This document shows positions 1-64,000 of a stretch of DNA of 64,000 nt, piece after piece. Source of the DNA: Chloroflexota bacterium. Its GTDB lineage: Bacteria; Chloroflexota; JAHJIN01. A program made the position numbers and the translations under genes. The notes under the pieces were generated by a model. It made no database searches. It had not been told where the DNA came from and was given only the letters and a program-made list of their open reading frames with translations. How positions within the stretch are numbered: the first letter of the stretch is position 1; every line of letters begins with the position of its first letter. The stretch covers positions 1 to 64,000 of the forward strand of contig JAHJIN010000345.1 in the NCBI GenBank assembly GCA_018823415.1, given 5' to 3'.

Positions 1-288
<288 letters not shown>

Positions 289-354
289 TTTTGTCGAGCC
301 AGCGATATTGGAGCTATGTACTCTATTCGGCGTTGAATATCAACGTGCATACAA

Positions 355-477
355 CCTTCTCCGTGACTTTAGCGAAGGGGATCACCCAGTCCCATCCCGA
401 ACCTGGTAGTTAAGCCCTTCAGCGCCGACGATACTGGGGGGGCAGCCCTTTGGGAAAATAGGTCGTTGCGGAGAGGG
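355..477 (+). rRNA. rrf: 5S ribosomal RNA
   Basis: The terminal helix pairs 'ccttctccg' with 'cggagaggg'. Between them lie the typical 5S blocks 'cccatcccgaacc' and 'gttaagccc'. Length is about 120 bases. It directly follows the 23S end, as expected for the tail of an rrn operon. Exact ends are inferred from the helix. Confidence 0.95.
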
Positions 478-495
478 TTGTTGTTTTTAACGATT

Positions 496-522
496 AAGGC
501 GAGCCAGATGGCTCGCCTTTTT
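496..522 (+). terminator. Rho-independent terminator of the rRNA operon
   Basis: Hairpin 'aaggcgagcc' / 'ggctcgcctt' with a four-base loop followed by a T run. It lies about 20 bases after the 5S gene and just before the stop codon of the convergent hydrolase gene, so it may also act on that minus-strand transcript. Confidence 0.85.
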
Positions 523-524
523 GG

Positions 525-1943
525 TTATGGACCAGGGATAAAGTCACTGCGCGTGAGCTGCATTTCGTAGTACAGTGCTTGCGGGCCAGTGGGGCCAGAG
601 TTAAAGAACTGGCGGATCGGGGCATAGGACTCTTGGGAGAGGAAAGACATATTGACCCCTGCCGGGCGGCGGAACTCGCCCACGTGCTGAAAGCCCAGGT
701 TTTCATAGCAGCGGACGGCGCGAATGTTGGCAGCGGCGACGTCTAGTAAAAGCTGTTGGAACTGAAGGATGTTGAAATAGTAAGGGATAAAGACGCGCAG
801 GGCTTCGGTGCCATAGCCGCGCCCGATCCAGTCAGCGCCGAGGGTGATGCCCAGGCGCGCCTCCTGGCCCAACCGGATCTGGCGTAAGGATAGCTCACCT
901 ATGACCTGGTTGCTTTCGACGCTGATGGTGTAATGGCGGCGCGTGGGGTCCTGGCTGCGCTGGCGATGCAAGGCGTCGGCGTGGGCGGCTGGCACGGGCA
1001 CCGGGTTCCATACCTGGTAGAGGGGATCGGCATAGGGGCGCCACCGGGCGCGGGCGCGGATGTCGGCCGGCGACTGCGGCTGGATGGTGACGTGGGGGCC
1101 ATGCAGCGGCAGGGCCAGTCCCGACTGCGCCGGCTCCAGGAAGCGCAACAGGGCATCGTGAAAGGTGACCAGGGTCTCGACGTGAGCGGCGTGGGCGGCA
1201 GCCGGCGTATAGTGAGCTTGGGCATTGGGCAGCGCTTGTGCCAGGTGGGTGAATGATTCGAGAGCCAGCAAGTCTTGACTGCCCCAGAACACCAGAGCCG
1301 GAACCGTGATGCGCCCGAGATCTGGCGTCAGATCGTCAAAACCGGCAATGTCGGTGGCGATGCGCGGCGTGGCGCGTTTGTAATCCAGGATCACCTGGCG
1401 GCTAAAAGAAACCGGCAAGATGCGCTCTGGGGACTCGCGGACGGTCCGGGCTGCCAGATCGATGAGTTGGGCCGGGGTGAGCCACCATGCCGCGCGCAGC
1501 GGGGTGGTGACAAGGGGGAGCAAGCCCTGCGGCACCGGGAGTTGGTCTTTTTGGTATAGGGGCGAGATGAGTACCAGCTTTTGCACCCGATCCGGATACT
1601 CCAGGGCGTAGCGCAGGGCGATGTAGCCGCCCAGCGAGTGTCCGCCCAAGACGAGCTGCTTTAGCCCCAGGTGGTCTATCAGGCGGCCTGCAAAGTTCAG
1701 GTAGTCGTCGCCGCCATAGGCCAGGGGGGGCTTGGCCGTGTCGCCGTGGCCGATGAGGTCCGGGGCATAGGCGCGAAAGCCGGCGGCAGCCAGGGCCGGC
1801 AGTGCCCACTGCCAGTAGTGCCACGACGCGCCCCAGCCGTGCAGCAGCACGACCGGTGGGCCATCGGCCGGACCGGCGGCATGGCAGCAGACAGTCAGAC
1901 CATTGATGTCGAAGCGGTGTTCCTCAATCGCCAATGAGAACAA
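525..1943 (-). CDS. alpha/beta hydrolase fused to a GNAT-type N-acetyltransferase
   Basis: 472 residues in two modules. Residues about 1-272 are an alpha/beta hydrolase: oxyanion-hole region 'LLHGWG' near residue 33, nucleophile elbow 'GHSLGG' with Ser103, an acidic residue Asp224 in 'WGSQD', and a C-terminal His (251 or 254). Residues about 284-472 resemble a GNAT acetyltransferase of the RimJ/RimL sort, with 'GRGYGTEALRVFIPYYF' as the acetyl-CoA binding segment and 'NIRAVRCYENLGF' as the typical C-terminal signature. Both catalytic modules look intact. The substrate is unknown for both. The reading frame is continuous through the linker, so I read it as a real fusion, though two originally separate genes joined by loss of a stop cannot be excluded. 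It converges on the rRNA operon terminator. Confidence 0.85.
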   Translation of the reverse strand: MFSLAIEEHRFDINGLTVCCHAAGPADGPPVVLLHGWGASWHYWQWALPALAAAGFRAYAPDLIGHGDTAKPPLAYGGDDYLNFAGRLIDHLGLKQLVLGGHSLGGYIALRYALEYPDRVQKLVLISPLYQKDQLPVPQGLLPLVTTPLRAAWWLTPAQLIDLAARTVRESPERILPVSFSRQVILDYKRATPRIATDIAGFDDLTPDLGRITVPALVFWGSQDLLALESFTHLAQALPNAQAHYTPAAAHAAHVETLVTFHDALLRFLEPAQSGLALPLHGPHVTIQPQSPADIRARARWRPYADPLYQVWNPVPVPAAHADALHRQRSQDPTRRHYTISVESNQVIGELSLRQIRLGQEARLGITLGADWIGRGYGTEALRVFIPYYFNILQFQQLLLDVAAANIRAVRCYENLGFQHVGEFRRPAGVNMSFLSQESYAPIRQFFNSGPTGPQALYYEMQLTRSDFIPGP

Positions 1944-1972
1944 GCACCTTTACGAGGCAGTTATATCCGGCC

Positions 1973-2353
1973 CTACGAATCCACCAGGGCGTACCAGAAT
2001 AACGCTGCCGTGAGGGCCAGGAATGCGGTCAGCCCAACGAGCCAGGGATTGAGCGGCCAGTGGGTAAGCGTGTATAGGGCGGCGGCCAGGGCCGTGGTGC
2101 TGGATTCCAGCACGGCCATTACCTGCGCCGGGCGGCGCGGCCATTGGCCGGCCAGCAGCAGGGCGTAAAAGATGGTCAGGCCCAGCAAGGCCGAGGCCAA
2201 CAGCCACTCGGCCAGTGTGCCGTGGCGGGCCAGGCCGAGCTGGGTGAGCAGGTCAGCCGGGACGAACAAGAGCGTCAGTACGAGGACGATGTTGAACAGT
2301 ATCTTGAGCGCGCTGGTCAGTTGCCCTAGTCGAGTACCAAGAGTGGGACGCAT
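1973..2353 (-). CDS. small integral membrane protein, unknown
   Basis: 126 residues with four hydrophobic stretches (about residues 15-35, 48-68, 78-96 and 103-123), so a compact four-helix membrane protein. I do not recognise the family. The ATG is preceded by 'ggaggtacaag', a good ribosome binding site. It starts 12 bases after the stop of the upstream 107-residue gene on the same strand, so the two are probably co-transcribed. No catalytic motif is visible. Confidence 0.7.
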   Translation of the reverse strand: MRPTLGTRLGQLTSALKILFNIVLVLTLLFVPADLLTQLGLARHGTLAEWLLASALLGLTIFYALLLAGQWPRRPAQVMAVLESSTTALAAALYTLTHWPLNPWLVGLTAFLALTAALFWYALVDS

Positions 2354-2365
2354 CTTGTACCTCCA

Positions 2366-2689
2366 TCATGCATCATGCGCTTGTTCGTCTGTGTGGATGG
2401 CGAGAATGTTCTCCCGGGGGATAAAGAGGTAACTGTTTCTGTGCGGGCCGGGGACAGAAAACATGATCCCCGCGTACGAGATCCGCAGGATGTGGTAGTA
2501 GGCTTTTGACCGTGACGTTTCCTCCAGCCGGCGCAAGGCTTCGGGTTTTTCTCGCACCTGGATATGAAAGAACAACGAGTCCATCGTGCCCTCGGCGATA
2601 GCCATGCCCAGTCGGTCAAGAAACCCGATCGAATCCTGAAAATCTTTTTCGCGCACGGCAAAGAATCGGCCAGTTATTGTCTCGCTCAT
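2366..2689 (-). CDS. small soluble protein, unknown
   Basis: 107 residues, no signal peptide or membrane segment, mixed charged sequence ending 'HTDEQAHDA'. The start is supported by 'gggagggtacc' before the ATG. It lies 54 bases downstream of mutM and 12 bases upstream of the membrane protein gene, all on the minus strand. I do not recognise a family. Coding character is supported by the ribosome binding site and operon position only. Confidence 0.65.
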   Translation of the reverse strand: MSETITGRFFAVREKDFQDSIGFLDRLGMAIAEGTMDSLFFHIQVREKPEALRRLEETSRSKAYYHILRISYAGIMFSVPGPHRNSYLFIPRENILAIHTDEQAHDA

Positions 2690-2743
2690 GGTACCCTCCC
2701 ATTGAGGTTTGGAATCGCCTGGATCGTGATATGGTGTATCAGA

Positions 2744-3589
2744 TTAGGCGCTCTGCTGACACTGGGGGCACCAGTATGTACCCCGGCCGCCCACCTTGAG
2801 GCGTTCGATAGTCGCGCCGCAAACCGGGCATGGTTGGCCCTTTCGCTGGTTTACCCGAAACGCATCCTGGTAGCGTCCTGGCGTCCCGTCCAGGTGCACA
2901 AAGGCCATCTCGGACGAGCCGCCCAGCGCGAGCCCGCGCGCCAATTCCTCGGCGATGGCAGCGTGCAGGCGGCGTATCTCGTCCGGCGACAGGCTGCCGG
3001 CCACCCGGGTGGGTGAGAGCCGGGCATTGAACAGGATCTCGTCTACGTAGGTGTTGCCCAGCCCGGCGATGACCGACTGGTTCATCAGCAGCAGCTTGAG
3101 GGCACCGCGCCGGCCGTGCAGCAGACCGGCCAGGGCCTCGACGGTGAAATGGGGGCCGGTGGGGTCCACACCTAGCCTGGCGACCAAGCCCAGGCTTGAC
3201 TGGGTGGCGGGCCAGGCGTCCACGTGCTTGGTGGGCAGCAGGTGGACGTATTGCAGGTCTACCTGGCCCAACGTCAGCATCGTACCATCGATGAATTGCA
3301 GGGTCAGGGCCACGTCGCGAGGCTCGCTGGCAAAGGGCGGCGAGAGCAGGAACTGCCCCACCATCATCAGGTGGACGATCAGCGAGTGCCCGCCGTCAAA
3401 ATCCAGCACCAGGAGCTTGCCCCGGCGCCGCACGGCGACCAGTGGACGATTCACGAGTACAGCCCGGGCGTCTGTCTGGGTAAACGAGCCGGGTCGCCGG
3501 CCGGTCAGGCACACATCCGCCACGGTGCGGCCCACTGCCTGCGCTTGCAACTCGCGGCGCAGGATCTCGACCTCGGGCAGTTCGGGCAT
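2744..3589 (-). CDS. mutM: formamidopyrimidine-DNA glycosylase (Fpg/MutM)
   Basis: Base-excision repair enzyme that removes 8-oxoguanine and formamidopyrimidines and nicks the abasic site. The ORF track starts nine codons too early: the family N-terminus is 'PELPEVE', whose Pro2 (after Met removal) is the catalytic nucleophile followed by Glu, so the start is the ATG at 3589, preceded by 'gggaggtgacc'. This gives 281 residues, the normal length. The helix-two-turn-helix region ('NQSVIAGLGNTYVDEILF') is near residue 170. The C-terminal zinc finger is 'CPVCGATIERLKVGGRGTYW' followed by CPQC. All key residues appear intact. Confidence 0.96.
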   Translation of the reverse strand: MPELPEVEILRRELQAQAVGRTVADVCLTGRRPGSFTQTDARAVLVNRPLVAVRRRGKLLVLDFDGGHSLIVHLMMVGQFLLSPPFASEPRDVALTLQFIDGTMLTLGQVDLQYVHLLPTKHVDAWPATQSSLGLVARLGVDPTGPHFTVEALAGLLHGRRGALKLLLMNQSVIAGLGNTYVDEILFNARLSPTRVAGSLSPDEIRRLHAAIAEELARGLALGGSSEMAFVHLDGTPGRYQDAFRVNQRKGQPCPVCGATIERLKVGGRGTYWCPQCQQSA

Positions 3590-3745
3590 GGTCACCTCCC
3601 AAGTATACGATACCACAAAAGTCTGGTCCGTGCAAGCCCGAGTTCGGCTGCCTTGTCGAGCGTGCGGAACGACACGCGGTGGATTGTTTTGAGAGCTCTA
3701 CCCTGGCGTCTCCTCATCAGCCAGCGAGTGCGTGACTGGCGGGCC

Positions 3746-3774
3746 TTGACGGGTCCGCCCGTTTCTGTTATACT
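3746..3774 (+). promoter_or_regulatory. sigma70-type promoter of the metal repressor-ATPase operon
   Basis: -35 TTGACG (3746-3751), 17-bp spacer, -10 TATACT (3769-3774). The predicted start site near 3781 lies just upstream of the palindromic operator at 3785-3804. Confidence 0.8.
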
Positions 3775-3784
3775 TGGCCTGAAC

Positions 3785-3804
3785 ATATGAGCATTCATTC
3801 ATAT
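3785..3804 (+). promoter_or_regulatory. ArsR/SmtB-type operator (ATATGA-N8-TCATAT)
   Basis: Inverted repeat with half-sites ATATGA and TCATAT around 'gcattcat'. It resembles the 12-2-12 palindromes bound by SmtB/CadC/CzrA proteins. It begins about 4 bases after the inferred transcription start and ends 13 bases before the repressor ATG, a position that fits autorepression. Confidence 0.75.
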
Positions 3805-3817
3805 ATCAGAGGTGCCC

Positions 3818-4180
3818 ATGTCGCCATCCGAGCGCTGCGAGGAAACCATCATCCACGAGGACCACGTCCGCGCCGCCCAGGAGCGTCTGGTGGACGGTCT
3901 CACGGCTACACACTTGGCCGAGCTGTTCAAAGCGCTGGGTGATCCCACCCGGGTGCGCATCCTGTCGGCTCTGCGGGGCGCAGCCGCGGAACTGTGCGTC
4001 TGCGACATTGCGGCTACGCTGGGGATGAGCCAATCGGCGGTGAGCCACCAGTTGCGACTGCTACGAACGCTGCGCCTGGTCCGGCATCGCAAAGACGGCC
4101 GCATGGTCTATTATGCGCTGGACGACGAGCACGTGGAACGGTTGCTGGCAGAGGGGTTGGATCATGTGGGGCATGGATAG
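3818..4180 (+). CDS. ArsR/SmtB-family metal-responsive repressor (CadC/CzrA-like)
   Basis: 120 residues from the ATG at 3818; the track's GTG at 3812 is less likely because 'agagg' is well spaced for the ATG. The winged-helix DNA-binding core contains 'ELCVCDIAATLGMSQSAVSH'. Two metal-site signatures are visible: the CVC pair of an alpha3-type site, with an additional N-terminal Cys ('RCEET') as in CadC, and a C-terminal DxH-X10-HxxH pattern ('DDEHVERLLAEGLDHVGH') matching the alpha5 zinc site of CzrA/SmtB. It probably senses Cd/Pb/Zn and represses itself and the ATPase gene 22 bases downstream through the operator at 3785-3804. Which metals it answers to is inferred. Confidence 0.92.
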   Translation: MSPSERCEETIIHEDHVRAAQERLVDGLTATHLAELFKALGDPTRVRILSALRGAAAELCVCDIAATLGMSQSAVSHQLRLLRTLRLVRHRKDGRMVYYALDDEHVERLLAEGLDHVGHG

Positions 4181-4202
4181 AGATAGAGAGTGGAGATAGA
4201 GA

Positions 4203-6458
4203 ATGCACGAGGCAAGACTGGTAGACGACGCGATCACGTTTCGATTGGCTGGCCTCGACTGCGCCGACTGCGCCGAAAAGGTGGAACGCGCCGTGGCCGG
4301 GCTGCCCGGCGTGACCGAGGCCCGTGTCAACTTTGGCGCGGCGACGCTGGCGGTGACGCCGGCTCAAGATGCCAATATGGACGATTTGCGCGCTCGCGTC
4401 ATGGCCCAGGTGCACGCGGCCGGGTATGACGCTGTGCCGGCCGACAGTGCCCAGGTGCAACCACCGCCGGGCCTGTGGGCCTTTATCGCCGGGAACCGGC
4501 GCGCCCGGTGGACGCTGGTCGCCGGGGTGCTGTTGCTGGCCGGGTTCGCGCTGGCGGCCGGACACCGGTTTGTGCTCGCCGCCAGCGACACCCCGGCACT
4601 GGAACTGGCCGCCAATCTGTGCTTTGTCGCGGCGACGGTATTCTCTGGCTACCACGTGGCCAGGGCCGGGCTATCGGTGCTGCGGGCCACCCGCGCGCCG
4701 GACATGAACATCCTCATGAGCGTGGCTGCCGCGGGCGCCATCCTCATCGGCGAGCCGGCCGAAGCGGCCACGGCGATGGTGCTCTTTGGCGTGGGCAACG
4801 CGCTGGAGGCGTTCACCATGGACCGGGCCAGGCAAGGCATCCGGCGGCTGATGGACCTCTCCCCGCGCCAGGCCAGCCGCGTCGAGGGCGACGGCGAGGA
4901 GCGAGTGCCGGTGGAGGCGTTGGCACCGGGCGACGTGGTGCGTGTGCGCCCCGGCGAGCGCATCCCGGCCGACGGCATGGTGCTGGCCGGCGAGTCGGCC
5001 GTGGACCAGGCCCCCATCACCGGTGAATCCGTCCCGGCCGACAAGGCCCCCGATGACGCGGTGTATGCCGGCACCATCAACGGCCACGGGCTGCTGGACA
5101 TCCGGGTGACCAAACGGGCGCAGGATACCACGCTGGCCCGGCTCATCCACTTAGTCGAAGAGGCTCAGGCGCAGCGCGCGCCGTCGCAGCGGTGGGTGGA
5201 CACCTTTGCCCGGCGCTATACGCCGGCCGTGATGTTGGGCGCGGTGCTGGTGGCCCTTATCCCACCTTTCCTGTTGGGCGGCGACCCGCTGGAATGGGTC
5301 CGGCGCGCGCTGGTGCTGCTGGTCATCGCCTGCCCGTGCGCGCTGGTCATCTCGACGCCGGTGAGCATTGTGGCGGCCATCGGGGCGGCGGCCCGGCGCG
5401 GCGTGCTCTTCAAGGGCGGCGCTCACCTGGAAGCAACCGGCCGCATCCGCGCTGTGGCGTTCGACAAGACCGGCACTCTCACCGTGGGCCGCCCGGCCGT
5501 CACCGACATTGTGCCGCTCAACGGCCGGACCGCTGAAGAAGTGCTGACGCTGGCGGCAGAGGTAGAGAGCGGGTCGGAGCACCCGCTGGCCCGGGCCGTG
5601 GTGGACGAGGCCCGGCGTCGCGGTCTGACCGTGGTCCCGGCTGCGTCGTTTCAGGCGCTGGCCGGGCGCGGCGCGCAGGCGCGGGTAAACGGCCATCGGA
5701 TCCTGGTGGGCAGCCACGCCCTGTTCGAGGAGGCACTGCCCCACGATGCAGCCATCTGCCGGCACCTGGAAGCGTTGGAAGCCCAGGGCAAGACGGCGAT
5801 GCTCGTGGGGCACGCGGAAGACTGCGCAGACGGTCCGCCAGAGGTGGTGGGTCTCATCGCCCTGGCGGACACCGTGCGGCCGGAGGCGCATCGGGCGGTG
5901 GCGGCGCTAAAAGCCGCCGGCGTCCAGCACACCATCCTGCTCACCGGCGACAACGCCCGCACCGCCCAGGCCATCGCCGCGCAGGCCGGCGTGGACGAGG
6001 CCCGCGCCAACCTGCTCCCGGCCGACAAGGTGACGGCCATCGAAGCGTTGCTGGCTCGGTATGACCAAGTCGCGATGGTGGGCGACGGCGTGAACGACGC
6101 CCCGGCCCTGGCCCGGGCCACCGTGGGCATCACCCTGGGGACCGCCGGCACCGACGTGGCTCTGGAGACGGCGGACGTGGCCCTCATGGGCGACGACCTG
6201 ACCCGGCTGCCGTTCGCCATTCGGCTGAGCCGGGCCACCCGGCGCATCATCGTCCAGAACATTGCCCTGTCGCTGGTCATCAAGGCCCTGTTCCTGGCGC
6301 TGGGCCTGTTCGGGCTGGCGACGCTGTGGATGGCCGTCTTTGCTGACATGGGGGCTTCGCTCATCGTCACGCTGAACGGGATGCGCTTGCTGCGATTCGA
6401 TGGGGCATCAGAGGCAGATCATCCAGTTTGCGAGGACGGCACCTGTCCCTTGGACTGA
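4203..6458 (+). CDS. P1B-type heavy-metal ATPase (Cd/Zn/Pb efflux, CadA/ZntA family)
   Basis: 751 residues. An N-terminal heavy-metal domain carries 'GLDCADC' (CxxC, Cys20/Cys23). Six to eight membrane helices follow, with the transmembrane metal motif 'CPC' near residue 376 in 'IACPCALVISTP', phosphorylation motif 'DKTGTLT' near 421, 'SEHPLA' near 458 and the hinge 'GDGVNDAPAL' near 626. CPC together with the SmtB/CadC-type partner points to Zn(II)/Cd(II)/Pb(II) export from the cytoplasm rather than copper. The C-terminus has an extra Cys-containing tail 'CEDGTCPLD' that may bind metal. It is co-transcribed with the repressor gene and is followed by a 315-bp intergenic region. Confidence 0.95.
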   Translation: MHEARLVDDAITFRLAGLDCADCAEKVERAVAGLPGVTEARVNFGAATLAVTPAQDANMDDLRARVMAQVHAAGYDAVPADSAQVQPPPGLWAFIAGNRRARWTLVAGVLLLAGFALAAGHRFVLAASDTPALELAANLCFVAATVFSGYHVARAGLSVLRATRAPDMNILMSVAAAGAILIGEPAEAATAMVLFGVGNALEAFTMDRARQGIRRLMDLSPRQASRVEGDGEERVPVEALAPGDVVRVRPGERIPADGMVLAGESAVDQAPITGESVPADKAPDDAVYAGTINGHGLLDIRVTKRAQDTTLARLIHLVEEAQAQRAPSQRWVDTFARRYTPAVMLGAVLVALIPPFLLGGDPLEWVRRALVLLVIACPCALVISTPVSIVAAIGAAARRGVLFKGGAHLEATGRIRAVAFDKTGTLTVGRPAVTDIVPLNGRTAEEVLTLAAEVESGSEHPLARAVVDEARRRGLTVVPAASFQALAGRGAQARVNGHRILVGSHALFEEALPHDAAICRHLEALEAQGKTAMLVGHAEDCADGPPEVVGLIALADTVRPEAHRAVAALKAAGVQHTILLTGDNARTAQAIAAQAGVDEARANLLPADKVTAIEALLARYDQVAMVGDGVNDAPALARATVGITLGTAGTDVALETADVALMGDDLTRLPFAIRLSRATRRIIVQNIALSLVIKALFLALGLFGLATLWMAVFADMGASLIVTLNGMRLLRFDGASEADHPVCEDGTCPLD

Positions 6459-6546
6459 ATCTGGCCCCCCTACGAGGTTCTATCTGCCAATACGACCCAG
6501 GTCTTAGGGCCAGGGTTGTATATTGAATAGAATCGCGCGCAATGGC

Positions 6547-6602
6547 TTGACAGTAGAAAAGAAACTGTGTATACTGGCACTTGAAATAGTACTTCAGTAC
6601 TA
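6547..6602 (+). promoter_or_regulatory. consensus promoter with downstream palindromic operator
   Basis: -35 TTGACA (6547-6552), 17-bp spacer, -10 TATACT (6570-6575), near-perfect sigma70 consensus. Immediately after the inferred start site (about 6582) lies the perfect inverted repeat TAGTACT-TC-AGTACTA (6587-6602), well placed for a repressor. The cognate regulator is unknown; it is not the same palindrome as the ArsR operator at 3785. Confidence 0.75.
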
Positions 6603-6633
6603 ATCCCAGACGAGTTCATGCGGAAGCAGTGAA

Positions 6634-6736
6634 GCCCGGCCTGTGCCATCGTCATGATGGCGGAGATGGACGCCCGGGGCCGGGCAGAGCAGGTGGCGTA
6701 ACCGACCGCGAGGTTTTTCTCGTGGTCGGTTTTTTG
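6634..6736 (+). promoter_or_regulatory. structured 5' leader with intrinsic terminator (candidate attenuator or riboswitch, class unknown)
   Basis: Within the inferred 5' UTR of the downstream gene, GCCCGGCC (6634-6641) can pair with GGCCGGGC (6678-6685), enclosing a second hairpin GCCATC-gtcat-GATGGC (6645-6661). A strong terminator follows: 'accgaccgcgag' / 'ctcgtggtcggt' plus six T (about 6701-6736), ending 38 bases before the start codon. A structured domain plus terminator between promoter and gene suggests conditional read-through. I tried to match known riboswitch classes and could not. Confidence 0.55.
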
Positions 6737-6773
6737 TTAACCAGAACCCCTCAAGAAACAGGAGGTACACGAA

Positions 6774-7475
6774 ATGTTTGGAAAATCAGGACAGATACGA
6801 AAAGGGCTCGCGGTAGTGATTGGGGCGCTCATGTTGCTGCTCTTCCCCATTGCCTTTACGTCGGCCGCAACGCCGCCGGAACCAACCTATGGCGCGGCGG
6901 TCGTCGACGGCGACTATGGCGAGTGGGACCTGAGCAACGATTATTTTGCGGACATGTATAGAGCCGCGAATCCCAACCATGATGTGCTAGCCAAGCTATA
7001 CCTGCGCTATGACTGCTCGACGCAGACACTCTATGCGCTCGTGCTGGTCGAGCCGGGCCACCCTATCGACGTGGACATCGCGGCCGACAACCATTTCGTC
7101 AAGATCGCAAGCGGCACCAAACTGGTCGATGGCAATGCGTACCCGCCGGATGGCACGTTACCGGACCTGGCCTGGATCGGTCTCAGCGCCGACGGAACAA
7201 CTGCAACTGGATGGGAGGCCTCGGCTTCTCTCGCCGTTGGGACCTACGGCGACTTGAACGTCCATACGGATGTCGATGATGAGGAGACTTCGGCTGTGGC
7301 CAATCGTGCGATTCCATTGGTGCTCGATTGTCTGACGGCCGTGGAGCTGGCCTCGATCAACGCCCATCCAGCCGCGGATGGATCGGTGCCAGCAACCGGG
7401 TTCTTGGCCGCGACCGTGTTTGGTGTGGTGTTGTTCGGCGGTGGGCTCGTGCGGTTGCGTCGGCGGCGTCCCTAG
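6774..7475 (+). CDS. secreted cell-surface protein with LPXTG-like C-terminal sorting signal
   Basis: 233 residues. Signal peptide: basic 'KSGQIRKG', hydrophobic 'LAVVIGALMLLLFPIAFTS' and likely cleavage after 'SAA'. The mature part is acidic and beta-rich, without a family I recognise. The C-terminus has the layout of a sortase substrate: 'VPATG' (residues 205-209), a hydrophobic stretch, then 'RLRRRRP'. Val replaces the usual Leu of LPXTG. Start supported by 'aggaggtacacga'. Expression seems controlled by the palindromic operator at 6587-6602 and the terminator-bearing leader. No sortase gene is in the window, so anchoring is inferred. It could instead be held by the C-terminal helix alone. 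Confidence 0.75.
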   Translation: MFGKSGQIRKGLAVVIGALMLLLFPIAFTSAATPPEPTYGAAVVDGDYGEWDLSNDYFADMYRAANPNHDVLAKLYLRYDCSTQTLYALVLVEPGHPIDVDIAADNHFVKIASGTKLVDGNAYPPDGTLPDLAWIGLSADGTTATGWEASASLAVGTYGDLNVHTDVDDEETSAVANRAIPLVLDCLTAVELASINAHPAADGSVPATGFLAATVFGVVLFGGGLVRLRRRRP

Positions 7476-7512
7476 AACACCAGACCGCTTCAACGCGCGC
7501 ATCCTGACCAGG

Positions 7513-7757
7513 CGAGGGAAATGTCCCTCGTAAATAGCCTGTCGATGCAGACTGCGGCTCCCCTGAGCCGCATCCCACGCGGCTGGGGGCAGCCGCAGTC
7601 TGCGCTAAATTTCCATCCTTTGCGGCGTCCAGCCGGGCATGAGGTCCCCTCTCTGAATATCCTCCGGGGCAGGGAGACCTGGTCATCAAGGCCCGATTGC
7701 TACGGTACCTGTCTCCTGGACTGAACAGACCCGAAGGATGCCCAGATCCTTCGGGTC
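7513..7757. repeat. intergenic region with three perfect hairpins
   Basis: The 465-bp gap between the surface protein gene and the convergent MFS gene holds no convincing gene. It contains CGAGGGA-aatg-TCCCTCG (7513-7530), a 13-bp perfect inverted repeat GCAGACTGCGGCT/AGCCGCAGTCTGC with shorter alternative hairpins nested inside (7547-7603), and GACCCGAAGGAT-gcccag-ATCCTTCGGGTC (7728-7757). The last looks like a terminator stem but has only a weak T tract. Their role is unknown. Confidence 0.7.
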
Positions 7758-7940
7758 TTGGTTCGCGACCGGCCTTTTTCGCAGGGCGTGAGAATATCAG
7801 CCGTACAGGGCTACTGCGGTTCCTATGGACTCGTCCCTCTGCAAGTATGCTCACGACCGTTGCATTCTTGTCCAGTAGAAAGTGGCGATAGTGAGCGGCT
7901 GATGGTATGGAACCCGTCGTGTACTGAGGCTGCCACGTGA

Positions 7941-9218
7941 TCAGGCGGCGCCATCGGCCGGCCGGTCTGGTGATGTGCGGTTGCCGCGGCGGTTGCCGCG
8001 GCGAATCGCCAGGGCATAGAGCGGCACAACCGGCGATAGGATGAGCGCTGATGTGAACAGCGCGGCCCGGATCGACACGGCGCTGCCAATGGCTCCCACA
8101 ATCGGCCCCCCGCCGATCTGCCCGATGGCATCGACTTGGCTGCCCACGGAGAACATGGTGGCGCGCACTTGCGGGTCGTCGATGCGCTGGTTGAACCAGG
8201 CGTCGTACAGCGGATAGGTAACGCTGCGCAGCGTGCCGACGAGCCAGTAGAGCGCCAGCGCGATCCAGAACTGGCCGGTGAGGGCAAACCCGGCCAGCGC
8301 TGCCACGATGAGCCCGGCGCATAGCATCAACGTCCAGGCGATGGGCGCGGCGCGGCTCGTGTCCACCCGTCGCCGGGCCACTTCCACGGCGGCCAAGCTG
8401 ATGAGCAGCAACACCGCTCGGATGGCCCCAAACCAGACCACCGGGTCCACCGCGGTCAGCCCTGCCGGCGCTGCGAAATCCTCCAGCAGATGAGCCGTCC
8501 AAAGTCGGTCAAAGCCCTCGCTATACAGGCCATAGAACAGCCATATCCCCAGCAGCATGAGCAAGACCGGCTGCCGCTGCACCAGCAGGCGCGCGTCGCG
8601 CACCGTCTTGAGCATCGAGCCCCAGGTGGTGCGGTCGCTGGCTGCGGCCGGCGTAAAGCCTTCCTCCGACATGGTGAGGATCAGCAAGCACGCCAGCAGG
8701 ATCAATGCCGCGCCGCACAGCACGATAGGCAGCGCCACGCTCCCGCCGCCCAGCGCCAGGGCCACGCTGATGGGGATGCCCACCAGCCCGCCCAGTTGCC
8801 CGGCCTGCGAGCCGCGCAGGAATGCCGGCCCGGCCCGGTCCTCGCCCACCTCGTCGGCAATCCAGGCCTGAGTGGCTCCGCTGGTAAAGGTGTAGCCCAA
8901 CCCCCAAAACCCCTGGGCCAGGGCGATGGTCCAAAAGATCGGGAGCGAACCCTCTAGCATAAAGCCCAGGCCCATGATCACGTACCCGATAATGATGGAG
9001 AGGCGGCGGCTCTTGATGTCGGCCACCACGCCGGTGGGCACCTCAAAGAGGAACACCGTGATTTCCAGCGTCGTCCCCACCAGCACCAGTTGCAGCGGGT
9101 CCAGCCGGGCTATGGTGACCTGATAGAGCATGTTCACCGTAAAGATGGCCGAGAACAGGAGGGATGAGCTAAAGGAAAGGATGAGATAGAGGGTGAGAGG
9201 GTTCAGGGTTTTGCGCAT
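7941..9218 (-). CDS. major facilitator superfamily transporter
   Basis: 425 residues, about twelve hydrophobic segments in two halves separated by a polar loop near residues 190-215. The loop after the second helix, 'GVVADIKSRRLSIIIGYVIM', is the MFS motif A region (G-x-x-x-D-x-x-x-R-R). The substrate cannot be told. It resembles uncharacterised Chloroflexota/actinobacterial MFS proteins placed near drug-efflux carriers. It is a single gene, convergent with the surface protein and divergent from the membrane protein at 9365. Confidence 0.88.
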   Translation of the reverse strand: MRKTLNPLTLYLILSFSSSLLFSAIFTVNMLYQVTIARLDPLQLVLVGTTLEITVFLFEVPTGVVADIKSRRLSIIIGYVIMGLGFMLEGSLPIFWTIALAQGFWGLGYTFTSGATQAWIADEVGEDRAGPAFLRGSQAGQLGGLVGIPISVALALGGGSVALPIVLCGAALILLACLLILTMSEEGFTPAAASDRTTWGSMLKTVRDARLLVQRQPVLLMLLGIWLFYGLYSEGFDRLWTAHLLEDFAAPAGLTAVDPVVWFGAIRAVLLLISLAAVEVARRRVDTSRAAPIAWTLMLCAGLIVAALAGFALTGQFWIALALYWLVGTLRSVTYPLYDAWFNQRIDDPQVRATMFSVGSQVDAIGQIGGGPIVGAIGSAVSIRAALFTSALILSPVVPLYALAIRRGNRRGNRTSPDRPADGAA

Positions 9219-9329
9219 GGGTGGTTTGTTGTTTACCTGGTTGATCGCGTTGACGGTGTCAAATAGTCTATGGGCCGTTCGGACACCGATGCATTATACA
9301 TGCCTCTGACAAATCGGTCAACGCACTGG

Positions 9330-9358
9330 CTGCCATTCCGGGCCGGGTGTGGTATAAT
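9330..9358 (+). promoter_or_regulatory. promoter positioned for a leaderless transcript
   Basis: -10 TATAAT (9353-9358) with CTGCCA (9330-9335) at 17-bp spacing as a weak -35. The -10 ends six bases before the ATG at 9365, so transcription would start at or next to the start codon. No ribosome binding site is visible. Confidence 0.65.
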
Positions 9359-9364
9359 GGCGCT

Positions 9365-10696
9365 ATGAACGAGGAACGGCGCGTATCTGGTACAACCTTG
9401 TGGCGCGCGACCCTGCTGGTGCTGGCCGGCGTGGTGCTCTATGTGGCATACCAGGCCGAGCGGCCCCCCGTATCTCCGGATGCGCCGGTGGACCTGGCCC
9501 GGGCACTATGGTATCTGGCCTGCTCTATAACCCTGGTTGTGGTGTTGACCCTGTTCGCCGGGCGGGGCCGGTGGTCGTGGTCGCTCTCGGAAACGACGTG
9601 GCTGCGGCTGGTGCTGCTGGCCGGACTGGTGTTCATGGCGGTTGGTGGGGTAGCGGCAGTGCGGCGCGCCGGCGGCGCGCCAGACGTGATTGCCGTGGCG
9701 GCGCTAGGGCTGGGGTTGCTGCTGTTGCCACTCTGGCGGCCGGCCGGCTGGCGCGTGCTGCTCGCCTGTCTGCTGGCCGGTGTCGCCCTGCGGTTGGTGC
9801 TGGTGCCCTATACCCTGCTGGACGCTCGCCAGGCCGACATGTTGCCGCTGATCCAGGCCGCCGGCCAGCGCTTGTTGCAGGGCCAGTCGCCCTATGGGCT
9901 GTATGCGTTCCATGACTGGTCGCTGCCGCTGACGTATCTGCCGGTGACGTGGCTGGCCTATTTGCCGGCGGTGGCGTGGGGCGCGGACCTGCGCCTGGTG
10001 AACGTGGCGGCCAGCGCCGGGGCCGTGGTCATCCTGTGGGCCGCAGCGCGCCGATCAGCGGCAGCGCCGCTGGTGGGGGCCTTGTTCCTGCTGCCGCAAC
10101 TGGTGGCCTTTGACCTGTACGCCGAAGTGGCCGTGTTCTGGCTGGTGCTGACCGCGTTCCTGGCGTGCCTGGTGCGCGAGCGTTATGGGTGCGCGGCGGC
10201 CTGCTACGGACTGGCCCTGGCCGCCTCGCCGCTGGCGCTGGTGTTTCTGCCGCTACTGTTCGTGTTCTTATTGCGGCGACTGCTGGCGCGCCGGTTGGCC
10301 GGGGCCATGCTGCTGGCGGCTGGCGTGACCACGGCCCTGGTGCTGCCGTTCCTGCTCTGGTCGCCGGCCGAGTTTCTGTATGGTACGGTGACGTGGTTCA
10401 ACGACCCGGCCATCGCCGGGGCCGGCGGTTGGCTGGACCGCAATCAACTTTATCAGGTGGGGCTGGCGGGCTGGTTCTGGCTGTGGGGATGGGTGGCCGG
10501 GTTGCGGCCCATCCAGGCCGGGCTGGTGGTCCTGGCGACAGCGTTACTGTGGTGGCGCGGCCGGGGCTGGAGCGCCTTGCTCCTGGCGATGCTGGGGGCC
10601 TATGTGGGGTTTCTGTACTTTAACCTCATCATCTGGCCATACCTGTACGTGCCGGTGTTGTGGCTGGGCTTTTTGGTTCTGACAGAGGGTGAATGA
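9365..10696 (+). CDS. polytopic membrane protein, possible GT-C type glycosyltransferase
   Basis: 443 residues from the ATG at 9365; the track start six codons upstream overlaps the -10 box and is unlikely. About eleven membrane segments. A loop near residue 155-200 reads 'LLQGQSPYGLYAF' followed by 'PLTYLPVTWLAYLPA', the 'G-x-x-P-Y ... P-L-x-Y-x-P' arrangement seen in polyprenyl-phosphate-sugar-dependent membrane mannosyltransferases (GT87/DUF2029-like). I cannot confirm catalytic acidic residues, so the function is tentative. It seems to be translated leaderless, and ends at a strong bidirectional terminator shared with der. Confidence 0.7.
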   Translation: MNEERRVSGTTLWRATLLVLAGVVLYVAYQAERPPVSPDAPVDLARALWYLACSITLVVVLTLFAGRGRWSWSLSETTWLRLVLLAGLVFMAVGGVAAVRRAGGAPDVIAVAALGLGLLLLPLWRPAGWRVLLACLLAGVALRLVLVPYTLLDARQADMLPLIQAAGQRLLQGQSPYGLYAFHDWSLPLTYLPVTWLAYLPAVAWGADLRLVNVAASAGAVVILWAAARRSAAAPLVGALFLLPQLVAFDLYAEVAVFWLVLTAFLACLVRERYGCAAACYGLALAASPLALVFLPLLFVFLLRRLLARRLAGAMLLAAGVTTALVLPFLLWSPAEFLYGTVTWFNDPAIAGAGGWLDRNQLYQVGLAGWFWLWGWVAGLRPIQAGLVVLATALLWWRGRGWSALLLAMLGAYVGFLYFNLIIWPYLYVPVLWLGFLVLTEGE

Positions 10697-10714
10697 CCGG
10701 CGCATAGCCGGTGC

Positions 10715-10745
10715 AAGGCCCGTCATCGTGGCGATGACGGGCCTT
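10715..10745. terminator. bidirectional Rho-independent terminator
   Basis: Perfect 14-bp stem AAGGCCCGTCATCG / CGATGACGGGCCTT with a 3-base loop. It sits between the convergent membrane protein gene and der and can serve both. Confidence 0.85.
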
Positions 10746-10751
10746 TTGGCG

Positions 10752-12065
10752 TTAATGGGCGCGGAACGAGAGCTTGATTGGCGTACCTTGAAAGCCAAAC
10801 TCCTCACGCAGTTGGTTTTCCAGGTAGCGCTGATAGGAAAAATGAACCAGTTCGGGCTGGTTGACGAAAAACACAAACGTGGGCGGGTCCACGGCCGGCT
10901 GGGTGACATAGTAAAAGCGCAAGCGTTGACCTTTTTTGGTGGGCGGGGCATGCTGGTACGTGATGCGGCGCAAAAAGCGGTTCAGTGGCCCGGTGGGAAT
11001 GCGCAAGGCCCGGTTCTCGCTGATGCCCAGGGCCAGGTCCATCACCTTGTCCACGCGCTGGCGCGTGAGGGCCGAGATAAAGACAATGGGCACATAGTCC
11101 ACAAACTTGAGCTGGTCCATGATGAAGGCAGTGTATTCATCGATGGTGTGCCCGGTCTTGTCGGGCACCAGATCCCACTTGTTGACGGCGATGACCACAC
11201 CTTTGCTGGCCTCGATGATATAGCCGGCGATGTGGGCATCCTGGGCGGTGACGCCCTCAGTCGCGTCCAAAACCAGCACGGCCACGTCGGCGCGATTGAT
11301 GGCCTTGAGGGCGCGCAGCACGCTGTATTTTTCCACGCCGCTTTCGATGCGGCCGCGCCGACGGATGCCGGCCGTGTCGATGAGCACCACCGGTTGGCCG
11401 GCCCAGACGATGGGTGTGTCGATGGCGTCGCGGGTGGTGCCGGGGACCGGGCTCACGATGGCGCGTTCGCGGCCCAGGAGGGCGTTGAGCAGCGAGCTCT
11501 TGCCCACGTTGGGCCGGCCCACAATCGCCACGTGGATCATGTCCTCGTCATCGGCCGGCTCGTCCGCCGGCAGGTGGGCCACAATGGCATCCAACAGGTC
11601 GCCGGTGCCGGTACCGTGCAGTGCCGAGATGGGGATGGGATCACCCAGGCCCAGTTCATAGAATTCCAGGGCAGCCAGGCGGCGCGCCTCGTTTTCGCAC
11701 TTGTTCACTGCCAGGATCACCGGTTGCTGGGCGTCGCCCCGGCGGATCAGGTCGGCCACGCTGTAATCCAGGCCGGTGAGGCCGTCGACCGCATCGGTGA
11801 GAAACACCACCACGTCGGCCTCGGCGATGGCGGCCTGGGCCTGTTCGCGGATGCGCGCGCTCATATCATCGCTGCTGCCCAGGTCCAGCCCCCCGGTGTC
11901 AATGATGGCAAACGTATGCCCGGTCCATTCCGCATCGGCATAGAGCCGGTCGCGCGTGGTGCCGGCCACGTCGTCCACGATGGCCTGGCGCCGGCCGGCG
12001 AGCCGGTTGAACAGGGTCGATTTGCCCACGTTGGGGCGTCCCACAATGGCGACAAGAGCTTTCAT
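10752..12065 (-). CDS. der: ribosome assembly GTPase Der (EngA)
   Basis: 437 residues with two tandem GTPase domains and a C-terminal KH-like domain, the hallmark of Der, which acts in 50S subunit maturation. Walker A motifs 'GRPNVGKSTLFNRL' (near residue 8) and 'GRPNVGKSSLLNAL' (near 180). Switch/G2-G3 parts are 'DVAGTTRD'...'DTGG' and 'PVPGTTRD'...'DTAG'. NKCE and NKWD are the base-specificity motifs. The KH-like domain includes 'RRITYQHAPPTKKGQRLRFY'. It lies downstream of ybbR, separated by one copy of the intercistronic repeat, whose end ('ccaggttagg') provides the only Shine-Dalgarno-like sequence upstream of the ATG. Confidence 0.97.
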   Translation of the reverse strand: MKALVAIVGRPNVGKSTLFNRLAGRRQAIVDDVAGTTRDRLYADAEWTGHTFAIIDTGGLDLGSSDDMSARIREQAQAAIAEADVVVFLTDAVDGLTGLDYSVADLIRRGDAQQPVILAVNKCENEARRLAALEFYELGLGDPIPISALHGTGTGDLLDAIVAHLPADEPADDEDMIHVAIVGRPNVGKSSLLNALLGRERAIVSPVPGTTRDAIDTPIVWAGQPVVLIDTAGIRRRGRIESGVEKYSVLRALKAINRADVAVLVLDATEGVTAQDAHIAGYIIEASKGVVIAVNKWDLVPDKTGHTIDEYTAFIMDQLKFVDYVPIVFISALTRQRVDKVMDLALGISENRALRIPTGPLNRFLRRITYQHAPPTKKGQRLRFYYVTQPAVDPPTFVFFVNQPELVHFSYQRYLENQLREEFGFQGTPIKLSFRAH

Positions 12066-12070
12066 GGCAT

Positions 12071-12151
12071 CCTAACCTGGATAAACCAGAACCAACCAAG
12101 ATGGCGCTTTTGAGAATTCGTGTTCGTTGTCCAAGAATTGCGCTGGTTAGG
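12071..12151 (-). repeat. intercistronic palindromic repeat, family 1, copy A
   Basis: 81 bp bounded by CCTAACC...GGTTAGG. It fills the gap between the ybbR stop (3 bases away) and the der ATG (5 bases away). The body resembles copies at 50135, 53364 and 56062: 'cctggataaaccaga.ccaacca' at one end and 'caagaatt..gctggttagg' at the other. This is the most diverged of the four good copies. Confidence 0.85.
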
Positions 12152-12154
12152 CCC

Positions 12155-13366
12155 CTACTTGGCAGTGATGGTGACGGTGATGAGGCCGGGGTCGGTGCTC
12201 AACACGGTCACGGGCATGGTGGGCGTGATGATGATGCTGGGGGCGATGGGATAGGTCCCAGCTTCCAGGCCGGTCACGTCCACATAGGCAATGACGGATT
12301 GGGGCGCCAGGTCGCGCAGGGTAATCAGGTCGCCCGCGAGCTGGATGTCGAGGGTAGAGAATGACAGGCCGGCGTTCCACAGTTCTGGGTCCAGGCCGCG
12401 TATCTCGATGGGGCGGCGCACAAACTGACCGCCGGGGACGGGCACCACGTCGATGCGCACCAGCACACTGTCGCGTTCTGCCACCTGAACGCCCTCGGGC
12501 AAGATCAGCTTGGTGTCCTGATAGGTGGTATTGCGGAGGCCGTCGATGTTTAGCGGTACCGTATCGACCAGTTGCACGTTACTCAGGGCTTCCAGGGTGC
12601 CTTGCAGCGTGATGGCGGTGGGCACCACTCCGATGTTGCGCACCCAGTAGCCGGCAGCCGGTTCGCCATCCAGCACCGCATGCACCGGGACCGTCTTGTA
12701 GCTGATCAGTTGCTTGATAGGGACGGCCAGGGCCACGGTTTGCGGGTTTACCGTCAGGCCGGTGATCTCTTGGCCCTGGTTGTTTTCGGCGACGGGGCGC
12801 ACGGCCCGTTGAATGCTCACCGTGATGCCGGCCAAGTCCAGATCTACCACGGCGCGTGTGGCGGGCTTGACCAGGCTCTCGGCCCCGGTGACAGTGACCT
12901 GATCGGGCGTGACGGAATAGGCCTCGGCTCCATAGCCCGGCGGCGGGTCTGACAGGATGTTGACCTGCACCGGGATGGTTTTTTCGATGGACTGCTCCAG
13001 GCGCACGGTAATGCGCTCGGGATCGGTCTTGACGACGGTCATATAGGGCACAGAACAGCGAACGTGCACAGGCAGGTCGTGGCGGCCCGAGCCGATGCCG
13101 GCAAAGTCGATCCAGACCGAAAAGCTGGAGGAGCGCAGGGCATCCCACCCGTCTTTGGGGCCTTGGAGGGTGACGAGCACGGTGTCGGCGCTGTTCTCCA
13201 TTAACACCAGGTCGGCGCCCAGGCCGATCTTTTCTACCGGGATGGGGTTGCCAAACGTTCCCGCGCGGTTGGGATTCTCTTCGCTGACGGCTGCCACCCA
13301 GACCAGTATGGCCATGCCCAGGGCCCACAAGAGCAGGACCAGGTTTTTGGTTGCTGCGCGCATCAT
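12155..13366 (-). CDS. cdaR: YbbR-domain protein, regulator of c-di-AMP synthase (CdaR)
   Basis: 403 residues: one N-terminal membrane anchor ('LVLLLWALGMAILVWVAAV') then three to four YbbR repeats of about 85 residues each on the outside, each with the pattern 'K.IPV.v...g.p..GY.......P..v.v.G'. In Firmicutes CdaR binds and modulates CdaA. The start at 13366 overlaps the cdaA stop by four bases (ATGA), so the two are translationally coupled. A weaker alternative is the next ATG at 13363. Confidence 0.9.
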   Translation of the reverse strand: MMRAATKNLVLLLWALGMAILVWVAAVSEENPNRAGTFGNPIPVEKIGLGADLVLMENSADTVLVTLQGPKDGWDALRSSSFSVWIDFAGIGSGRHDLPVHVRCSVPYMTVVKTDPERITVRLEQSIEKTIPVQVNILSDPPPGYGAEAYSVTPDQVTVTGAESLVKPATRAVVDLDLAGITVSIQRAVRPVAENNQGQEITGLTVNPQTVALAVPIKQLISYKTVPVHAVLDGEPAAGYWVRNIGVVPTAITLQGTLEALSNVQLVDTVPLNIDGLRNTTYQDTKLILPEGVQVAERDSVLVRIDVVPVPGGQFVRRPIEIRGLDPELWNAGLSFSTLDIQLAGDLITLRDLAPQSVIAYVDVTGLEAGTYPIAPSIIITPTMPVTVLSTDPGLITVTITAK

Positions 13367-14172
13367 CGCCTCCACCAGCGATTGAGAACGGGGCGCTGGG
13401 TGTATAGGGCTGTCAGTCGGCGCTGCAATTGCTCGCCGTTCAGGTTGCGCGTGAGATGGCCGTTGTGGGCCAGCGAGATGATGCCGGTCTCTTCGGACAC
13501 CACAATAGCCAGGGCGTCTGTCCCTTCCGAGATGCCCAGGCCGGCGCGATGCCGCGTGCCCAGGTGCTCGTCGGACATCAGGCTGTCGCTGAGTGGCAAG
13601 AGGCAGCCGGCGGCGGCCAGTCGCCAGTTGCGGATCATGACCGCGCCATCGTGCAGGGGCGTGTCGGGGTAAAAGATGGTGAGCAGCAGGGCCGCCGAGA
13701 TGTCGGCGTCCAGATCCACGCCGGTGTCGATATAGTCTTGCAGACCGGTCTCGCGCTCCATCACGATGAGCGCGCCGCGCTTGCGTTCGGACAGTAGCAC
13801 GGAGGCCCGGCCCAGTTCGTCGAACACGCGGGCCATTTCGGCATGGTTGTTGCGGCCCAGACCGGGGATCAGGACGCCGGTGCGCCCCAACCGTTCCAGA
13901 CCGCGCCGAATTTCGGGTTGAAAGATGACCGGCAGGGCAAAGACCAGGGCCGGAAAGACCAAGCGCATCAGCCAGTTAAAGGCTGTGATGGGCAAGAACA
14001 GTCCTACCAGCCAGAGGGTGATTGCCAGCAGGGTCAGGCCGCGCAGCAGCGATTCGGCGCGCGTGCCCCGAAAGAGCATCAGGATCAGATAGAACAAGGC
14101 TGTCACCAGCAAGATGTCCAGCACGCTGATGGGCTGGACGGCGCGAGAGAGCAGCCAACCGAGATCGGACAT
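13363..14172 (-). CDS. cdaA: diadenylate cyclase CdaA
   Basis: Makes cyclic di-AMP from two ATP at the membrane. 269 residues: three N-terminal membrane helices (to about residue 85), then the DAC domain with the catalytic 'DGAVMIRNWRLAAAGC' and the 'GTRHRAGLGISE' motif (RHR). Both signature motifs are intact. The partner cdaR overlaps its stop codon. Upstream, 43 bases away on the same strand, is the TPR protein, so the transcript may start further up. c-di-AMP commonly governs osmolyte and potassium balance, but no target gene is evident in this window. Confidence 0.95.
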   Translation of the reverse strand: MSDLGWLLSRAVQPISVLDILLVTALFYLILMLFRGTRAESLLRGLTLLAITLWLVGLFLPITAFNWLMRLVFPALVFALPVIFQPEIRRGLERLGRTGVLIPGLGRNNHAEMARVFDELGRASVLLSERKRGALIVMERETGLQDYIDTGVDLDADISAALLLTIFYPDTPLHDGAVMIRNWRLAAAGCLLPLSDSLMSDEHLGTRHRAGLGISEGTDALAIVVSEETGIISLAHNGHLTRNLNGEQLQRRLTALYTQRPVLNRWWRR

Positions 14173-14215
14173 GGAATGGGTGCCTTTATTTGCCCAGGGT
14201 GATCGCCCGGTGGCG

Positions 14216-16471
14216 TTAGCCGGGGCGCAATTGCCGCAGCAGTTGGCGATATGCGTTCACGTTGGGTGGTTCCAGGGCCACAATGGACTCGATGGTGGCG
14301 AGGGTATCCTGAAACAGGCCCTGGTTCATTTGCATCTCGCCCAGCTTGTCCAGTTCGACCACGGCCTGTTCTTTTAGGCCCCGCGCGATATAGGCCTGGG
14401 CCAGGGCTTGCCGGGCGTCGAGATCGTTGGGCTGGTGGCGTACCTGGGCCTGGAGTTCGGCCAGGGCGTCGTTGGTGGGCGCCTGGTCCGGTGGGGCAAG
14501 GCCGGCCAGTTCGGCCTGGGCCAGGTCAGGACGGCCTTGTTTCAGATATAGTTCGCCCAGTTGCCGACGCAGTTCCGGGTTTTGGGCGTCCAGTTTCTTG
14601 GCCTGTAACAGCGCGGCGATGGCCCGGCTCCAGTCTACCCGACTGGTGTAGGCCGTGGCAATGCTGCGATATAGGGTCACGCCCCACTTGCGCGGCTCGG
14701 TGGCGTGGGGAGCTAGTTTCAGGGCCTGGGAGTATAGCTCGACGGCCTCTTCGACCTGGAGGGTTTGCAGGTAGGTAGATGCCGTCTCCATGTGTTGCCG
14801 AATGGCGTCGTCATAGCGACCTTGCTGTTGCAGCAGGGTGATGAGATCGTCGCGCGCCGCCATGTTGTCTGGGACCAGCATCAGCATGTCCTGGTAGACC
14901 TGTACCGCCTGGTCCAGTTCGTTGCGCACCTTGTAGGTCTTGGCCAGCATTTCATACTTTTCCACAGCCTCGTTGAGCCGGCCTTGCCGGGTATAGATTT
15001 CGGCCAGTCGCCGGTGAATGGGCAGATACCCCGGGGCGTGCTCGATGACGCGCTGGCACTGGTCGATGGCGGCCATGAAATAGTTGCGCGCCAGGTATTC
15101 TTGACTCAGCGCAATCGACTCCATGACCACGTGATACGCCGGCACGGCAAAAAAGTCGGCCAGGGTGGCGATCTGGTCGCCCACGGCCAGCGCGTTGGCG
15201 CGTTGGCGCGCGTCGATGGCGCGTTGCTCCCAGTCTTCGTTGTTGAGAAACTCGTTAAGCGAGCTGCAAAAGGCGGTGGCCTGCGCCGGGTCCACGCCGG
15301 CCATATAGCTCTCGGCCAGCCCGTCGTATATCTGACCGAGCCGGTCCGCTTCTTGTTCGTCTACCGTGCGCAGGTCCACACGCTTGAGGGCCTCGATGCT
15401 ATGGTGCAGGGCCTGGTCGAGCATGCCCTGGGCCTGATAGATCTGGCTCAGGGCAAAGTGGCTGGCCAAGCCATAGTCTGGGTGCTGGGTGGTTTGCGAC
15501 AGGCAGGTGATGGCCTGGTCCCAGTGGTTCTGGCGCGTATGCAAAATGCCCAGGTTCAGGCTGATCTCGGGTTGCCGGGCGCCACCCTGCTGGGCTTCCT
15601 GGTAGCGGGCCAGAGCCTGCTTGACCATGTCGCGCGCCTGATAATCGATGGCTTGCCCAATGAGGGCATTCATCTGCTGACGGCCCAGTTGAAAGGATAC
15701 CCGGCCGTCGGCCGTGCTTTTTACCACGGCGGCCAGGTCGATCTCACCCCGATCTGGAGCCTGCTCGTCAAAGATCTGCTCGGCCAGACGAGACATGGCG
15801 TCCTGGGCGGCCTGGCTGATGGGGTTGCCGCGCCGGGTCGCCACCGACACGCTAAAGATACCGCTCTCTAGCGCCTCTAGCCGCAGGTCTTCGAGCAGGG
15901 CGCGTGCCTCGACGTTGGTATTGTCCAGCGCCAGCGCGCGTTCGCATTCCTGAATGGCCTGGGTCACCTCGCCGCGCCCGCGATAGACGCGGGCCAACGC
16001 CAGTGCCTCTTGCAGAGCGTCGTGCATGTCCTGGCGACTGCCGCCAGAGGCATAGACCTCGCTCAGGCGCCGCCGGGCCTCGGCGTGGTCGGGCTGCCAC
16101 TGGATCACGCGCCGCCAACTCGCGATGGCCGAGGCGCGATCACCCAGAGCCATGTGGCGCTCGGCCAGGTCCAGCGAAACGGCAACAGCCTGGTCCTTGT
16201 GGCCCAACTGGGCCTGGAGTTCGGCGATCTTGTCCAGGAGCGCCACATCGTCTGGCGTTTGTGTTTGCGCTTGCTGGTAACAGGTCAAGGCCTCCTGGTG
16301 GAGACCCTGGTTCAGATAGGCCTGCCCCAGACAGGTCTGGGCTGTCACATCGCCGGGGCTTTGGTCCAGCGCGCGTTGGTAGGCCTGGACAGCCTGAGGC
16401 CAGCGGCCATCCCACGCGCAGGTGTGGCCCTCTTGTATGGCTTGTTCGTAGGCGGCACGATCTCGTGGCAT
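14216..16471 (-). CDS. tetratricopeptide-repeat protein
   Basis: 751 residues, nearly all TPR-like helical hairpins of the type 'A..LG.iY..QG..deAi..y..al...P'. Repeats are clear at residues 10-150, 270-380, 480-600 and 620-740. No signal peptide, membrane segment or enzymatic motif, so probably a cytoplasmic scaffold. The start at 16471 (not 16495) has 'ggggaggcc' at good spacing. It lies between argF and cdaA on the same strand. A functional tie to either is not shown by the sequence. Confidence 0.85.
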   Translation of the reverse strand: MPRDRAAYEQAIQEGHTCAWDGRWPQAVQAYQRALDQSPGDVTAQTCLGQAYLNQGLHQEALTCYQQAQTQTPDDVALLDKIAELQAQLGHKDQAVAVSLDLAERHMALGDRASAIASWRRVIQWQPDHAEARRRLSEVYASGGSRQDMHDALQEALALARVYRGRGEVTQAIQECERALALDNTNVEARALLEDLRLEALESGIFSVSVATRRGNPISQAAQDAMSRLAEQIFDEQAPDRGEIDLAAVVKSTADGRVSFQLGRQQMNALIGQAIDYQARDMVKQALARYQEAQQGGARQPEISLNLGILHTRQNHWDQAITCLSQTTQHPDYGLASHFALSQIYQAQGMLDQALHHSIEALKRVDLRTVDEQEADRLGQIYDGLAESYMAGVDPAQATAFCSSLNEFLNNEDWEQRAIDARQRANALAVGDQIATLADFFAVPAYHVVMESIALSQEYLARNYFMAAIDQCQRVIEHAPGYLPIHRRLAEIYTRQGRLNEAVEKYEMLAKTYKVRNELDQAVQVYQDMLMLVPDNMAARDDLITLLQQQGRYDDAIRQHMETASTYLQTLQVEEAVELYSQALKLAPHATEPRKWGVTLYRSIATAYTSRVDWSRAIAALLQAKKLDAQNPELRRQLGELYLKQGRPDLAQAELAGLAPPDQAPTNDALAELQAQVRHQPNDLDARQALAQAYIARGLKEQAVVELDKLGEMQMNQGLFQDTLATIESIVALEPPNVNAYRQLLRQLRPG

Positions 16472-16506
16472 CAGATGGCCTCCCCGGTGAATCACTTTGC
16501 CCGTTC

Positions 16507-16529
16507 GCGACGGATTAGAAATCCGTCGC
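16507..16529. repeat. perfect 10-bp hairpin downstream of argF
   Basis: GCGACGGATT-aga-AATCCGTCGC lies between argF and the TPR gene. There is no T run on the argF (minus) side, so it is at best a weak or Rho-assisted terminator or an mRNA-stabilising stem. Confidence 0.5.
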
Positions 16530-16576
16530 CGGGATACGGCTAGGTTTTCGTGCTGTTCGGTGCCCGTCTGGGAACC

Positions 16577-17500
16577 CTAGACGCCCATCAGTGTGACCAT
16601 GATGGCCTTTTGGGCGTGCATACGGTTTTCGGCCTGGTCAAAGACCGCCGCGTGCGGGCCGTCCATCACCCTGTCGGTGATCTCTTGGCCGCGATGGGCC
16701 GGCAGGCAATGCAGCACGATGACATCGGGCTGGGCCTGGGCCACCAGCGCTTCGTTGACTTGGTAGCGCTGAAAGGCTTGCAAGCGGGCTTCTTGCTCGG
16801 CTTCCTGGCCCATGCTGGTCCACACGTCAGTATAGACCACGTCGGCCCCTTGCACGGCCTGCACCGGGTCATCCATGATGGCGATCTGGCTGCCGCTCTG
16901 AGCGGCAAAGCCCCGGGCCAGTTCCAACACGGCGGCGTCGGGCCGGTAGCCCGAGGGTGCAGCCAGGGTGATGTGCGTCCCCAGCTTGGTGGCGGCAAAC
17001 AGCAGCGAGTTGTACACGTTGTTGGCATCGCCAATGTAGGTGAGCTTGAGACCCTCCAACCGGCCCTTGTGCTCCAGGATGGTCTGAAAGTCACCCAGGG
17101 CCTGGCACGGGTGCGCATAGTCTGACAGGCCGTTGATGACCGGCACGCCGGCCCACTGGGCCAGTTGTTCAATATCCTGGTGGCGAAACACTCGTGCCAT
17201 GATCAGGTCCACATAGCGTGCCAGCACGCGGGCTACATCGGGTACGCTTTCGCGCTCGCCCAGCTTGATCTCGTTGGGCGACAGATATAGGGCCTCGCCG
17301 CCCAGTTGGAGCATGCCCACCTCAAATGATACGCGCGTGCGCAGCGATGGCTTCTGAAAGACCATGCCCAGGACCTTGTTCTGAAGCAGTGGGGGGTTGC
17401 CCCGAGCTTTTTGCTCGACCTTGAGGGCGATGGCCCGGTCCAAAAGAGCCTGTAATTCGGCCGGCGTATAGTCAGCAATGGTGACAAAGTCTTTGTGCAC
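16577..17500 (-). CDS. argF: ornithine carbamoyltransferase
   Basis: Forms citrulline from ornithine and carbamoyl phosphate in arginine synthesis. 307 residues, typical length. Carbamoyl-phosphate loop 'KPSLRTRVSFE' near residue 50 (family STRTR region; the first position is Ser-Leu here), 'HPCQALGD' near 130, and the ornithine-binding 'HCLPAHRGQEI' near 268. The Asp-x-x-x-Ser-Met-Gly element is present as 'DVWTSMG'. No other arginine gene is nearby. A start 14 codons upstream cannot be required, since the family N-terminus fits 'MHKDFVTIADYT'. Confidence 0.95.
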   Translation of the reverse strand: MHKDFVTIADYTPAELQALLDRAIALKVEQKARGNPPLLQNKVLGMVFQKPSLRTRVSFEVGMLQLGGEALYLSPNEIKLGERESVPDVARVLARYVDLIMARVFRHQDIEQLAQWAGVPVINGLSDYAHPCQALGDFQTILEHKGRLEGLKLTYIGDANNVYNSLLFAATKLGTHITLAAPSGYRPDAAVLELARGFAAQSGSQIAIMDDPVQAVQGADVVYTDVWTSMGQEAEQEARLQAFQRYQVNEALVAQAQPDVIVLHCLPAHRGQEITDRVMDGPHAAVFDQAENRMHAQKAIMVTLMGV

Positions 17501-17517
17501 GTGAGAACCTCCAATAG

Positions 17518-19278
17518 TTATGGTGATAAATACTGCTTGTTGCTGGATTCATGTATGTTGCCGGCGACCAATTCCACGGTGATAGTGTGCTCGGCGTGGT
17601 CTGCCGGATGCAAAGAATCGAACGTGATGCGATATTGGTCCTGCAACTGGCCGCGCGTTTGCTGGTACAGGGCATCAAGCTCGTTGGGCGTGGGCGCATA
17701 GAGATAGCGACCACCGCTATCGGCCGCGATGCGTTCCAGGATCTCGGGGGTGAACTGGGCACCCTGGAGGCCGATGGCATAGACCGGCACGTTGGTGGAT
17801 CGCGCCAGGGCCATGCAACTGTCCAACTCGTATGTCGTGCTGGCCGTGTCGCAACCGTCCGTCAGGATAATGGCAGCGTGCCGGTTGGGTTGTGTGCTCA
17901 ACAGGGTCGCGCTGGCGCCAACCACGTCAAACAAGGCCGTATCGCCATTGGCTTCCAAGCCCTCAATGGCCGCGATGATGCTGGTTTTGTCCGTGGTGAA
18001 ATCGTGCACCACATGAACCTCGCCGCTAAATGCGACCAGACAGACCGAGTCCTGCGGGCTCAACTGGCGGACAAACTTGGCTGCCGCTTCTTTGGCCCTG
18101 TCCATCGGCTCGCCCTTCATGCTGCCACTGACGTCGATGGCCATGACCAGGGACAGTGGATCCTGGGTCACGCTCACCCGTTTTGCACTAAAGGTAGATA
18201 CCGGGCGACCATCCTGAAAGACGCGCAGATGCTCGCGCCCCACATTGCGAAATGGCCGGCCATCCTTGTCCAAAACACTCATATAAGTGATCACGGTGGG
18301 GAATTGGCCTACACTGATCTGGTTAATGATCAAAGTCAGCTTGGTATCGCGGGTCCATGGCACACTGACCGTAGGCGTCGGCGCGTTGACCAGCATATTG
18401 CTCACGGCCAACCCGGCACCGACAAAGGCCATCGCCGCGCAGAGAAACACAAAGGATACCACGGCATACGCGATGATCGGGTGGAAAAGCAATCCCCCAA
18501 TCTGCATTTGTTTCTTCCGACGCAAGGCCGGGTCGCCTTTGGCACAACCGGCCAGGGCTTTGCGCATCTCGGCGGCAGTGCGATAACGGTCTTGTGGCGC
18601 CAGGGCCAGGGCTTTTAGCAGGACCTTTTCCAGTGGGCGAGAAATGACCGGATCCAGCCGGCGCGGCGGAACGAGAGGGTCCTGCACTTGCTGGCGTTCC
18701 TGGGGCGCGGGCGGGGCGAATCCCAGGAGCAGGCAGTAGAGCAGTGCGCCCACTGCATACACATCAGATGGCGGCCCTATATCCTGCGGGGCATGCTCGG
18801 GAGCGGCGAAATGGTTTGCCGACTCGTCGGCATCGGATTCGCTCCAACTACCACGCAGGGTGGGCAGCAAGAGACTGCCGTCGGCGGCGAATTGTATGTC
18901 GGCCAGGCGCATGGGTTTATAGCGCAGGTGAATGACCGGCGGTTTGTGCTCGTGCCAGGCCTTCAGGTTGGTACAGATCTGGATGCCCCAGCGGATCACC
19001 CACTTTTCTTGGATGTTGCCGGCGGCCGATTGCAACAGGGCCAGGTCCTGGCCCTCGACACCGGTGATCACATAGTCACGTTCGCCCTCGCGAAAATAGG
19101 CCAGGAGTTGGGGCGGGCGCCGGGTGACGTTGATGCGCGGCTCGGCTTCCCAGATAAAGCAGTACTCTTTGGTGTCCGGCATGTAGCCCAGATAGACAGT
19201 GCGCTGTGTGCCGTAACCAATGACATCTTTGATGCCATATTTATCATGCAGGATGGTACCGGGCGATAACAGTTTCAT
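17518..19278 (-). CDS. membrane protein: degenerate kinase domain fused to von Willebrand factor A domain
   Basis: 586 residues from the ATG at 19278, preceded by 'ggggggacgagc'. Residues about 1-255 have the length and landmarks of a Hanks-type Ser/Thr kinase ('IKDVIGYGTQRTVYLG', later 'DVYAVGALLYCLLLG', 'ALAPQDRYRTAAEMRKAL'). The catalytic features are missing: no Lys in the VAIK position ('CFIWEAEP'), 'VIHLRYKPMRL' instead of HRDxKPxN, and no DFG. So it is probably a pseudokinase. A membrane helix at about 270-297 follows, then an extracellular VWA domain from about 370 with a full MIDAS: 'DVSGS', Thr in 'NGDTALFD', and 'LTDGCD'. It would link an external adhesion/ligand module to an inner scaffold. 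The gene starts 17 bases upstream of argF's start region and may be co-transcribed with it. Confidence 0.85.
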   Translation of the reverse strand: MKLLSPGTILHDKYGIKDVIGYGTQRTVYLGYMPDTKEYCFIWEAEPRINVTRRPPQLLAYFREGERDYVITGVEGQDLALLQSAAGNIQEKWVIRWGIQICTNLKAWHEHKPPVIHLRYKPMRLADIQFAADGSLLLPTLRGSWSESDADESANHFAAPEHAPQDIGPPSDVYAVGALLYCLLLGFAPPAPQERQQVQDPLVPPRRLDPVISRPLEKVLLKALALAPQDRYRTAAEMRKALAGCAKGDPALRRKKQMQIGGLLFHPIIAYAVVSFVFLCAAMAFVGAGLAVSNMLVNAPTPTVSVPWTRDTKLTLIINQISVGQFPTVITYMSVLDKDGRPFRNVGREHLRVFQDGRPVSTFSAKRVSVTQDPLSLVMAIDVSGSMKGEPMDRAKEAAAKFVRQLSPQDSVCLVAFSGEVHVVHDFTTDKTSIIAAIEGLEANGDTALFDVVGASATLLSTQPNRHAAIILTDGCDTASTTYELDSCMALARSTNVPVYAIGLQGAQFTPEILERIAADSGGRYLYAPTPNELDALYQQTRGQLQDQYRITFDSLHPADHAEHTITVELVAGNIHESSNKQYLSP

Positions 19279-19326
19279 GCTCGTCCCCCCAGCCACACCG
19301 GCAAGAAACGCGGTACAACCACCTGA

Positions 19327-22300
19327 TTATACGTGAAAGTCAGGGCCTTGTCCAGCCGCGATCCGGCGGTACAGGGCGGCAGTTTCGGGCGACGGGGCCA
19401 CGCCCAGGTCATGCTGAAGGATGCGCTGGCATTCCTGGTACTGCTGCACGGCCTCGGCGCGTCGGCCGGCCTGGAAATAGGCCGCCATGAGCTGGCGGTG
19501 CGCCTCTTCACGGTAGGGATCGCGGGCCAGGATGGTCTGGTAGTGGCCGATGGCCGTGTCCAGGTGGCCCAGCCCGGCGTGATATGCTGCCAGGTGGGAC
19601 CGGGTGTTCAGATACAGTTCGCGCAGCCGCTCGCGCTCGACAATTGCCCAGTCTTCATACGGGTCTTCGGCCAGATAATCGCCGGCGTACAGGTCGATGG
19701 CCTCTTGCCAGGCCTGTTCGTCGCTCGACTGGGCCAATTGCCCAAACGTGTCGGCGTCCAGGTCATAATGGCTGTGCCGGTTGAACCAGTATAGGCTCTC
19801 CTGGGTGTGGAGGTAATGCGAGGCCGCGCCGGCATAGAGATAGGGCTCCAGCACCCGGCGCAGCGCCGACAGGGTGACGTTAAAGTTGTTGATGGCCGAT
19901 TCGGGTGGCATTTCCGACCACAGGGCTTCCAGGATTTCGTCGCGGGGGATGCGCCGGTGGCGGTTGGTAATGAGAAACTTGAACAACCCCTTGACCTTGG
20001 CTCGCTTCCACTGGTCGTCGCCAATAAACTCGTCGCCGCGATAGACGCCAAATTCGCCCAGGGTGATGATGCGCAGCAATGGCTTGGCGCTGGTGGCGAT
20101 GCGGGCCAGTGCCTCTTGCACGGCTTGACGCACGGCCGGGGAAGGGTCCTGGCGCAGCCGGGCCAGGGCGGGCACGGCGCGTTCGTCGCCCAGGGCGCCC
20201 AGCGCCTGAGCGGCCTGCTCGCGCACTGCCGGGTCCTCATCTTGCAGCAGTAACGCCAGGTCTTCCTGCGCGCCCGGCTCCCGGCCGGTGAGGACCTGGC
20301 AGGCATAGGCCGGGTAGATGCGCCGGCGAATGGCAGTGAGCAACAAAGGGCGCACCCAATCGCGTTCCGCGCTCAGCACTGCATCGTGGTGGTATTGCGA
20401 GGCGATGGTCAGGGCCAGACCCAAGTGCCTAACGCTGGCCTCGGCATCGCCGTGCCGCTCGTACAGCACAGCCAGGGCCAGATGGATGCGTGTTTGCTCG
20501 TCTTTGTCACGCGCGCCCTGAAAGGTTTCCAGTGCTGTGCTGAGCAGGCTCACGGCCCGGTCCAGTTCGCCGGTTTCGACACACAGTGCGCCCAGCGTAC
20601 TTTGAGCCAACGCCATGTTGTACGGACTGTCCAGGCTGGCGCTCAGTTCCAGGGCTTCCTGACCAAAACGTTGGGCCTCGGGCAGCCGGCCCCAGCGGCG
20701 GTAGAGCGTGCAGAGGCCCAGCAGCACGGCGGCAGTGCCGTATTCGTGGTGGAGCGTGCGAAAAGCGGCCAGGGCCTGGACATAATGCGCCTCGGCCGAG
20801 GCATAGTCCTGGCTGTCGCGAGCAATGTCACCGGCGATGAGCCACGCTTGAGCCTGGCTGCTAGGTAACCGGTAGCGCTCGGCAATGTCTGACAGGCGAT
20901 CCAGGGCTTTTTGCGCGGCGTCAAACTCGCCCCGCACATTGTGCAGCCGGGCCACGTCGCCCAAGGTCTCGGCCAGGGCATAAGGATTGCCCAGGTCTTC
21001 TTGAATGCGCAGGGCCGCCTGAAACATCTCCAGAGCACGGTGCAACTCGCCGCGATAGAGGTATTGGGCGCCCATGACGCCAAAGAGGTACGCGCGTATG
21101 GCCGTGGCCTCGTCGCCCACCTGCCGGCTCAGGAGCAGGGCCTCGGTGAGCAGGTCATCGGCCTCATCCAGCTCGCCCGTTTGCTGCAAGGCCTCGGCCA
21201 ACTCGCTCAGGGCGCGCAGTCGAAAGGCCGGCTGGGCTGGGCACGCCAGCGCGGCGCGATAAAGCTCGCTGGCCGGCTCCAGGTCGCCGCGCGCGCGATG
21301 CACCGATGCGCTGTTTTGCAATGCTAGCCCCAGGCCCTCGCCGTCGTCGCGGGCCACAAACAACTTGCGAGCTGCCTCATAGTGCTTGAGCGCAGCGGCC
21401 CATGACTCTTGCAGCTCGGCCACTTCGCCAGCACGCAGGAGGAGCCACGGTGAGCTGGCGACCAGATCGGCCGGCAAAGCCGCCAGCCAGCGTCCCAGCG
21501 TATCCACGCGCCCGGCGCGCAGCATTTCTTCGGCCTGCTGCTGGATCAGTTCGGCGGCGGTAGCCCAATCCTGGGCCTGGAGGCTGTGCTCGATGGCCTC
21601 GTTGGGCTCGCCCAGGCGCAGCCATTCGCCGGCTGCGCGGTGGTGCAGGTTGCGCACGGCCGCCTCGCCGGTTTGGTGCAGCAATTGCCGCCGCAAAAAA
21701 TCGCGGAACAGGGGATGATAGCGATACCAGCGCCCCCGGGCGTCCAGGGTAAAGGTGAGTAGGTTGTTGCGTTCTAGCGCATCCAGCACCTGGGCGGCAT
21801 TGTCGATCTCGAGCACATGGTTGCAGAGGGACACGCTCATCTGCCGCAAGATGGACGACCGGCGGGCAAAGTCCTTGAGTTCAGCCGGGTGACCATCTAG
21901 CACCTCTTCGGCCAAATAGTCGTACAGGTGCCGGGTAGTGCCGTCAAACTCGGCGATGGCATGGCTGGCGTGGGACAGGCCCCGGCGTGCGATGGCCTGC
22001 TGTACCAGTTGCAGGCTGGCAGCCCAACCTTCGGTGCGGGTTTGGAGGAGCGCCAGATCGGACTCGGTGATGGGCAGGTCATAGATCTGGCGGAACAGGT
22101 GGGCGACTTCGGCCGGCGTAAAGCTCAGATCGTGCTCGTCAAACTCGACAATCTCACCGGCCACGCGCAGCCGGGCCAGGGTATCCAGTGGTGGTTCGCG
22201 CCGGGTGGACAGGATCAGGTGCAGGTTGGGCGGCAGGTAGCGGAGCAGCGTGTCTATGATGTCCATGACCGCCGTGCTCTGGTCTACCCGGTGCACATCG

Positions 22301-22710
22301 TCCAGCACCAGCACCGCTTGCGCCGGGACTGCCTGTTCCATATCGTTGACCAGCATCGCCAGCACGGTTTCTTGGACCCGGCGGTCGTCGGCGGTGCTGC
22401 GTAACACGTGTTCGGCTTTGGCTGCAAAGGTGGGCAACAGCGGGGCCAGCGCGGCACTCAGATAAGACAGGAACACCCGGCGGTCGCGGTCGGTGGGATC
22501 CAGGCTGTACCAGAGGCCGTGCAGCGCGCCTTCGGACTGGATGTGTGCTATATAGGAGGCCAGAAGCACGGTCTTGCCGTACCCGGGGCCGGCGCACACT
22601 AGGACGCCCTTGCGGCGGGGCACTTCAGCTTGGAGCCGCTCCAGGAGCCGGGGGCGCTGGAGGATGGGCTGTTGGAAACAAGGCGGCGCGAGCTTGGTGC
22701 GCACAGTCAT
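19327..22710 (-). CDS. very large STAND-type transcriptional regulator (MalT-like NTPase, TPR, HEAT repeats, SARP/BTAD output)
   Basis: 1127 residues from the ATG at 22710; the track's upstream start lies beyond the promoter. Domain order: NTPase with Walker A 'GPGYGKT' (41-47) and Walker B 'VLVLDDVHRVD' (about 137-147), MalT-like winged-helix/helical linker (to about 370), a long TPR array (about 380-800), two HEAT-like repeats near 825-880 ('DPAVREQAAQALGALGDERA'), an OmpR-type winged helix near 890-970 and a bacterial transcriptional activator domain to the end ('LYAGDYLAEDPYEDW'). The output is therefore at the C-terminus and SARP-like, not LuxR-like as in MalT. Ligand and target genes are unknown. 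A HEAT insertion between sensor and output is unusual. Confidence 0.9.
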   Translation of the reverse strand: MTVRTKLAPPCFQQPILQRPRLLERLQAEVPRRKGVLVCAGPGYGKTVLLASYIAHIQSEGALHGLWYSLDPTDRDRRVFLSYLSAALAPLLPTFAAKAEHVLRSTADDRRVQETVLAMLVNDMEQAVPAQAVLVLDDVHRVDQSTAVMDIIDTLLRYLPPNLHLILSTRREPPLDTLARLRVAGEIVEFDEHDLSFTPAEVAHLFRQIYDLPITESDLALLQTRTEGWAASLQLVQQAIARRGLSHASHAIAEFDGTTRHLYDYLAEEVLDGHPAELKDFARRSSILRQMSVSLCNHVLEIDNAAQVLDALERNNLLTFTLDARGRWYRYHPLFRDFLRRQLLHQTGEAAVRNLHHRAAGEWLRLGEPNEAIEHSLQAQDWATAAELIQQQAEEMLRAGRVDTLGRWLAALPADLVASSPWLLLRAGEVAELQESWAAALKHYEAARKLFVARDDGEGLGLALQNSASVHRARGDLEPASELYRAALACPAQPAFRLRALSELAEALQQTGELDEADDLLTEALLLSRQVGDEATAIRAYLFGVMGAQYLYRGELHRALEMFQAALRIQEDLGNPYALAETLGDVARLHNVRGEFDAAQKALDRLSDIAERYRLPSSQAQAWLIAGDIARDSQDYASAEAHYVQALAAFRTLHHEYGTAAVLLGLCTLYRRWGRLPEAQRFGQEALELSASLDSPYNMALAQSTLGALCVETGELDRAVSLLSTALETFQGARDKDEQTRIHLALAVLYERHGDAEASVRHLGLALTIASQYHHDAVLSAERDWVRPLLLTAIRRRIYPAYACQVLTGREPGAQEDLALLLQDEDPAVREQAAQALGALGDERAVPALARLRQDPSPAVRQAVQEALARIATSAKPLLRIITLGEFGVYRGDEFIGDDQWKRAKVKGLFKFLITNRHRRIPRDEILEALWSEMPPESAINNFNVTLSALRRVLEPYLYAGAASHYLHTQESLYWFNRHSHYDLDADTFGQLAQSSDEQAWQEAIDLYAGDYLAEDPYEDWAIVERERLRELYLNTRSHLAAYHAGLGHLDTAIGHYQTILARDPYREEAHRQLMAAYFQAGRRAEAVQQYQECQRILQHDLGVAPSPETAALYRRIAAGQGPDFHV

Positions 22711-22743
22711 GGGGCACTCCGATGGCGTTGGACGTTGGATGAC

Positions 22744-22772
22744 ATTATACCGGCCCGGAGGGCGGGGCGCAA
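22744..22772 (-). promoter_or_regulatory. promoter of the STAND regulator gene
   Basis: On the minus strand TTGCGC, 17-bp spacer, TATAAT. The -10 lies at the very 3' end of miaA, giving a 5' UTR of about 27 bases. Confidence 0.65.
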
Positions 22773-23707
22773 GCCGGCCCGGCCAGCCAGTCTTGGGCCA
22801 GCGTGATGAGGTCGTCGTGTATGGTGGGTGCATCAGCCGGCTGCCAGAGGATCCGCGGATCATCGGGCTTGAACCAGTTGCGCTGGCGGCGGACCAGGTT
22901 GCGCGTCTCGCGCCGGATCAGCGCGATGGCCTCGTCGCGCGTGACCTGCCCGCGCAGGTACAAGCCCACCTGCCGATAGCCCAACCCGCTCATGGCGGGC
23001 AGATCTAGGGAATAACCGCGCTCCACCAGGTCGCGCACTTCGTCAAATAGGCCCTGCTCCACCATGTGCTGGATTCGGGCGTCGATGCGGGCGTACAGGT
23101 CGGGCCGGGGTCGCGCCAGGCCCAGGACGAGCGTGCGATAGGGTGGCGCCTGCTTGTGCTGCCAATCCGAGATGGGCCGGCCCGAGAGTTCATACACCTC
23201 TAGCGCCCGCACCACGCGCCGCACGTTGCGGGCGTCGATGCGGGCGGCGGCAGCCGGGTCTACCTGGGCGAGCCGGGCGTGCAGGGCCGTTGCGCCCTGG
23301 GTTTCTGCCTCAGCGAACAACCGCGCGCGCAGGACCGGGTCTGGCCCCACCCGGGGCACGGCCCAACCTTCGACCACGGCCCACACATATTGGCCGGTCC
23401 CGCCCACCAGCAGCGGCACGCGGCCCCGGGCGCCAATGTCAGCGATGGCGGCGTGCGCCAATGCCTGATAGTCCACCAGGCTAAAGGCCTGGTCTGGGGC
23501 CAGCACATCGATCAGGTGGTGGGGCACCCGGGCCTGTTCCGCCGGCGATGGTTTGTCGGTGCCGATGTCCATGCCCCGATAGACCAGCCGGCTATCGGCC
23601 GAGACGATCTCGCCGGCCAGGGCCGCGGCCAGTTCCAGGGCCCGGGCGCTCTTGCCCACGGCCGTGGGGCCTACCAGGACGATCAGCGGCGGCGCTTGGC
23701 TTGTCAT
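22745..23707 (-). CDS. miaA: tRNA dimethylallyltransferase
   Basis: Adds the isopentenyl group to A37 of tRNAs reading UNN codons. 320 residues. P-loop 'GPTAVGKSARALELA' near residue 11, 'SADSRLVYRGMDIGTDKPS' (DSRQ-like element, here DSRL), 'VGGTGQY' and 'RDEAIALIRRETRNLVRRQRNWF' near the C-terminus. The start is the ATG at 23707: the promoter's -10 ends only eight bases upstream and no ribosome binding site exists, so the track's longer form is excluded. It would be translated leaderless. Confidence 0.95.
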   Translation of the reverse strand: MTSQAPPLIVLVGPTAVGKSARALELAAALAGEIVSADSRLVYRGMDIGTDKPSPAEQARVPHHLIDVLAPDQAFSLVDYQALAHAAIADIGARGRVPLLVGGTGQYVWAVVEGWAVPRVGPDPVLRARLFAEAETQGATALHARLAQVDPAAAARIDARNVRRVVRALEVYELSGRPISDWQHKQAPPYRTLVLGLARPRPDLYARIDARIQHMVEQGLFDEVRDLVERGYSLDLPAMSGLGYRQVGLYLRGQVTRDEAIALIRRETRNLVRRQRNWFKPDDPRILWQPADAPTIHDDLITLAQDWLAGPACAPPSGPV

Positions 23708-23714
23708 GGCCGGT

Positions 23715-23743
23715 ATTATACCGCAGGGGGCCATGTCGTGCAA
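23715..23743 (-). promoter_or_regulatory. miaA promoter, leaderless geometry
   Basis: TTGCAC, 17-bp spacer, TATAAT on the minus strand. The predicted start site coincides with the A of the miaA ATG at 23707. Confidence 0.7.
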
Positions 23744-23757
23744 ACACCAGAAATGCG

Positions 23758-23789
23758 AAAAAGGTCACCGCTGGTGCTGGTGACCTTTT
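23758..23789 (-). terminator. terminator of the tuf-rplL gene block
   Basis: On the minus strand AAAAGGTCACC-agcaccagc-GGTGACCTTTTT, located 20 bases after the rplL stop. A good intrinsic terminator. Confidence 0.85.
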
Positions 23790-23808
23790 GCTTGTTCTCC
23801 GCCTGAAA

Positions 23809-24189
23809 TTAGCGAATTTCGACCACAGCGCCCGAGGTTTCCAGGGCACTCTTGACCGCTTCGGCCTCTTCTTTGGGCAGACCCTCTTTGACTGCCGCGG
23901 GCACGCCTTCTACCAGGGCCTTGGCTTCCCGCAGGCCCAGAGTCGTCACCTCGCGCACAGCCTTGATGACCTGGATCTTGTTGGGGCCGGCGTCCGTCAG
24001 GTATACGTCAAACTCGGTCTTTTCCTCAGCCTCGACGGTCGGCTCGGAGCCGCCAGCGGCCGGCATGGCCATCGCCGCCATAGGCATGGCTGCGCTGACC
24101 CCGAACCGCTCTTCCAGGGCCTTGACCAGTTCGGATAGCTCCAACACGGTCATGTTTTCAATCGCTTGCATGATCTCGTCTTTTGTCAC
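23809..24189 (-). CDS. rplL: 50S ribosomal protein L7/L12
   Basis: 126 residues. N-terminal dimerisation helices ('[17 protein letters not shown]'), Ala/Met-rich hinge, and C-terminal factor-binding domain '[20 protein letters not shown]' ending 'SGAVVEIR'. Starts with GTG, supported by 'ggagg' eight bases upstream. Last gene of the rplK-rplA-rplJ-rplL order. Confidence 0.98.
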
Positions 24190-24234
24190 GATGATGTCCT
24201 CCTATATTCTAGTTGATCACGGGCCAAACAGCGC

Positions 24235-24792
24235 CTAGGCGCCTGCGCCCTCTTCTTCCATTTGTTTACGGCGGGCCTCGAGCACGTTCACCAGGCCACG
24301 CATGGTGCCGGCCAATACGCTGACCAGGCCACTGATGGGGGCCTGAATACCACCCACCACCTGGGCCAAGAGCACCTCGCGCGGCGGCAGGCTCGAGATA
24401 CTCACCACATCATTGGGCGTGAGGAACCGCCCCTCGTGAAAGCCACCCTTGATGGCGAACAAGGGTGTGGCCCGGGCAAACTCGACGAGCCGTTTGAACG
24501 GTTCTACCACGTCGTCGTAGCAAAAAGCCACGGCTGTGGGGCCGGTCAGGGCTGGCGTCGCGTCTGACAGCGGGTATTTGGCCTGAGACAGGGCCAGCTT
24601 GAACAAGGTATTCTTGACCACGTGGTAATCACCGTCAACGTCTTGCAACTGGCGGCGCAACGTGGTAAGTTGCTCCATGTCCAGGCCCTCACTCAGGTTT
24701 TCGCTCTGATAGGCGGTCAGCACCGCCGCGTGACTGCGTTCCAGCTTGTCCACAAGCGTGCCGACGATGTGCTTTTTTTCTTCTGTGGGCAA
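24235..24792 (-). CDS. rplJ: 50S ribosomal protein L10
   Basis: 185 residues, base of the L7/L12 stalk. The start codon is TTG, preceded by the strong 'aggaggtgaaca'. Sequence features: 'MEQLTTLRRQLQDVDGDYHVVKNTL' and C-terminal helix 'MRGLVNVLEARRKQMEE' that binds L12 dimers. It is probably controlled by the L10 leader upstream. Confidence 0.97.
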   Translation of the reverse strand: MPTEEKKHIVGTLVDKLERSHAAVLTAYQSENLSEGLDMEQLTTLRRQLQDVDGDYHVVKNTLFKLALSQAKYPLSDATPALTGPTAVAFCYDDVVEPFKRLVEFARATPLFAIKGGFHEGRFLTPNDVVSISSLPPREVLLAQVVGGIQAPISGLVSVLAGTMRGLVNVLEARRKQMEEEGAGA

Positions 24793-24819
24793 TGTTCACC
24801 TCCTACCAATATCTGTTCT

Positions 24820-24930
24820 GGTTTTGCCAAAGCAAAACCCCCTGACCATAGACCGGCAAGGGGGGTACAGTGCTATCCCACCTCGGCGGGGCTCATTAGG
24901 TGACGTAGCCGTCACGCCCGCTGTCTATGG
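24820..24930 (-). promoter_or_regulatory. ribosomal protein L10 leader (autoregulatory RNA)
   Basis: The 168-bp gap between rplA and rplJ has on the minus strand the base stem 'ccatagac' / 'gtctatgg' (24923-24930 with 24846-24853) enclosing 'aatgagccccgccgaggtggga', which matches the conserved internal motif of L10 leaders. A further hairpin GGTTTTGC-ttt-GCAAAACC (about 24820-24839) lies just upstream of the ribosome binding site. L10(L12)4 is known to bind this element and repress rplJL. Confidence 0.85.
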
Positions 24931-24960
24931 CGTGGTGTGTGAAATTGTCGGATGCGCGGG

Positions 24961-25677
24961 CTAGACCGAGGTCTGCAAAGCCAGCGCGGTGGGCAGGTCC
25001 AACCGGATCCCCGGCCCCATGGTCGTTGTGATCGTGAGTGTCTTGACAAACATGCCCTTGACGCCGGTGGGCCTGGCTGCCAACATCGTCTCGACCAGGG
25101 CACTCAGATTCCCCAACAACTGCTCGTCGGTAAAGCTGATCTTGCCGATGGGGACGTGCACATTGCTGGTGCGGTCCACCCGGAACTCGACGCGGCCCAT
25201 ACGGGCTTCTTTGATCGCCAGGGGCAGATCCTCAGCCTTGACGATGGTGCCAGATTTGGGGTTGGGCATCAGGCCACGCCGGCCCAGGATGCGTCCCAGG
25301 CGGCCCACCTTACCCATGACGTCAGGGGTGGCAATCGACACTTCCCAGTCCACCCAGCCGCCTTCGATCTGCTTGATCAGTTCGTCGTCAGCGACATAAT
25401 CGGCGCCGGCCTCTTCGGCGATCTTGAGGCCTTCGCCCTGGGTAAAGACCAGCACCCGCACCTGCTTGCCGGTGCCATAGGGGAGCATGGCCACGCCACG
25501 CACCTGCTGATCGGCGTGACGTGGGTCCACGTTCAAACGCCAGTGCGTGTCTACGGTCTCGTCAAACTTGGCAAAGGCCATCTCGTGCAACAGCTTGATC
25601 GCTTCGACCGGCTCGTAGGTTTGGTCGCGATCAAGTTGACTGTCAGCTTGACGATAGTTTTTTCCTCGTTTCGGCAT
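24961..25677 (-). CDS. rplA: 50S ribosomal protein L1
   Basis: 238 residues from 'MPKRGKNYRQA' at 25677, with 'caggaggaacct' upstream; the track start 14 codons earlier is wrong. Signatures include 'VAMLPYGTGKQVRVLVF' and 'GRILGRRGLMPNPKSGTI', the RNA-binding and family motif. Part of the L11-L1-L10-L12 cluster. Confidence 0.98.
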   Translation of the reverse strand: MPKRGKNYRQADSQLDRDQTYEPVEAIKLLHEMAFAKFDETVDTHWRLNVDPRHADQQVRGVAMLPYGTGKQVRVLVFTQGEGLKIAEEAGADYVADDELIKQIEGGWVDWEVSIATPDVMGKVGRLGRILGRRGLMPNPKSGTIVKAEDLPLAIKEARMGRVEFRVDRTSNVHVPIGKISFTDEQLLGNLSALVETMLAARPTGVKGMFVKTLTITTTMGPGIRLDLPTALALQTSV

Positions 25678-25736
25678 AGGTTCCTCCTGTGGTTCTAGCG
25701 GGATGCTCATCCCTCCCACTGTTTTTCGACTGTGGC

Positions 25737-26159
25737 CTAGGCCACCTGGATGCCCATCTGACGGGCTGTACCTTCGATGATACGTTCGGCTGCTTCAATG
25801 TCTCGGGCGTTCAGGTCGGGCAGCTTGGTCTGGGCGATCTCGCGCAATTGGGCACGGGTGATGGTGCCGACCGAGTCTAGGTTGGGCTGGGCCGAACCAC
25901 GTTCCACGCCGGCGGCCCGGCGCAACAGATCTGCGGCGGGGGGGGTCTTGGTTACAAAGCTAAACGAGCGATCTTCATAGACCGTGATCTCGACGGGGAT
26001 AATGTTCCCCATTTGCTTGCGCGTGCGCTCGTTGTATTCTTTGACAAAGCCCATGATGTTCACGCCGTGCTGGCCCAGGGCCGGGCCGACCGGGGGGGCC
26101 GGCGTGGCTTTGCCGGCTTCGATTTGCAGTTTGAGTTTGGTTTTGACTCGCTTGGCCAT
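25737..26159 (-). CDS. rplK: 50S ribosomal protein L11
   Basis: 140 residues. N-terminal '[20 protein letters not shown]' is the thiostrepton-region signature and '[20 protein letters not shown]' the C-terminal RNA-binding helix. Start ATG with 'ggaggaaca'. It follows nusG by 30 bases. Confidence 0.98.
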
Positions 26160-26189
26160 TGTTCCTCCACAGGCCGGGCACAGGCCCGG

Positions 26190-26801
26190 CTAGATCCTTT
26201 CCACTTGTAAGAAATCCAATTCGATGGGCGTCTCGCGCCCGAAAAAAGATACCAGGACCTTGAGTTTGCCCTTTTCGGCGTTGATCTCGTCTACCGATCC
26301 CGTAAAATCGGCAAATGGGCCTTCGATGATCTTGACGGACTGGCCGATCACAAAACTGACCTTGATCTTGGGCGAGTCATCCTCCATTCGCTTGAGGATC
26401 GACTGCACTTCTTGTTCGCCCAAGGGCACCGGCTTGTTGCCCGAGCCCACAAAACCGGTTACGCCCGGCGTATGGCGTACCACGTGCCAGGACTCGTCGT
26501 TCAGGCTCATGTTTACCAATACATAGCCCGGGAATATCTTGCGCTGCAAGGTCACGCGCTTGCCGCTGCGCATCTCGACTTCTTCTTCGATGGGCACCAC
26601 CACTTCAAAGATGCTGTCTTGCATGCCCATCGTCTCGATGCGATGTTCCAGGTTCTTGCGCACCTTGTTCTCATAACCAGAATAGGTGTGGATCACATAC
26701 CATTGCCGGTCTATGGCCGGTTCCTGGTCTGCGTCTGGTACGGCAACTTGTTCTTCGCCAGCCTCTGCTAAATCGTCGGCTGGCAATTCGTCAGGGTCCA
26801 T
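26190..26801 (-). CDS. nusG: transcription elongation/antitermination factor NusG
   Basis: 203 residues from the ATG at 26801 (preceded by 'tgggggaacg'). An acidic N-terminal extension of about 30 residues precedes the NGN domain ('WYVIHTYSGYENKVRKNLEH') and the C-terminal KOW domain ('GQSVKIIEGPFADFTGSVDE'). The extension is longer than in E. coli. Position between secE and rplK is the conserved order. Confidence 0.97.
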   Translation of the reverse strand: MDPDELPADDLAEAGEEQVAVPDADQEPAIDRQWYVIHTYSGYENKVRKNLEHRIETMGMQDSIFEVVVPIEEEVEMRSGKRVTLQRKIFPGYVLVNMSLNDESWHVVRHTPGVTGFVGSGNKPVPLGEQEVQSILKRMEDDSPKIKVSFVIGQSVKIIEGPFADFTGSVDEINAEKGKLKVLVSFFGRETPIELDFLQVERI

Positions 26802-26837
26802 CGTTCCCCCAGTTGTTTGGTGCGTTCCCATTGGGTA

Positions 26838-27038
26838 CTAGCCGCCAACGAGCAGTCCCACACCCCGTTCAAAGATCAGATCCAGGAGCCACAGGAACAT
26901 GCCCATAGCCAGTGAAACGACAATGACCAGGAATGACAGGTTAATGGTCTCCCGGCGAGTGGGCCAGACGACTTTGCGCATCTCGCCTCTGGTCTCGCGC
27001 AAAAAGCGCACTATAGCATTATCCTGTAATGATGACAT
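26838..27038 (-). CDS. secE: preprotein translocase subunit SecE
   Basis: 66 residues: amphipathic 'RFLRETRGEMRKVVWPTRRE' (the conserved V-W-P) followed by a single membrane helix. The start is the ATG at 27038 with 'aggaggaacc'. The track ORF runs upstream through the tRNA-Trp gene and is artefactual. It forms the SecYEG channel. Short single-helix SecE is the common bacterial form. Confidence 0.95.
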   Translation of the reverse strand: MSSLQDNAIVRFLRETRGEMRKVVWPTRRETINLSFLVIVVSLAMGMFLWLLDLIFERGVGLLVGG

Positions 27039-27144
27039 GGTTCCTCCTGATGCCCGGGTCTGCTCAATCTGCGACCCGGATCCTGGTATGGCAACAATCA
27101 GCGATTGGCTAGAGAGCCAATCGCTTGGCACGATGTACCGAGTT

Positions 27145-27220
27145 TGGCAGGCGGGACAGGATTCGAACCTGCGACCTGCTGTTTTGGAGACAGCTGCTCT
27201 GCCATTTGAGCTACCCGCCT
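27145..27220 (-). tRNA. tRNA-Trp (CCA)
   Basis: Minus-strand cloverleaf: acceptor AGGCGGG/CCCGCCT, D arm 'tagctcaaatggcagagca', anticodon loop CTCCAAA (anticodon CCA), T arm 'gcaggttcgaatcctgt', encoded 3' CCA. It lies between rpmG and secE, a widespread arrangement. Confidence 0.97.
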
Positions 27221-27260
27221 GTGTCAACCTGGGTGCTTGCTCCCCCCCCTCGTACCGCTG

Positions 27261-27425
27261 TTATTTGGTTTCTTTGTGAGGGGTATGCTGCCGACAGCGC
27301 CGACAGTACTTGGCCAGTTCCAACCGTTGCCGGTCGTTCTTTTTGTTTTTGGTGGTAGTATAATTGCGCTCGTGACAGGTCTGGCATTCCAGCGTCACGA
27401 TGACGCGATCTGCTTTCTTGGCCAT
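27261..27425 (-). CDS. rpmG: 50S ribosomal protein L33
   Basis: 54 residues, too short for the ORF track. The translation begins '[17 protein letters not shown]', contains '[20 protein letters not shown]' and ends '[13 protein letters not shown]'. The two Cys pairs (C-x2-C ... C-x2-C) form the zinc ribbon of the Cys-containing L33 type. 'caaggagcacc' precedes the ATG. The tuf-rpmG-tRNA-Trp-secE-nusG order is conserved in bacteria. Confidence 0.96.
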
Positions 27426-27444
27426 GGTGCTCCTTGCCTGTGGT

Positions 27445-28644
27445 CTATTCCAATATCTGGGTTACAATACCAACCCCGATGGTCCGGCCACCTTCACGGA
27501 TGGCGAACCGTAAACCGTTCTCCAGCGCCACTGGCGCGTGGAGGTCTACCAACAACCGTACGTTATCGCCGGGCATCACTATGGTGATGGGTTCCGGCAG
27601 CGTAATCTGGCCCGCGACATCGGTGGTGCGCAGATAGAACTGGGGCCGATAGCCGTTGAGAAACGGCGTGTGTCGACCACCTTCCTCGCGGGTCAGGGCA
27701 TAGATCTCGGCCTCGAACCGGGTGTGCGGCTGAATGCTGCCCGGCGCCGCAAGTACCTGACCGCGTTGCGCCGGGGCATCCATGCCTGTTACCAGGCACC
27801 CGATACTATCGCCAGCCTGAGCCTGGGGCAACGTGTCGCCAAACATCTCCAGGCTGCTCACCGTCACCACCGGTGTCTGTGGTGCCAACCCCACGATCTC
27901 GACCTGGTCTCCCGGACGAACCAGCCCGCGTTCTATACGCCCCGTGACCACGACCCCCTGGGGATCGCGGTCGAATACATGCTCGATGGGCATGAGAAAG
28001 GGTTTGTCCACATCGCGCGTGGGGGTGGGAATGTACTCGTCCACCACCCGCAGCAACTCCCAGATGCAGCCGTATTCCTCGGCCTCTGGATCGGTGCTTT
28101 CGCTGCGCAGGGCGCGCCGCGCGCTGCCCCGCACGACGGGAACGGTGTCGCCCGGAAAATCATACTTGGTCAGCAGATCCCGGATGACGCGTTCTACGGC
28201 ATCTGCCTGGGCCGGGTCATCCACCAAGTCTATTTTATTGATAAAGACAATGACGGCTGGTACACCAACCTGGTGAGCCAGCAGGATGTGCTCGCGCGTT
28301 TGCGGCAGCGGCCCCTCTGGTGCACTCACCACCAGGATCGCCCCATCCATCTGGGCGGCGCCGGTGATCATGTTCTTGATATAATCCACGTGGCCGGGGC
28401 AATCCACGTGGTGATAATGCCGCTGTGCGGTTTCGTACTCGACATGGGCAATGTTGATGCCCACGCCGTGCTGACTTTCGGCGATGGCCTTGTCAATAGA
28501 CCCAAAGGCGCGCTGAGTCGCCAGCCCCTGGAACGCCAATGCCTTGAGCATGGCTGCCGTGAGGGTAGTCTTGCCGTGGTCCACATGGCCGATAGTCCCC
28601 ACGTTGACGTGCGGTTTCGCTGAATCGAACCGCTTGGCGGACAT
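27445..28644 (-). CDS. tuf: elongation factor Tu
   Basis: 399 residues from 'MSAKRFD' at 28644. G1 '[10 protein letters not shown]', switch region '[14 protein letters not shown]', G3 'DCPGHVDYI', G4 'NKID', then the two beta-barrel domains ending '[14 protein letters not shown]'. The second-strand 'INIAHVEY' replaces the more common 'ITI(N/A)T(A/S)HVEY', a small variation in the switch I segment. Located directly downstream of tRNA-Thr, like the thrT-tufB arrangement of enterobacteria. Confidence 0.98.
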
Positions 28645-28681
28645 GACGGCCGGCCTCCCTCGTCTATCTTGGCTCACTTGA

Positions 28682-28757
28682 TGGAGCCCAGGATCGGGCT
28701 CGAACCGATGACCTCATTCTTACCAAGAATGTGCTCTGCCTACTGAGCTACCTGGGC
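28682..28757 (-). tRNA. tRNA-Thr (GGT)
   Basis: Acceptor GCCCAGG/CCTGGGC, anticodon stem CATTC/GAATG with loop TTGGTAA (anticodon GGT), T arm 'cggttcgagcccg', encoded CCA. It starts three bases after the end of the tRNA-Tyr gene. Confidence 0.96.
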
Positions 28758-28809
28758 TTGTGGTGGGCAGGGACGGATTCGAACCGCCGAAGCGTTACGC
28801 AGCTGATTT

Positions 28810-29431
28810 CATCCCAACTACAGCTTTCACTGCTCCCGACCAGGTCGGGATTTGTGGGCTGGACTTTGCCTTCATCCGGTCTGGATGCTCTCCGTCAAGT
28901 CTCTACACCTTCCCCTGTTTGGGGCTTGGCTCGGCGTTGCCACCCTCCGCAGGTTTCGCCGAATTTGGAGAGTTTTCACCTACAGATTCCTCTGTAGGGC
29001 TGCAATTATCGCCAGCATCTTGGAGGAGATATCGCTCCCACCTGGACCACTTGCTTGCTCGACCAACATTGACTGTGATTTGGCCTGCGATCTCGTCAAA
29101 AGGGATCGCATATGCTTGGCTATTGGCGCAAAGGACGTACAAGAGATCAAAATCTCCTGGCTTGTAGTTTGTCCTGCGGTTCCCGGCGCTTCGGTTTCCA
29201 CCAGATACATAGAGAGGCACTGAAAATACGCCCTGATTTCCCTCGTACCCAGCATATTTACATTGAACCGCCTGGAATGCGCCACCTCGCTCAATCACTA
29301 GATCATATTTGGCCGTGTCTGACAGTGGGATGCTTATCGTGTATCCTGCGGATACAAAATGCTTGATTGCGCTGGCGACAGCCAAGTTGCCCTTTTGCTT
29401 GTTATCCATATCTGGCAAACCTGGCTTCTCT
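28810..29431 (-). mobile_element. group I intron in tRNA-Tyr, with homing endonuclease ORF
   Basis: 622 nt. The 5' exon ends in U and the intron ends in G, as group I splicing requires. The core reads in order: IGS GCAGCC (29003-28998; pairs with exon GACUGU, U.G at the splice site), P2 CCTACAGA-ggaa-TCTGTAGG, P3 CTCTCC with later GGAGAG, P4 CGGCG/CGCCG around 'aaacc', P5 ACC/GGT, P6 CCCC/GGGG, R 'gtgtagagacttgacgg', P8 CATCC/GGATG, S 'aaggcaaagtcc' (P7 with 'gactt'), P9 CCCGACCTGGTCGGG. The R and S strings are close to those of cyanobacterial tRNA-Leu (IC3-like) introns. Since the IGS lies about 430 nt into the intron, the endonuclease ORF occupies the P1 loop. Subgroup is inferred. Confidence 0.93.
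28903..29409 (-). CDS. PD-(D/E)XK homing endonuclease encoded in the intron (I-Ssp6803I type)
   Basis: 168 residues from the ATG at 29409, 22 nt into the intron. The segment 'KYDLVIERGGAFQAVQCKYA' gives Asp36 and Gln49-x-Lys51, the D...QxK catalytic arrangement of the group I intron-associated PD-(D/E)XK endonucleases exemplified by I-Ssp6803I from Synechocystis tRNA-fMet. 'SIPLSDTAKYDL' and 'DFDLLYVL' also fit that family. The first-helix acidic residue often seen after 'KGxxx' is not obvious here ('KGNLAVASAI'). The final 30 or so codons are read through P2-P6 of the ribozyme and the stop TAG lies inside R ('gtgTAGagac'). It would cleave intronless tRNA-Tyr alleles to drive homing. The track's longer form starts inside the tRNA exon and is not needed. 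Confidence 0.9.
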   Translation of the reverse strand: MDNKQKGNLAVASAIKHFVSAGYTISIPLSDTAKYDLVIERGGAFQAVQCKYAGYEGNQGVFSVPLYVSGGNRSAGNRRTNYKPGDFDLLYVLCANSQAYAIPFDEIAGQITVNVGRASKWSRWERYLLQDAGDNCSPTEESVGENSPNSAKPAEGGNAEPSPKQGKV

Positions 29432-29478
29432 ACAGTCAGCCCCCTTTGTCCACTTGGGTACCTGCCCATTTGACCTTT

Positions 29479-29554
29479 TGGAGCCTGAGAGGGGATTCGA
29501 ACCCGCCAACCTACCGCTTACAAGGCGGTTGCTCTGCCATTGAGCTACTCAGGC
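29479..29554 (-). tRNA. tRNA-Thr (TGT)
   Basis: Acceptor GCCTGAG/CTCAGGC, anticodon stem ACCGC/GCGGT with loop CTTGTAA (anticodon TGT), T arm 'gcgggttcgaatcccct', encoded CCA. First gene of the tRNA-tuf cluster, behind a consensus promoter. Confidence 0.96.
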
Positions 29555-29569
29555 ACCGACGTAACTCGT

Positions 29570-29598
29570 ATTATACTCGCGATGCCGTTACTGGTCAA
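29570..29598 (-). promoter_or_regulatory. promoter of the tRNA-tuf block
   Basis: Minus strand TTGACC, 17-bp spacer, TATAAT, ending 16 bases before the first base of tRNA-Thr(TGT). Strong consensus as expected for a stable RNA promoter. Confidence 0.85.
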
Positions 29599-29646
29599 GC
29601 GCCTGAAGTATAGTCCGGGTTGCCAAACTTGTCAAGCGATTGTGGC

Positions 29647-29675
29647 TTGCGCCCGAAGCCCGATTGTTGTACAAT
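29647..29675 (+). promoter_or_regulatory. selA promoter
   Basis: TTGCGC, 17-bp spacer, TACAAT; the start site would give a 5' UTR of about 36 bases with 'gaggag' before the selA ATG. It is divergent from the tRNA promoter 50 bases away. Confidence 0.65.
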
Positions 29676-29717
29676 CAAGCCGAGTTCATCCCCGTTTGCC
29701 TTTTGAAGAGGAGTCAG

Positions 29718-31094
29718 ATGTCATCAGAAGAGGCGTTTCGCGCGTTGCCCAGCGTAGACAAGTTGTTGCAGCAGCCAGCCATTGTCGAGCTGGTGGACCG
29801 GTACTCGCAGCCGCCGGTGGTGGAAATAGTCCGGCGCGAACTGATGGCGGCCCGGGCTCACGTTGCGGCCGGCGAACCGGCCCCCACCATTGCCCAGTTG
29901 GTGCAGAACATTGTGGTGGGGGGCGATGTGCTGTGGCGCCCCAGCCTGTACCCGGTGATCAATGCCACCGGCGTGGTGCTGCATACCAATCTGGGGCGCG
30001 CGCCGTTGAGCCGGGCGGCCCTGGCTGCCATTCGCGAGGTGGGCCGGGGCTATTCTAACCTGGAATATGACCTGGACAAGGGCCAACGCGGCAGCCGCTA
30101 TGTCCACGCCGAAGAGTTGTTGTGCCACCTCACCGGCGCACCGGCGGCGCTGGTGGTCAACAATAACGCCGCCGCCGTGCTATTGACCCTGACCGTGCTG
30201 GCCCAGGGCGGTCAGGTCGTCATCTCCCGGGGGCAGCTTATCGAGATCGGGGGCGGGTTTCGTATCCCCGAGGTGATGCAGCAAAGCGGCTGCACACTGG
30301 TGGAGGTAGGTACCACCAATCGCACCTACCGCCGCGATTACGAGGCCGCCCTCACACCGCAGACCCGGGTGCTCATGCGGGCGCACCGCAGCAATTTTAG
30401 CCTGGCTGGCTTTGTAGAAGAGCCGTCGGTGGCAGACCTGGCGGCGCTGGCCCGCGAACACAACCTGCGGGTTGTGGATGACCTGGGCAGCGGCACGCTT
30501 TTGGATACGGCACAGTTTGGCCTGGCGCACGAGCCGACCGTGCCAGAAAGCGTCCAGGCCGGGGCCGACATCGTGAGCTTTAGCGGAGACAAACTGCTGG
30601 GCGGCCCGCAGGCCGGCATCCTGTTGGGCGCGGCTGATTTGATTGCCGAATTGCGCCATTGTCCCATGACCCGGGCCTTGCGGGTGGACAAGACCACGCT
30701 GGCGGCGTTGCAGGCCACGTTACTGAGCTATCTGCGTGGTCGTGCGGTGGATGAAGTGCCGATCTGGCAAATGATCGGGGCAGATATACACGCGCTGGAG
30801 GCCCGGGCCGAGGGCTGGGCGCAGGTATTGACCATGTCCGGCGTGCCGGCCTCGGTGATGAGCAGTGACAGCACGGTGGGCGGCGGCAGCCTACCGGGCC
30901 AGACGCTGCCCACGCGCGTGTGTGCCCTGGCGGTCGAGTCACCGGACCGGTTGGCCGCGTACCTGCGCGCCGGCGATCCGCCGGTGGTTGGCCGCATCGA
31001 GAACGACCGCTTTTTGCTGGACCCGCGCACGGTGCTGCCGGACCAGGACAATCTGCTGTTAGAGGCGCTGCGGCGGGCCTTGGCCACCGGGTGA
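29718..31094 (+). CDS. selA: L-seryl-tRNA(Sec) selenium transferase
   Basis: Converts Ser-tRNA(Sec) to Sec-tRNA(Sec) with selenophosphate, PLP-dependent. 458 residues from the ATG at 29718. N-terminal 'LPSVDKLLQQP', 'NATGVVLHTNLGRAPLS', 'EYDLDKGQRGSR' and the PLP lysine in 'SFSGDKLLGGPQAG' (about Lys291) are all family hallmarks. It implies selenoprotein synthesis in this organism, but selB, selC and selD are not in the window. A selB partner usually sits next to selA; here the next gene is convergent and unrelated. Confidence 0.95.
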   Translation: MSSEEAFRALPSVDKLLQQPAIVELVDRYSQPPVVEIVRRELMAARAHVAAGEPAPTIAQLVQNIVVGGDVLWRPSLYPVINATGVVLHTNLGRAPLSRAALAAIREVGRGYSNLEYDLDKGQRGSRYVHAEELLCHLTGAPAALVVNNNAAAVLLTLTVLAQGGQVVISRGQLIEIGGGFRIPEVMQQSGCTLVEVGTTNRTYRRDYEAALTPQTRVLMRAHRSNFSLAGFVEEPSVADLAALAREHNLRVVDDLGSGTLLDTAQFGLAHEPTVPESVQAGADIVSFSGDKLLGGPQAGILLGAADLIAELRHCPMTRALRVDKTTLAALQATLLSYLRGRAVDEVPIWQMIGADIHALEARAEGWAQVLTMSGVPASVMSSDSTVGGGSLPGQTLPTRVCALAVESPDRLAAYLRAGDPPVVGRIENDRFLLDPRTVLPDQDNLLLEALRRALATG

Positions 31095-31139
31095 CGAGCG
31101 CCCGTTGCTGCTGCCTGGATAGTGTATCAGACAAAACAA

Positions 31140-31166
31140 AACCCGTCGAGGTGGCCTCGACGGGTT
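31140..31166. terminator. terminator between selA and the M16 peptidase gene
   Basis: Perfect stem AACCCGTCGAGG-tgg-CCTCGACGGGTT. A-rich sequence on its left gives a T tract on the minus strand, so it terminates the peptidase transcript best; it can also stop selA. Confidence 0.85.
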
Positions 31167-31191
31167 CTTGCATGTGGTTGTTTGGCGCAGA

Positions 31192-32469
31192 CTAGTGCGG
31201 CGCGCTGGCATTGATGAGGTGCTGGAACAGCGCCGGGTTCTCGTAGGGGCCGATAATCGCTAGGTTCAGCCGCTCGGGCTGAAACAACTCGGACGCCAGG
31301 CGCTGTACGTCCTCGCGCGTGACGGCATCCATCTCGGTCACGGCTTGTTCGGGCGTGAGGATCTCCTGGTTGCGCACTTCTTGTATCCCAATCCACGCCG
31401 CCACGCTGCGCGAATCTTCCATGCTCAATAGAAACCGGCCCTTGGTGTATTCTTTGGCCCGCTTTAGTTCCTCCGGCGCCACCGGCTCCCGGGCGATGCG
31501 GTCCCATTCGCCCCGAATAGTTTCGACGGTTTCGACTACTCGCCCCAGGTCCACGCTGGCATAGGCAGTCATGGCCCCGGCGTCGCGATAGCTGGTCAGG
31601 TACGAACCTACGGCATAGGCCAGGCCTCGCACCTCGCGGACCTCTTGAAAGAGACGGCTGCCCATGCCATCGCCCAGGATGGCGTTCAGGACACGCTGGG
31701 TATAGCGGTCGGGGTGATCATAGTTCAATCCCGGCACGCACAGGCAAAAGTTGGCTTGCTCGGTTTCTTTGTTCTGCACGCGCAGCCGGGGCGCGGTCTG
31801 GTTGTCTGCCGCCGGCTCACATGCTGTCACCGGCCTGGGCGCCAGGTCGCCAAAATGGGCGGCAACCGCTGCCACTACCTCGGCGTGGTCCAGGTTGCCG
31901 GCCACGGCCACCACGAGGTTGTTCGGCACATAGCGGGTGGCGGTATAGGCCAGCATATCGGCACGCCCGATGGCGCTCACGCTCTCGACGGTGCCGGCAA
32001 TGTCCCAGCCCAGTGGGTGGTCGCCAAACCGCACTTCTTCGATGATCTGGTGCACCCAACTGGCCGGCGAATCGAACAGCGAAATGATCTCTTCGATGAT
32101 CACCTGCCGTTCCCGGTCGATCTCGACGGCGTCCAGATGCGAGTGCAGGAATATGTCTGCCAGCACGTCCCACGCCTGGTCAAAATAAGGCCGGGCCACG
32201 CGCGTCCAGTACTGGGTGGTTTCTTTGTCGGTAGCCGCGTTCAGATACCCGCCCAGGCTCTCGATCTCGCGCGAGATGTCCAGGGCCGTGGGGCGTCGGG
32301 CTGTCCCTTTGAATAGCATGTGTTCCACAAAATGCGAAATGCCGCACTGGGCTGCCGTCTCGTAGCGCGCCCCGGTGTTGGTCAGGATGATGGCGCTGAC
32401 AGCCTGGGTTTGCGGCATGGTCGCCGTCACGATGCGCAGGCCATTGTCCAACGTTGTTTTTTGATACAT
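31192..32469 (-). CDS. M16-family zinc metallopeptidase (processing peptidase-like)
   Basis: 425 residues. Inverted zinc motif HxxEH as 'HFVEH' (46-50) with the distal Glu in 'RQVIIEEIISLFDSP' near 125, so the active half is intact. The C-terminal half has the 'GSRLFQEVREVRGLAYAVGS' segment typical of M16B peptidases such as bacterial PqqL-like/YmxG and mitochondrial MPP-beta. No signal peptide, so cytoplasmic. Substrate unknown. It is 24 bases from the upstream thiol-disulfide gene on the same strand. Confidence 0.93.
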   Translation of the reverse strand: MYQKTTLDNGLRIVTATMPQTQAVSAIILTNTGARYETAAQCGISHFVEHMLFKGTARRPTALDISREIESLGGYLNAATDKETTQYWTRVARPYFDQAWDVLADIFLHSHLDAVEIDRERQVIIEEIISLFDSPASWVHQIIEEVRFGDHPLGWDIAGTVESVSAIGRADMLAYTATRYVPNNLVVAVAGNLDHAEVVAAVAAHFGDLAPRPVTACEPAADNQTAPRLRVQNKETEQANFCLCVPGLNYDHPDRYTQRVLNAILGDGMGSRLFQEVREVRGLAYAVGSYLTSYRDAGAMTAYASVDLGRVVETVETIRGEWDRIAREPVAPEELKRAKEYTKGRFLLSMEDSRSVAAWIGIQEVRNQEILTPEQAVTEMDAVTREDVQRLASELFQPERLNLAIIGPYENPALFQHLINASAPH

Positions 32470-32493
32470 GTGTTATCCATTCGTAGATTCGGA

Positions 32494-34209
32494 TCAGGGG
32501 ATGAGCAATGCCAGCCACGCGGCCAGCGCAAAGAACAGCACCGCCGTGAGCGCCTTGACCAGGGGCATGCGTTCGTTCATGAACCGGCCCAATTGCTGCG
32601 AACTGGTGCCGAAATAGGCCAGCATGAATACCACGATCAGGGGGGTCACGAACATGAGGTTGTATAGCACCAGGTACAAGAACCCATTGGCTGCCAGCTC
32701 GGGCACGCCCATCACAAAGACGATGGTGGGCAGATAGACTTGCCCGGTGCAGACCAGTTCCAGTACGCTGATGCCAAACCCGGCCACGATCGCCGCCACC
32801 ACGAAACGCCATAGCGCGCCGTGAGCCTCGGCCTCACGGCTCTCGTCGCGGATGAGCTGGCGCGTGCGGCGTTTGAGAAAATCGGGCATTTGCAGCGTCA
32901 TCTCGGCGGGCTGGCCCTGGCGCAGTTTGTTCAGGTCATACAGGCTTAGTACGCCAAAGACCAGGCAGGTCAATGCCGTGAAACCATAGATGATGCGCGT
33001 CAGCACGTCGATAAAGCCCAGCCCCTTGAGGAACGTGAGGATGCCGGCCCCAATGAGCAGATATGTCACGAACACGCTGACCGTAAACACCCCGCCGATG
33101 ATGAGCACGTCCCGGCCTTTGCGGCCTGTGAACGTGAGATACGAGATGAAAAAGATGAGCGTGGCAAAGGCGCAGGGGTTCAGGCCATCCAGCAGGCCGG
33201 CGCCCAGCACCGCCACCGGACTGAACCCGCTGAACAGGCGCTCGATGGCAGCCAGGCTCTCTTCTTCTCCGATGTCTTGCCACACCGGCCCCACACCGCC
33301 TTGGGCCTGGTACTTTTGGATCAGGTCCATCATGGCGGTCAAGGTCACGTCTGTGCCGACCAAATAGTCCTGGCCGATGACGATGGCCGGTGTGCCCAGT
33401 CGTTGGGTGGTCGGGATGCCCAGTCGCTCGCCCAGCACCGCCGCGATGCGTTTGGCATGCGGCTCTTCGATGTTGAACCGTTCAATGGTCAGGTACGAAA
33501 AGTGCTGTGTGATATAGTTCAAATCCTGCTCGGCGCGCTGGCACTCGGGGCAACTGGGGTCATAAAAATAGGCCATATAGACCGCGGGCTGGGGGGTGGG
33601 GGTCATGGTCTCTGCGCCGCAGTGCGCGCAGATCTTGGCGGTGGGCCGGGGCACCGTGGCTGATACAGTGGCAGCCGGCGTGCCGGCCGTTGGCGGGGTT
33701 GAGCCCCGGGGCGTGTAGGTAGGCCCCGGCGTGGGCGATGGGCCGGGGGTCGGTGTGGGGCGATTGGGAACCACCGGCGTTGCGCCCACCGACCAGGCAT
33801 CTGCCGGCCAATCGCAGCCGCCGGCAGCCAGGTACCGGGCTATGAGCGCCGGCAGGTCTTTTTCCACTGCCGTATCATAGATGTAATCCTGGCCGATGGC
33901 CACGGCCGGCCACGCGGTGGCCGTGTCGTGGTATTGGGCCTCCAGATTGAGCAGCACCTCATAGTTGTGCGGATCATTGATCTCGAAAAAGCGGATCTCG
34001 AGTTGCGCTCCGTATTGTGACCACAATTGCGGTAACAACTCGTTGATCACCGTTTGACAGTGCTCACAGTTTTCGGAATAGAAGAAAAAAAGCCGCACGA
34101 TGGGCTGGTTGTCCTGCGCCGTGGTCCATCCCGGCCCGATCAGCGACCAGAGTAGCATCAACAACGCGCCCATCATCCAGACGCGCATGATCAGCCGACG
34201 TTTATTCAT
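32494..34209 (-). CDS. membrane thiol-disulfide protein: two thioredoxin-like domains fused to a CcdA/DsbD-type transmembrane domain
   Basis: 571 residues. N-terminal signal/anchor, first thioredoxin-like domain with 'CEHC' near residue 48, a Pro/Thr-rich linker ('TPTPGPSPTPGPTYTP') containing an extra 'CAHC', a second thioredoxin-like domain with 'CPEC' near 220, then at least six membrane helices starting 'LLDGLNPCAFATLIFFISYL' with a second intramembrane Cys in 'ELVCTGQVYLPTI'. The NPCA...CTGQ pair is the DsbD/CcdA cysteine pair that carries electrons across the membrane. The two outward domains presumably receive them. The duplicated outward domain is unusual. Start at 34209, with 'aaagg' ten bases upstream. 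Confidence 0.88.
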   Translation of the reverse strand: MNKRRLIMRVWMMGALLMLLWSLIGPGWTTAQDNQPIVRLFFFYSENCEHCQTVINELLPQLWSQYGAQLEIRFFEINDPHNYEVLLNLEAQYHDTATAWPAVAIGQDYIYDTAVEKDLPALIARYLAAGGCDWPADAWSVGATPVVPNRPTPTPGPSPTPGPTYTPRGSTPPTAGTPAATVSATVPRPTAKICAHCGAETMTPTPQPAVYMAYFYDPSCPECQRAEQDLNYITQHFSYLTIERFNIEEPHAKRIAAVLGERLGIPTTQRLGTPAIVIGQDYLVGTDVTLTAMMDLIQKYQAQGGVGPVWQDIGEEESLAAIERLFSGFSPVAVLGAGLLDGLNPCAFATLIFFISYLTFTGRKGRDVLIIGGVFTVSVFVTYLLIGAGILTFLKGLGFIDVLTRIIYGFTALTCLVFGVLSLYDLNKLRQGQPAEMTLQMPDFLKRRTRQLIRDESREAEAHGALWRFVVAAIVAGFGISVLELVCTGQVYLPTIVFVMGVPELAANGFLYLVLYNLMFVTPLIVVFMLAYFGTSSQQLGRFMNERMPLVKALTAVLFFALAAWLALLIP

Positions 34210-34230
34210 ATTCTCAAAGCCTTTCAAGCC

Positions 34231-34815
34231 CTAGCGGCCCGAATACAACTGGTTGCGCAAGGCGTCCTGCGCCGAGTTCGTGCGGTCGTCGATCTCGCGC
34301 CGCACGGGCATCCACTCACGCACCACCACGGCGAAGCTGCGTTCGCCCAGCCAGCGCTGACCGATCCACAGGCACAGCCAACCCCGGGACTGGGGCATTC
34401 GGCGCACCTGGATCACGATCACGTTCTCGTTCATCAGCGGTCCCAGGAATTTGCGTTCGGACCAGCCGGGCTTGCGCTTGCGATCGGCGTCGATTTGTAC
34501 CTGGAGCAGGCGGGACATGGTGCTCAACCGCGTGCCTTCGATGTTCTCATACGGAATGTCCAGCGTATACAGGGGGTAGCGCAGGCGCAGCCCGCGGGAC
34601 CGGCACTGCACATAGGCGCTGGATGCATAGCTCAGAGCCACGATCCCGGCCAGCAAAAAGAGAAACCCGCCGGCTGCCAGGCCCACCTTGGCCATCTCGT
34701 CCGGCATCACCACATAGCCCACCAGACACACGGCAAAGATGGTTACGCAAATGGGGGTGATCTGCCACCACAGGCGTTCGTATATCAGGTTGCGATACTT
34801 GTGACCGTCTTTCAT
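34231..34815 (-). CDS. membrane protein with bacterial PH-like domain
   Basis: 194 residues from the ATG at 34815 ('gaggggtagc' upstream). Two membrane helices (about 20-40 and 46-66) followed by a beta-rich region beginning 'YVQCRSRGLRLRYPLYTLDI', which reads like bPH/YdbS-type domains, and a C-terminal amphipathic helix. Function unknown. It is separated by 21 bases from the thioredoxin/CcdA gene and shares its promoter. Confidence 0.65.
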   Translation of the reverse strand: MKDGHKYRNLIYERLWWQITPICVTIFAVCLVGYVVMPDEMAKVGLAAGGFLFLLAGIVALSYASSAYVQCRSRGLRLRYPLYTLDIPYENIEGTRLSTMSRLLQVQIDADRKRKPGWSERKFLGPLMNENVIVIQVRRMPQSRGWLCLWIGQRWLGERSFAVVVREWMPVRREIDDRTNSAQDALRNQLYSGR

Positions 34816-34845
34816 GCTACCCCTCAGCCCGGCGATATGGACCCT

Positions 34846-34873
34846 ATTATACATGATCTGCGCGCGGCTTCAA
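34846..34873 (-). promoter_or_regulatory. promoter of the PH-protein / thiol-disulfide / M16 gene set
   Basis: Minus strand TTGAAG, 16-bp spacer, TATAAT; 5' UTR about 25 bases. Divergent from the permease promoter about 50 bases to the right. Confidence 0.65.
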
Positions 34874-34901
34874 GCCGGGTCTGGCGTCCGGGAATGGGGG
34901 T

Positions 34902-34931
34902 TTGACGTGAGAGGCTCTTGTGTTGTAGAAT
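34902..34931 (+). promoter_or_regulatory. promoter of the fused ABC permease gene
   Basis: TTGACG, 18-bp spacer, TAGAAT, giving a 5' UTR of about 43 bases that ends in 'aggaggtgttgac' before the ATG at 34981. Confidence 0.65.
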
Positions 34932-34980
34932 AGAGATGCACGAACGAGCCAGGCAAACGATTGCCCCAGGAGGTGTTGAC

Positions 34981-36789
34981 ATGGACATGAATCAAAAGTC
35001 GGAACGTAACGCGGGTCATACCTGGCTGCGTTTGTTCTTGGGGTTGATCCTGCTGGCCCCGGCCGGTCTGTGCTGCCTGGCGGGTTTGGTAATCCCAACC
35101 CTTTACACGGCTTTTCTCAGCCTTCAGGATGCCCGGCTGATCCAGCTTGATCAGGCCGAGTTCGTGGGGCTGGACAACTATGCCCGTCTGTTTGATGCCG
35201 GTTCGCCCTTTGGGGAGGCGATGGGCCTGACGCTGCTGCTGCTGGTGGCGCGCGTGCTCGTCGTGTGCCTGGTGCCGTTGCTGCTGCCCCTGGTGGTGAA
35301 CGAATTTGGCTGGCTGGTGCGCGTCCCGGTGCGACTGCTGCTTACGGTGCCGCTGGCCTTATTTGCGCCGGTGGCCTGGGCCACCACCTGGGCATTGGTC
35401 CTGAGTCCCGGCGCGGGGCCGCTCAACGGCATCCTACAATCCGTGGGCCAGCCGGCCCAGCGCTGGCTCATGTCGCCGGACACGGCCCGCTGGGCCTTGT
35501 TGGCCGTTGATGGTCTGTACACCCTGGCCCTGGCCGTGGGGGTGGGATTGGTCTGGTACCTGGCTGCGTTGCGGGGCGTGGGCACGGGCCGGCGCTCTCG
35601 GGGCGCGGCCCTCGTGGCCCTCGTTGCCAGTTGGACGGTGGGCCTGTTGGGCGTGATGGCCCTGTCGTTCCAAACCTTTGTGTGGAGCAACGTGCTCACC
35701 GGCGGTGGCCCGGCCCGGTCCACCACGTCCCTGGAGTTGCTTCAGTACCAGGAGGCGTTCGCCTACATGCGGCCCGGCCCGGGCGCGGCCATCGCCACGC
35801 TGGTTCTGTTGGGGCTGGGCCTTCTGGGCCTGACGGCCGGCCTGGTGATCGCCTTGAGCCGGCTGCGGCTAGAGATGGTAGCCTGGCGCAAGCCGTCGGG
35901 CCTGTTCCAGGGCGTGGGCCGGCCCTGCTGCATCAAGGCCATCGCCGCGCTGCTGCTGGCCGTCCTGGTGCTGGGCGCGCTGGCGGTCTGCATCCTCGTC
36001 GTGCTCCCGGCGGTCTGGGTGGTTGTGTCATCGCTGCGTCCCCCGGCCGACATCGTGCGCTTCCCCTGGCCGATCCTGCCTTTTACCCCCACCACCGCAG
36101 CCTATGAGCAATTGGCGCAGACCGTGCACCTGGATGCGGTCCTGGTAAACACGCTGGTCCCAGGGTTGCTGGCGCTGCTGATCGCCGCACCCATCGCCTA
36201 CCTGGGCGCGCTGGGCATCGGCGCGGCCCGGCCCCTGGGCCGCTGGAGCGAGCTGTTGCTTTTGCCCTTTAGCCCGTGGCTGTTCGCCGGCGTGGGGCCA
36301 CTGAACGTCGCCGCATATGCCATCGTGATGCAGGCACGCGACCTGCCGCTCCTGGTCAAGTTGGCGCTGCCGGGCCTGCTCTTGGTGGTGCCCATGCTGT
36401 TCGTGCTCACCTTGTTCTTCAAGGGCCAGGCGCGTCACTATCGCGCCGCGCGTGCGGCCGGTGCCTCGGCAGTGGGTGCGTTCCTGCGCAAGCTGATCCT
36501 GCCGTCGCTCCCGCTGCTCGTGGGGCTGCTGGCCCTGGCCTTGCTCATTCATGTGCAGGACATGTCCTGGGCCTTTCTGGTGGCCCGAAAGCCCGCCGAG
36601 ATGACCATGAGCGTGGTCCTGGTGCAACTGCGTGGCGCCTTTGCGACTCAACCGGCCCTGCTCATGGCTGCCATGACCCTGTTTGGATTGCCAGTGTTTA
36701 TCATCGCGTTTCTCATCCTGGGAGGGCTGCAAGCGCTGTACCTGGATCGCCTGGCCTTGAGCACCGATCTGGCCGACGTCAAACAATAG
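34981..36789 (+). CDS. sugar-type ABC transporter permease, two domains fused in one chain (MalF-MalG-like)
   Basis: 602 residues and about twelve membrane helices. The first half has MalF/UgpA landmarks ('LVIPTLYTAFLSLQDARL', 'FVGLDNYARLF', 'VLTGGGPARSTTSLELLQYQ'). The second half has MalG/UgpE landmarks ('VVVSSLRPPADIVRFPWPI' and the EAA loop 'RAARAAGASAVGAFLRKLILPSLP'). The expected EAA loop of the first half is missing: after 'WYLAALRGV' comes only 'GTGRRSRGAA'. So one of the two contacts to the ATPase seems lost. No solute-binding protein or ATPase gene lies nearby; these must come from elsewhere. Substrate unknown. Confidence 0.88.
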   Translation: MDMNQKSERNAGHTWLRLFLGLILLAPAGLCCLAGLVIPTLYTAFLSLQDARLIQLDQAEFVGLDNYARLFDAGSPFGEAMGLTLLLLVARVLVVCLVPLLLPLVVNEFGWLVRVPVRLLLTVPLALFAPVAWATTWALVLSPGAGPLNGILQSVGQPAQRWLMSPDTARWALLAVDGLYTLALAVGVGLVWYLAALRGVGTGRRSRGAALVALVASWTVGLLGVMALSFQTFVWSNVLTGGGPARSTTSLELLQYQEAFAYMRPGPGAAIATLVLLGLGLLGLTAGLVIALSRLRLEMVAWRKPSGLFQGVGRPCCIKAIAALLLAVLVLGALAVCILVVLPAVWVVVSSLRPPADIVRFPWPILPFTPTTAAYEQLAQTVHLDAVLVNTLVPGLLALLIAAPIAYLGALGIGAARPLGRWSELLLLPFSPWLFAGVGPLNVAAYAIVMQARDLPLLVKLALPGLLLVVPMLFVLTLFFKGQARHYRAARAAGASAVGAFLRKLILPSLPLLVGLLALALLIHVQDMSWAFLVARKPAEMTMSVVLVQLRGAFATQPALLMAAMTLFGLPVFIIAFLILGGLQALYLDRLALSTDLADVKQ

Positions 36790-36840
36790 GAGGAACTCTC
36801 GTTCCCAGCTAGTCGCCGCGAATAATCAAGACCTGGTTCA

Positions 36841-36883
36841 GCGCGGACCACAGTCCGCGCACCTCGGTGATGGACTGTGGTCC
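36841..36883. repeat. two mutually exclusive hairpins between permease and kinase-like gene
   Basis: GCGCGGAC-caca-GTCCGCGC (36841-36860) overlaps a longer perfect repeat GGACCACAGTCC / GGACTGTGGTCC (36845-36883). The two structures cannot form together. The longer one ends 33 bases before the TTG start at 36916. Confidence 0.7.
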
Positions 36884-36915
36884 ATCACGAACAGTGGTTA
36901 TCTACGGAGGAAACC

Positions 36916-37545
36916 TTGTCCGCCAAACTGTGCCCCAAGATCATCCTGGAAGGCACCCGGCTCACCTTCAAGACCGAGGTCGCCTTTACGCTGAACGAGC
37001 ATCCCCGTATCGTGGGACCGCGGCAGTATCGCTACCATTCACCCCTCGTCTCGGGCGAGTGGTGCGCGTTTACCAACTATCCCTGGGGCCGGGGCCTCAT
37101 CAATTTCGAGCCGCAAGAAGAGGCTCTGGCTATGGAAACCTATCACACCTGGGCGCGCCTGTTCGAGCTGCAACGTTATTATTCGTGGATCGTGGACCGT
37201 TTTCACATCTCGACGCGCATGTACCAACTCCGCACCTATGGGCGCGACTATCCTTTCCGCTGGCTGGAGCAACGCCTGGCGTCCCTGGGTTTTCACCTGG
37301 TATTCTGCACCCGCACGCCCGACTCGTTTGCCGCGGCCCGGGCCGAGCGCCTCAAGGTCTCTGGCAAGCCGTCGCAGTATGACGACCTGCAAGTGTTTGT
37401 GGAAGAGCAGGCACTGCTGCGCCGGCTCGTGGGCGAATCTATCCTGCCCACGCTCGAGTTGGACATCTCGGACAATGACGTGCCCGGCGCCGCCGACCGC
37501 ATCGCCGACTGGCTGGAGCAGACCGGCGGGCTGTGGGCGCGCTAG
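36916..37545 (+). CDS. P-loop kinase-like protein with degenerate Walker A
   Basis: 209 residues from TTG at 36916, five bases after 'ggagg'; the track ATG has no such site. The layout resembles the thymidylate/deoxynucleoside kinase fold: an N-terminal 'KIILEGTRLTFKTEVAFTL' where the P-loop should be (Gly before Lys replaced by Phe: GTRLTFKT), 'DRFHISTRMYQ' like the DR(Y/F)xxS element, and a C-terminal Asp-rich helix. The altered P-loop questions phosphotransfer. It ends 14 bases before the decarboxylase ATG, so the two are co-transcribed. Function unknown. Confidence 0.7.
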   Translation: MSAKLCPKIILEGTRLTFKTEVAFTLNEHPRIVGPRQYRYHSPLVSGEWCAFTNYPWGRGLINFEPQEEALAMETYHTWARLFELQRYYSWIVDRFHISTRMYQLRTYGRDYPFRWLEQRLASLGFHLVFCTRTPDSFAAARAERLKVSGKPSQYDDLQVFVEEQALLRRLVGESILPTLELDISDNDVPGAADRIADWLEQTGGLWAR

Positions 37546-37559
37546 ACAAGGAGCAATCG

Positions 37560-39011
37560 ATGCCGGAATCCCCGAGCTTTCACATGACCCCCGATGAGTT
37601 CCGCCGCTACGGGTACGCCGTGGTGGACTGGGTCGCCGACTATTACCAACGTGTCGAGACTTTCCCGGTGCTCTCTCCGGTCCAACCCGGCGAGATCCGC
37701 GCTGCTTTGCCACCGGACCCCCCCCAGCAGGGCGAGCCGTTTGACGCCATCCTGGCCGACGTGGACCGGCTCATCATGCCCGGGATCACCCACTGGCAGT
37801 CGCCCAACTTTTTCGCCTACTTTCCGGCCAACACTTCCGGACCATCCATCCTGGGCGAACTGCTCTCGGCCGGATTGGGTGTCCAGGGCATGCTGTGGGC
37901 CACCAGCCCGGCCTGCACCGAGCTGGAAACCCACGTGCTGGATTGGTTGGTGGACATGCTGGCCCTGCCGGCCCGGTTCCGCTCCGACGGGCCGGGCGGC
38001 GGCGTGATCCAGGACTCGGCCTCCAGCGCGTCCCTGTGCGCCCTGCTGGCCGCCCGCGAGCGCGCCACCGGCTATCAGAGCAACGAGCGCGGCTGCGACG
38101 GCCGGCTCGTGGCCTATACCTCGCCGCAGGCTCACTCGTCCATTGCCAAGGCGATGGGCGTAGCCGGGCTGGGCCGGGGGAACCTGCGCCTGGTCGAAAC
38201 CGACGAGACGCAGGCCATGCGGCCGGATGATCTCGCCCGCCAGATTGCCGCCGACCGGCAGGCCGGGCTGGTGCCCTGTTTCGTGAGCGCCACCGTGGGC
38301 ACCACCTCATCTAATGCCCTGGACCCGCTGCCCGAGATTGGGCGCATCTGCCGGCAAGAGGGCCTCTGGCTCCACGTGGATGGGGCCATGTCCGGCACCG
38401 CCGCTCTCTGCCCCGAGTTTCGATACATCCACGACGGGCTGGAGCTGGCCGACAGCTATTGCTTTAACCCGCACAAGTGGATGTTTACCAATTTCGATTG
38501 CGATTGCTTTTACGTGGCCGACAAGGCGGCGCTGATCCGCACCCTGAGCATTCTGCCCGAGTATCTGCGCAACCAGGCCACCGAATCGGGCGCCGTCATC
38601 GACTATCGCGACTGGCACATCCCCCTGGGCCGGCGCTTTCGCGCCCTCAAACTGTGGTTCGTCATCCGCCACTATGGGGTCGAAGGTCTGCAACACCACG
38701 TCCGGCGCCACGTCGAGCTGGCCCAGCGCTTTGCCGATTGGGTCCGGGCTAGCGACCGGTTCGAGTTGGCCGCGCCGGCGCCGCTGAACCTGGTGTGCTT
38801 TCGGCACGTGGGCGGCGACGACCTGAACCGACGCCTGCTCGACCGGCTGAACCAGAGCGGGCACCTGTACCTGACGCACACCACGTTGGACGGCCGCTAC
38901 GCGCTGCGCCTGTGCGTGGGCCAGGCGCAGACCGAGGAACGTCACGTGGCCCAGGCCTGGGCGCACATCCAGGAAACGGCCGCTCTGGTTGAGCAAGAGC
39001 CCGACCAATGA
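37560..39011 (+). CDS. aromatic-L-amino-acid decarboxylase (PLP group II)
   Basis: 483 residues from the ATG at 37560 with 'aaggag' upstream. Motifs: 'HWQSPNFFAYFPANTSGPSI' near residue 80, 'SPQAHSSIAKAMGVAG' (His stacking on PLP) near 190, 'HVDGAMSGTA' (Asp contacting PLP nitrogen), and the Schiff-base Lys in 'NPHKWMFTNFDC' (about Lys306). Close in pattern to plant and animal Trp/Tyr/Dopa decarboxylases rather than to glutamate decarboxylases. It would form tryptamine, tyramine or phenethylamine; the substrate is not decided by the motifs I can read. The product's use is unclear. Confidence 0.92.
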   Translation: MPESPSFHMTPDEFRRYGYAVVDWVADYYQRVETFPVLSPVQPGEIRAALPPDPPQQGEPFDAILADVDRLIMPGITHWQSPNFFAYFPANTSGPSILGELLSAGLGVQGMLWATSPACTELETHVLDWLVDMLALPARFRSDGPGGGVIQDSASSASLCALLAARERATGYQSNERGCDGRLVAYTSPQAHSSIAKAMGVAGLGRGNLRLVETDETQAMRPDDLARQIAADRQAGLVPCFVSATVGTTSSNALDPLPEIGRICRQEGLWLHVDGAMSGTAALCPEFRYIHDGLELADSYCFNPHKWMFTNFDCDCFYVADKAALIRTLSILPEYLRNQATESGAVIDYRDWHIPLGRRFRALKLWFVIRHYGVEGLQHHVRRHVELAQRFADWVRASDRFELAAPAPLNLVCFRHVGGDDLNRRLLDRLNQSGHLYLTHTTLDGRYALRLCVGQAQTEERHVAQAWAHIQETAALVEQEPDQ

Positions 39012-39021
39012 GCAAGAATCT

Positions 39022-39097
39022 TACCGCAGAGCACGCCGAGGGCGCAGAGGTTTTTTGTCATCTGCTCCGCGTTCTCGGCGATCTCGGCGGTTGAATT
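39022..39097. repeat. MITE-like repeat family 2, core-only copy
   Basis: 'ttaccgcagagcacgccgagggcgcagagg...ctccgcgttctcggcgatctcggcggtt' is the palindromic core shared with copies at 53140 and 59659, here without recognisable terminal repeats. It fills the gap between the decarboxylase stop and the lipoprotein start. Confidence 0.75.
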
Positions 39098-39111
39098 TCC
39101 CGAGGTTTCGC

Positions 39112-40125
39112 GTGCAATCTAGATCCCGTGCCGGCCAACTCGCGCTTGGCTTGTTCGCCCTGGCCCTCGCTCTGAGCGCGTGCGATGCGGCGGCGCCGAC
39201 CATGCCGCCCACGCCGCTGCCCAGCGCCACGCCTACCGCCACCCCTACGCCCACGGCTACTCCCACGCCCACACCGCTGCCCACGCCCACCCCCACACCC
39301 GTCCCGGCCCCCGGCGAAGCCGAGCACGCGGCCCTGGCCCAGGCTGCTGCTGCCGTGGGCTGGACTGACCCGGCCTTTGGCGAAGAACCGGCCATCGCCG
39401 GCAAGCGCGCCTATTCGTCGTGGAGCGCAGCGGTGCTGACCCTGGCCGGCGCGGACCTCATCATCGAGATCCGCCAGTACGACGACGAGGCCGCTGCGGC
39501 CCGGGGCCTGGGCTACGAGCCGGGCACCCCCACCGAGTTCCAACGCTGGCCGGCGCGCCGCCACCAGACCACCAGCCAGCAATATGGCCGCCTGGCGACG
39601 CTGGACACGCTGGTCTGGCAGAGCGGCGCGCGGCTCTTTTGGGTGCGCGACGCCAACAACGCTGGTGGCCCGGCCGACGCTATACCCCTGGCTGAGGCAC
39701 TCTATGCCGCCGCCAGCCAGCACGGCCTGCTGGCTCCGCCGGCCGTCACCGTGACCCGGGACCTGAGCGCTACCGGCACCGCCGCTGGCTTTGCCGTGAC
39801 ACTGCATATCCAGACCCACGGTGCTGAGCGCCCGGCCCGCGTGCGTGTGGAGGAGCGTTTCACCGGGGCCGCGCTGGCCGATGCCCTGGGCGCGACGGCC
39901 CGCCAGGAACCCGACGGCGCGTGGGTGCTCGCCTGGGACCTGGCCGGCGAGCAGGTCGCAGACGGCGAGTTGATCTATCTGGTGGCGGTGCCCTGTGGCG
40001 CGTCCGGCGCATTCCAGGCCCAGGGCACCGTGTCCTTGACCCTGACCGATGAAACGCTTACGGTGCCCATCGCCGGCGACGCGACCCGGCCGGTGGCCGG
40101 GCCTACCTGCACACCCGGCCCTTGA
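39112..40125 (+). CDS. putative lipoprotein, unknown
   Basis: 337 residues from GTG at 39112 ('gagg' six bases upstream). The track's TTG start at 38989 overlaps the decarboxylase and translates the repeat, so I reject it. Signal peptide with lipobox 'LALALSAC' followed by a low-complexity Pro/Thr linker ('PTPTATPTPTPLPTPTPTP') typical of surface lipoproteins in Chloroflexota. The remainder has no family I recognise; a possible beta-sandwich in the C-terminal third. Ends 78 bases before sufC. Confidence 0.75.
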   Translation: MQSRSRAGQLALGLFALALALSACDAAAPTMPPTPLPSATPTATPTPTATPTPTPLPTPTPTPVPAPGEAEHAALAQAAAAVGWTDPAFGEEPAIAGKRAYSSWSAAVLTLAGADLIIEIRQYDDEAAAARGLGYEPGTPTEFQRWPARRHQTTSQQYGRLATLDTLVWQSGARLFWVRDANNAGGPADAIPLAEALYAAASQHGLLAPPAVTVTRDLSATGTAAGFAVTLHIQTHGAERPARVRVEERFTGAALADALGATARQEPDGAWVLAWDLAGEQVADGELIYLVAVPCGASGAFQAQGTVSLTLTDETLTVPIAGDATRPVAGPTCTPGP

Positions 40126-40203
40126 CGGTTTGACGCTTGACGGCCCACGTTTCGCATTTATCGTGTATAATAAGGCCCCCGAAATCCTCGACAGGAGGCG
40201 CAC

Positions 40204-40932
40204 ATGCTACACATAGAAGGACTAAAAGTAGAGGTGGCCGGCAAAGAGATCCTGCACGGCATTGACCTGCACGTGCCAGCCGGCGAAACCCACACCCTGT
40301 TTGGCCCCAATGGCTCGGGCAAGACCACGCTCCTGAACACCATCATGGGCCTGAGCCAGTACCAGATCACGGCCGGCACCATTCGCTTTGCCGGACACGA
40401 CATCACCCACATACCCACCTACGAGCGCGCGCGATTGGGCATTGGCCTGTCATTCCAGCGCCCGCCCACCATCCACGGCGTCAAGACGCGCGACATGGTG
40501 CGCATCGCCGCCGGCGGCCGGGAGGTAGACGTGGACGCCCTGGCTCACCAGTTGAACATGGAACAATTCCTGGGCCGCGACGTGAACGCCGGTTTTTCCG
40601 GCGGCGAGATCAAGCGGTCTGAACTGCTCCAACTGCTGGCCCGCCACCCCGACATGGTGCTGCTGGACGAGCCGGAAAGCGGCGTGGACCTGGAAAACAT
40701 GGCCCTCATCGGCAGCATCATCGCCGAGTTGTTGCACAAGGACCGCAAGCGCCACCGCCGCGAAAAGTCGGGCCTCATCATCACCCACACCGGCTTTATC
40801 CTGGACTATTTGGAGGCCGACAAGGGCTATGTGATGTGCAATGGCACCATCAAGTGTCACGGCATTCCTCGGGAGTTATTGTCCAGCATCCGCGAGCATG
40901 GCTACGAGGAGTGTATCGCATGTCGAATCTAG
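40204..40932 (+). CDS. sufC: Fe-S cluster assembly ATPase SufC (SmsC-like)
   Basis: 242 residues. Walker A '[16 protein letters not shown]' near 34, signature '[14 protein letters not shown]' near 131, Walker B '[16 protein letters not shown]' near 157, H-loop '[11 protein letters not shown]'. 'DEPESGVD' is the SufC form. 'acaggaggcgcac' precedes the ATG, and a TATAAT lies at 40166-40171, though I find no good -35 at standard spacing. It overlaps sufB by 13 bases. No sufS, sufU, sufD or sufE is adjacent, which fits the two-gene SMS-type system. Confidence 0.93.
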
Positions 40933-42152
40933 TGCTGACCGACGAGCAACGCGCGCGGGCCGAGCGCGCCCTGACCAAGGCTGCGGCCTTTGGCGAAGAC
41001 CTGGATATGGGCCGTTACCAGGCCGGCCGGTTCGACCGGGACATCATTGGCGACCTGACGATGCTGACGCCCGAGCAGCAAAAGCGGCTCATCAAGGCCG
41101 GCGTAGACCCCCGGGCCAAGGAGCGCGCCGGCACCTATGTCCAGGTAGACCACACCGCCGTGCATCGGCGCAGCAACCTGGGCGATGTCGAGATCATGGG
41201 CATCGACGAGGCCCTGACGCAATATCCCGACCTGCTGGACCGCTGGTGGAAGCTGGTCGCAGTAGACGCCGACAAGTACACGGCCCAGGTGGCCCTCACC
41301 CCGCCGCGCGGCTATTTCATCCACGCCAAACCCGGCGCGCGGTCTATCTATCCCCTGCAGGCCTGCCTGTTCATCGGCGAAAGCGGCAAGGTGCAAAACG
41401 TCCACAACATCATCCTGGCCGAGCCAGATTCCGAACTGCACATCATCAGCGGGTGCGCCGTGGATGTGGATGTCAAGGACGCAGCCCACGTGGGCGTGTC
41501 CGAGATTTACGTGAGCCGGGGGGCCAAGGTCACGTTTACCATGATCCACAACTGGGCCGAAGAGATGGCCGTGCGTCCGCGCACCGGGATTGTGGTGGAA
41601 GAAGGTGGCCTGTTTGTGAGCAATTACGTGTGCCTGCAGCCGGTGCGCACCCTGCAAATGTACCCCACGGCGCGCCTGGTGGGGCCGGGTGCCGTGGCCC
41701 GGTTCAACAGCGTGCTGGTGGGCACGCCCGGCTCGTTCCTGGACGTGGGGAGCCGGGTGCTGTTGGAAGCGCCGCGCACCCGCGCCGAGATCATCTCACG
41801 TACCGTATCCACCGGCGGCGAGATCATTGCCCGGGGCCACCTGGCCGGCCGCGCGCCGCAGGTCAAGGCTCACCTGGAATGCCAGGGGCTCATGCTCACC
41901 GAGCACGGCCGCATCTACGCCATCCCCGAGTTGGAAACCATCGAGGCCGACGTAGAGATGAGCCACGAGGCGGCCGTGGGCAAGATCGCCCAGGAAGAGA
42001 TCGAATACCTCATGGCCCGGGGGCTCACCGCCGACGAGGCCACGTCCACCATCGTGCGCGGCTTTTTGAACGTGGACATCGAAGGCCTGCCGTACGAACT
42101 GCAAGAAGACCTGGACCGGGTCATCAAGGCCAGCGAGGAATCGCTCTTCTAG
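40920..42152 (+). CDS. sufB: Fe-S cluster scaffold protein SufB/SufD family (SmsB-like)
   Basis: 410 residues from the ATG at 40920, inside the end of sufC. The beta-helix core ('[20 protein letters not shown]', '[20 protein letters not shown]') and C-terminal '[20 protein letters not shown]' with '[14 protein letters not shown]' are SufB/SufD hallmarks. Shorter than E. coli SufB (about 495) and close to the archaeal-type proteins that work as homodimers with SufC. Candidate ligand Cys in 'HIISGCAV' and 'NYVCLQP'. It assembles clusters on a SufB2C2 complex. SufB rather than SufD is favoured by the two-gene context. Confidence 0.9.
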
Positions 42153-42180
42153 TGGTGCGCGCAACCGGAAAGAGTGGCTC

Positions 42181-42203
42181 GCGCGGGGCTTGCAACCCCG
42201 CGC
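42181..42203 (+). terminator. hairpin terminator after sufB
   Basis: GCGCGGGG-cttgcaa-CCCCGCGC, 29 bases after the sufB stop. The T tract is poor ('ccttg'), so strength is uncertain. Confidence 0.55.
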
Positions 42204-42228
42204 CCTTGTCAGATGGCAAAGAACCTGC

Positions 42229-42257
42229 TTGACAAATGAATGATGATTCAGTATAAT
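42229..42257 (+). promoter_or_regulatory. consensus promoter of the C25 protease genes
   Basis: Perfect TTGACA (42229-42234), 17-bp spacer, perfect TATAAT (42252-42257). The strongest housekeeping-type promoter in the window. 5' UTR about 70 bases ending in 'caaggaggctcc'. Confidence 0.88.
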
Positions 42258-42335
42258 ACAAGTACTGACGTTCATATCACGAGAAGGTTCCACATTCATC
42301 ATCCGGCGCTCGCTGAGCCGGGACAAGGAGGCTCC

Positions 42336-45257
42336 ATGAACGCGCACCGTTTGCACCAACTCGTCAGCCTCGGCGGGATCATGTTGTTGTTGAGCCTGCT
42401 GGCCGGGCCGGTCACGCTCGCCCAGCCAGACACCATCACCCTCACCGTCGCCGCCCCAGCCTATCGCCTGGAGCAGCGCGACGACGCCACCACCATCGAC
42501 GCCGATGGCTGTACCCTCACCGGCGAGGTCGGTCAGGTGCTCATGCCCCACCAGCTCATCGACGTGGCCCTGCCCCCGGACGTCGACTGGGACAGCCTGG
42601 CCCTGACCGTGCGCGACGTGCAGGCGCGCGTGCTGCCCGGCGCTCATCAGTTGCCCGTTCGCCCGCAGCCCTGGCCCCACGGCAGCCCGGCCCCCGACCC
42701 GGCACTGGATGAGCCGGCCGTGCCCCCGCCGCCGGTCGCTGCCATTGCCGCTGCCGGGCAGATGCGCAAATGGCACCTGGCTAGGGTGGATTTCTGCCCC
42801 TTCCAGTATGACGAGGCCACCGGCCAGCTCCGCGTGATCGAGCAGGCCACCGTCGAGTTGCACTTTGCCCGTACCGGTGAGGCCCCCAGCGCTGAACTGC
42901 TTGCGGACACGGCGCTGGACGACGAGGCCGCACACCTGTTCGCCAACTATGCGCAGGCCCGGGCCTGGTATCCTCGCGTGGATCGGACCGGCCTTGTCAC
43001 CTATGATTATGTGATCATGACCACCAACGCCATCCAGGCCAACAGCACCAAATTGTCAGCCTTTGTGGCCCACAAGCAGTCGCGCGGGTACAACGTACTG
43101 GTAGTCACCGAAAGCGCCTACGGGCCGCTCACCGGCCAGGCCCCCAATGGCCGGGCCGAAAAGGTGCGCCAGTGGCTCATGAACACCTACGCGGCCTATG
43201 GCATCCGCTACGTGCTGCTCATCGGCGACCCCACGCCCGAAGGCACCGGCAGCACCGATCTGCCCATGAAGATGTGCCATCCGCGCCACAACAGTCCCTG
43301 GTACCCCTACTGGCGCGAGTCGCCCACCGACTACTTTTTCGCCGACCTCACCGGGAACTGGAACAAGGACGGCGACAGCTATTTTGGCGAGTGGGGCGAC
43401 GACACCGGGGGCGGGGGCATCGACTATATCGCCGAGGTCTATGTGGGGCGCATCCCCTTTTACGACAATTACGATGACCTGGACCACATCCTCCAGAAGA
43501 CCATCGACTATGAGCGCCAGGCCAATGCCACTTGGCGCACCAATGTCTTGTTCCCCATGAGCTTTGTGGAACCTGGCTATGACGATGCTGCGCTGGCCGA
43601 GCAGGTCTGGGACGATCACCTGCACGCCGACGGCTTTAGCCGCTGGCGGCAGTATCAGCAAGGCACCGGCCCCTGTCCGCAAGACAATTCAGTCTATGAC
43701 AGCGAAGAGGCCCTGCGCGGCGATACCATGGTGCGCGACCGCTGGGCCGCCAACCGCTATGGCATTGTCTGCTGGTCGGGGCACGGCAGCCAGACCGGCG
43801 CTTACATCGGCTATGACCCCGATTGCCCAGACGGCACCCTGCTGGACACCAGCCACGTCAGCGCGCTGAACGATTTTTACCCGGCGTTTACCTTTCAGTC
43901 ATCGTGCCTCAACGGCTACCCGGAAAACAGCGAAAACCTCCAATACGCTCTCCTCCGACAAGGCTGCATCGCCACGGTGGCCGCCACCCGGGTGTCCTGG
44001 GGCGATTATAACGACGTCTATGGCAAATACGACGATAGCACGTCTATCTCGGGGCTGGGCTACCAGTACGTCAAGCGGCTGGGGAACCGGCAGACGGCCG
44101 GCCAGTCCCTCTATGGCGCCAAGGCCGTGCGCCCGCCGGCCGACGACTGCCATCTGATGGACTATTTCGACACCAACGTGTACGGCGACCCTGCCGTTTC
44201 GCTGAACTGGACGACGGACGCCGCCGTGCCCACCTCGGCAGCCAGCGTGCCCTATCGCTACACTACCAGCACGGCTATCCCGGTTTCCTGGACCGGCACC
44301 GACACCGGTTCGGGCGTGCGGTCCTACACCGTCCAGGTGCGCGACGGCGGCGGCGCCTGGGCCAACTGGCTCACCGATACCACCGCCACCACCGGCACTT
44401 ATACCGGCCAGGCCGGCCACACCTACCGCTTTCGTTCCATCGCCACGGACTGGGGCGACAACGTCGAGACGGACGTGCCGGCCGACGGCGACGCTGTTGT
44501 GACTGTGGCCACGGCCCGGGTGACCGGCCGCGTGACCGGCAACCGGGGCGCGGCGGCGTATCAGGCCCGGGTGACGCTGGACCCGGCCGCCCTCAACGGC
44601 ACCGCCACCGTCGATGGCATGTGCGCATACGAGCTGTTCCTGTCTGCCAACGGGACCTATGATGTCAGCGCGTCGGCCCCGGCGACCGAGGCCCTGGGCG
44701 ACGCCTATGGCAGCCTGCCGCCCCTGAAGGACGTGGCCGTGAGCGGCGACACCGCCTGTCCGGACCTGGTGCTGCCCCCGGCGCAGGATGCCATCACCAA
44801 TGGCCAGTTCGAGGCCGGCCTGGCCGGCTGGGATTATGCCACGCCGTTGGCCCTCACTGCCGACGCGCACACCGGTGACGCCGCTGTCCAGGTGGCATAT
44901 CCGGTTGGCCCGGCTCCCGCGCCCTCTCCCGTGCTCTGGCAGGACACCAGCATCAACGCCGGCTGGGCCTATCCCACCCTGTCACTGGTGTACCGCCTAT
45001 CCGGCGGCAACGCCAATGACCACCTGTGGGCCGTCGTCACCGGTCCCACCCAGACCATCTCGGTGCCCCTGCCGGCCGCCGCCGACTGGACCTATGTCTG
45101 GCTGGACCTGGGGACGCTGGCCGGGCGGGCCGTCACGGTGGCATTGGAAATCGACCGTGACTCCATCTTGCCTCTCACCCTGACGGTAGACGAGATCAGC
45201 CTGGGGCCGGGTGCCGTGGGGCCGCACAACGTGTTCTTGCCTCTGGTATCACGCTGA
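42336..45257 (+). CDS. secreted C25-family (gingipain-like) cysteine peptidase, copy 1
   Basis: 973 residues. Signal peptide to about residue 30, propeptide-like region to about 225, then the C25 catalytic domain ('YVLLIGDPTPEG', 'AEVYVGRIPFYDNYDDL'). Catalytic His in 'VCWSGHGSQ' (about 484) and Cys in 'FQSSCLNGYPENS' (about 523), the gingipain dyad. C-terminal to the domain come an Ig-like module ('YTVQVRDGGGAWANWL' ... 'TYRFRSIATD'), a carboxypeptidase-regulatory-like segment and a carbohydrate-binding-like beta-sandwich. The chain ends 'NVFLPLVSR'. Probably an extracellular endopeptidase. A second, clearly paralogous gene follows after 59 bases. Confidence 0.88.
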   Translation: MNAHRLHQLVSLGGIMLLLSLLAGPVTLAQPDTITLTVAAPAYRLEQRDDATTIDADGCTLTGEVGQVLMPHQLIDVALPPDVDWDSLALTVRDVQARVLPGAHQLPVRPQPWPHGSPAPDPALDEPAVPPPPVAAIAAAGQMRKWHLARVDFCPFQYDEATGQLRVIEQATVELHFARTGEAPSAELLADTALDDEAAHLFANYAQARAWYPRVDRTGLVTYDYVIMTTNAIQANSTKLSAFVAHKQSRGYNVLVVTESAYGPLTGQAPNGRAEKVRQWLMNTYAAYGIRYVLLIGDPTPEGTGSTDLPMKMCHPRHNSPWYPYWRESPTDYFFADLTGNWNKDGDSYFGEWGDDTGGGGIDYIAEVYVGRIPFYDNYDDLDHILQKTIDYERQANATWRTNVLFPMSFVEPGYDDAALAEQVWDDHLHADGFSRWRQYQQGTGPCPQDNSVYDSEEALRGDTMVRDRWAANRYGIVCWSGHGSQTGAYIGYDPDCPDGTLLDTSHVSALNDFYPAFTFQSSCLNGYPENSENLQYALLRQGCIATVAATRVSWGDYNDVYGKYDDSTSISGLGYQYVKRLGNRQTAGQSLYGAKAVRPPADDCHLMDYFDTNVYGDPAVSLNWTTDAAVPTSAASVPYRYTTSTAIPVSWTGTDTGSGVRSYTVQVRDGGGAWANWLTDTTATTGTYTGQAGHTYRFRSIATDWGDNVETDVPADGDAVVTVATARVTGRVTGNRGAAAYQARVTLDPAALNGTATVDGMCAYELFLSANGTYDVSASAPATEALGDAYGSLPPLKDVAVSGDTACPDLVLPPAQDAITNGQFEAGLAGWDYATPLALTADAHTGDAAVQVAYPVGPAPAPSPVLWQDTSINAGWAYPTLSLVYRLSGGNANDHLWAVVTGPTQTISVPLPAAADWTYVWLDLGTLAGRAVTVALEIDRDSILPLTLTVDEISLGPGAVGPHNVFLPLVSR

Positions 45258-45316
45258 CCAGGGTAGTTTTGACCAACTCGACCACCACACCATCACTATT
45301 TTTGGAGGTATTCCAC

Positions 45317-48277
45317 TTGAACCCGAGACACTCACACCGACTCATCGGCACCTGCGGCATGCTGCTCGCCGCACTGCTGGTCGGCGCGGCCACGGCTGCC
45401 GGCGCGCCGGCGCCGGCCCCATCGTCGGCCCCATCATTGGGCAGCGTCACCCTCACGCTCCGGGCGCCGGCTTACCAACTCGCCCCTGCCCAAGACGGCT
45501 ACACGGACATTCAGGCCGAAGGCTATAGCCTGTCCGGCGCCGTCGGCGCGGCCCTGCTGCCCCATCAACTCGTGGACGTGGGCCTGCCGCCCGACATCGA
45601 TTGGGACAGCCTGACCCTGACGGTGACAGACGCGCAGACGGCTGCGGTGCCCGGCACCTTTAATCTGCGCACCGCCGTGCCGGACGCGCCCAACTCCGGC
45701 CCGCTTCCAGACTCCCTCCCCCAAAGTTGGGGGAGGGCCGGGGTGGGGGCCGGGGCGATAGCCACCATCGCCGCCACCGGCCAGATGCGTAAATGGCGCC
45801 TGGCCCGGGTGGATTTCTGTCCCTTTCAGTATGACGAGGCCACCGGCCAACTCGGCGTGATCGAGCAGGCCACCGTCGAGTTGCGGTTCAAACGCACCGG
45901 TGAGGCCCCCAGCACCGAACTGCTCGCGGACACGGTGCAGGACGACGAGGCCGTGGCCCGGCTGGTCAACTATGAGCAGGCCCGGACCTGGTATCCTCAC
46001 GTGGATCGGGCCAGCGCCCTCGCCTATGATTATGTCATCATTACCACCAACGCCATCGCCGGCGGGGCCGGCGAACTGGGCAATTTCGTGGCCCACAAAC
46101 AGGCCAAGGGCCATAACGTACTGGTCGTCACCGAAACCGCCTATGACCCGCTCACCGGGCAGGCTCCCAACGGCCGGGCCGAAAAAGTGCGCCAGTGGCT
46201 CATCAACAACTATGCGGCGTCTGGCATCAAGTACGTGCTGCTCATCGGCAACCCCACGCCCGACGGCACCGGCAGCACCGACGTGCCCATGAAGATGTGC
46301 TGGCCGCGTCGGCACACCACCTCGTATCGCGAGTCGCCCACCGATTACTTTTTCGCCGATCTCACCGGCAACTGGGACCTGAACGGTAATGGCTATTATG
46401 GCGAATGGGTCGGCGACTTGGGCGCCGGCGGCGTAGATCTGACGCCCGAGGTCTATGTGGGGCGCATTCCCTTTTATGGGAGCTATGCTGACGTGAACGC
46501 CATCCTGCGCAAGACCATGACCTACGAAAGCTCTTCCAGTACAGACTGGCGCAAGACCATCTTGCTGCCCATGAGCTTTTCCCAGACCGGCTATGACGGC
46601 GCGCCCCTGGCCGAGCAGATGTGGGACGACTATTTGAACGCCGCCGGGTACGGTCGCTGGCGGCAATACCAGCAAGGTAGCGGTCCCTGCGGACCAAACT
46701 CTATCTATCCCAGCGAAGAAGAATTGCGCAGCAACACCGTGGTCAATCGTTGGAAAAACAATGTCTACGGCATCGTGTGCTGGTGGGGCCACGGCAGCGC
46801 GACGTCGGCTTCGGTTGGCTATGACAGTTGTTGGGATGGCACACTGTTCAGCAACAGCCAGCCCAGCCAGTTGAACGACAGTTACCCGGCCATGATCTAT
46901 CAATGCTCCTGCCTGAACGGTTACCCGGAAAACGCCAGCAACCTCCAATACGCCCTGCTCAAGCGCGGCGGCGCGGCTACGGTGAGCGCCTCGCGCGTGT
47001 CCTGGTTCAACACCGGCGTGGGCTATGGTCAATTCGACGGCAGCAGCACCAACTCGGGCATTGGTTACGAGTACGTCGAACGACTGGTGATGGGACAAAC
47101 GACCAGCGAGGCGCTGTATAACGCCAAGTCCGGCCTGCCGCTGGAATATGACTCGCGGCTGATGAACATGTACGATTTCAACCTGTACGGCGACCCCGGT
47201 CTGTCTCTCCTGAAAACCGTGATCCCGCAGCCGCCGGTCTCGTCTGCCAGCGTATCTGCGCGCTATACCATCAATACGGGCGTCCCGGTGTCCTGGCAGG
47301 GGTCCAGCCCCGACGGCGTGAGCATCAAGTGGTACACTATCCAGGTCCGCGACGACGCCGTGGGCACCTGGAGCGATTGGCTGGTGAACACCACGCTCAA
47401 CGCCAACATCTACACCGGCGTGGCTGGCCACACCTATCGGTTCCGGTCTATCGCCACAGACCAGCGCGACGTCGTCGAGACGGACGTGCCGGCTGACGGT
47501 GACGCCATCGTCACCGTGGCGGCGGCCCGGCTCGTCGGTCAGATCAACAACAACCGGGGCGAGCCGGCGTTCCCGGCCCAGGTCACGGCCTCGCCGGCGG
47601 CCCTCAACCAGCCCGTCACTCTCGATGGCTGGGGTAACTATGAGCTGTTCTTTGCCGCCAACGGCACCTATGACATCACCGCTGCGGCCGCCACGGCCAA
47701 GGACCAGAGCGCCGGCACCTTTGGCGTCTTGCCGCCCTTGAAAAACGTCGCGGTCAGCGGCGATACCGCTGCCACGGACCTGGTGCTGCCCCCGTCCGAC
47801 GAGGCTATCGTCAACGGCCAGTTCGAGTCGGGGTTGCTGGTGTGGCACCCGATGCCGGCCATCACCCTGACCACCCAGGCCCACACCGGCGACTATGCCA
47901 TGCGCCTGGTGAACCTGGGCAGCCCCGCCACCCTGTCGCCGGCCATCTGGCAAGCCACCACCATCCCCATGGGCTGGGACATGGTCACGCTGTCCGTGTT
48001 CTATCAGGTGGTCGGGGGCAACGCGGCGAACGACGACATCTGGCTGGCTGTCACTGGTCCCACCCAAGAGATCACGATCCCATTGAGCGTGGCGACGGGG
48101 GGCTGGGTGCACGCCTGGCAAGATGTTCGCGACCTGACCGGGCAGCCCGTTACCGTGTCCTTGCACGCGGACCTGCAATCGGCCCTGGTCCTCGCGCTCG
48201 ACGAGATCAGCCTGGGGCCGGGCGCCAGCGGTCCCCTGCACGTCTTTTTACCGCTGGCCTTGCGCAATAGCCCATAA
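45317..48277 (+). CDS. secreted C25-family (gingipain-like) cysteine peptidase, copy 2
   Basis: 986 residues from TTG at 45317, eight bases after 'ggagg'. Colinear with the preceding gene across its whole length, so a tandem duplication. Signal peptide 'MLLAALLVGAATAAGAPAPA'. Catalytic His in 'VCWWGHGSA' and Cys in 'QCSCLNGYPENAS' are kept. The propeptide region contains 'LPDSLPQSWGRAGVGAGA', encoded by a palindromic GC-rich insertion absent from copy 1. The C-terminus is 'HVFLPLALRNSP'. Co-transcription with copy 1 is likely because no terminator separates them. Confidence 0.88.
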   Translation: MNPRHSHRLIGTCGMLLAALLVGAATAAGAPAPAPSSAPSLGSVTLTLRAPAYQLAPAQDGYTDIQAEGYSLSGAVGAALLPHQLVDVGLPPDIDWDSLTLTVTDAQTAAVPGTFNLRTAVPDAPNSGPLPDSLPQSWGRAGVGAGAIATIAATGQMRKWRLARVDFCPFQYDEATGQLGVIEQATVELRFKRTGEAPSTELLADTVQDDEAVARLVNYEQARTWYPHVDRASALAYDYVIITTNAIAGGAGELGNFVAHKQAKGHNVLVVTETAYDPLTGQAPNGRAEKVRQWLINNYAASGIKYVLLIGNPTPDGTGSTDVPMKMCWPRRHTTSYRESPTDYFFADLTGNWDLNGNGYYGEWVGDLGAGGVDLTPEVYVGRIPFYGSYADVNAILRKTMTYESSSSTDWRKTILLPMSFSQTGYDGAPLAEQMWDDYLNAAGYGRWRQYQQGSGPCGPNSIYPSEEELRSNTVVNRWKNNVYGIVCWWGHGSATSASVGYDSCWDGTLFSNSQPSQLNDSYPAMIYQCSCLNGYPENASNLQYALLKRGGAATVSASRVSWFNTGVGYGQFDGSSTNSGIGYEYVERLVMGQTTSEALYNAKSGLPLEYDSRLMNMYDFNLYGDPGLSLLKTVIPQPPVSSASVSARYTINTGVPVSWQGSSPDGVSIKWYTIQVRDDAVGTWSDWLVNTTLNANIYTGVAGHTYRFRSIATDQRDVVETDVPADGDAIVTVAAARLVGQINNNRGEPAFPAQVTASPAALNQPVTLDGWGNYELFFAANGTYDITAAAATAKDQSAGTFGVLPPLKNVAVSGDTAATDLVLPPSDEAIVNGQFESGLLVWHPMPAITLTTQAHTGDYAMRLVNLGSPATLSPAIWQATTIPMGWDMVTLSVFYQVVGGNAANDDIWLAVTGPTQEITIPLSVATGGWVHAWQDVRDLTGQPVTVSLHADLQSALVLALDEISLGPGASGPLHVFLPLALRNSP
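45714..45737. repeat. small palindromic repeat inserted in frame in the protease gene
   Basis: CCCTCCCCCAA-ag-TTGGGGGAGGG followed by 'ccggggtggggg'. Copy 1 of the protease has unrelated sequence at the same place, which suggests insertion in copy 2 without breaking the frame. Confidence 0.65.
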
Positions 48278-48284
48278 ACACCGA

Positions 48285-48310
48285 GGCCCTGGCAATTGCC
48301 AGGGCCTTTT
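48285..48310 (+). terminator. terminator of the protease operon
   Basis: Perfect palindrome GGCCCTGGCAATTGCCAGGGCC followed by TTTT, eight bases after the stop of copy 2. Confidence 0.85.
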
Positions 48311-48421
48311 CATATCCAGCCGATGTGCTGATCCAACAAGAATGCCGTTTGTGGGGCAAGCTGCCAGCTTGCCCCACCTCTGTTTTTCGTGCCTAGCGGC
48401 GCGCACGTTCATGATGATAAA

Positions 48422-49186
48422 CTAGAACACCATCCGCAGCAGCGTGTATCCGCCCAGTAGCGTGGTCAGGCTGCCAATTGCCAGCGTGAGGCGAGCGGTG
48501 GACAGGCGGCTCACCAGGTAGGCGGCAATGGGCACGGCGAGCACGGCCCCCAGCGTCAGTGACGGGGCCAACAGCCAGGGAAACGGCGCGCCGCTCACCA
48601 GATAGGCCACGATACCCACAGCGCTGGCGCTCCCCTCGGCCAGCGAGGCGATCCCCACGGCGCTGGCGCCGCTCACGCCGGCCAGCACCTGACCGCCGGT
48701 GACCACCGGTCCATAACCCCCGCCGCTGAGGCCCTTGTTGAACGCGGCCAGGAACCCCAGCCCGGCCACCCGCCGCCAGGAAAAGCCAATGGGCCGGCGC
48801 CGGCGCGAGAGGACCAGGATCGTCATGCCGATCCCCAGCACCAGTACCCCGATGTAAAGCTTGAGAAACCACGCCGACATGTTGATCGCCACACCCACGG
48901 CCAGCAGCGCGCCGACCACGCCCAGGCTGGACATGACCAGCATGACCTTGAAATCATGCGAGCCGGGATGCAGGTTGACGTTGCCAAAACCGTGGTGAAA
49001 CAGAGCACCCACGATCCCGGCCACGCATTGCGCCAGCAGCACGGCCGGCACGATCTCGAGCGGTTCGTACCCGATCAGGAGCAGGACCGGTGTCAGCGTG
49101 GTACCATAGCCCATGCCCAGCGTCGAGTCCAGCAGGCCACATGCAAACGAGAGGAGCAGGATCGGAAACAATAGTTGAAGGTCCAT
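48422..49186 (-). CDS. TauE/SafE-family membrane permease, candidate Pho-regulon member
   Basis: 254 residues, eight to nine membrane helices. 'FACGLLDSTLGMGYGTTLTPVLLLIG' near the N-terminus and 'NKGLSGGGYGPVVTGGQVLAG' in the middle are the duplicated family motif. Family members export sulfite or organosulfonates or move other small anions, and most are uncharacterised. Here the gene follows the pst operon and has its own promoter made of four 11-bp Pho-box units plus TATAGT. So an anion related to phosphate starvation is more plausible than sulfite. That is inference from the promoter only. Confidence 0.88.
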   Translation of the reverse strand: MDLQLLFPILLLSFACGLLDSTLGMGYGTTLTPVLLLIGYEPLEIVPAVLLAQCVAGIVGALFHHGFGNVNLHPGSHDFKVMLVMSSLGVVGALLAVGVAINMSAWFLKLYIGVLVLGIGMTILVLSRRRRPIGFSWRRVAGLGFLAAFNKGLSGGGYGPVVTGGQVLAGVSGASAVGIASLAEGSASAVGIVAYLVSGAPFPWLLAPSLTLGAVLAVPIAAYLVSRLSTARLTLAIGSLTTLLGGYTLLRMVF

Positions 49187-49224
49187 AGGTTACCTTTCGT
49201 GACCGGAGCGGTGTATTGCCCTCT

Positions 49225-49281
49225 ACTATACCCGATCCTGGTAACAGCCGGCGTGACAGGGTTGTGACAAAGTTGTGACAA
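49225..49281 (-). promoter_or_regulatory. Pho-box promoter of the TauE/SafE gene
   Basis: Reading the minus strand: four contiguous 11-mers TTGTCACAACT, TTGTCACAACC, CTGTCACGCCG, GCTGTTACCAG (49281 to 49238), seven bases, then -10 TATAGT (49230-49225). This is the direct-repeat layout of PhoB/PhoP sites replacing the -35. The start site near 49218 gives a 32-base leader. It abuts the T tract of the pst terminator. Confidence 0.8.
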
Positions 49282-49315
49282 AAAAAGGGGGCCGCAGCGA
49301 TTTGGCCGCGGCCCC
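49280..49315 (-). terminator. terminator of the pst operon
   Basis: Minus strand GGGGCCGCGGCC-aaatc-GCTGCGGCCCC followed by seven T, 59 bases after the pstB stop. Confidence 0.85.
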
Positions 49316-49373
49316 TGGGGTTGGGTGCTCAGGTCCGGTGACGCCATTGTCGCGGACCGGGCAGCCAGGGCGA

Positions 49374-50123
49374 TTATCCGATGTCGCCGGACAGATAGGC
49401 CCGGGTGCGCTCGTCGCGCGGCGACTGGAACACCTGGGCGGCCGGGCCGGCTTCCACCAGCTCGCCCAGCCAGATAAAGATCACATAGTCGGCCAGCCGG
49501 CGCGCCTGTCGCAGGATGTGCGTCACCACCACGATGGTGGTGTCTTGTTTGAGCTTGCGCAGTTGGGCCTCGACGCTCTGCGCCGAGATGGGGTCCAGGG
49601 CTGAGGTCGGTTCGTCGCACAGCAGCACCTCGGGCTCGACGGCCAGGGCGCGGGCCAGGCACAGCCGCTGCTGCTGCCCGGTGGACAGCCCCGAGGCCGG
49701 CGTGCGCAGCCGGTCCTTGACCTCGTCCCACAGGCCGGCCGCCTGCAAATAGCGCTCTACGATCGGGCCGGTATCGCGCCGGCCGTGGATGCGCGGCCCA
49801 TAGGCAATGTTGTCATAGATGGACATGGGCAGCGGAAAGGGCTTGGGCGCCAACATGCCCACCCGGGCGCGCACCTCGGTCACGTCTGCGGCCTGGTCAT
49901 AGACGTTCATGCCGTCCAGCCAGACCTGGCCGCTCACCCGGACCCCGGGCGTCTCTTCCATGAGCCGGTTGAGGCTGCGCAGCAGCGTGGTCTTGCCGCA
50001 GCCCGACGGACCAATGATGGCCGTGATGCCCCGGGCCGGCACGTCGGCCGTGATGCCCTTCAAGGCTTGCTGAGAGCCATACCACACGTTCAGGTCTCGA
50101 ATCCGCACATGAGGTTCTGTCAT
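49374..50123 (-). CDS. pstB: phosphate ABC transporter ATP-binding protein
   Basis: 249 residues. Walker A '[17 protein letters not shown]', signature '[16 protein letters not shown]' (LSTGQQ rather than LSGGQQ), Walker B '[16 protein letters not shown]', H-loop '[15 protein letters not shown]'. '[16 protein letters not shown]' after the P-loop is the PstB signature. The ribosome binding sequence 'ttaggagctgattgac' is formed partly by the end of repeat copy B. Energises high-affinity phosphate uptake. Confidence 0.96.
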
Positions 50124-50134
50124 GTCAATCAGCT

Positions 50135-50215
50135 CCTAACCTGGATAAACCAGAGCCAACCAGGTTGATGCTTGAGCAAATTCTTGCTCGCTGACAAGAA
50201 TTTCACTTGGTTAGG
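50135..50215 (-). repeat. intercistronic palindromic repeat, family 1, copy B
   Basis: 81 bp, CCTAACC...GGTTAGG, filling the gap from two bases after the pstA stop to 11 bases before the pstB ATG. Contains the perfect hairpin AAATTCTTG-ctcgctga-CAAGAATTT and a second potential stem AACCTGG/CCAGGTT at the pstB-proximal end. Best-preserved copy. Confidence 0.9.
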
Positions 50216-50217
50216 CC

Positions 50218-51096
50218 CTACCGAATGACGTGCTTGTCCAGCCGGCGCGCCAGCCAGCGCGCGCTCAGCGAGAGGCCCAGGACCATGACCGTCAGCACCA
50301 GGGCCGAGGCATAGGCCCGGTCCTGCACGGCGGGAAAGGGCGTGCCGAGTTGGAAAAAGACGGCCAGCGGCAGCGACGCGGCCGGACCCAACAGCGAATC
50401 GGGCAGCCGGTCCGTATAGCCAGCGGTAAAGAGCACTGAGGCCGCGTCGCCGATGCCCCGGCCAAAGGCCAGCAGGCCGGCCGTCAGCAGCGCCGGCCCG
50501 GTCTGCCGCACCACCACCTTGAGCGCCGTTTCCAGCCGGGTTGCCCCCAGGCTCGCCGAGGCTTCTTTTAACGCCGAGGGCACCATGGCGATAGCCTCGT
50601 CCATGCCCCGGATCAGGATGGGCAGTTCCAGCAGGGCCAAGACGATGATACCCCCCAGCAGCGAGGCCCGCATCCCCAGCCAGAGCATGATGATAAAGCC
50701 AAAGGCCCCATAGACAATGCTGGGCACGCCCCACAACACGTCCAGGGCCAGGCGCGTCAGTTCGGCGCGGCGGGACCGGGCGGCATACAGTTGCAGGTAC
50801 AGGGCAATGGGCAGGCTGATGACCAGGGCCAGGGCTGTGGCGCCCCCGGCTAGGTATAGCGACCCGACAATGGCGTTGAGGATGCCGCCTTCTTTGCCCA
50901 GATAATACCCGCCTTTGGGCGTCTGGGTCACCATGTCCAGGGTCAGGGCCGGCAAGCCGCGCCAGATGACCGTCGCCAGGATCAGGATCAGGCTGCCCAG
51001 CACGATGGCCGTCGCGCCGATCATCAGCGTTTTGAAAAAGGACTCTTCCAGTTTCGCCGTACGCCTATTCCGTCGCCCATTGGTCCATTTGCTCAT
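50218..51096 (-). CDS. pstA: phosphate ABC transporter permease PstA
   Basis: 292 residues, six membrane helices. 'DVLWGVPSIVYGAFGFIIM' and the EAA-type loop 'KEASASLGATRLETALKVVV' are diagnostic of PstA/PstC, and its place between pstC and pstB together with the ~290-residue length identifies PstA. Four-base gap to pstC upstream. Confidence 0.95.
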   Translation of the reverse strand: MSKWTNGRRNRRTAKLEESFFKTLMIGATAIVLGSLILILATVIWRGLPALTLDMVTQTPKGGYYLGKEGGILNAIVGSLYLAGGATALALVISLPIALYLQLYAARSRRAELTRLALDVLWGVPSIVYGAFGFIIMLWLGMRASLLGGIIVLALLELPILIRGMDEAIAMVPSALKEASASLGATRLETALKVVVRQTGPALLTAGLLAFGRGIGDAASVLFTAGYTDRLPDSLLGPAASLPLAVFFQLGTPFPAVQDRAYASALVLTVMVLGLSLSARWLARRLDKHVIR

Positions 51097-51100
51097 TTGC

Positions 51101-52084
51101 TTATTCGCTCCGCACCAGCCGCATGAGGATCAGCCGGGACACGACGTTAAAGACCAGCACGATGCTCAGCAGGATCAGCGCCCCGCATAGCAGCGCCGCG
51201 TCGTACAGGGGAATGGACATCATCTCCCCATAGTTGTTGGCGATGAGCGCTGGCAGGGGATAGGCCGCGTCTAGGATCGAGTTGGGCACCTGGGGCACGT
51301 TGCCCACCACCATCAGCACGGCCATGGTCTCGCCAAAGGCCCGGGAAAAGCCCAGCACGATGGCGGCCATCACGCCCGGCCAGGCCCGGCGCAGCACCAC
51401 ATGCCGGATGGTCTGCCAGCGGGTGGCGCCCAGGGCCAGCGAGGCCTCGCGCAGCCCGTGAGGCACGGCGCGGATCACGTCTTGCGCCACGGCGATGATG
51501 ATGGGGAAAACCATCACCGCCAGCACCACGCCGCCGGCCAGTACGCTATACCCGGTGGGATTGTCGCTGCGAAACAGCGGGATAAAGCCCAGCCAGTCGC
51601 GCAAGGCCGGGGCCACGTGCTGCCCCACAAACGGCACGATGGTCAACACGCCCCAGATGCCATAGATCACTGATGGGATGCCGGCCAGCAGGTCCACCAG
51701 CGGGTTGACCAGGGCGCGGACGCGTGGCGACGCGTATTCTGCCATGTAGATGGCCGTGAGCAGCGACAAGGGCACGGCGATGATCATGGCTACGCCAGTG
51801 ACCCACAAGGTGCCGGCGATGAACGGATAAAAGCCAAACGCGCCCTGCAACGGGTGCCAGACCGTGGAAAACAGTAGCTCGTCCAGCGGCTTGATGGTGA
51901 GGATGGGCGCGGACCGCGCCAGGAGGGCGACCGCGATGACCGGGACCAGGAGCACCACCAGCCCGGTCAACAGCCCCATCGACCAGCCGGCCAGCCGGTC
52001 CTGGCGACGCCGGCTCGATGCGCGGGATGCCGATTTGTCTACCCGGCGATCCTGCTGGATGGCTAGTGGCAATGCCTCTTCCAT
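51101..52084 (-). CDS. pstC: phosphate ABC transporter permease PstC
   Basis: 327 residues, cytoplasmic basic N-terminus then six membrane helices. 'LLAGIPSVIYGIWGVLTIVP' and 'REASLALGATRWQTIRHVVL' are the PstC signatures. Pairs with PstA to form the channel. 25 bases after pstS. Confidence 0.95.
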   Translation of the reverse strand: MEEALPLAIQQDRRVDKSASRASSRRRQDRLAGWSMGLLTGLVVLLVPVIAVALLARSAPILTIKPLDELLFSTVWHPLQGAFGFYPFIAGTLWVTGVAMIIAVPLSLLTAIYMAEYASPRVRALVNPLVDLLAGIPSVIYGIWGVLTIVPFVGQHVAPALRDWLGFIPLFRSDNPTGYSVLAGGVVLAVMVFPIIIAVAQDVIRAVPHGLREASLALGATRWQTIRHVVLRRAWPGVMAAIVLGFSRAFGETMAVLMVVGNVPQVPNSILDAAYPLPALIANNYGEMMSIPLYDAALLCGALILLSIVLVFNVVSRLILMRLVRSE

Positions 52085-52109
52085 GATTCCTACCGCCTTT
52101 GTGACCCGT

Positions 52110-53084
52110 TCAGTCTAGCTGGCTCAATGCGGCGTCCAACTTGGCCTTGGGTAACGCAATGTACCCGGCCTCGTCCACGTATCTTTGCCCGTCGGTCAGG
52201 ACCCAGGCTAGAAAGGCTTTGACCAGACCGGTCGGCTGGCCCTTGGTCACCAGATTGAGGTCGCGCGCCGGCGGCGATGGATAGTGATTGGTGGCGACAG
52301 CGTTCACGGCCTGGGCCTTGGTATCGCAGGCTTCTTCGGGATCGGCCTGATTGTTGCCGTTGACGTCCAGCGGGACCACGCGGGCGCCAGCCACCGGCTG
52401 GCCGGTTTCGGCATCAAAGGCATAGTTCAGGTTGTTGTAGCCAACGCCCAGGGGGTCCTTGATGACGGCCTCCAGCACGCCGGGGTCGCCATACACGCCT
52501 ATACCCTTGAGGTCTTCTTGCTTTTTGCCCAGGTACGCGGCCCAGGTATCGGCGGCGCCGCAGGCGTCAGAGCGAGTAAAGACGTGGATGGGGTCTGTCA
52601 CCTCTGGCCGGCCCACCACCTGGCCCCAGGTAGTGATCTCGCCGGTGACATAGATACCCGTGATCGTCTCCTGGTTCAGTCCCGTCTGGCGCAGATCATC
52701 CCAGACCGGGTTCTTGTCGCTGATGGTGCAAAAGACGGCGTCCTTGACCACCGGCAGCCCAAAGGCACCCTTGTCGACTTCTTCCTGGTAGATGGCCCGG
52801 GATACCATGCCAATGTCTACCGCGCCAGATAGCGCGTCGGCCATGCCTTTGCCCGCGCCTCCGGCCGAGATGTCGAACCGGACATCGGGGTGCAGTTTCT
52901 GAAACTCTTCACTCCACTGCACCATCAAGGGATACAACGCCCAGGCGCCCGAGACCGTCACCGTCCCCCGCAACTGGCCCTCGGGGGTCGGCTGGCTGCT
53001 GGGCGACGGATCGCACGCCGTCAGGCTGCTCAAAAGGCCCAGCACGACGAGTATCAATCCGAGTTTGTTGATCCATGTGCGCAT
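52110..53084 (-). CDS. pstS: phosphate-binding lipoprotein PstS
   Basis: 324 residues. Lipobox 'LSSLTAC' at about residue 18-24 marks a lipoprotein, as in organisms without a periplasmic soluble form. 'GTVTVSGAWALYPLMVQW', 'ISAGGAGKGMADALSGAVDIGMVSR' (phosphate loop) and 'TRSDACGAADTWAAYLG' belong to PstS-type binding proteins. Transcribed from the Pho-box promoter at 53301-53359 across a 210-base leader that contains repeat family 2. Confidence 0.93.
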   Translation of the reverse strand: MRTWINKLGLILVVLGLLSSLTACDPSPSSQPTPEGQLRGTVTVSGAWALYPLMVQWSEEFQKLHPDVRFDISAGGAGKGMADALSGAVDIGMVSRAIYQEEVDKGAFGLPVVKDAVFCTISDKNPVWDDLRQTGLNQETITGIYVTGEITTWGQVVGRPEVTDPIHVFTRSDACGAADTWAAYLGKKQEDLKGIGVYGDPGVLEAVIKDPLGVGYNNLNYAFDAETGQPVAGARVVPLDVNGNNQADPEEACDTKAQAVNAVATNHYPSPPARDLNLVTKGQPTGLVKAFLAWVLTDGQRYVDEAGYIALPKAKLDAALSQLD

Positions 53085-53139
53085 TGTGCACCTCCTGCCG
53101 CGAGATACCTGATACTGCCAGGTCGGTGGTCTCCCCGTA

Positions 53140-53259
53140 GAGTGTTGCTGAGTATTTTACCGCCGAGAACGCCGAGTTCGCCGAGTTTTCCTTCTATTTC
53201 TCAGCGGTCTCCGCGTGCTCTACGGTTGAAAAAGTGGTCGTTTTCCTTCAACAACACTC
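53140..53259. repeat. MITE-like repeat family 2, full copy in the pstS leader
   Basis: 120 bp with 12-bp terminal inverted repeats GAGTGTTGCTGA / TCAACAACACTC (11 of 12 matching) around the palindromic core 'accgccgagaacgccgagttcgccgag...ctcagcggtctccgcgtgctctacggtt'. It has no coding capacity. Similar full copy at 59659-59773, core-only copy at 39022. Confidence 0.85.
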
Positions 53260-53300
53260 AAGAGGGAGACTATCCCAAGTCTGATCTCGACGTTATGCTG

Positions 53301-53357
53301 ATCATACCCGGGGGAAATGACAGGTGGTGTGATGGGGATGTGATAACGGTGTGACAG
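53301..53357 (-). promoter_or_regulatory. Pho-box promoter of the pst operon
   Basis: Minus strand, four contiguous 11-mers CTGTCACACCG, TTATCACATCC, CCATCACACCA, CCTGTCATTTC (53357 to 53314), seven bases, then -10 TATGAT (53306-53301). Same geometry as the TauE/SafE promoter. Predicted start near 53294. The 360-bp gap between pstS and the response regulator holds only this promoter and the two repeats. Confidence 0.8.
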
Positions 53358-53363
53358 ATGGGG

Positions 53364-53442
53364 CCTAACCAGCGAAATTCTTGTACAGCGAGCAAGAACT
53401 TGGAAGCATCAACCTGTTTGGCTCTAGTTGATCCAGGTTAGG
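53364..53442 (+). repeat. intercistronic palindromic repeat, family 1, copy C (inverted)
   Basis: 79 bp, one base after the response-regulator stop, in the opposite orientation to copies A, B and D. Has 'gaaattcttg-tacagcgag-caagaactt' as its central hairpin. Confidence 0.88.
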
Positions 53443-53443
53443 G

Positions 53444-54139
53444 TCAGTCTGAAGCAGGGGCGATGGACAGGCCGTAGCCCAGGCCGGGCACGGTCTCGAT
53501 ATAGTCGGAGGGATTGAGGTCGCCGGCGGCCTGGGCGATCTTGGCCCGCAAGCGACGCACCAACTGGCGCAGCATGTCGCGGTCGGCGCTTTCTGGCCCC
53601 CATACGTGGGCAATGATGGCATCGGCGGTGAGGATGTGGCCGGCGTTGAGTATGAAATAGTCTAGGAGCCGGGTTTCGAGGGCGGTCAGGGCCACCGGCT
53701 CGCCGGGATCGATGCACAACTCGCGGCGGCTGGGGTCCAGGGTCAACCGGCCCACGCGGCGCACGGCCGGCACCGGGGCCTGGCCCATGCGGCGCAGCAC
53801 GGCCTGCGCCCGGGCCACGAGCTGGCGCGGGCTAAACGGCTTGGTGATGTAATCGTCGGCGCCCAGCCCCAGGCCCCGCACGATGTCGTCTTCCTGGTCG
53901 CGCACCGTCAGCATGAGGATGGGCGTGGTGGCCTGCTCGCGGATGCGCCGGCAGATGGTAAAACCGTCGAATTGGGGCAGGTTCACGTCCAGCACGATGA
54001 GGTCGGGCTGCTCGGCCTCCCAGCGGTCCAGGGCCGTCTTGCCGTCATAGATTTGGACGGTCTCGAACCCGGCGCGGCGCAGGGTAAAGGCCACCACGTC
54101 CGACAGCACCCGGTCGTCGTCAATGATCAAGGCTTTCAT
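53444..54139 (-). CDS. phoB: OmpR/PhoB-family response regulator (probably PhoB/PhoP)
   Basis: 231 residues from the ATG at 54139, which overlaps the kinase stop by four bases. Receiver domain with acidic pair 'IIDDDRVL', phospho-acceptor Asp in 'LIVLDVNLPQFDG' (about 51), 'MLTVRDQ' and 'YITKPFSP' (Lys about 100). Winged-helix output 'LTALETRLLDYFILNAGHIL' ... 'YIETVPGLGYGL'. Its neighbours are pstSCAB and two Pho-box promoters, so control of phosphate starvation genes is the likely role. Confidence 0.92.
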   Translation of the reverse strand: MKALIIDDDRVLSDVVAFTLRRAGFETVQIYDGKTALDRWEAEQPDLIVLDVNLPQFDGFTICRRIREQATTPILMLTVRDQEDDIVRGLGLGADDYITKPFSPRQLVARAQAVLRRMGQAPVPAVRRVGRLTLDPSRRELCIDPGEPVALTALETRLLDYFILNAGHILTADAIIAHVWGPESADRDMLRQLVRRLRAKIAQAAGDLNPSDYIETVPGLGYGLSIAPASD

Positions 54140-55284
54140 GGCTCGCTCACCGTGGGCAGCGTGAACCAGAACGAACTGCCGCCGCCGGGCCGGTCGGCCA
54201 CGCCCACCTGACCGCCGTGAGCAGTCACAACGGCCTTGACCACCGACAGGCCCAGGCCCATGCCCACCTGGCCGTTGTTGTGGTTCGCGTCCAGGCGCAC
54301 GAACCGGCGAAACAACGAATCCCGGCCCCCGGGCGATACGCCCGGCCCCCGGTCGCTCACCGTCACCCAGATCCAATCTGCCGTGATGGCAGCGCTCACC
54401 GTGATCTCGGCGTCATCGGGACCGTATTTGCTGGCGTTGGACAGCAAGTTTACCATTACTTGCTCGATACGCCGGGGGTCTACCTGTACCAGGGGAAGGT
54501 TGGCTGGCAGGTCCACTGCCAGACATTGGCCGTGCCGGTCCAGCAGGGGTTTGATCAACCGCACAGCCTCGGCCATGATCGTGTCCAACTGACACGGGCG
54601 CGGGTGAACGCGAAAATGCCCGGTCTCGATGCTGGCGCTTTCCAGGAGATTGTCCACCAGTGCTTGCAGGTTCAGGATGCCCAGGTGCAAAGACCGCAGG
54701 AGCATGTGCAATTCGGCGGCGCTGAGGTCCGGCGATTGCTCCAGCAGCAACTCGATAGACGCGGCCAGGGCCGAAAGAGGGGTGCGGAACTCGTGGGCCA
54801 CGTTGGCGATCAGGTGTCCCATCAGGCGATGAACGGCCTCTTCTTCGCTGATGTCGCGAAAGACCAGGGCCACCCGGGCCGCGCCGCTTTCTGGCGGGAG
54901 CAGCCGGGCGCCGGTAATCGCCAGGATCGCCTGGCGGCCATCGCGCAACTCGACTGCAACTTTGGCGCGTTGGCCCGGCGGGGGGATGAGCTGGGAAAAG
55001 GGGGCGTCGGATTCCAGCGAGTGGAATACCTGGTCGCACGTCCAGCCAATGACCTGATCGCGCGCCCAGCCAGTGATCCGCTCGGCGCCGGGGCTGAAGA
55101 AGGTGATCCGGCCGTGCCGGTCCAGGGTGACAATGCCCTCCACCACCGCGTCCAGCAGGTGATCGGTCCAGGCCTTTTCCTGGCGCAACTCGACCAGGGT
55201 GCGCTTCAGGTCGGCCTGCACGGTCTCCAGGTCTGGGGCGATCTGGTCTTGCTTGGGGCCAGCGTCATCGATAGATGGAGACAA
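54136..55284 (-). CDS. PAS-containing sensor histidine kinase (PhoR-like, cytoplasmic)
   Basis: 382 residues from TTG at 55284 ('aaagg' nine bases upstream); the longer track frame runs antisense to nothing but overlaps the zinc-ribbon gene in another frame and lacks protein-like composition. PAS domain about 40-150 ('LLDAVVEGIVTLDRHGRITF'), H-box 'ANVAHEFRTPLSAL' near 178, N-box 'NLLSNASKYG' near 290, 'DRGPGV' and 'GLGLSVVKAVVTAHGG' G-boxes. A coiled coil precedes PAS. No membrane helix, so it probably senses through the Pst complex, as PhoR does via PhoU, or an internal signal. No phoU gene is in the cluster. Confidence 0.9.
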   Translation of the reverse strand: MSPSIDDAGPKQDQIAPDLETVQADLKRTLVELRQEKAWTDHLLDAVVEGIVTLDRHGRITFFSPGAERITGWARDQVIGWTCDQVFHSLESDAPFSQLIPPPGQRAKVAVELRDGRQAILAITGARLLPPESGAARVALVFRDISEEEAVHRLMGHLIANVAHEFRTPLSALAASIELLLEQSPDLSAAELHMLLRSLHLGILNLQALVDNLLESASIETGHFRVHPRPCQLDTIMAEAVRLIKPLLDRHGQCLAVDLPANLPLVQVDPRRIEQVMVNLLSNASKYGPDDAEITVSAAITADWIWVTVSDRGPGVSPGGRDSLFRRFVRLDANHNNGQVGMGLGLSVVKAVVTAHGGQVGVADRPGGGSSFWFTLPTVSEP

Positions 55285-55289
55285 GGTGG

Positions 55290-55619
55290 CTACCTTTGGC
55301 GTCGCCAGGACCAGTAGGCTGTGAGGATGCGCGCGCCCCGGGCCAGGGCTGCCAGCCCGCCGCCCACGCAGAGCAGCGCGATGAGCCAGCCCCACGTGGC
55401 GTCGCCGCCCAGTTGGTCCCAGATCAAGATGACAAATGGCCCCCCGATAATCAATGCCAGGCCCAGGATCAGGCTGCCGCCGGCGATGAGGACCATCTGG
55501 CGGGGCGAACCGGCGCCAATTTCCTGGGCCAGGTCCAGGCGCCCCTGACCGCAGCGTGGGCATGGCTCATCCTGGCCTGACAACAGGCCGCCGCAGGCAG
55601 GACAGGTCATCCGGGACAT
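55290..55619 (-). CDS. zinc-ribbon membrane protein, unknown
   Basis: 109 residues: N-terminal zinc ribbon 'CPACGGLLSGQDEPCPRCG' and two membrane helices (about 42-66 and 74-96). The start overlaps the tatA 3' end by 13 bases and the stop is six bases before the kinase TTG, so it is translated within the same operon. Function unknown. Confidence 0.75.
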   Translation of the reverse strand: MSRMTCPACGGLLSGQDEPCPRCGQGRLDLAQEIGAGSPRQMVLIAGGSLILGLALIIGGPFVILIWDQLGGDATWGWLIALLCVGGGLAALARGARILTAYWSWRRQR

Positions 55620-56053
55620 GGATCAACTCTCGGGGTTGGATTGAGTGGCAAAGGGCTCGCGTCTGCCGGGGCCGGCTCGTCGGGAAAAGGGGGCATGGAC
55701 TGGTCGGCCGGGTCATAGTCGTCCGGTGGGGTGGCGATGGGTGAGGGAATGGTCAGCGGGCGGTCAAAGACCGGGGGCGCCGGTGGGGCGGGTTCGGCCT
55801 CGGCCGACTCTTCGGTCGGCTCGCCGGCCGGGGTCGCAGCCTGTATGTTGGGGACCGATGGCCGGGCGCGCATAGCCGCCGCCGGTTCCTGAAGAATATC
55901 GGTGAACGAACCCGAGAATTCGTTGGTGATCTTGCGAAACTCGTTCAGGGCCTTGCCGGCAGTACGGGCCAGCTCGACCATGCGCTGGGGGCCAAAGACC
56001 AACAAGGCCACCGCCAGGATAACCAACAGTTCCGGCCAGCCAACGTCAAACAT
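55607..56053 (-). CDS. tatA: twin-arginine translocase subunit TatA/TatB
   Basis: 148 residues. Single N-terminal membrane helix 'WPELLVILAVALLVFGPQRM' with the family FGP hinge, an amphipathic helix ('ELARTAGKALNEFRKITNEF') and a long Pro-rich acidic tail. Gln after FGP and the tail length lean to TatB-like proteins, but single-gene systems use a dual-function TatA. No tatC nearby. Confidence 0.88.
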   Translation of the reverse strand: MFDVGWPELLVILAVALLVFGPQRMVELARTAGKALNEFRKITNEFSGSFTDILQEPAAAMRARPSVPNIQAATPAGEPTEESAEAEPAPPAPPVFDRPLTIPSPIATPPDDYDPADQSMPPFPDEPAPADASPLPLNPTPRVDPCPG

Positions 56054-56061
56054 TGTCCATC

Positions 56062-56141
56062 CCTAACCTGGATAAACTAGAGCCAACCAGATTGATGCTT
56101 GGGAAATTCTTGCTCGCTGTACAAGAATTTCACTGGTTAGG
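56062..56141 (-). repeat. intercistronic palindromic repeat, family 1, copy D
   Basis: 80 bp, CCTAACC...GGTTAGG. It starts eight bases from the tatA ATG and runs 12 bases into the end of yraN, so the yraN stop codon and last codons come from the repeat. The central hairpin 'aaattcttg-ctcgctgta-caagaattt' is intact. Confidence 0.9.
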
Positions 56142-56537
56142 CCCCATTATGGCGTGCTTGATATGATTGAGGTGCAAAACCCGACCGTCCGCCGACATGG
56201 TCAAGGCCACCACGTCGATGCGCCAGTTGGCACGTTCCAGTTCGTGTTCTTGCAAATAGGCCCAGGCCAGGGCCACGAGTTGGCGTGCCTTGGCCGGCGT
56301 GATGGATTCTTCGGGCGTGCCATAGGCCGACCCGCGGCGGGCCCGCACCTCCACAAAGACCCACGTCTCCTCACGCTCTTCGCGGGCGATAATATCCAGC
56401 TCGCCGCGAACGTCCCGGGTGGCGCGGCCCCGGGGCCGCCAGTTGCGATCGTGGATGCGATAGCCGTTTTGCGCCAGCCAATCGGCTGCGTGCGCCTCGC
56501 CCTGTCGTCCCAACGCCTGCCGACTGAGCGCAGTCAT
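56130..56537 (-). CDS. yraN: YraN/UPF0102 family endonuclease-like protein
   Basis: 135 residues. 'GRQGEAHAADWLAQNGYRI' then 'RGELDIIAREEREETWVFVEVRARRG' gives the E...D-x-I...E-V-R/K pattern of the PD-(D/E)XK-like UPF0102 fold (here VEVRAR). Commonly placed next to rnhB, as here, with a four-base overlap. The C-terminal 'GPNQ' is encoded by repeat copy D. Function in cells is not settled. Confidence 0.9.
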   Translation of the reverse strand: MTALSRQALGRQGEAHAADWLAQNGYRIHDRNWRPRGRATRDVRGELDIIAREEREETWVFVEVRARRGSAYGTPEESITPAKARQLVALAWAYLQEHELERANWRIDVVALTMSADGRVLHLNHIKHAIMGPNQ

Positions 56538-57175
56538 GGGGCCAGGTGCTCCCCGGCCAGGATGCGGCGAATGGGTTCAAACGTGCGCCGGTGCGCCGAA
56601 CAGGCCCCCTGTCGATTCAACGCCGTCCGGTGCGCCAAAGTACCATAGCCCTTGTGCTGGGCCAAGCCATAGCCCGGGTGCTGCGCGTCCAGCGCGACCA
56701 TCAGCCGGTCGCGGGTGACTTTGGCGATGATGGATGCGGCGGCAATGGCCAGGCAGTGTTGGTCGCCCTTGACGATGGCGCGCTGGGGCACGCGCACGGC
56801 CGGCAGGGTGACAAAATCGATGAGCAGGTGGTCGGGCGCGGGGACCAGTTGGGCCACGGCTTCTTGCATAGCCTGGCGCGTGGCCGGGACGATGCCCGCC
56901 TGGTCGATGACGGCCGGCGGCACGATGCCGACGCCCACGGCCCAGGCCCGATCCTGAACAACGTCGTACAAGGTGGCGCGCCGGGCCGGCGATAGCTGCT
57001 TCGAGTCGCGCACGCCGGCCTGCGTCAGCATCTCGACCGTCGCCGGGTCCAGGATCACCGCTGCGGCCACCACCGGGCCGGCCCAGGCGCCCCGGCCGGC
57101 CTCGTCGATGCCGGCCACGCGCGTGTAGCCGGCCTGGGCCAGGGCGGACTCTTGGAGCCAGGTGGGGCCAGTCAT
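56534..57175 (-). CDS. rnhB: ribonuclease HII
   Basis: 213 residues. First catalytic motif 'AGIDEAGRGAWAGPVVAAAV' (Asp-Glu; the usual GPLAGPV is GAWAGPV), second 'DSKQLSPARR', and Asp in 'HLLIDFV'. 'SIIAKVTRDRLM' follows. Removes ribonucleotides from DNA and RNA-DNA hybrids. The stop overlaps the yraN start. Confidence 0.95.
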   Translation of the reverse strand: MTGPTWLQESALAQAGYTRVAGIDEAGRGAWAGPVVAAAVILDPATVEMLTQAGVRDSKQLSPARRATLYDVVQDRAWAVGVGIVPPAVIDQAGIVPATRQAMQEAVAQLVPAPDHLLIDFVTLPAVRVPQRAIVKGDQHCLAIAAASIIAKVTRDRLMVALDAQHPGYGLAQHKGYGTLAHRTALNRQGACSAHRRTFEPIRRILAGEHLAP

Positions 57176-57263
57176 GGGCGGCCTGCCTCTCGCGAAAAGC
57201 AGGGCCTAGCTCTGGCTACGCCCTGCTATGACCCTGATCTGGCCGGGCCAGAACCAAAGACGT

Positions 57264-57388
57264 GTCAGCAGATTTAAGCGGATGCAAGTCGGGCGGATGA
57301 ATAAATCCGCTTGATTCGCTCAATCCGCTGATGACCAATCCGGGGGTGAAATCTCTCGTCCGAAAACAAGAATTTCATCGGCCAAGCC
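57264..57388. repeat. imperfect palindrome plus a decayed family 1 repeat end, upstream of rnhB
   Basis: The 213-bp gap between rplS and rnhB contains an imperfect inverted repeat of about 72 bp ('gtcagcagatttaagcggat' with 'aatccgctgatgac', 57264-57335). After it, 'acaagaatttcatcggccaagccct' (57366-57390) matches one end of repeat family 1 and abuts the rplS stop, as the other copies abut stops. I see no gene. Confidence 0.6.
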
Positions 57389-57742
57389 CTAGCGGCGGCG
57401 CCGTTCCTTCAGCCGGGCCTTTTTGCCCGTGAGGCCTCGCAAATAATACAACTTGGCCTGGCGCACCTTGGCGTGCCGGGTGACCTCGATCTTTTCGAGG
57501 CGCGGCGAGCGCAACAGGAATGTGCGCTCGACGCCCACGCCATGCGCGGCAATGCGGCGCACGGTAAAAGTGGCATTCTGGCCGCCGCGTTTGATCCTGA
57601 TGACCGTGCCCTCGAATACCTGCACGCGCTCTCGGTCGCCTTCTACGATGCGCACATGGACGCGAACGCTATCACCGGAGCGCAGATTGGGCAGATCGGC
57701 CTTGACGTACTGCGCCTCGACGGATTGCATCAAATCGACCAT
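57389..57742 (-). CDS. rplS: 50S ribosomal protein L19
   Basis: 117 residues from the ATG at 57742 with 'aaggag' eight bases upstream. '[25 protein letters not shown]' and '[20 protein letters not shown]' are diagnostic. Basic tail 'KERRRR'. Its own promoter is at 57811-57839. Confidence 0.97.
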
Positions 57743-57810
57743 CACATATTCTCCTTGCGTACATCTGGATTACGAAATCGTGGCGCGGGACCCCGCGCCA
57801 ATTGATGCAC

Positions 57811-57839
57811 ATTATAGCCCAAAAGCGCACAAATGGCAA
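57811..57839 (-). promoter_or_regulatory. rplS promoter
   Basis: Minus strand TTGCCA, 17-bp spacer, TATAAT; the 60-base leader contains the hairpin GGCGCGGG-gtc-CCCGCGCC. Confidence 0.75.
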
Positions 57840-57846
57840 GGGCAAT

Positions 57847-58632
57847 TCAGGCGGTCAACAGTCGCAGCAGCGCCTCTCTGGTCTCGACAAAGGGCCGGCC
57901 CACGACCAATTCGCGGGCGCGGGGCCGGGGCAGCGGCACGTTCACCACGGCCTGGATGCGGCCGGGCCGGGGCGTCATCACGTACACCCGGTCCGACAGG
58001 AACACGGCCTCGTCCACGTCGTGGGTGATGAACAGGATGGTGTGCCGGAACCGCGCCCACACGCCCAGCAGCCAGCCTTGCAACTCGGCGCGGGTGAGGG
58101 CGTCCAGCGCGCCAAAGGGTTCGTCCAGCAGCATCACGTCATGATGGCACAGGAACGTGCGCAGCAGGGCCGCCCGCTGCCGCATGCCGCCCGACAGGGT
58201 CGCCGGGTAGGCGTTGTCAAAGCCGGCCAGCCCAAAGAGAGGCAACAGCTCCCTGGCCTCGGCGCGGGCCAACTCGCGCGATTGGCCAGCGATCTCGGGT
58301 CCCAGGATGGCATTGTCCAGCACGCTCCGCCAGGGCAGCAGCAGGTCGCGCTGGGGCATATAGGCCACGCACCCGGCCCGGCGCCGGGTCAGTTCGCCAT
58401 CCAGCCACACCTCGCCGCGATCCGGCTCTAATAGGCCGCAGATGATGTTGAACAGCGTGCTCTTGCCGCACCCGCTGGGACCGATGAGCGTGACAAACTC
58501 GCCGGCCCGGGCCGTCAGGCTCACGTCGGCGAGGGCCGACACCACACGCCCGTCGACGCGGAACGCCTTGCTCACCCCCCGCAGTTCCACTTTGTAGGGC
58601 ACGCCTGGCGTGGCAATTTGCCCTACACTCAT
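57847..58632 (-). CDS. thiZ: ABC transporter ATPase for thiamine precursor (ThiZ-like)
   Basis: 261 residues. Walker A 'GPSGCGKSTLFNIICG', signature 'LSGGMRQRAALLRTFL', Walker B 'DVMLLDEPFGALDALTR', H-loop 'FITHDVDEAVFLSDRVYVM', the nitrate/taurine/HMP importer class. The ATG at 58632 is eight bases after the thiY stop; a GTG at 58644 overlapping that stop (GTGA) is an alternative. Neither has a clear ribosome binding site. Confidence 0.9.
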   Translation of the reverse strand: MSVGQIATPGVPYKVELRGVSKAFRVDGRVVSALADVSLTARAGEFVTLIGPSGCGKSTLFNIICGLLEPDRGEVWLDGELTRRRAGCVAYMPQRDLLLPWRSVLDNAILGPEIAGQSRELARAEARELLPLFGLAGFDNAYPATLSGGMRQRAALLRTFLCHHDVMLLDEPFGALDALTRAELQGWLLGVWARFRHTILFITHDVDEAVFLSDRVYVMTPRPGRIQAVVNVPLPRPRARELVVGRPFVETREALLRLLTA

Positions 58633-58640
58633 CTGTGTCG

Positions 58641-59627
58641 TCACGGCAAAAACTCGGTGGTAAAGGCTTGGGCCGGGTCGATGCGCCGGGCGATGAGGCC
58701 CTGATCGGCCATCCAATCCACGTAACGTTGCCAGACCTCGGCTTTTTGCTCGCCCCAGCGCGCGGCGTCGGCCTGATAGCGGGGACTGAGCCACTGCTGG
58801 CTCTGGCGTACCAGCCCGGCGTTGCTCTCTGGCGCGGCCTGGAGCAGCATGTCGGCGGCTTCGGCCGGGTGCTCGATGGCATACCGATAGCCCTGGCTGG
58901 TGGCGGCCATGAACCGGCGCGCCACGTCCTGGCGCTGGGCCACCGTCTGCTCCGAGGCAATGATGACCGGCGTGTAATAGTCGGGCACGCACTGGACCCA
59001 ATCGGACAGCATGATGATGTTCAGCGGCTCGCCGCGCACCTGGGCCTCAATGCCGGTCCAGCCGTAGAAAATCCAGGTGAAATCCACGTCGCGCTGCGTG
59101 ACCAGAAAATAGTCGGCCCAGCCCACGTCCACAAACTCGACCGTGTTGACGTCGGCGCCATCGCAGGCCATGAGCGCGCCCAGCACGGCCTTTTCCATGG
59201 GCGAGCCAAAGGCGCCGTACTTTTTCCCCTGAAAATCCCGGGGCTGCGTCAATCCTTTGGCCCGGGGCGAGGCAAACCCCGACGTGTTGTGCTGGATGAT
59301 GGCGGCAATGCTCACCACCGGCACGTCCTGGGACCGGGCAATCGTCACCTCTTCCTGATAGCTGATGCCAAAATCGGCCTGGCCGGCCGCCACCACCTGC
59401 ACCACCGTGTTTTCCTGGGCCGGCTCGATGATGCGCACGTCAAGCCCCTGGTCCCGGTACCAACCCTGGGCCTGCGCCACATACAGGCCGGTGTGGTTGG
59501 TGTTGGGCGTCCAGTCCAGCATCACCGTGACCGGCGTCCACTCGCCCGGCGTCCCCCCGATCACATCGCACCCGGCCAGTGCCACCAGCACACCCACCAT
59601 CAATCCGCAAATCGCCACCCGCTTCAT
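58641..59627 (-). CDS. thiY: pyrimidine precursor-binding lipoprotein (ThiY/NMT1-THI5-like)
   Basis: 328 residues. Lipobox 'LVALAGC' near residue 14-20. 'VMLDWTPNTNHTGLYVAQAQ' and 'CDGADVNTVEFVDVGWADYF' are hallmarks of NMT1/THI5-like proteins that bind the thiamine pyrimidine HMP or formylaminopyrimidine. The TPP riboswitch upstream of the operon supports that substrate. Separated from the permease gene by repeat family 2. Confidence 0.9.
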   Translation of the reverse strand: MKRVAICGLMVGVLVALAGCDVIGGTPGEWTPVTVMLDWTPNTNHTGLYVAQAQGWYRDQGLDVRIIEPAQENTVVQVVAAGQADFGISYQEEVTIARSQDVPVVSIAAIIQHNTSGFASPRAKGLTQPRDFQGKKYGAFGSPMEKAVLGALMACDGADVNTVEFVDVGWADYFLVTQRDVDFTWIFYGWTGIEAQVRGEPLNIIMLSDWVQCVPDYYTPVIIASEQTVAQRQDVARRFMAATSQGYRYAIEHPAEAADMLLQAAPESNAGLVRQSQQWLSPRYQADAARWGEQKAEVWQRYVDWMADQGLIARRIDPAQAFTTEFLP

Positions 59628-59658
59628 CTCGCCCTCCTCTCATTTCTCCGGTCTTTTC

Positions 59659-59773
59659 AGTGTTGCCGAACATTTTACCGCAGAGACCGCCGAGTTCGCC
59701 GAGTTTTTCTCTTGTTCTCAGCGGTCTCGGCGTGCTCTGCGGTTCAAAAAGTGGGCACTATTTCAACAACTCT
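59659..59773. repeat. MITE-like repeat family 2, full copy in the thiamine operon
   Basis: 115 bp with imperfect terminal repeats AGTGTTGCCGA / TCAACAACTCT and core 'accgcagagaccgccgagttcgccgag...ctcagcggtctcggcgtgctctgcggtt'. It lies between thiX and thiY, 31 bases before the thiY ATG. Similarity to the 53140 copy extends beyond the repeats into 'caagaggga'. Confidence 0.85.
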
Positions 59774-59795
59774 CAAGAGGGAGCCTGTCCATTTC

Positions 59796-60587
59796 TCATT
59801 TCTCATTTTTGATTTCCTCCCACACCTCTTCCCGCCCGGCGAAATACCACGGCAGCATTGCTCGCTCCAGCGCCAGCACCATGAGGAACAGGGCAATACT
59901 CAACAACGACGTGATGGCAATGGCGGCAAAGACCCGGTCGGTGGCAAAGCCCTTGGCGGACCGGGTCATGAATATGCCCAGGCCCGTGCTGGCCCCCACC
60001 CACTCGCCGATGATGGCCCCGACGACGCTGTACGTGACGGCGATCTTGTATCCGCTAAAGAATGACGGCAGCGCGGCCGGCACACGTACCTTGGTCATGA
60101 TCTGCCGCCGCGAGGCGCCCATTGCCCGCAGCAGGTTGACGAGTTCCGGGTCGGCGGCGCGCAGCCCGTCGGCCGCGCCCACGGCGATGGGGAAAAAGCA
60201 TACCAGCGTCACCACCACCACCTTGGGTAAAATGCCATAGCCGAACCAGATGATGAGCAGCGGTGCCAGGGCCAGGATGGGGATGGTCTGCGAGGCCACC
60301 AGCAGGGGGTACAACGCCCGGCGCAGCGTCGCCGAGAGGTCGATGAGCAGGGCCAGGCCCACGCCGGCGACCAGGGCCAGCGCCAGGCCCAACAGCGTCT
60401 CCGTCATCGTCTGGGCGATGTGCGGCCCCAACAGCGGCGCGGCCTCGACGCCGGCCTGCACGATCTGGGTGGGGGCCGGCAGCAGCCACTTGGGCACGCC
60501 GGCCAGCCGCACTGCCGCTTCCCACAGCGCCAGCAACGCCGCTAGCAAGACCACCGGCGGGCCATACTGCCCGGCTTTTTGCCTCAT
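59796..60587 (-). CDS. thiX: ABC transporter permease for thiamine precursor (ThiX-like)
   Basis: 263 residues from the ATG at 60587 ('ggggagac' upstream). Six membrane helices and the EAA loop 'LRAMGASRRQIMTKVRVPAALP'. 'SQTIPILALAPLLIIWFGYG' is typical of the TauC/SsuC/ThiX class. The adjacent lipoprotein and ATPase complete the transporter. Confidence 0.9.
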   Translation of the reverse strand: MRQKAGQYGPPVVLLAALLALWEAAVRLAGVPKWLLPAPTQIVQAGVEAAPLLGPHIAQTMTETLLGLALALVAGVGLALLIDLSATLRRALYPLLVASQTIPILALAPLLIIWFGYGILPKVVVVTLVCFFPIAVGAADGLRAADPELVNLLRAMGASRRQIMTKVRVPAALPSFFSGYKIAVTYSVVGAIIGEWVGASTGLGIFMTRSAKGFATDRVFAAIAITSLLSIALFLMVLALERAMLPWYFAGREEVWEEIKNEK

Positions 60588-60685
60588 GTCTCCCCTCGTC
60601 ACGTGCTTGGCGTGATGCGTCATGCGTCACACACAGTGCGCTGCGTGAACGTCAGGCGTGAAAGATGACGTTTGACGTTTCACGT

Positions 60686-61324
60686 CTAACGACTATGCAC
60701 CACCAGCAGGATGCCGGCCCCCACCTGCACCCGGGCCTCGTCCGCCGTCATCATGTTGCTGACGCCGCGAGCCAGGGCCAGGTGCAGTGTGTCGTCCTGC
60801 AAGGGGTACGCCAGGCCAGCCGTGGTGATACCGGTCACATCGCCGCTCAGCGGCAGCAGCGAGATGGTATCGCCGGCAGCGCCGCGCCACCGGCCGGTCT
60901 CGCCGCCGCGCAGCACGCGTATGGTCGTGAGGCCGGCCACGATGCGTGCGTCCACGTTGAGGAGCGCCGGGTGCGCCAGCAGCAGGATGTTAGCCAACGA
61001 TTGGTCCCAGCGGCCGCCCAGCGTGCCCAGCATGATGATCTCGGTGGCACCGTGCCCGGCGGCATAGACCAGCGCCAGTTCCAGGTCGGTTTCGTCCTTG
61101 TGGGCCGGGTACGCCAATAGCTGGCAGCCCCGGGCCAGCAGCGCGGCCCGGTCGGCCTCGTCCAGCGAATCCAGGTCGCCGATCACCACCTGCGGCCAGA
61201 GGTCCAGGGACCGGGCGTGGCGCATCCCGCCATCGGCGCAGATGAGCCAATCAGCGGCCCGAATCTGCACCCGGGCCATCGCCGGGTCGCCCAGTTCACC
61301 GTTCGCCAGAATCACTGCGCGCAT
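60686..61324 (-). CDS. thiN: thiamine pyrophosphokinase
   Basis: 212 residues from the ATG at 61324 ('gggaggaaccgg'). 'CADGGMRHA', 'VIGDLDSLDEADRAALLARG', 'HKDETDLELALVYA' and 'GTLGGRWDQSLANILLL' are the ATP- and thiamine-binding motifs of ThiN/TPK. The track's extra 59 codons translate the riboswitch and are not real. It makes TPP, the ligand of the upstream riboswitch, so the operon is feedback-controlled. The gene order thiN-thiX-thiY-thiZ suggests the salvage route. Confidence 0.94.
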   Translation of the reverse strand: MRAVILANGELGDPAMARVQIRAADWLICADGGMRHARSLDLWPQVVIGDLDSLDEADRAALLARGCQLLAYPAHKDETDLELALVYAAGHGATEIIMLGTLGGRWDQSLANILLLAHPALLNVDARIVAGLTTIRVLRGGETGRWRGAAGDTISLLPLSGDVTGITTAGLAYPLQDDTLHLALARGVSNMMTADEARVQVGAGILLVVHSR

Positions 61325-61338
61325 CCGGTTCCTCCCAC

Positions 61339-61362
61339 AAAAAAAGCCGCCATAGCCGGCGG
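61339..61362 (-). terminator. terminator of the TPP riboswitch expression platform
   Basis: Minus strand CCGCC-ggctat-GGCGGC followed by seven T, between the aptamer and the thiN ribosome binding site. Suggests transcriptional control. Confidence 0.88.
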
Positions 61363-61377
61363 TTTCGCGGTGTTGCT

Positions 61378-61464
61378 TCCCTGCGCCGGCATTACCCAGG
61401 ATCAGGTTCCAGGGGTCGAGGCCGAGCCTCCTCTCAGCCGGGCCTTGTGGACCGGCTCCCCCAG
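61378..61464 (-). promoter_or_regulatory. TPP (THI-box) riboswitch
   Basis: On the minus strand: 'ctgggggagcc', 'ggctgagagga' (CUGAGA core), 'gacccctggaacctgatcctgg' and 'gtaatgccggcgcaggga', the conserved TPP aptamer parts in the right order. Controls thiN and the precursor transporter. Confidence 0.96.
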
Positions 61465-61491
61465 CAATGAGATGGTGAATTGTCTGATTTG

Positions 61492-61521
61492 AGTATAGCA
61501 CAGCCGGTCGGCGCTTGTCAA
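61492..61521 (-). promoter_or_regulatory. promoter of the thiamine operon
   Basis: Minus strand TTGACA (61521-61516), 18-bp spacer, TATACT (61497-61492). The -35 overlaps the dedA -35 on the other strand. Confidence 0.8.
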
Positions 61522-61543
61522 ATGCGCGCGTGCCGGGTATAAT
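61515..61543 (+). promoter_or_regulatory. dedA promoter
   Basis: TTGTCA (61515-61520), 17-bp spacer, TATAAT (61538-61543). Its -35 and that of the divergent thiamine operon are the same seven bases TTGTCAA read in both directions. Confidence 0.8.
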
Positions 61544-61605
61544 AGCCCGTGCCCCTTGCGGGCAGACCCGCCCACTGGACGGGCCTTATTTGTAGGAGGA
61601 ACCCA

Positions 61606-62283
61606 TTGCACGCATTCGAAGAAGCCGTCGTCGTATTCTTGCAAAACCTGTTCAACCTCATCGGCTGGGCCGGCGTGGTGGTGGCTATGGCCATCGAAAG
61701 CGCCTGCATTCCCCTGCCCAGCGAAGTGACGATGCCCCTGGCCGGGTGGATGCTCATTGCCGAGCCGGGCCAGCCCATGTGGCACGTCTTGCTGGGGGGA
61801 TTGTGGGGCGCGGTCGGCTGTACCATCGGCTCTGTCATCACCTACTGGATCGGGGCCAAGGGCGGCCGGCCGTTCTTGTTGCGCTATGGCAAGTATGTGC
61901 TCATTTCGCGCCGCGACATTGATATGGCCGACCGGTGGTTTGGTCGCTGGGGCGAGGCCACGGCGTTCTTTTCGCGGCTCTTGCCGGTGGTGCGCACGTT
62001 CATCAGCCTGCCGGCCGGCGTGGCGCGCATGAACTTTACCAAATTCACGATCTTGACCTTTGTCGGCTCGTTCATCTGGTGCGCGGCCCTGACCTGGGCC
62101 GGCTATGCCTTTGGTCAGCACTGGCGCGAGATCCGCGAGTTGATGCGCCCGCTGGATATTCCCATCGTCATCGCCGGCGTGCTGTTTGTGGCCTGGTACG
62201 TCTGGCGACATATCAAGCACGCGCGAGAGGACGCCGCGCTGGAGGGCGAACCGCCAGCTCAGACCGAGCCGCTTTCTGACTAG
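61606..62283 (+). CDS. DedA-family membrane protein
   Basis: 225 residues from TTG at 61606, with 'taggaggaaccca' upstream; the track ATG would lie only six bases after the promoter. 'ESACIPLPSEVTMPLAGWM' (E...P-x-P-x-E), 'GSVITYWIGAKGGRPFLLRYGKY' and 'FFSRLLPVVRTFISLPAGVARM' (R-x-x-P-x-x-R) are the DedA motifs of this superfamily, some of which flip undecaprenyl phosphate or other lipids and depend on the proton motive force. Substrate unknown. Confidence 0.9.
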   Translation: MHAFEEAVVVFLQNLFNLIGWAGVVVAMAIESACIPLPSEVTMPLAGWMLIAEPGQPMWHVLLGGLWGAVGCTIGSVITYWIGAKGGRPFLLRYGKYVLISRRDIDMADRWFGRWGEATAFFSRLLPVVRTFISLPAGVARMNFTKFTILTFVGSFIWCAALTWAGYAFGQHWREIRELMRPLDIPIVIAGVLFVAWYVWRHIKHAREDAALEGEPPAQTEPLSD

Positions 62284-62363
62284 CCTTGTTTGGCCCGCGC
62301 GCCCGGCTCGTCGAGGACACGCCTGCCCATCAGGGTAGGCGTTTGTGCTTGGAGGACCCGGTC

Positions 62364-63863
62364 ATGCCCACACCCATCTCGCCCATCACCACGCAGCCCG
62401 GCGACGTGAGCCTGCTCCGGCGCGACCTGTGCGCCCTGGTGGCGGCCCTCCAGCGGGAACCGGCGGCCCTGCGGCGCGACGGGCAATTGACCAAGGCCGA
62501 GCTGCTGCGCCTGAACGAGGGGCTGCTGGTCCGCGAGGACCTGACCGGTGTTCGCAGCGAGGATCGGGCCGGCCGGCTGGCGTTCCTGGGCTTTTTGGCG
62601 CGCCAGACCGGGTTGGTGATCGAGCGCGAGGACCGGCTAGTGCCAGCAGAGGGGGCCTCGATATGTTTCAGCGACCCGGTCTCTCAACAGGTTGCAGACC
62701 TGTGGCAATGCTGGTATGCTGCGACCATCTGGGACGACCTGCGCCATGTGTCTTCTCTGCGGGTCAAACAGACGCCATCACACCCGCTGGTGGTCCATGA
62801 CCCGGCCGCAGTGCGTCGCCGGGCCTTGACCGTCCTGGCCCGGGTCCTGGCCCCCGGCGCCTGGGTGCCGCTGACCGACGCCGTGGATGCGGTCAGCGAA
62901 CACGACCCGGCTTTCCTGCGCCATCCCGAATCGGCGCGCTGGGAGATCTGCGACGCTGCCACCGGCCGCGACCTGGCCCCGGCCCGCTATTGGGACCTGG
63001 TGGAGGGCGCGCTGCTGCGCTTTTTGCTGACCGGGCCGCTGCACTGGCTGGGTTGCATCTCTCTGGGCTACGATGCCGATGGCGTGCTGGCCTTTTGCGC
63101 CCTCACGCCGCTGGGCGCGCACTTGTTGGGCCTGTCAGAGACCCCGTGGTTGCCATCGGCCCCGGAACCGCTGGTGATCCAGCCCAACTTTGAGGTCGTG
63201 GCCCCGTTTCACGCCGACCTGGGGGCCGTGCTGCGCCTGGAGCGCCTGGCTGAGCTGGTGCAGGATGGCCCGGCGCGGGTCTATCGCCTGACCCGGGACC
63301 GCTTTCGCGCGGCCCTGGACGCCGGGGCCAGCCCGCAGGCGCTCCTGGCCTTTCTGACCGACGCCGGCGCCGCGCCGCTGCCGCAGAACGTGGCCTATAC
63401 CCTGCGCGAGTGGGCCGGGCAATATGGCCGCGTGCGATTGGAATTGGCCACGCTCCTGCGCGTCGACGACGAGATCCTCATGCGCGAGCTGGAATCGTCG
63501 CGGCGTCTGGCCCCGTTGCTGGGCGAGGCGCTATCGGGCACGACGCACGCCGTCGCCGCCGAGAACGTCGAGGCCCTGGCGGCCCGGCTCCGGGAAGACG
63601 GCTATATGCCTCACGTGGATGGCGACCCGCCGGCTCCGACTGCCACCGGCCGGCTCCACCTGGCCCAGCGCGAGGTCGTGCCGCTGCTGGCCGCCGCCTA
63701 TGCCCTGCTGCGCCAATCGTCCGGCCCCCCCCGTAGGGGGGCGCTGCGCGTGGACGACGACCTGGCGGCCCTGGTCGCGCGGCTGGAGCGCCGGCTGAGT
63801 CCCGCCGCCCGCGCCCAGGCCGAACGTCAGGCTCACGAATGGCTGCACGAGTTGGCCCGATGA
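62364..63863 (+). CDS. XPB/Ssl2-like helicase-associated domain protein
   Basis: 499 residues from the ATG at 62364 ('ggaggacccggtc'). The C-terminal half, from 'LVIQPNFEVVAPFHADL' through 'VYRLTRDRFRAALDAGASPQ' and a following 'ELESSRRLAPLLGEALS', reads like the helicase-associated domain found in a family of bacterial proteins that pair with an XPB-type helicase. No helicase Walker motifs are in this protein. It overlaps the next gene by four bases (ATGA), so it probably works with that product. Confidence 0.75.
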   Translation: MPTPISPITTQPGDVSLLRRDLCALVAALQREPAALRRDGQLTKAELLRLNEGLLVREDLTGVRSEDRAGRLAFLGFLARQTGLVIEREDRLVPAEGASICFSDPVSQQVADLWQCWYAATIWDDLRHVSSLRVKQTPSHPLVVHDPAAVRRRALTVLARVLAPGAWVPLTDAVDAVSEHDPAFLRHPESARWEICDAATGRDLAPARYWDLVEGALLRFLLTGPLHWLGCISLGYDADGVLAFCALTPLGAHLLGLSETPWLPSAPEPLVIQPNFEVVAPFHADLGAVLRLERLAELVQDGPARVYRLTRDRFRAALDAGASPQALLAFLTDAGAAPLPQNVAYTLREWAGQYGRVRLELATLLRVDDEILMRELESSRRLAPLLGEALSGTTHAVAAENVEALAARLREDGYMPHVDGDPPAPTATGRLHLAQREVVPLLAAAYALLRQSSGPPRRGALRVDDDLAALVARLERRLSPAARAQAERQAHEWLHELAR

Positions 63864-64000
63864 AGGTAAACGCCGACTGCCAGCAAACCGCCCCGGCCCT
63901 GGAGCGCGACACCTGGCGCGACCACCTGCGGCTGCTGTTCCTGCGTGGGCTGGCCGGGGCCGCGCGGCCGCTGGTGTCCGGTCCCCGGCTGCTGGACGAC
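63860..64000 (+). CDS. start of a coupled downstream gene (partial)
   Basis: The ATG at 63860 overlaps the previous stop. 47 codons are visible up to the window edge ('MKVNADCQQTAPALERDTWR...'), too few to recognise a family. Given its partner, an XPB-like helicase or nuclease is a possibility, not shown. Confidence 0.6.
   Translation, partial: MKVNADCQQTAPALERDTWRDHLRLLFLRGLAGAARPLVSGPRLLDD

Follow-up and report, generated by a model that had tools for sequence, protein, structure and literature searches.

A Chloroflexota membrane protein predicted to join an inner, catalytically dead kinase domain to an external VWA domain

What can a protein kinase domain do in a membrane protein once its catalytic residues have been lost? 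The question is raised by a gene at positions 17518..19278 (minus strand, as are all features of the gene given below) of the window, a 64,000-nucleotide stretch of Chloroflexota DNA. Its 586-amino-acid product combines a pseudokinase domain, a transmembrane (TM) helix, an Ig-like strand region and a VWA domain, as judged from the list of open reading frames, Pfam and hhalign. The frame is open from an ATG, with a ribosome-binding-like GGGGGG stretch a few nucleotides 5' of it. The pseudokinase domain spans residues about 8-247 (18538..19257; hhalign, AF2 with a kinase alignment, Foldseek) and is followed by a TM helix at residues about 264-290 (18409..18489), within a hydrophobic segment of residues about 259-297, by a strand region predicted to be extracellular and N-terminal to the VWA domain (residues about 314-372; 18163..18339), which falls within the TIGR03436 match and is kept in relatives, and by the VWA domain itself (residues 377-540; 17659..18150). 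The helix is the only one, with a hydropathy of 2.59 over 19 residues and five K/R residues among the 15 that precede it versus one after it. Since the hydrophobic segment follows an RRKK motif, the kinase domain is predicted to lie inside and the VWA domain outside, a topology drawn from charge and hydropathy only. The earlier note had described a kinase fold joined through a membrane helix to an external VWA domain, and this arrangement was borne out by the kinase alignment (hhalign E = 8e-34), the one TM helix and the PF00092 match. A membrane protein with an inner, catalytically dead kinase domain and an external VWA domain is thus a well-supported prediction.

Kinase ancestry is evident over both lobes. 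Residues 6-245 aligned at the above E-value (99.9%) to a profile (A5) built from 15 active kinases of Chloroflexota, in which the Lys, Glu, HRD, Asn and DFG positions are all invariant, and a PDB sequence search returned PknB as the top match, through the C-lobe (E = 5e-12, residues 147-251), which together place the domain in the Hanks (protein kinase-like) fold. The Pfam Pkinase family, matching the C-lobe, remained below its threshold (21.8-25.2 bits against a cut-off of 31.7). The residues of an active Hanks kinase are, however, missing. The VAIK lysine is replaced by W43 (19150..19152), about 23 amino acids that include helix C and its Glu are absent relative to active kinases, HRD is replaced by HLR (residues 117-119; 18922..18930) with R119 in place of the Asp, DFG is replaced by TLR (residues 140-142; 18853..18861) with Thr in place of the Asp, and the third glycine of the glycine loop is R26. 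For example, the segment around the lysine site reads C-F-I-W-E, compared with C-A-L-K-E in L004, an active kinase from the same genome. The APE motif (residues 159-161; 18796..18804) is kept, as is the helix-F Asp172. The absence of the catalytic Lys, the HRD Asp and the DFG had been noted previously and is confirmed, with the alphaC Glu also lost, and inspection of the alignment for catalytic residues in shifted positions found no Asp substituting for that of HRD or DFG. R26 occupies what we take to be the position at which WNK-type kinases carry their relocated lysine, but a WNK-type shift was rejected as R26 is not conserved in relatives and a catalytic Asp is lacking. Judged from these aligned positions, the inner kinase fold cannot perform normal phosphotransfer, and ATP binding in the normal mode has probably been lost as well.

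Structure prediction was consistent with this assignment. When AF2 was given an alignment of 25 kinase sequences from viral and genome contigs, the pseudokinase was modelled at pLDDT 80 and pTM 0.79, with beta strands at residues 14-22, 27-33, 38-44, 61-64 and 68-72 and with helices where D, E, F and the subsequent ones would be expected, but without helix C; Foldseek returned PknB structures as the best matches (TM about 0.74). The genome-contig search had yielded a planctomycete kinase as its sole return, and a first scan of viral contigs had yielded none. As active kinases in the alignment bias the model towards a kinase fold, the result shows that the sequence fits this fold and is not independent proof of it. 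The comparison with kinase structures proposed in the earlier note was made with this alignment-based model; the single-sequence model failed (pLDDT 36).

The predicted external part belongs to a recognisable family. PF00092 matched with 67 bits (E = 3e-18), and the NCBIfam model TIGR03436 matched residues 328-575 with 106.4 bits, above its cut-off of 81.25. All five MIDAS residues are present, comprising D382, S384 and S386 of the DxSxS motif (18121..18135), T447 (17938-17940) and D474 (17857-17859). The complete MIDAS reported previously thus stands at the level of sequence, and we infer that the site may bind a metal and a ligand. By score, the domain shares its family with the Chloroflexota TIGR03436 VWA proteins (VWA-TM-FHA and others), although these have a signal-type N-terminus, and some carry an FHA domain or a zinc ribbon after the VWA domain. 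Among 30 other relatives of the window VWA domain that were scanned, FHA was found in the same chain in 10 and a kinase domain in none. This ectodomain family is thus repeatedly tied to docking modules of phospho-signalling. Three VWA relatives (L011, L018 and L073) are either neighbours of T2SSF/Tad-type secretion genes or fused to them. A tree was built from 42 VWA domains, and in its best version all nine that are joined to pseudokinases fell on one side of a branch, with weak support (84/0). The grouping of the window domain with those of G358 and G409, two genera of one other family, had a support of 94/90. These data are compatible with one origin of the fusion but do not prove it.

The architecture recurs in other Chloroflexota. 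When 400 genomes of the phylum were searched with a profile, it was recovered at full length, besides the window, in six genomes of a single genus, Herpetosiphon, where the order pseudokinase-TM-VWA was present in all six of those sampled; the H. aurantiacus gene lies at 465644-467380 of the chromosome, on the minus strand. A class-wide search of 158 genomes added a full-length protein in G358, in which TPR-like, pseudokinase, TM, extra and VWA domains form one chain of 918 amino acids, and a split copy in G409 (a 71%-complete draft assembly), where the same parts are spread by frameshifts over three frames. A second phylum-wide draw of genomes returned the same positives, and the fusion is absent from most sampled Chloroflexota. 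The frame is intact in 8 genomes from three lineages. The kinase domains of the G358 and G409 proteins aligned to kinases at E = 2e-14, while those of Herpetosiphon did so at E = 1e-7 (hhalign) and only from about the hinge onward. In three intact homologues scanned, Pfam found no kinase family and reported VWA only, plus a weak TPR match in one, indicating that the pseudokinase is hidden from standard annotation. The survey of homologues proposed in the earlier note thus found degraded kinase domains; the lysine site varies among them, with Trp in the window protein, Herpetosiphon and G358 and Ile in G409, and Trp was therefore dropped as a universal feature. The sharing of this architecture by Herpetosiphon and two other genera marks it as a genuine protein family that selection maintains.

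Selection on the dead domain was estimated across six Herpetosiphon species (Nei-Gojobori), for which dN/dS ratios are approximate because dS in some cases approaches or exceeds 1. The pseudokinase gave 0.054-0.090, in the same range as the Ig-like and VWA regions (0.036-0.10), and the TM helix and linker gave higher values of 0.18-0.5. Such strong purifying selection indicates that the dead kinase is maintained rather than a relic, a conclusion drawn from the Herpetosiphon copies and not from the window copy. Its conservation in separate lineages, together with the purifying selection, gives good support to the view that the domain does something.

Upstream of the gene by 48 bp lies a STAND/SARP-type regulator (19327..22713, minus; MalT-like NTPase, TPR, HEAT and BTAD domains by Pfam and NCBIfam), an open reading frame of 1178 amino acids with a probable start near 22713. 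Beginning 17 nt downstream of the stop codon is an ornithine/aspartate carbamoyltransferase-family (argF-like) gene (16577..17500, minus; Pfam), which has its own GGAGG Shine-Dalgarno sequence and is probably co-transcribed with the pseudokinase-VWA gene. The Herpetosiphon copies, judged from their sequences, instead have a sensor-kinase-like gene on one side and LysR/sigma-factor-like genes on the other, the G358 copy has yet other neighbours, and no neighbour is shared among the window, Herpetosiphon and G358 loci. The giant STAND neighbour pointed out in the earlier note is therefore present, but its relevance is unsupported, and functional links to both the STAND and the argF-like gene were rejected since the neighbourhood is not conserved. 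Elsewhere in the window, adjacent YbbR (CdaR-like) and DAC (c-di-AMP cyclase) genes (12155-14172, minus) lie downstream of a TPR gene, open reading frames of 623 and 476 amino acids (34918-36789 and 58635-60065, plus) have no Pfam match at 1e-5, and two tandem proteins of about 1000 amino acids, 11 nt apart (42240-45257 and 45269-48277, plus), each contain a Peptidase_C25 (gingipain-type) domain.

Membrane-bound dead kinases have precedents. The closest match in sequence and fold is to PknB-type receptor kinases, which likewise place a kinase inside, a TM helix and a sensor outside, but the external part is PASTA there and VWA in the window protein, which also lacks the catalytic residues. One precedent with a dead kinase is mycobacterial MviN, whose membrane part is of the lipid-II-flippase type. 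As a member of the ActPs3 family, it resembles the window protein in being a membrane protein that has lost all three catalytic motifs, with bulky aromatics reported in its pocket where the window protein has W43 at the lysine site, and its pseudokinase region recruits FhaA; however, it carries a carbohydrate-binding domain and no VWA domain and is described mainly from actinobacteria (PMC12599244). EssB/YukC likewise starts with a cytoplasmic pseudokinase that lacks catalytic motifs, followed by one TM helix and a C-terminal external domain, although that domain is helical rather than VWA; its pseudokinase binds its ATPase at the FHA region of the latter (PMC9600267). The likeness of the window protein to both is one of architecture only. 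GLW pseudokinases, mainly from proteobacteria, also have Leu or Trp at the beta-3 lysine site and a TM helix after the kinase domain (PMC12599244), but GLW replaces HRD there, whereas the window protein has HLR and its relatives other residues, and VWA is not mentioned for them. The 2025 review that lists seven families of bacterial pseudokinases mentions neither Chloroflexota nor VWA (PMC12599244).

As normal phosphotransfer is lost, and normal ATP binding probably so, a docking platform is the most likely use of the inner fold, and we give about even chances to a receptor or anchor whose non-catalytic pseudokinase docks a partner. In such a single-pass membrane protein, with its N-terminus inside, the external VWA domain would bind a ligand via a metal ion in the MIDAS, the kinase fold would act as a non-catalytic docking platform for a candidate partner such as an FHA protein, an active Hanks kinase of the cell or another cytosolic protein, and the docked partner would in this way sense the state of the ligand or clustering on the outside. 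Docking, like any partner named here, is our inference. The conserved domain order, the purifying selection in Herpetosiphon and the FHA domains of VWA relatives also speak for this reading. The predicted topology and the EssB/YukC and MviN precedents make the receptor with an inner docking module, already suggested in the earlier note, a reasonable proposal. Docking is without genetic support, as no partner gene is conserved adjacent, and the interface need not be shared given how divergent the Herpetosiphon kinase domains are. The broken G409 copy and the lack of the fusion in most sampled Chloroflexota also weigh against this reading. More tentatively, these proteins could form an undescribed Chloroflexota receptor-pseudokinase family that couples an integrin-like, metal-dependent ectodomain to a dead-kinase adaptor, loosely like integrin and integrin-linked pseudokinase in one chain, possibly with a part in how filamentous gliders contact other cells or surfaces.

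Adhesion without signalling is possible but doubtful. Here, the VWA domain would hold a component of the surface, sheath, pilus or wall, while the pseudokinase would only fix it to a cytoplasmic structure, which agrees with the TIGR03436 type of the extracellular domain, with the T2SSF/Tad-type domains or genes beside several VWA relatives and with the filamentous, gliding habit of Herpetosiphon (PMC3368417). Such an anchor leaves unexplained, though is not excluded by, the maintenance of the kinase fold at dN/dS below 0.1. It is rather improbable that the dead domain instead dimerises with an active Hanks kinase to activate or inactivate it. At least 10 kinase-domain genes above the Pfam cut-off occur in the genome, among them that of the TM kinase L004, similar to the window domain in both sequence and general layout, and both bacterial kinases and MviN have been reported to form back-to-back dimers (PMC12599244), but a kinase gene is neither adjacent nor conserved nearby and evidence for an interface is lacking.

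The remaining alternatives fare worse than the docking receptor or anchor. A secretion-machine component would share the topology of EssB/YukC of type VII secretion (PMC9600267, PMC11217815), but the external VWA domain is not all-helical, Pfam YukC gave no match at E = 1 in the window protein or at E = 0.1 in three homologues, and no WXG100 gene was detected in the protein's own genome (93% complete); a type VII role was rejected on this basis and is very unlikely. Equally slim is the prospect that a repurposed active site catalyses another reaction (AMPylation, glutamylation or similar), as in SelO and SidJ, since the active-site residues differ between lineages and the aligned positions hold no repurposed ATP- or metal-binding residues of the kind that SidJ keeps (PMC12599244). 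Least probable is a decaying relic of a receptor kinase, which would account for the degraded motifs and the frameshifted G409 copy but conflicts with the intact frame in 8 genomes of three lineages, and which the dN/dS ratios refute for Herpetosiphon.

The genome of the window also appears to encode a second pseudokinase membrane protein, as suggested by the sequence of a 662-amino-acid frame (L094; G000:C252, about 11593-12717, minus). This frame contains two consecutive kinase-like regions, followed by a TM stretch and then perhaps an external domain, and its second kinase-like region has HGN in place of HRD and DVS in place of DFG, while the AVK lysine is kept.

Follow-up and report, generated by a model that had tools for sequence, protein, structure and literature searches.

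The closest described counterparts of the locus studied here are the PhoB/PhoR Pho regulon, the phosphate transporter PstSCAB (TC 3.A.1.7), the TauE family of permeases and the CymR-type control of sulfur uptake. CymR is a regulator of cysteine metabolism. The abstracts found by a full-text literature search describe no two-component system for sulfur starvation and sulfate transport, while TauE-family sulfate importers have been shown experimentally (PMC11535334).

We analysed a stretch of 64,000 nucleotides of a Chloroflexota genome (contig JAHJIN010000345.1, positions 1 to 64,000; hereafter the window), whose minus strand carries a histidine kinase (HK), a response regulator (RR), a Pst-like ABC operon with its substrate-binding protein (SBP) and a TauE/SafE-family permease (Table 1). 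The locus probably encodes a dedicated two-component circuit for the uptake of a sulfur oxyanion, with sulfate as the probable one; from sequence we infer how the RR binds, in which direction it regulates, which signal it answers to and what the transporters carry.

Table 1. Features of the two-component and transport locus in the window
Feature	Position	Strand	Basis
Sensor histidine kinase, PAS-HisKA-HATPase	54136..55287 (start codon uncertain)	-	Pfam
OmpR-family response regulator, presumed binder of both boxes	53444..54139	-	Pfam Response_reg + Trans_reg_C
Box and -10 (TATGAT), 5' of the substrate-binding protein gene	53301..53357	-	sequence, pattern, leave-out matrix 25.0
PstS-like lipoprotein substrate-binding protein, divergent subfamily	52110..53084	-	PF12849
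PstC-like permease	51101..52084	-	PF00528
PstA-like permease	50218..51096	-	PF00528
PstB-like ATPase	49374..50123	-	TIGR00972, below cut-off
Intrinsic terminator after the pstB-like gene	49288..49315	-	T-run extends into unit 1 of the tauE box
Box and -10 (TATAGT), 5' of tauE	49225..49281	-	sequence, pattern, leave-out matrix 32.9
TauE/SafE-family permease, 254 aa, MGYG subfamily	48422..49186	-	PF01925

Genes of the locus

An earlier sequence-only reading of the window named the permease a TauE/SafE protein, and the PF01925 match bears this out (85.5 bits against a gathering cut-off of 32.6, residues 9-247 of 254). A sequence search with it against PDB gave no match, and its AlphaFold model, built from a four-row alignment, has a mean pLDDT of 49, too low for a fold search.

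By hydropathy the window HK has no transmembrane (TM) segment, and it is without the part of about 320 residues, with a two-TM sensor and HAMP, that its orthologs have. In the orthologs the two TM segments flank about 225 residues (hydropathy), and the 56% identity between the window HK and that of locus L010 extends over the C-terminal 372 residues only. Its signal would therefore have to arise in the cytoplasm or reach it through a partner, for instance the transporter.

Directly preceding the HK is a small two-TM zinc-ribbon-like protein (55290-55619). Farther along the window is an ABC transporter ATPase (57847-59001), and past 60.0 kb a BPD permease (L082) accompanies it; as far as seen, this ATPase is outside the HK-RR circuit.

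One box at two promoters

On the minus strand, the permease promoter (49281->49225) reads TTGTCACAACT TTGTCACAACC CTGTCACGCCG GCTGTTACCAG GATCGGG TATAGT, and the pstS-like promoter (53357->53301) reads CTGTCACACCG TTATCACATCC CCATCACACCA CCTGTCATTTC CCCCGGG TATGAT. Both consist of four 11-bp units, seven bases and a -10 hexamer, just as first described, with one refinement: the fourth TGTYAY core is slipped by one base in both promoters. The cores are spaced 11/11/12 and the last one starts 16 bp from the -10 (TANNNT) in both, so that the cores run TGTCAC +11 TGTCAC/TATCAC +11 TGTCAC/CATCAC +12 TGTTAC/TGTCAT +16 TATAGT/TATGAT (permease/SBP promoter). The permease gene had also been placed just beyond the pst terminator, and this terminator between pstB and the permease (49315-49288) is real. 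We rejected the idea that tauE is expressed by read-through from pst alone, given the strong terminator and the promoter that tauE has of its own.

In the whole 6.94 Mb genome, the full box pattern with at most 3 mismatches matches the two window sites only, and its reversed control gives 0 matches. Because the full pattern was derived partly from these two sites, we built a leave-out matrix from four boxes of other genomes only and scanned 208 kb of the window genome with it. The window sites rank first and second (scores in Table 1), with the next best match at 10.8. The permease and pstS-like promoters thus have one box in common, and the co-regulation that had been proposed for them is supported, as the same box is found next to orthologous HK-RR pairs in four other genomes.

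An exact two-unit TGTCAC/TGTCAC array elsewhere in the window genome (G000, contig C347; L046:5281, minus strand) is a possible third site for the window RR; a T-run precedes it, and its last core is 16 bp from a TATAGT. A repeat of about 85 bp that is dispersed and forms a hairpin (CCTAACC...AATTCTTGCTCGCTGTACAAGAATT...GGTTAGG; REP/MITE-like) was also observed, with one copy between the pstB-like and pstA-like genes (50135-50218), an inverted copy between the RR gene and the SBP box (53361-53442) and a partial copy at 56105-56129.

Conservation of the box with the HK-RR pair

TauE proteins 62-63% identical to the window permease occur in two Chloroflexota MAGs, beside the HK, RR and box of loci L009 and L010. 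In L010, HK, RR and box are followed by tauE, and in L009 a small ORF and then a MshEN-Usp protein come between the box and tauE; the RRs that adjoin the box in L009 and L010 share 65% and 61% identity, respectively, with the window RR. The L009 box reads TGTCAC 11 TGTCAC 11 CGTCAC 12 TATCAT 16 TAAACT and that of L010 TGTCAC 11 TGTCAC 11 GATCAC 12 CATCAT 16 TAGATT. In two further genomes (G143 and G371), HK, RR and box are followed by the SBP-C-A-B operon, with a MshEN protein intervening in G371, and the box reads TGTTAC 11 TGTTAC 11 NGCGAC-type 12 CGTTAC 16 TATCCT or TAACCT.

The box geometry is identical in six promoters of five genomes (L009, L010, L077, L078 and the window), in each case directly downstream of an orthologous HK-RR pair. 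These six promoters are the only matches of a generalised box pattern in the eight genomes scanned, so the box is specific to the HK-RR pair and local. The genome-wide scan for a wider regulon found sites only beside HK-RR and so gave no further members from which to read the signal. Since the same box comes after the orthologous HK-RR pair in four other genomes, the RR of the window (53444-54139) is most likely the protein that would bind both window boxes.

Exchange of transporters and regulators

SBP orthologs were found in 15 of 400 sampled Chloroflexota, window genome counted, and the transporters and regulators around them occur in several combinations. The HK-RR pair is found with tauE in L009 and L010, with the ABC operon in L077 and L078, and with both transporters in the window. 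An Rrf2 regulator takes its place in other loci, with the ABC operon (L043, L068-L074, L076), with TauE (L013-L015) or with both (L075). This Rrf2 heads the operons of SBP orthologs in family f6 and in genomes G103 and G401, where palindromic AGTCTAYTNNNNNATAGACT sites precede both the regulator and the SBP gene. No ABC operon of this kind was detected in three f6 genomes; there a TauE of another subfamily comes after the same Rrf2, which is 71-72% identical to that of G401. In G331, Rrf2 lies at the head in divergent orientation, and a TauE of that other subfamily comes after the ABC operon. Scanning ten genomes for the Rrf2 box gave matches almost all at the Rrf2 locus, with three weak ones on other contigs and no independent sulfur targets.

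G401 carries both arrangements, HK-RR-tauE at L010 and Rrf2-SBP-C-A-B at L043 (contig C358), each with its own box type. Besides the AGTCTAYT box, the rrf2 promoters (L068-L075, L076) have in common a AATTCAGNCGCTGAATT-type palindrome that lies between -35 and -10.

On sequence grounds, TauE and the ABC operon, singly or together, come under each of two unrelated regulators. Because the transporters interchange in this way, they would most simply be importers of one and the same anion.

Relation to the phosphate regulon

The earlier reading had also put the permease and the pst-like genes in the phosphate regulon. The RR would then be PhoB, the operon a phosphate transporter, and TauE a carrier of phosphate or of an anion exchanged in phosphorus starvation, in agreement with the PstSCAB-type gene order, with the Pho-box-like tandem 11-bp TGTCAC repeats and their PhoB-like spacing, and with the best named matches of the HK (PnpS and PhoR, 187 and 161 bits). 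However, these HK matches are below the equivalog cut-offs (PnpS 187/400; TIGR02966 161/334), and the RR is not a PhoB equivalog (TIGR02154, 165.4 bits vs a cut-off of 296.2), its best equivalog match being MtrA, also under the cut-off. The SBP misses the PstS models (TIGR02136 118/206.6 and TIGR00975 80/205 bits), the PstB-like protein reaches 327.6 bits with TIGR00972 against a cut-off of 343.2, phoU is missing from the window operon, and the orthologous operons are governed by a CymR-like Rrf2 regulator. Canonical pst loci are present elsewhere, on contigs C560 (tandem pstB) and C223 (PhoU) of the window genome and on C513 of G401, and no such box was found at any of the three, with the upstream part of C223 cut off in its 6.3 kb contig.

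The pocket motifs of the SBP are also unlike those of PstS. In the alignment the window protein has the motifs SGAxALYP, GGAGKG and RSDxxGAA and an EF-hand-like DxNxNxxxDxxE loop; SGAWALYP and RSDACGAAD stand where 4gd5 has SGSTSVGP and REDGSGTRD, and the PstS motifs GSxT/S and GSGT are absent. In the protein and its orthologs, SGA(F/W)AL(Y/F)P and RSD(A/S)xGAA replace these hydroxyl-rich motifs, whose residues we take to be ligand contacts in PstS, and a DxNxNGxxDxxE loop is conserved. Phage and most plasmid matches to the SBP were rejected as relatives, being distant PstS proteins.

With the box missing from the canonical pst/phoU loci and the components missing the curated cut-offs, membership in the phosphate regulon is not supported, and we consider a true Pho regulon unlikely. 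The evidence suggests that the window holds a small private circuit for uptake of sulfate or another sulfur anion, not the general phosphate-starvation response.

Sulfur context

The nearest homologs of the window TauE outside Chloroflexota lie, according to the tree, in sulfite reductase-cysH-sat-tauE-(cysK) clusters of three Actinomycetota genomes (L011, L094, L095). In these cysH-sat clusters tauE comes directly after sat, and in L094 it overlaps the end of sat; the window TauE is 51% identical to that of the L011 cluster. Genes of sulfate assimilation thus surround tauE in the three Actinomycetota loci and not at the window locus, and in the five HK-RR loci examined in Chloroflexota no sulfur genes were found beside HK-RR. 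Among specific equivalogs, Rrf2 matches CymR best (108.5 bits; IscR 79, RirA 60, NsrR 45), with the match below the curated cut-off of 195 bits, which counts against a sulfur reading. In haloarchaea, a PF03601 gene annotated as 'putative sulfate exporter' stands before one relative of the ABC operon, and the window genome encodes sat (ATP sulfurylase). Sulfate or a close sulfur oxyanion is favoured because these clusters, the CymR-like Rrf2, the PF03601 gene, sat and the TauE-family importers of PMC11535334 point the same way together. Of the substrates first offered for the permease (phosphate, phosphite, phosphonate or a sulfur anion exchanged during starvation), the sulfur anion is retained, as a substrate of both transporters and not as one exchanged in phosphate starvation. 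Against sulfur stand the ABC genes of the window, which are still recognisably of the Pst family with PstB only just under the cut-off, the box cores, which look like Pho boxes, and the small number of HK-RR loci (n=5).

Contig C517 of the window genome carries a single open frame (L097:1717-4299, 860 aa) in which ATP sulfurylase is joined to a type I phosphodiesterase/nucleotide pyrophosphatase domain.

The same circuit could serve another oxyanion, such as molybdate, tungstate, selenate, thiosulfate or sulfonate, with sulfate merely a chemical relative. The SBP pocket is unlike PstS and also unlike every named NCBIfam SBP, and several sulfur compounds are substrates of TauE members (PMC5840216, PMC11535334); however, inorganic sulfate is expected where the TauE homologs directly follow sat and cysH, and we regard this alternative as decidedly unlikely. 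There is a slimmer chance that TauE, expressed together with the importer, is a safety valve that exports, e.g., sulfite. The family is named for a sulfite exporter, the C. necator protein, as cited in PMC5840216, but in most loci, under HK-RR or Rrf2 (L009, L010, L013-L015), TauE stands alone and not beside a binding-protein importer, which argues against an accessory exporter because TauE there substitutes for that importer. The window genome has two sites only, as chance likeness or the ancestry of duplicated promoters without function would allow, yet the probability of this is negligible given a geometry conserved in five genomes despite diverged intervening bases, zero control matches and the leave-out matrix ranking.

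Proposed circuit

In the circuit for sulfur-oxyanion uptake that we propose, shortage of the anion would lead the HK to phosphorylate the adjacent OmpR-family RR, which would occupy the four TGTYAC-type half-sites (11/11/12) in place of a -35 and, in the manner of PhoB at Pho boxes, recruit polymerase to a -10 that lies 16 bp further downstream. The RR would then turn on two unrelated importers for the same anion, the high-affinity Pst-like ABC transporter and the TauE permease, from separate transcripts split by the terminator, with tauE under its own promoter. The anion would most likely be sulfate or another sulfur oxyanion and not phosphate. We tentatively put forward, at somewhat less than an even chance, the more specific form: a two-component system for sulfate (sulfur) limitation that controls two interchangeable sulfate importers through a Pho-like box. 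One of the two, the ABC transporter, would descend from the PstSCAB lineage and have changed its substrate to a sulfur oxyanion, and in sister lineages a CymR-like Rrf2 would control these modules.

Annotation routinely labels such genes as phosphate transporters and sulfite exporters; if the proposal is true, these labels would be wrong for this subfamily across Chloroflexota, and sulfur uptake would here be under two-component control. The swapping of transporter and regulator modules also offers a clear and cheap substrate test for two poorly characterised families.

Comparison with known systems

The locus resembles the PhoB/PhoR Pho regulon in its OmpR-family RR and HK, in the 11-bp TGTCAC-type direct repeats that replace the -35, and in the Pst-family ABC operon as the target. 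Unlike in the Pho regulon, the window-type box is found at the HK-RR locus only and not at the canonical pst/phoU loci examined, and unlike in the Pho box the spacing from the third to the fourth core is 12. Differences from PhoB/PhoR also include the scores of the window RR and HK under the cut-offs, the absence of phoU and a soluble HK. With PstSCAB (TC 3.A.1.7) the ABC operon shares the fold family and the SBP-C-A-B gene order, whereas its SBP is without the GSTS and GSGT hydroxyl motifs, has an EF-hand-like loop and misses TIGR02136 and TIGR00975, and the orthologs of this SBP are under a CymR-like Rrf2.

By family (PF01925) and by the sulfate-assimilation context of its homologs, the window TauE can be likened to the sulfate importers TK06_RS10770 and Ac3H11_578 (PMC11535334); unlike these, the window tauE would be regulated by HK-RR and is not in a cys operon. 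Unlike in CymR-type control of sulfur uptake, Rrf2 is absent from the window locus, scores below the CymR cut-off and has its box mainly at its own locus. The likeness to that control lies in the other Chloroflexota, where Rrf2 appears to run the orthologous ABC operon and TauE.
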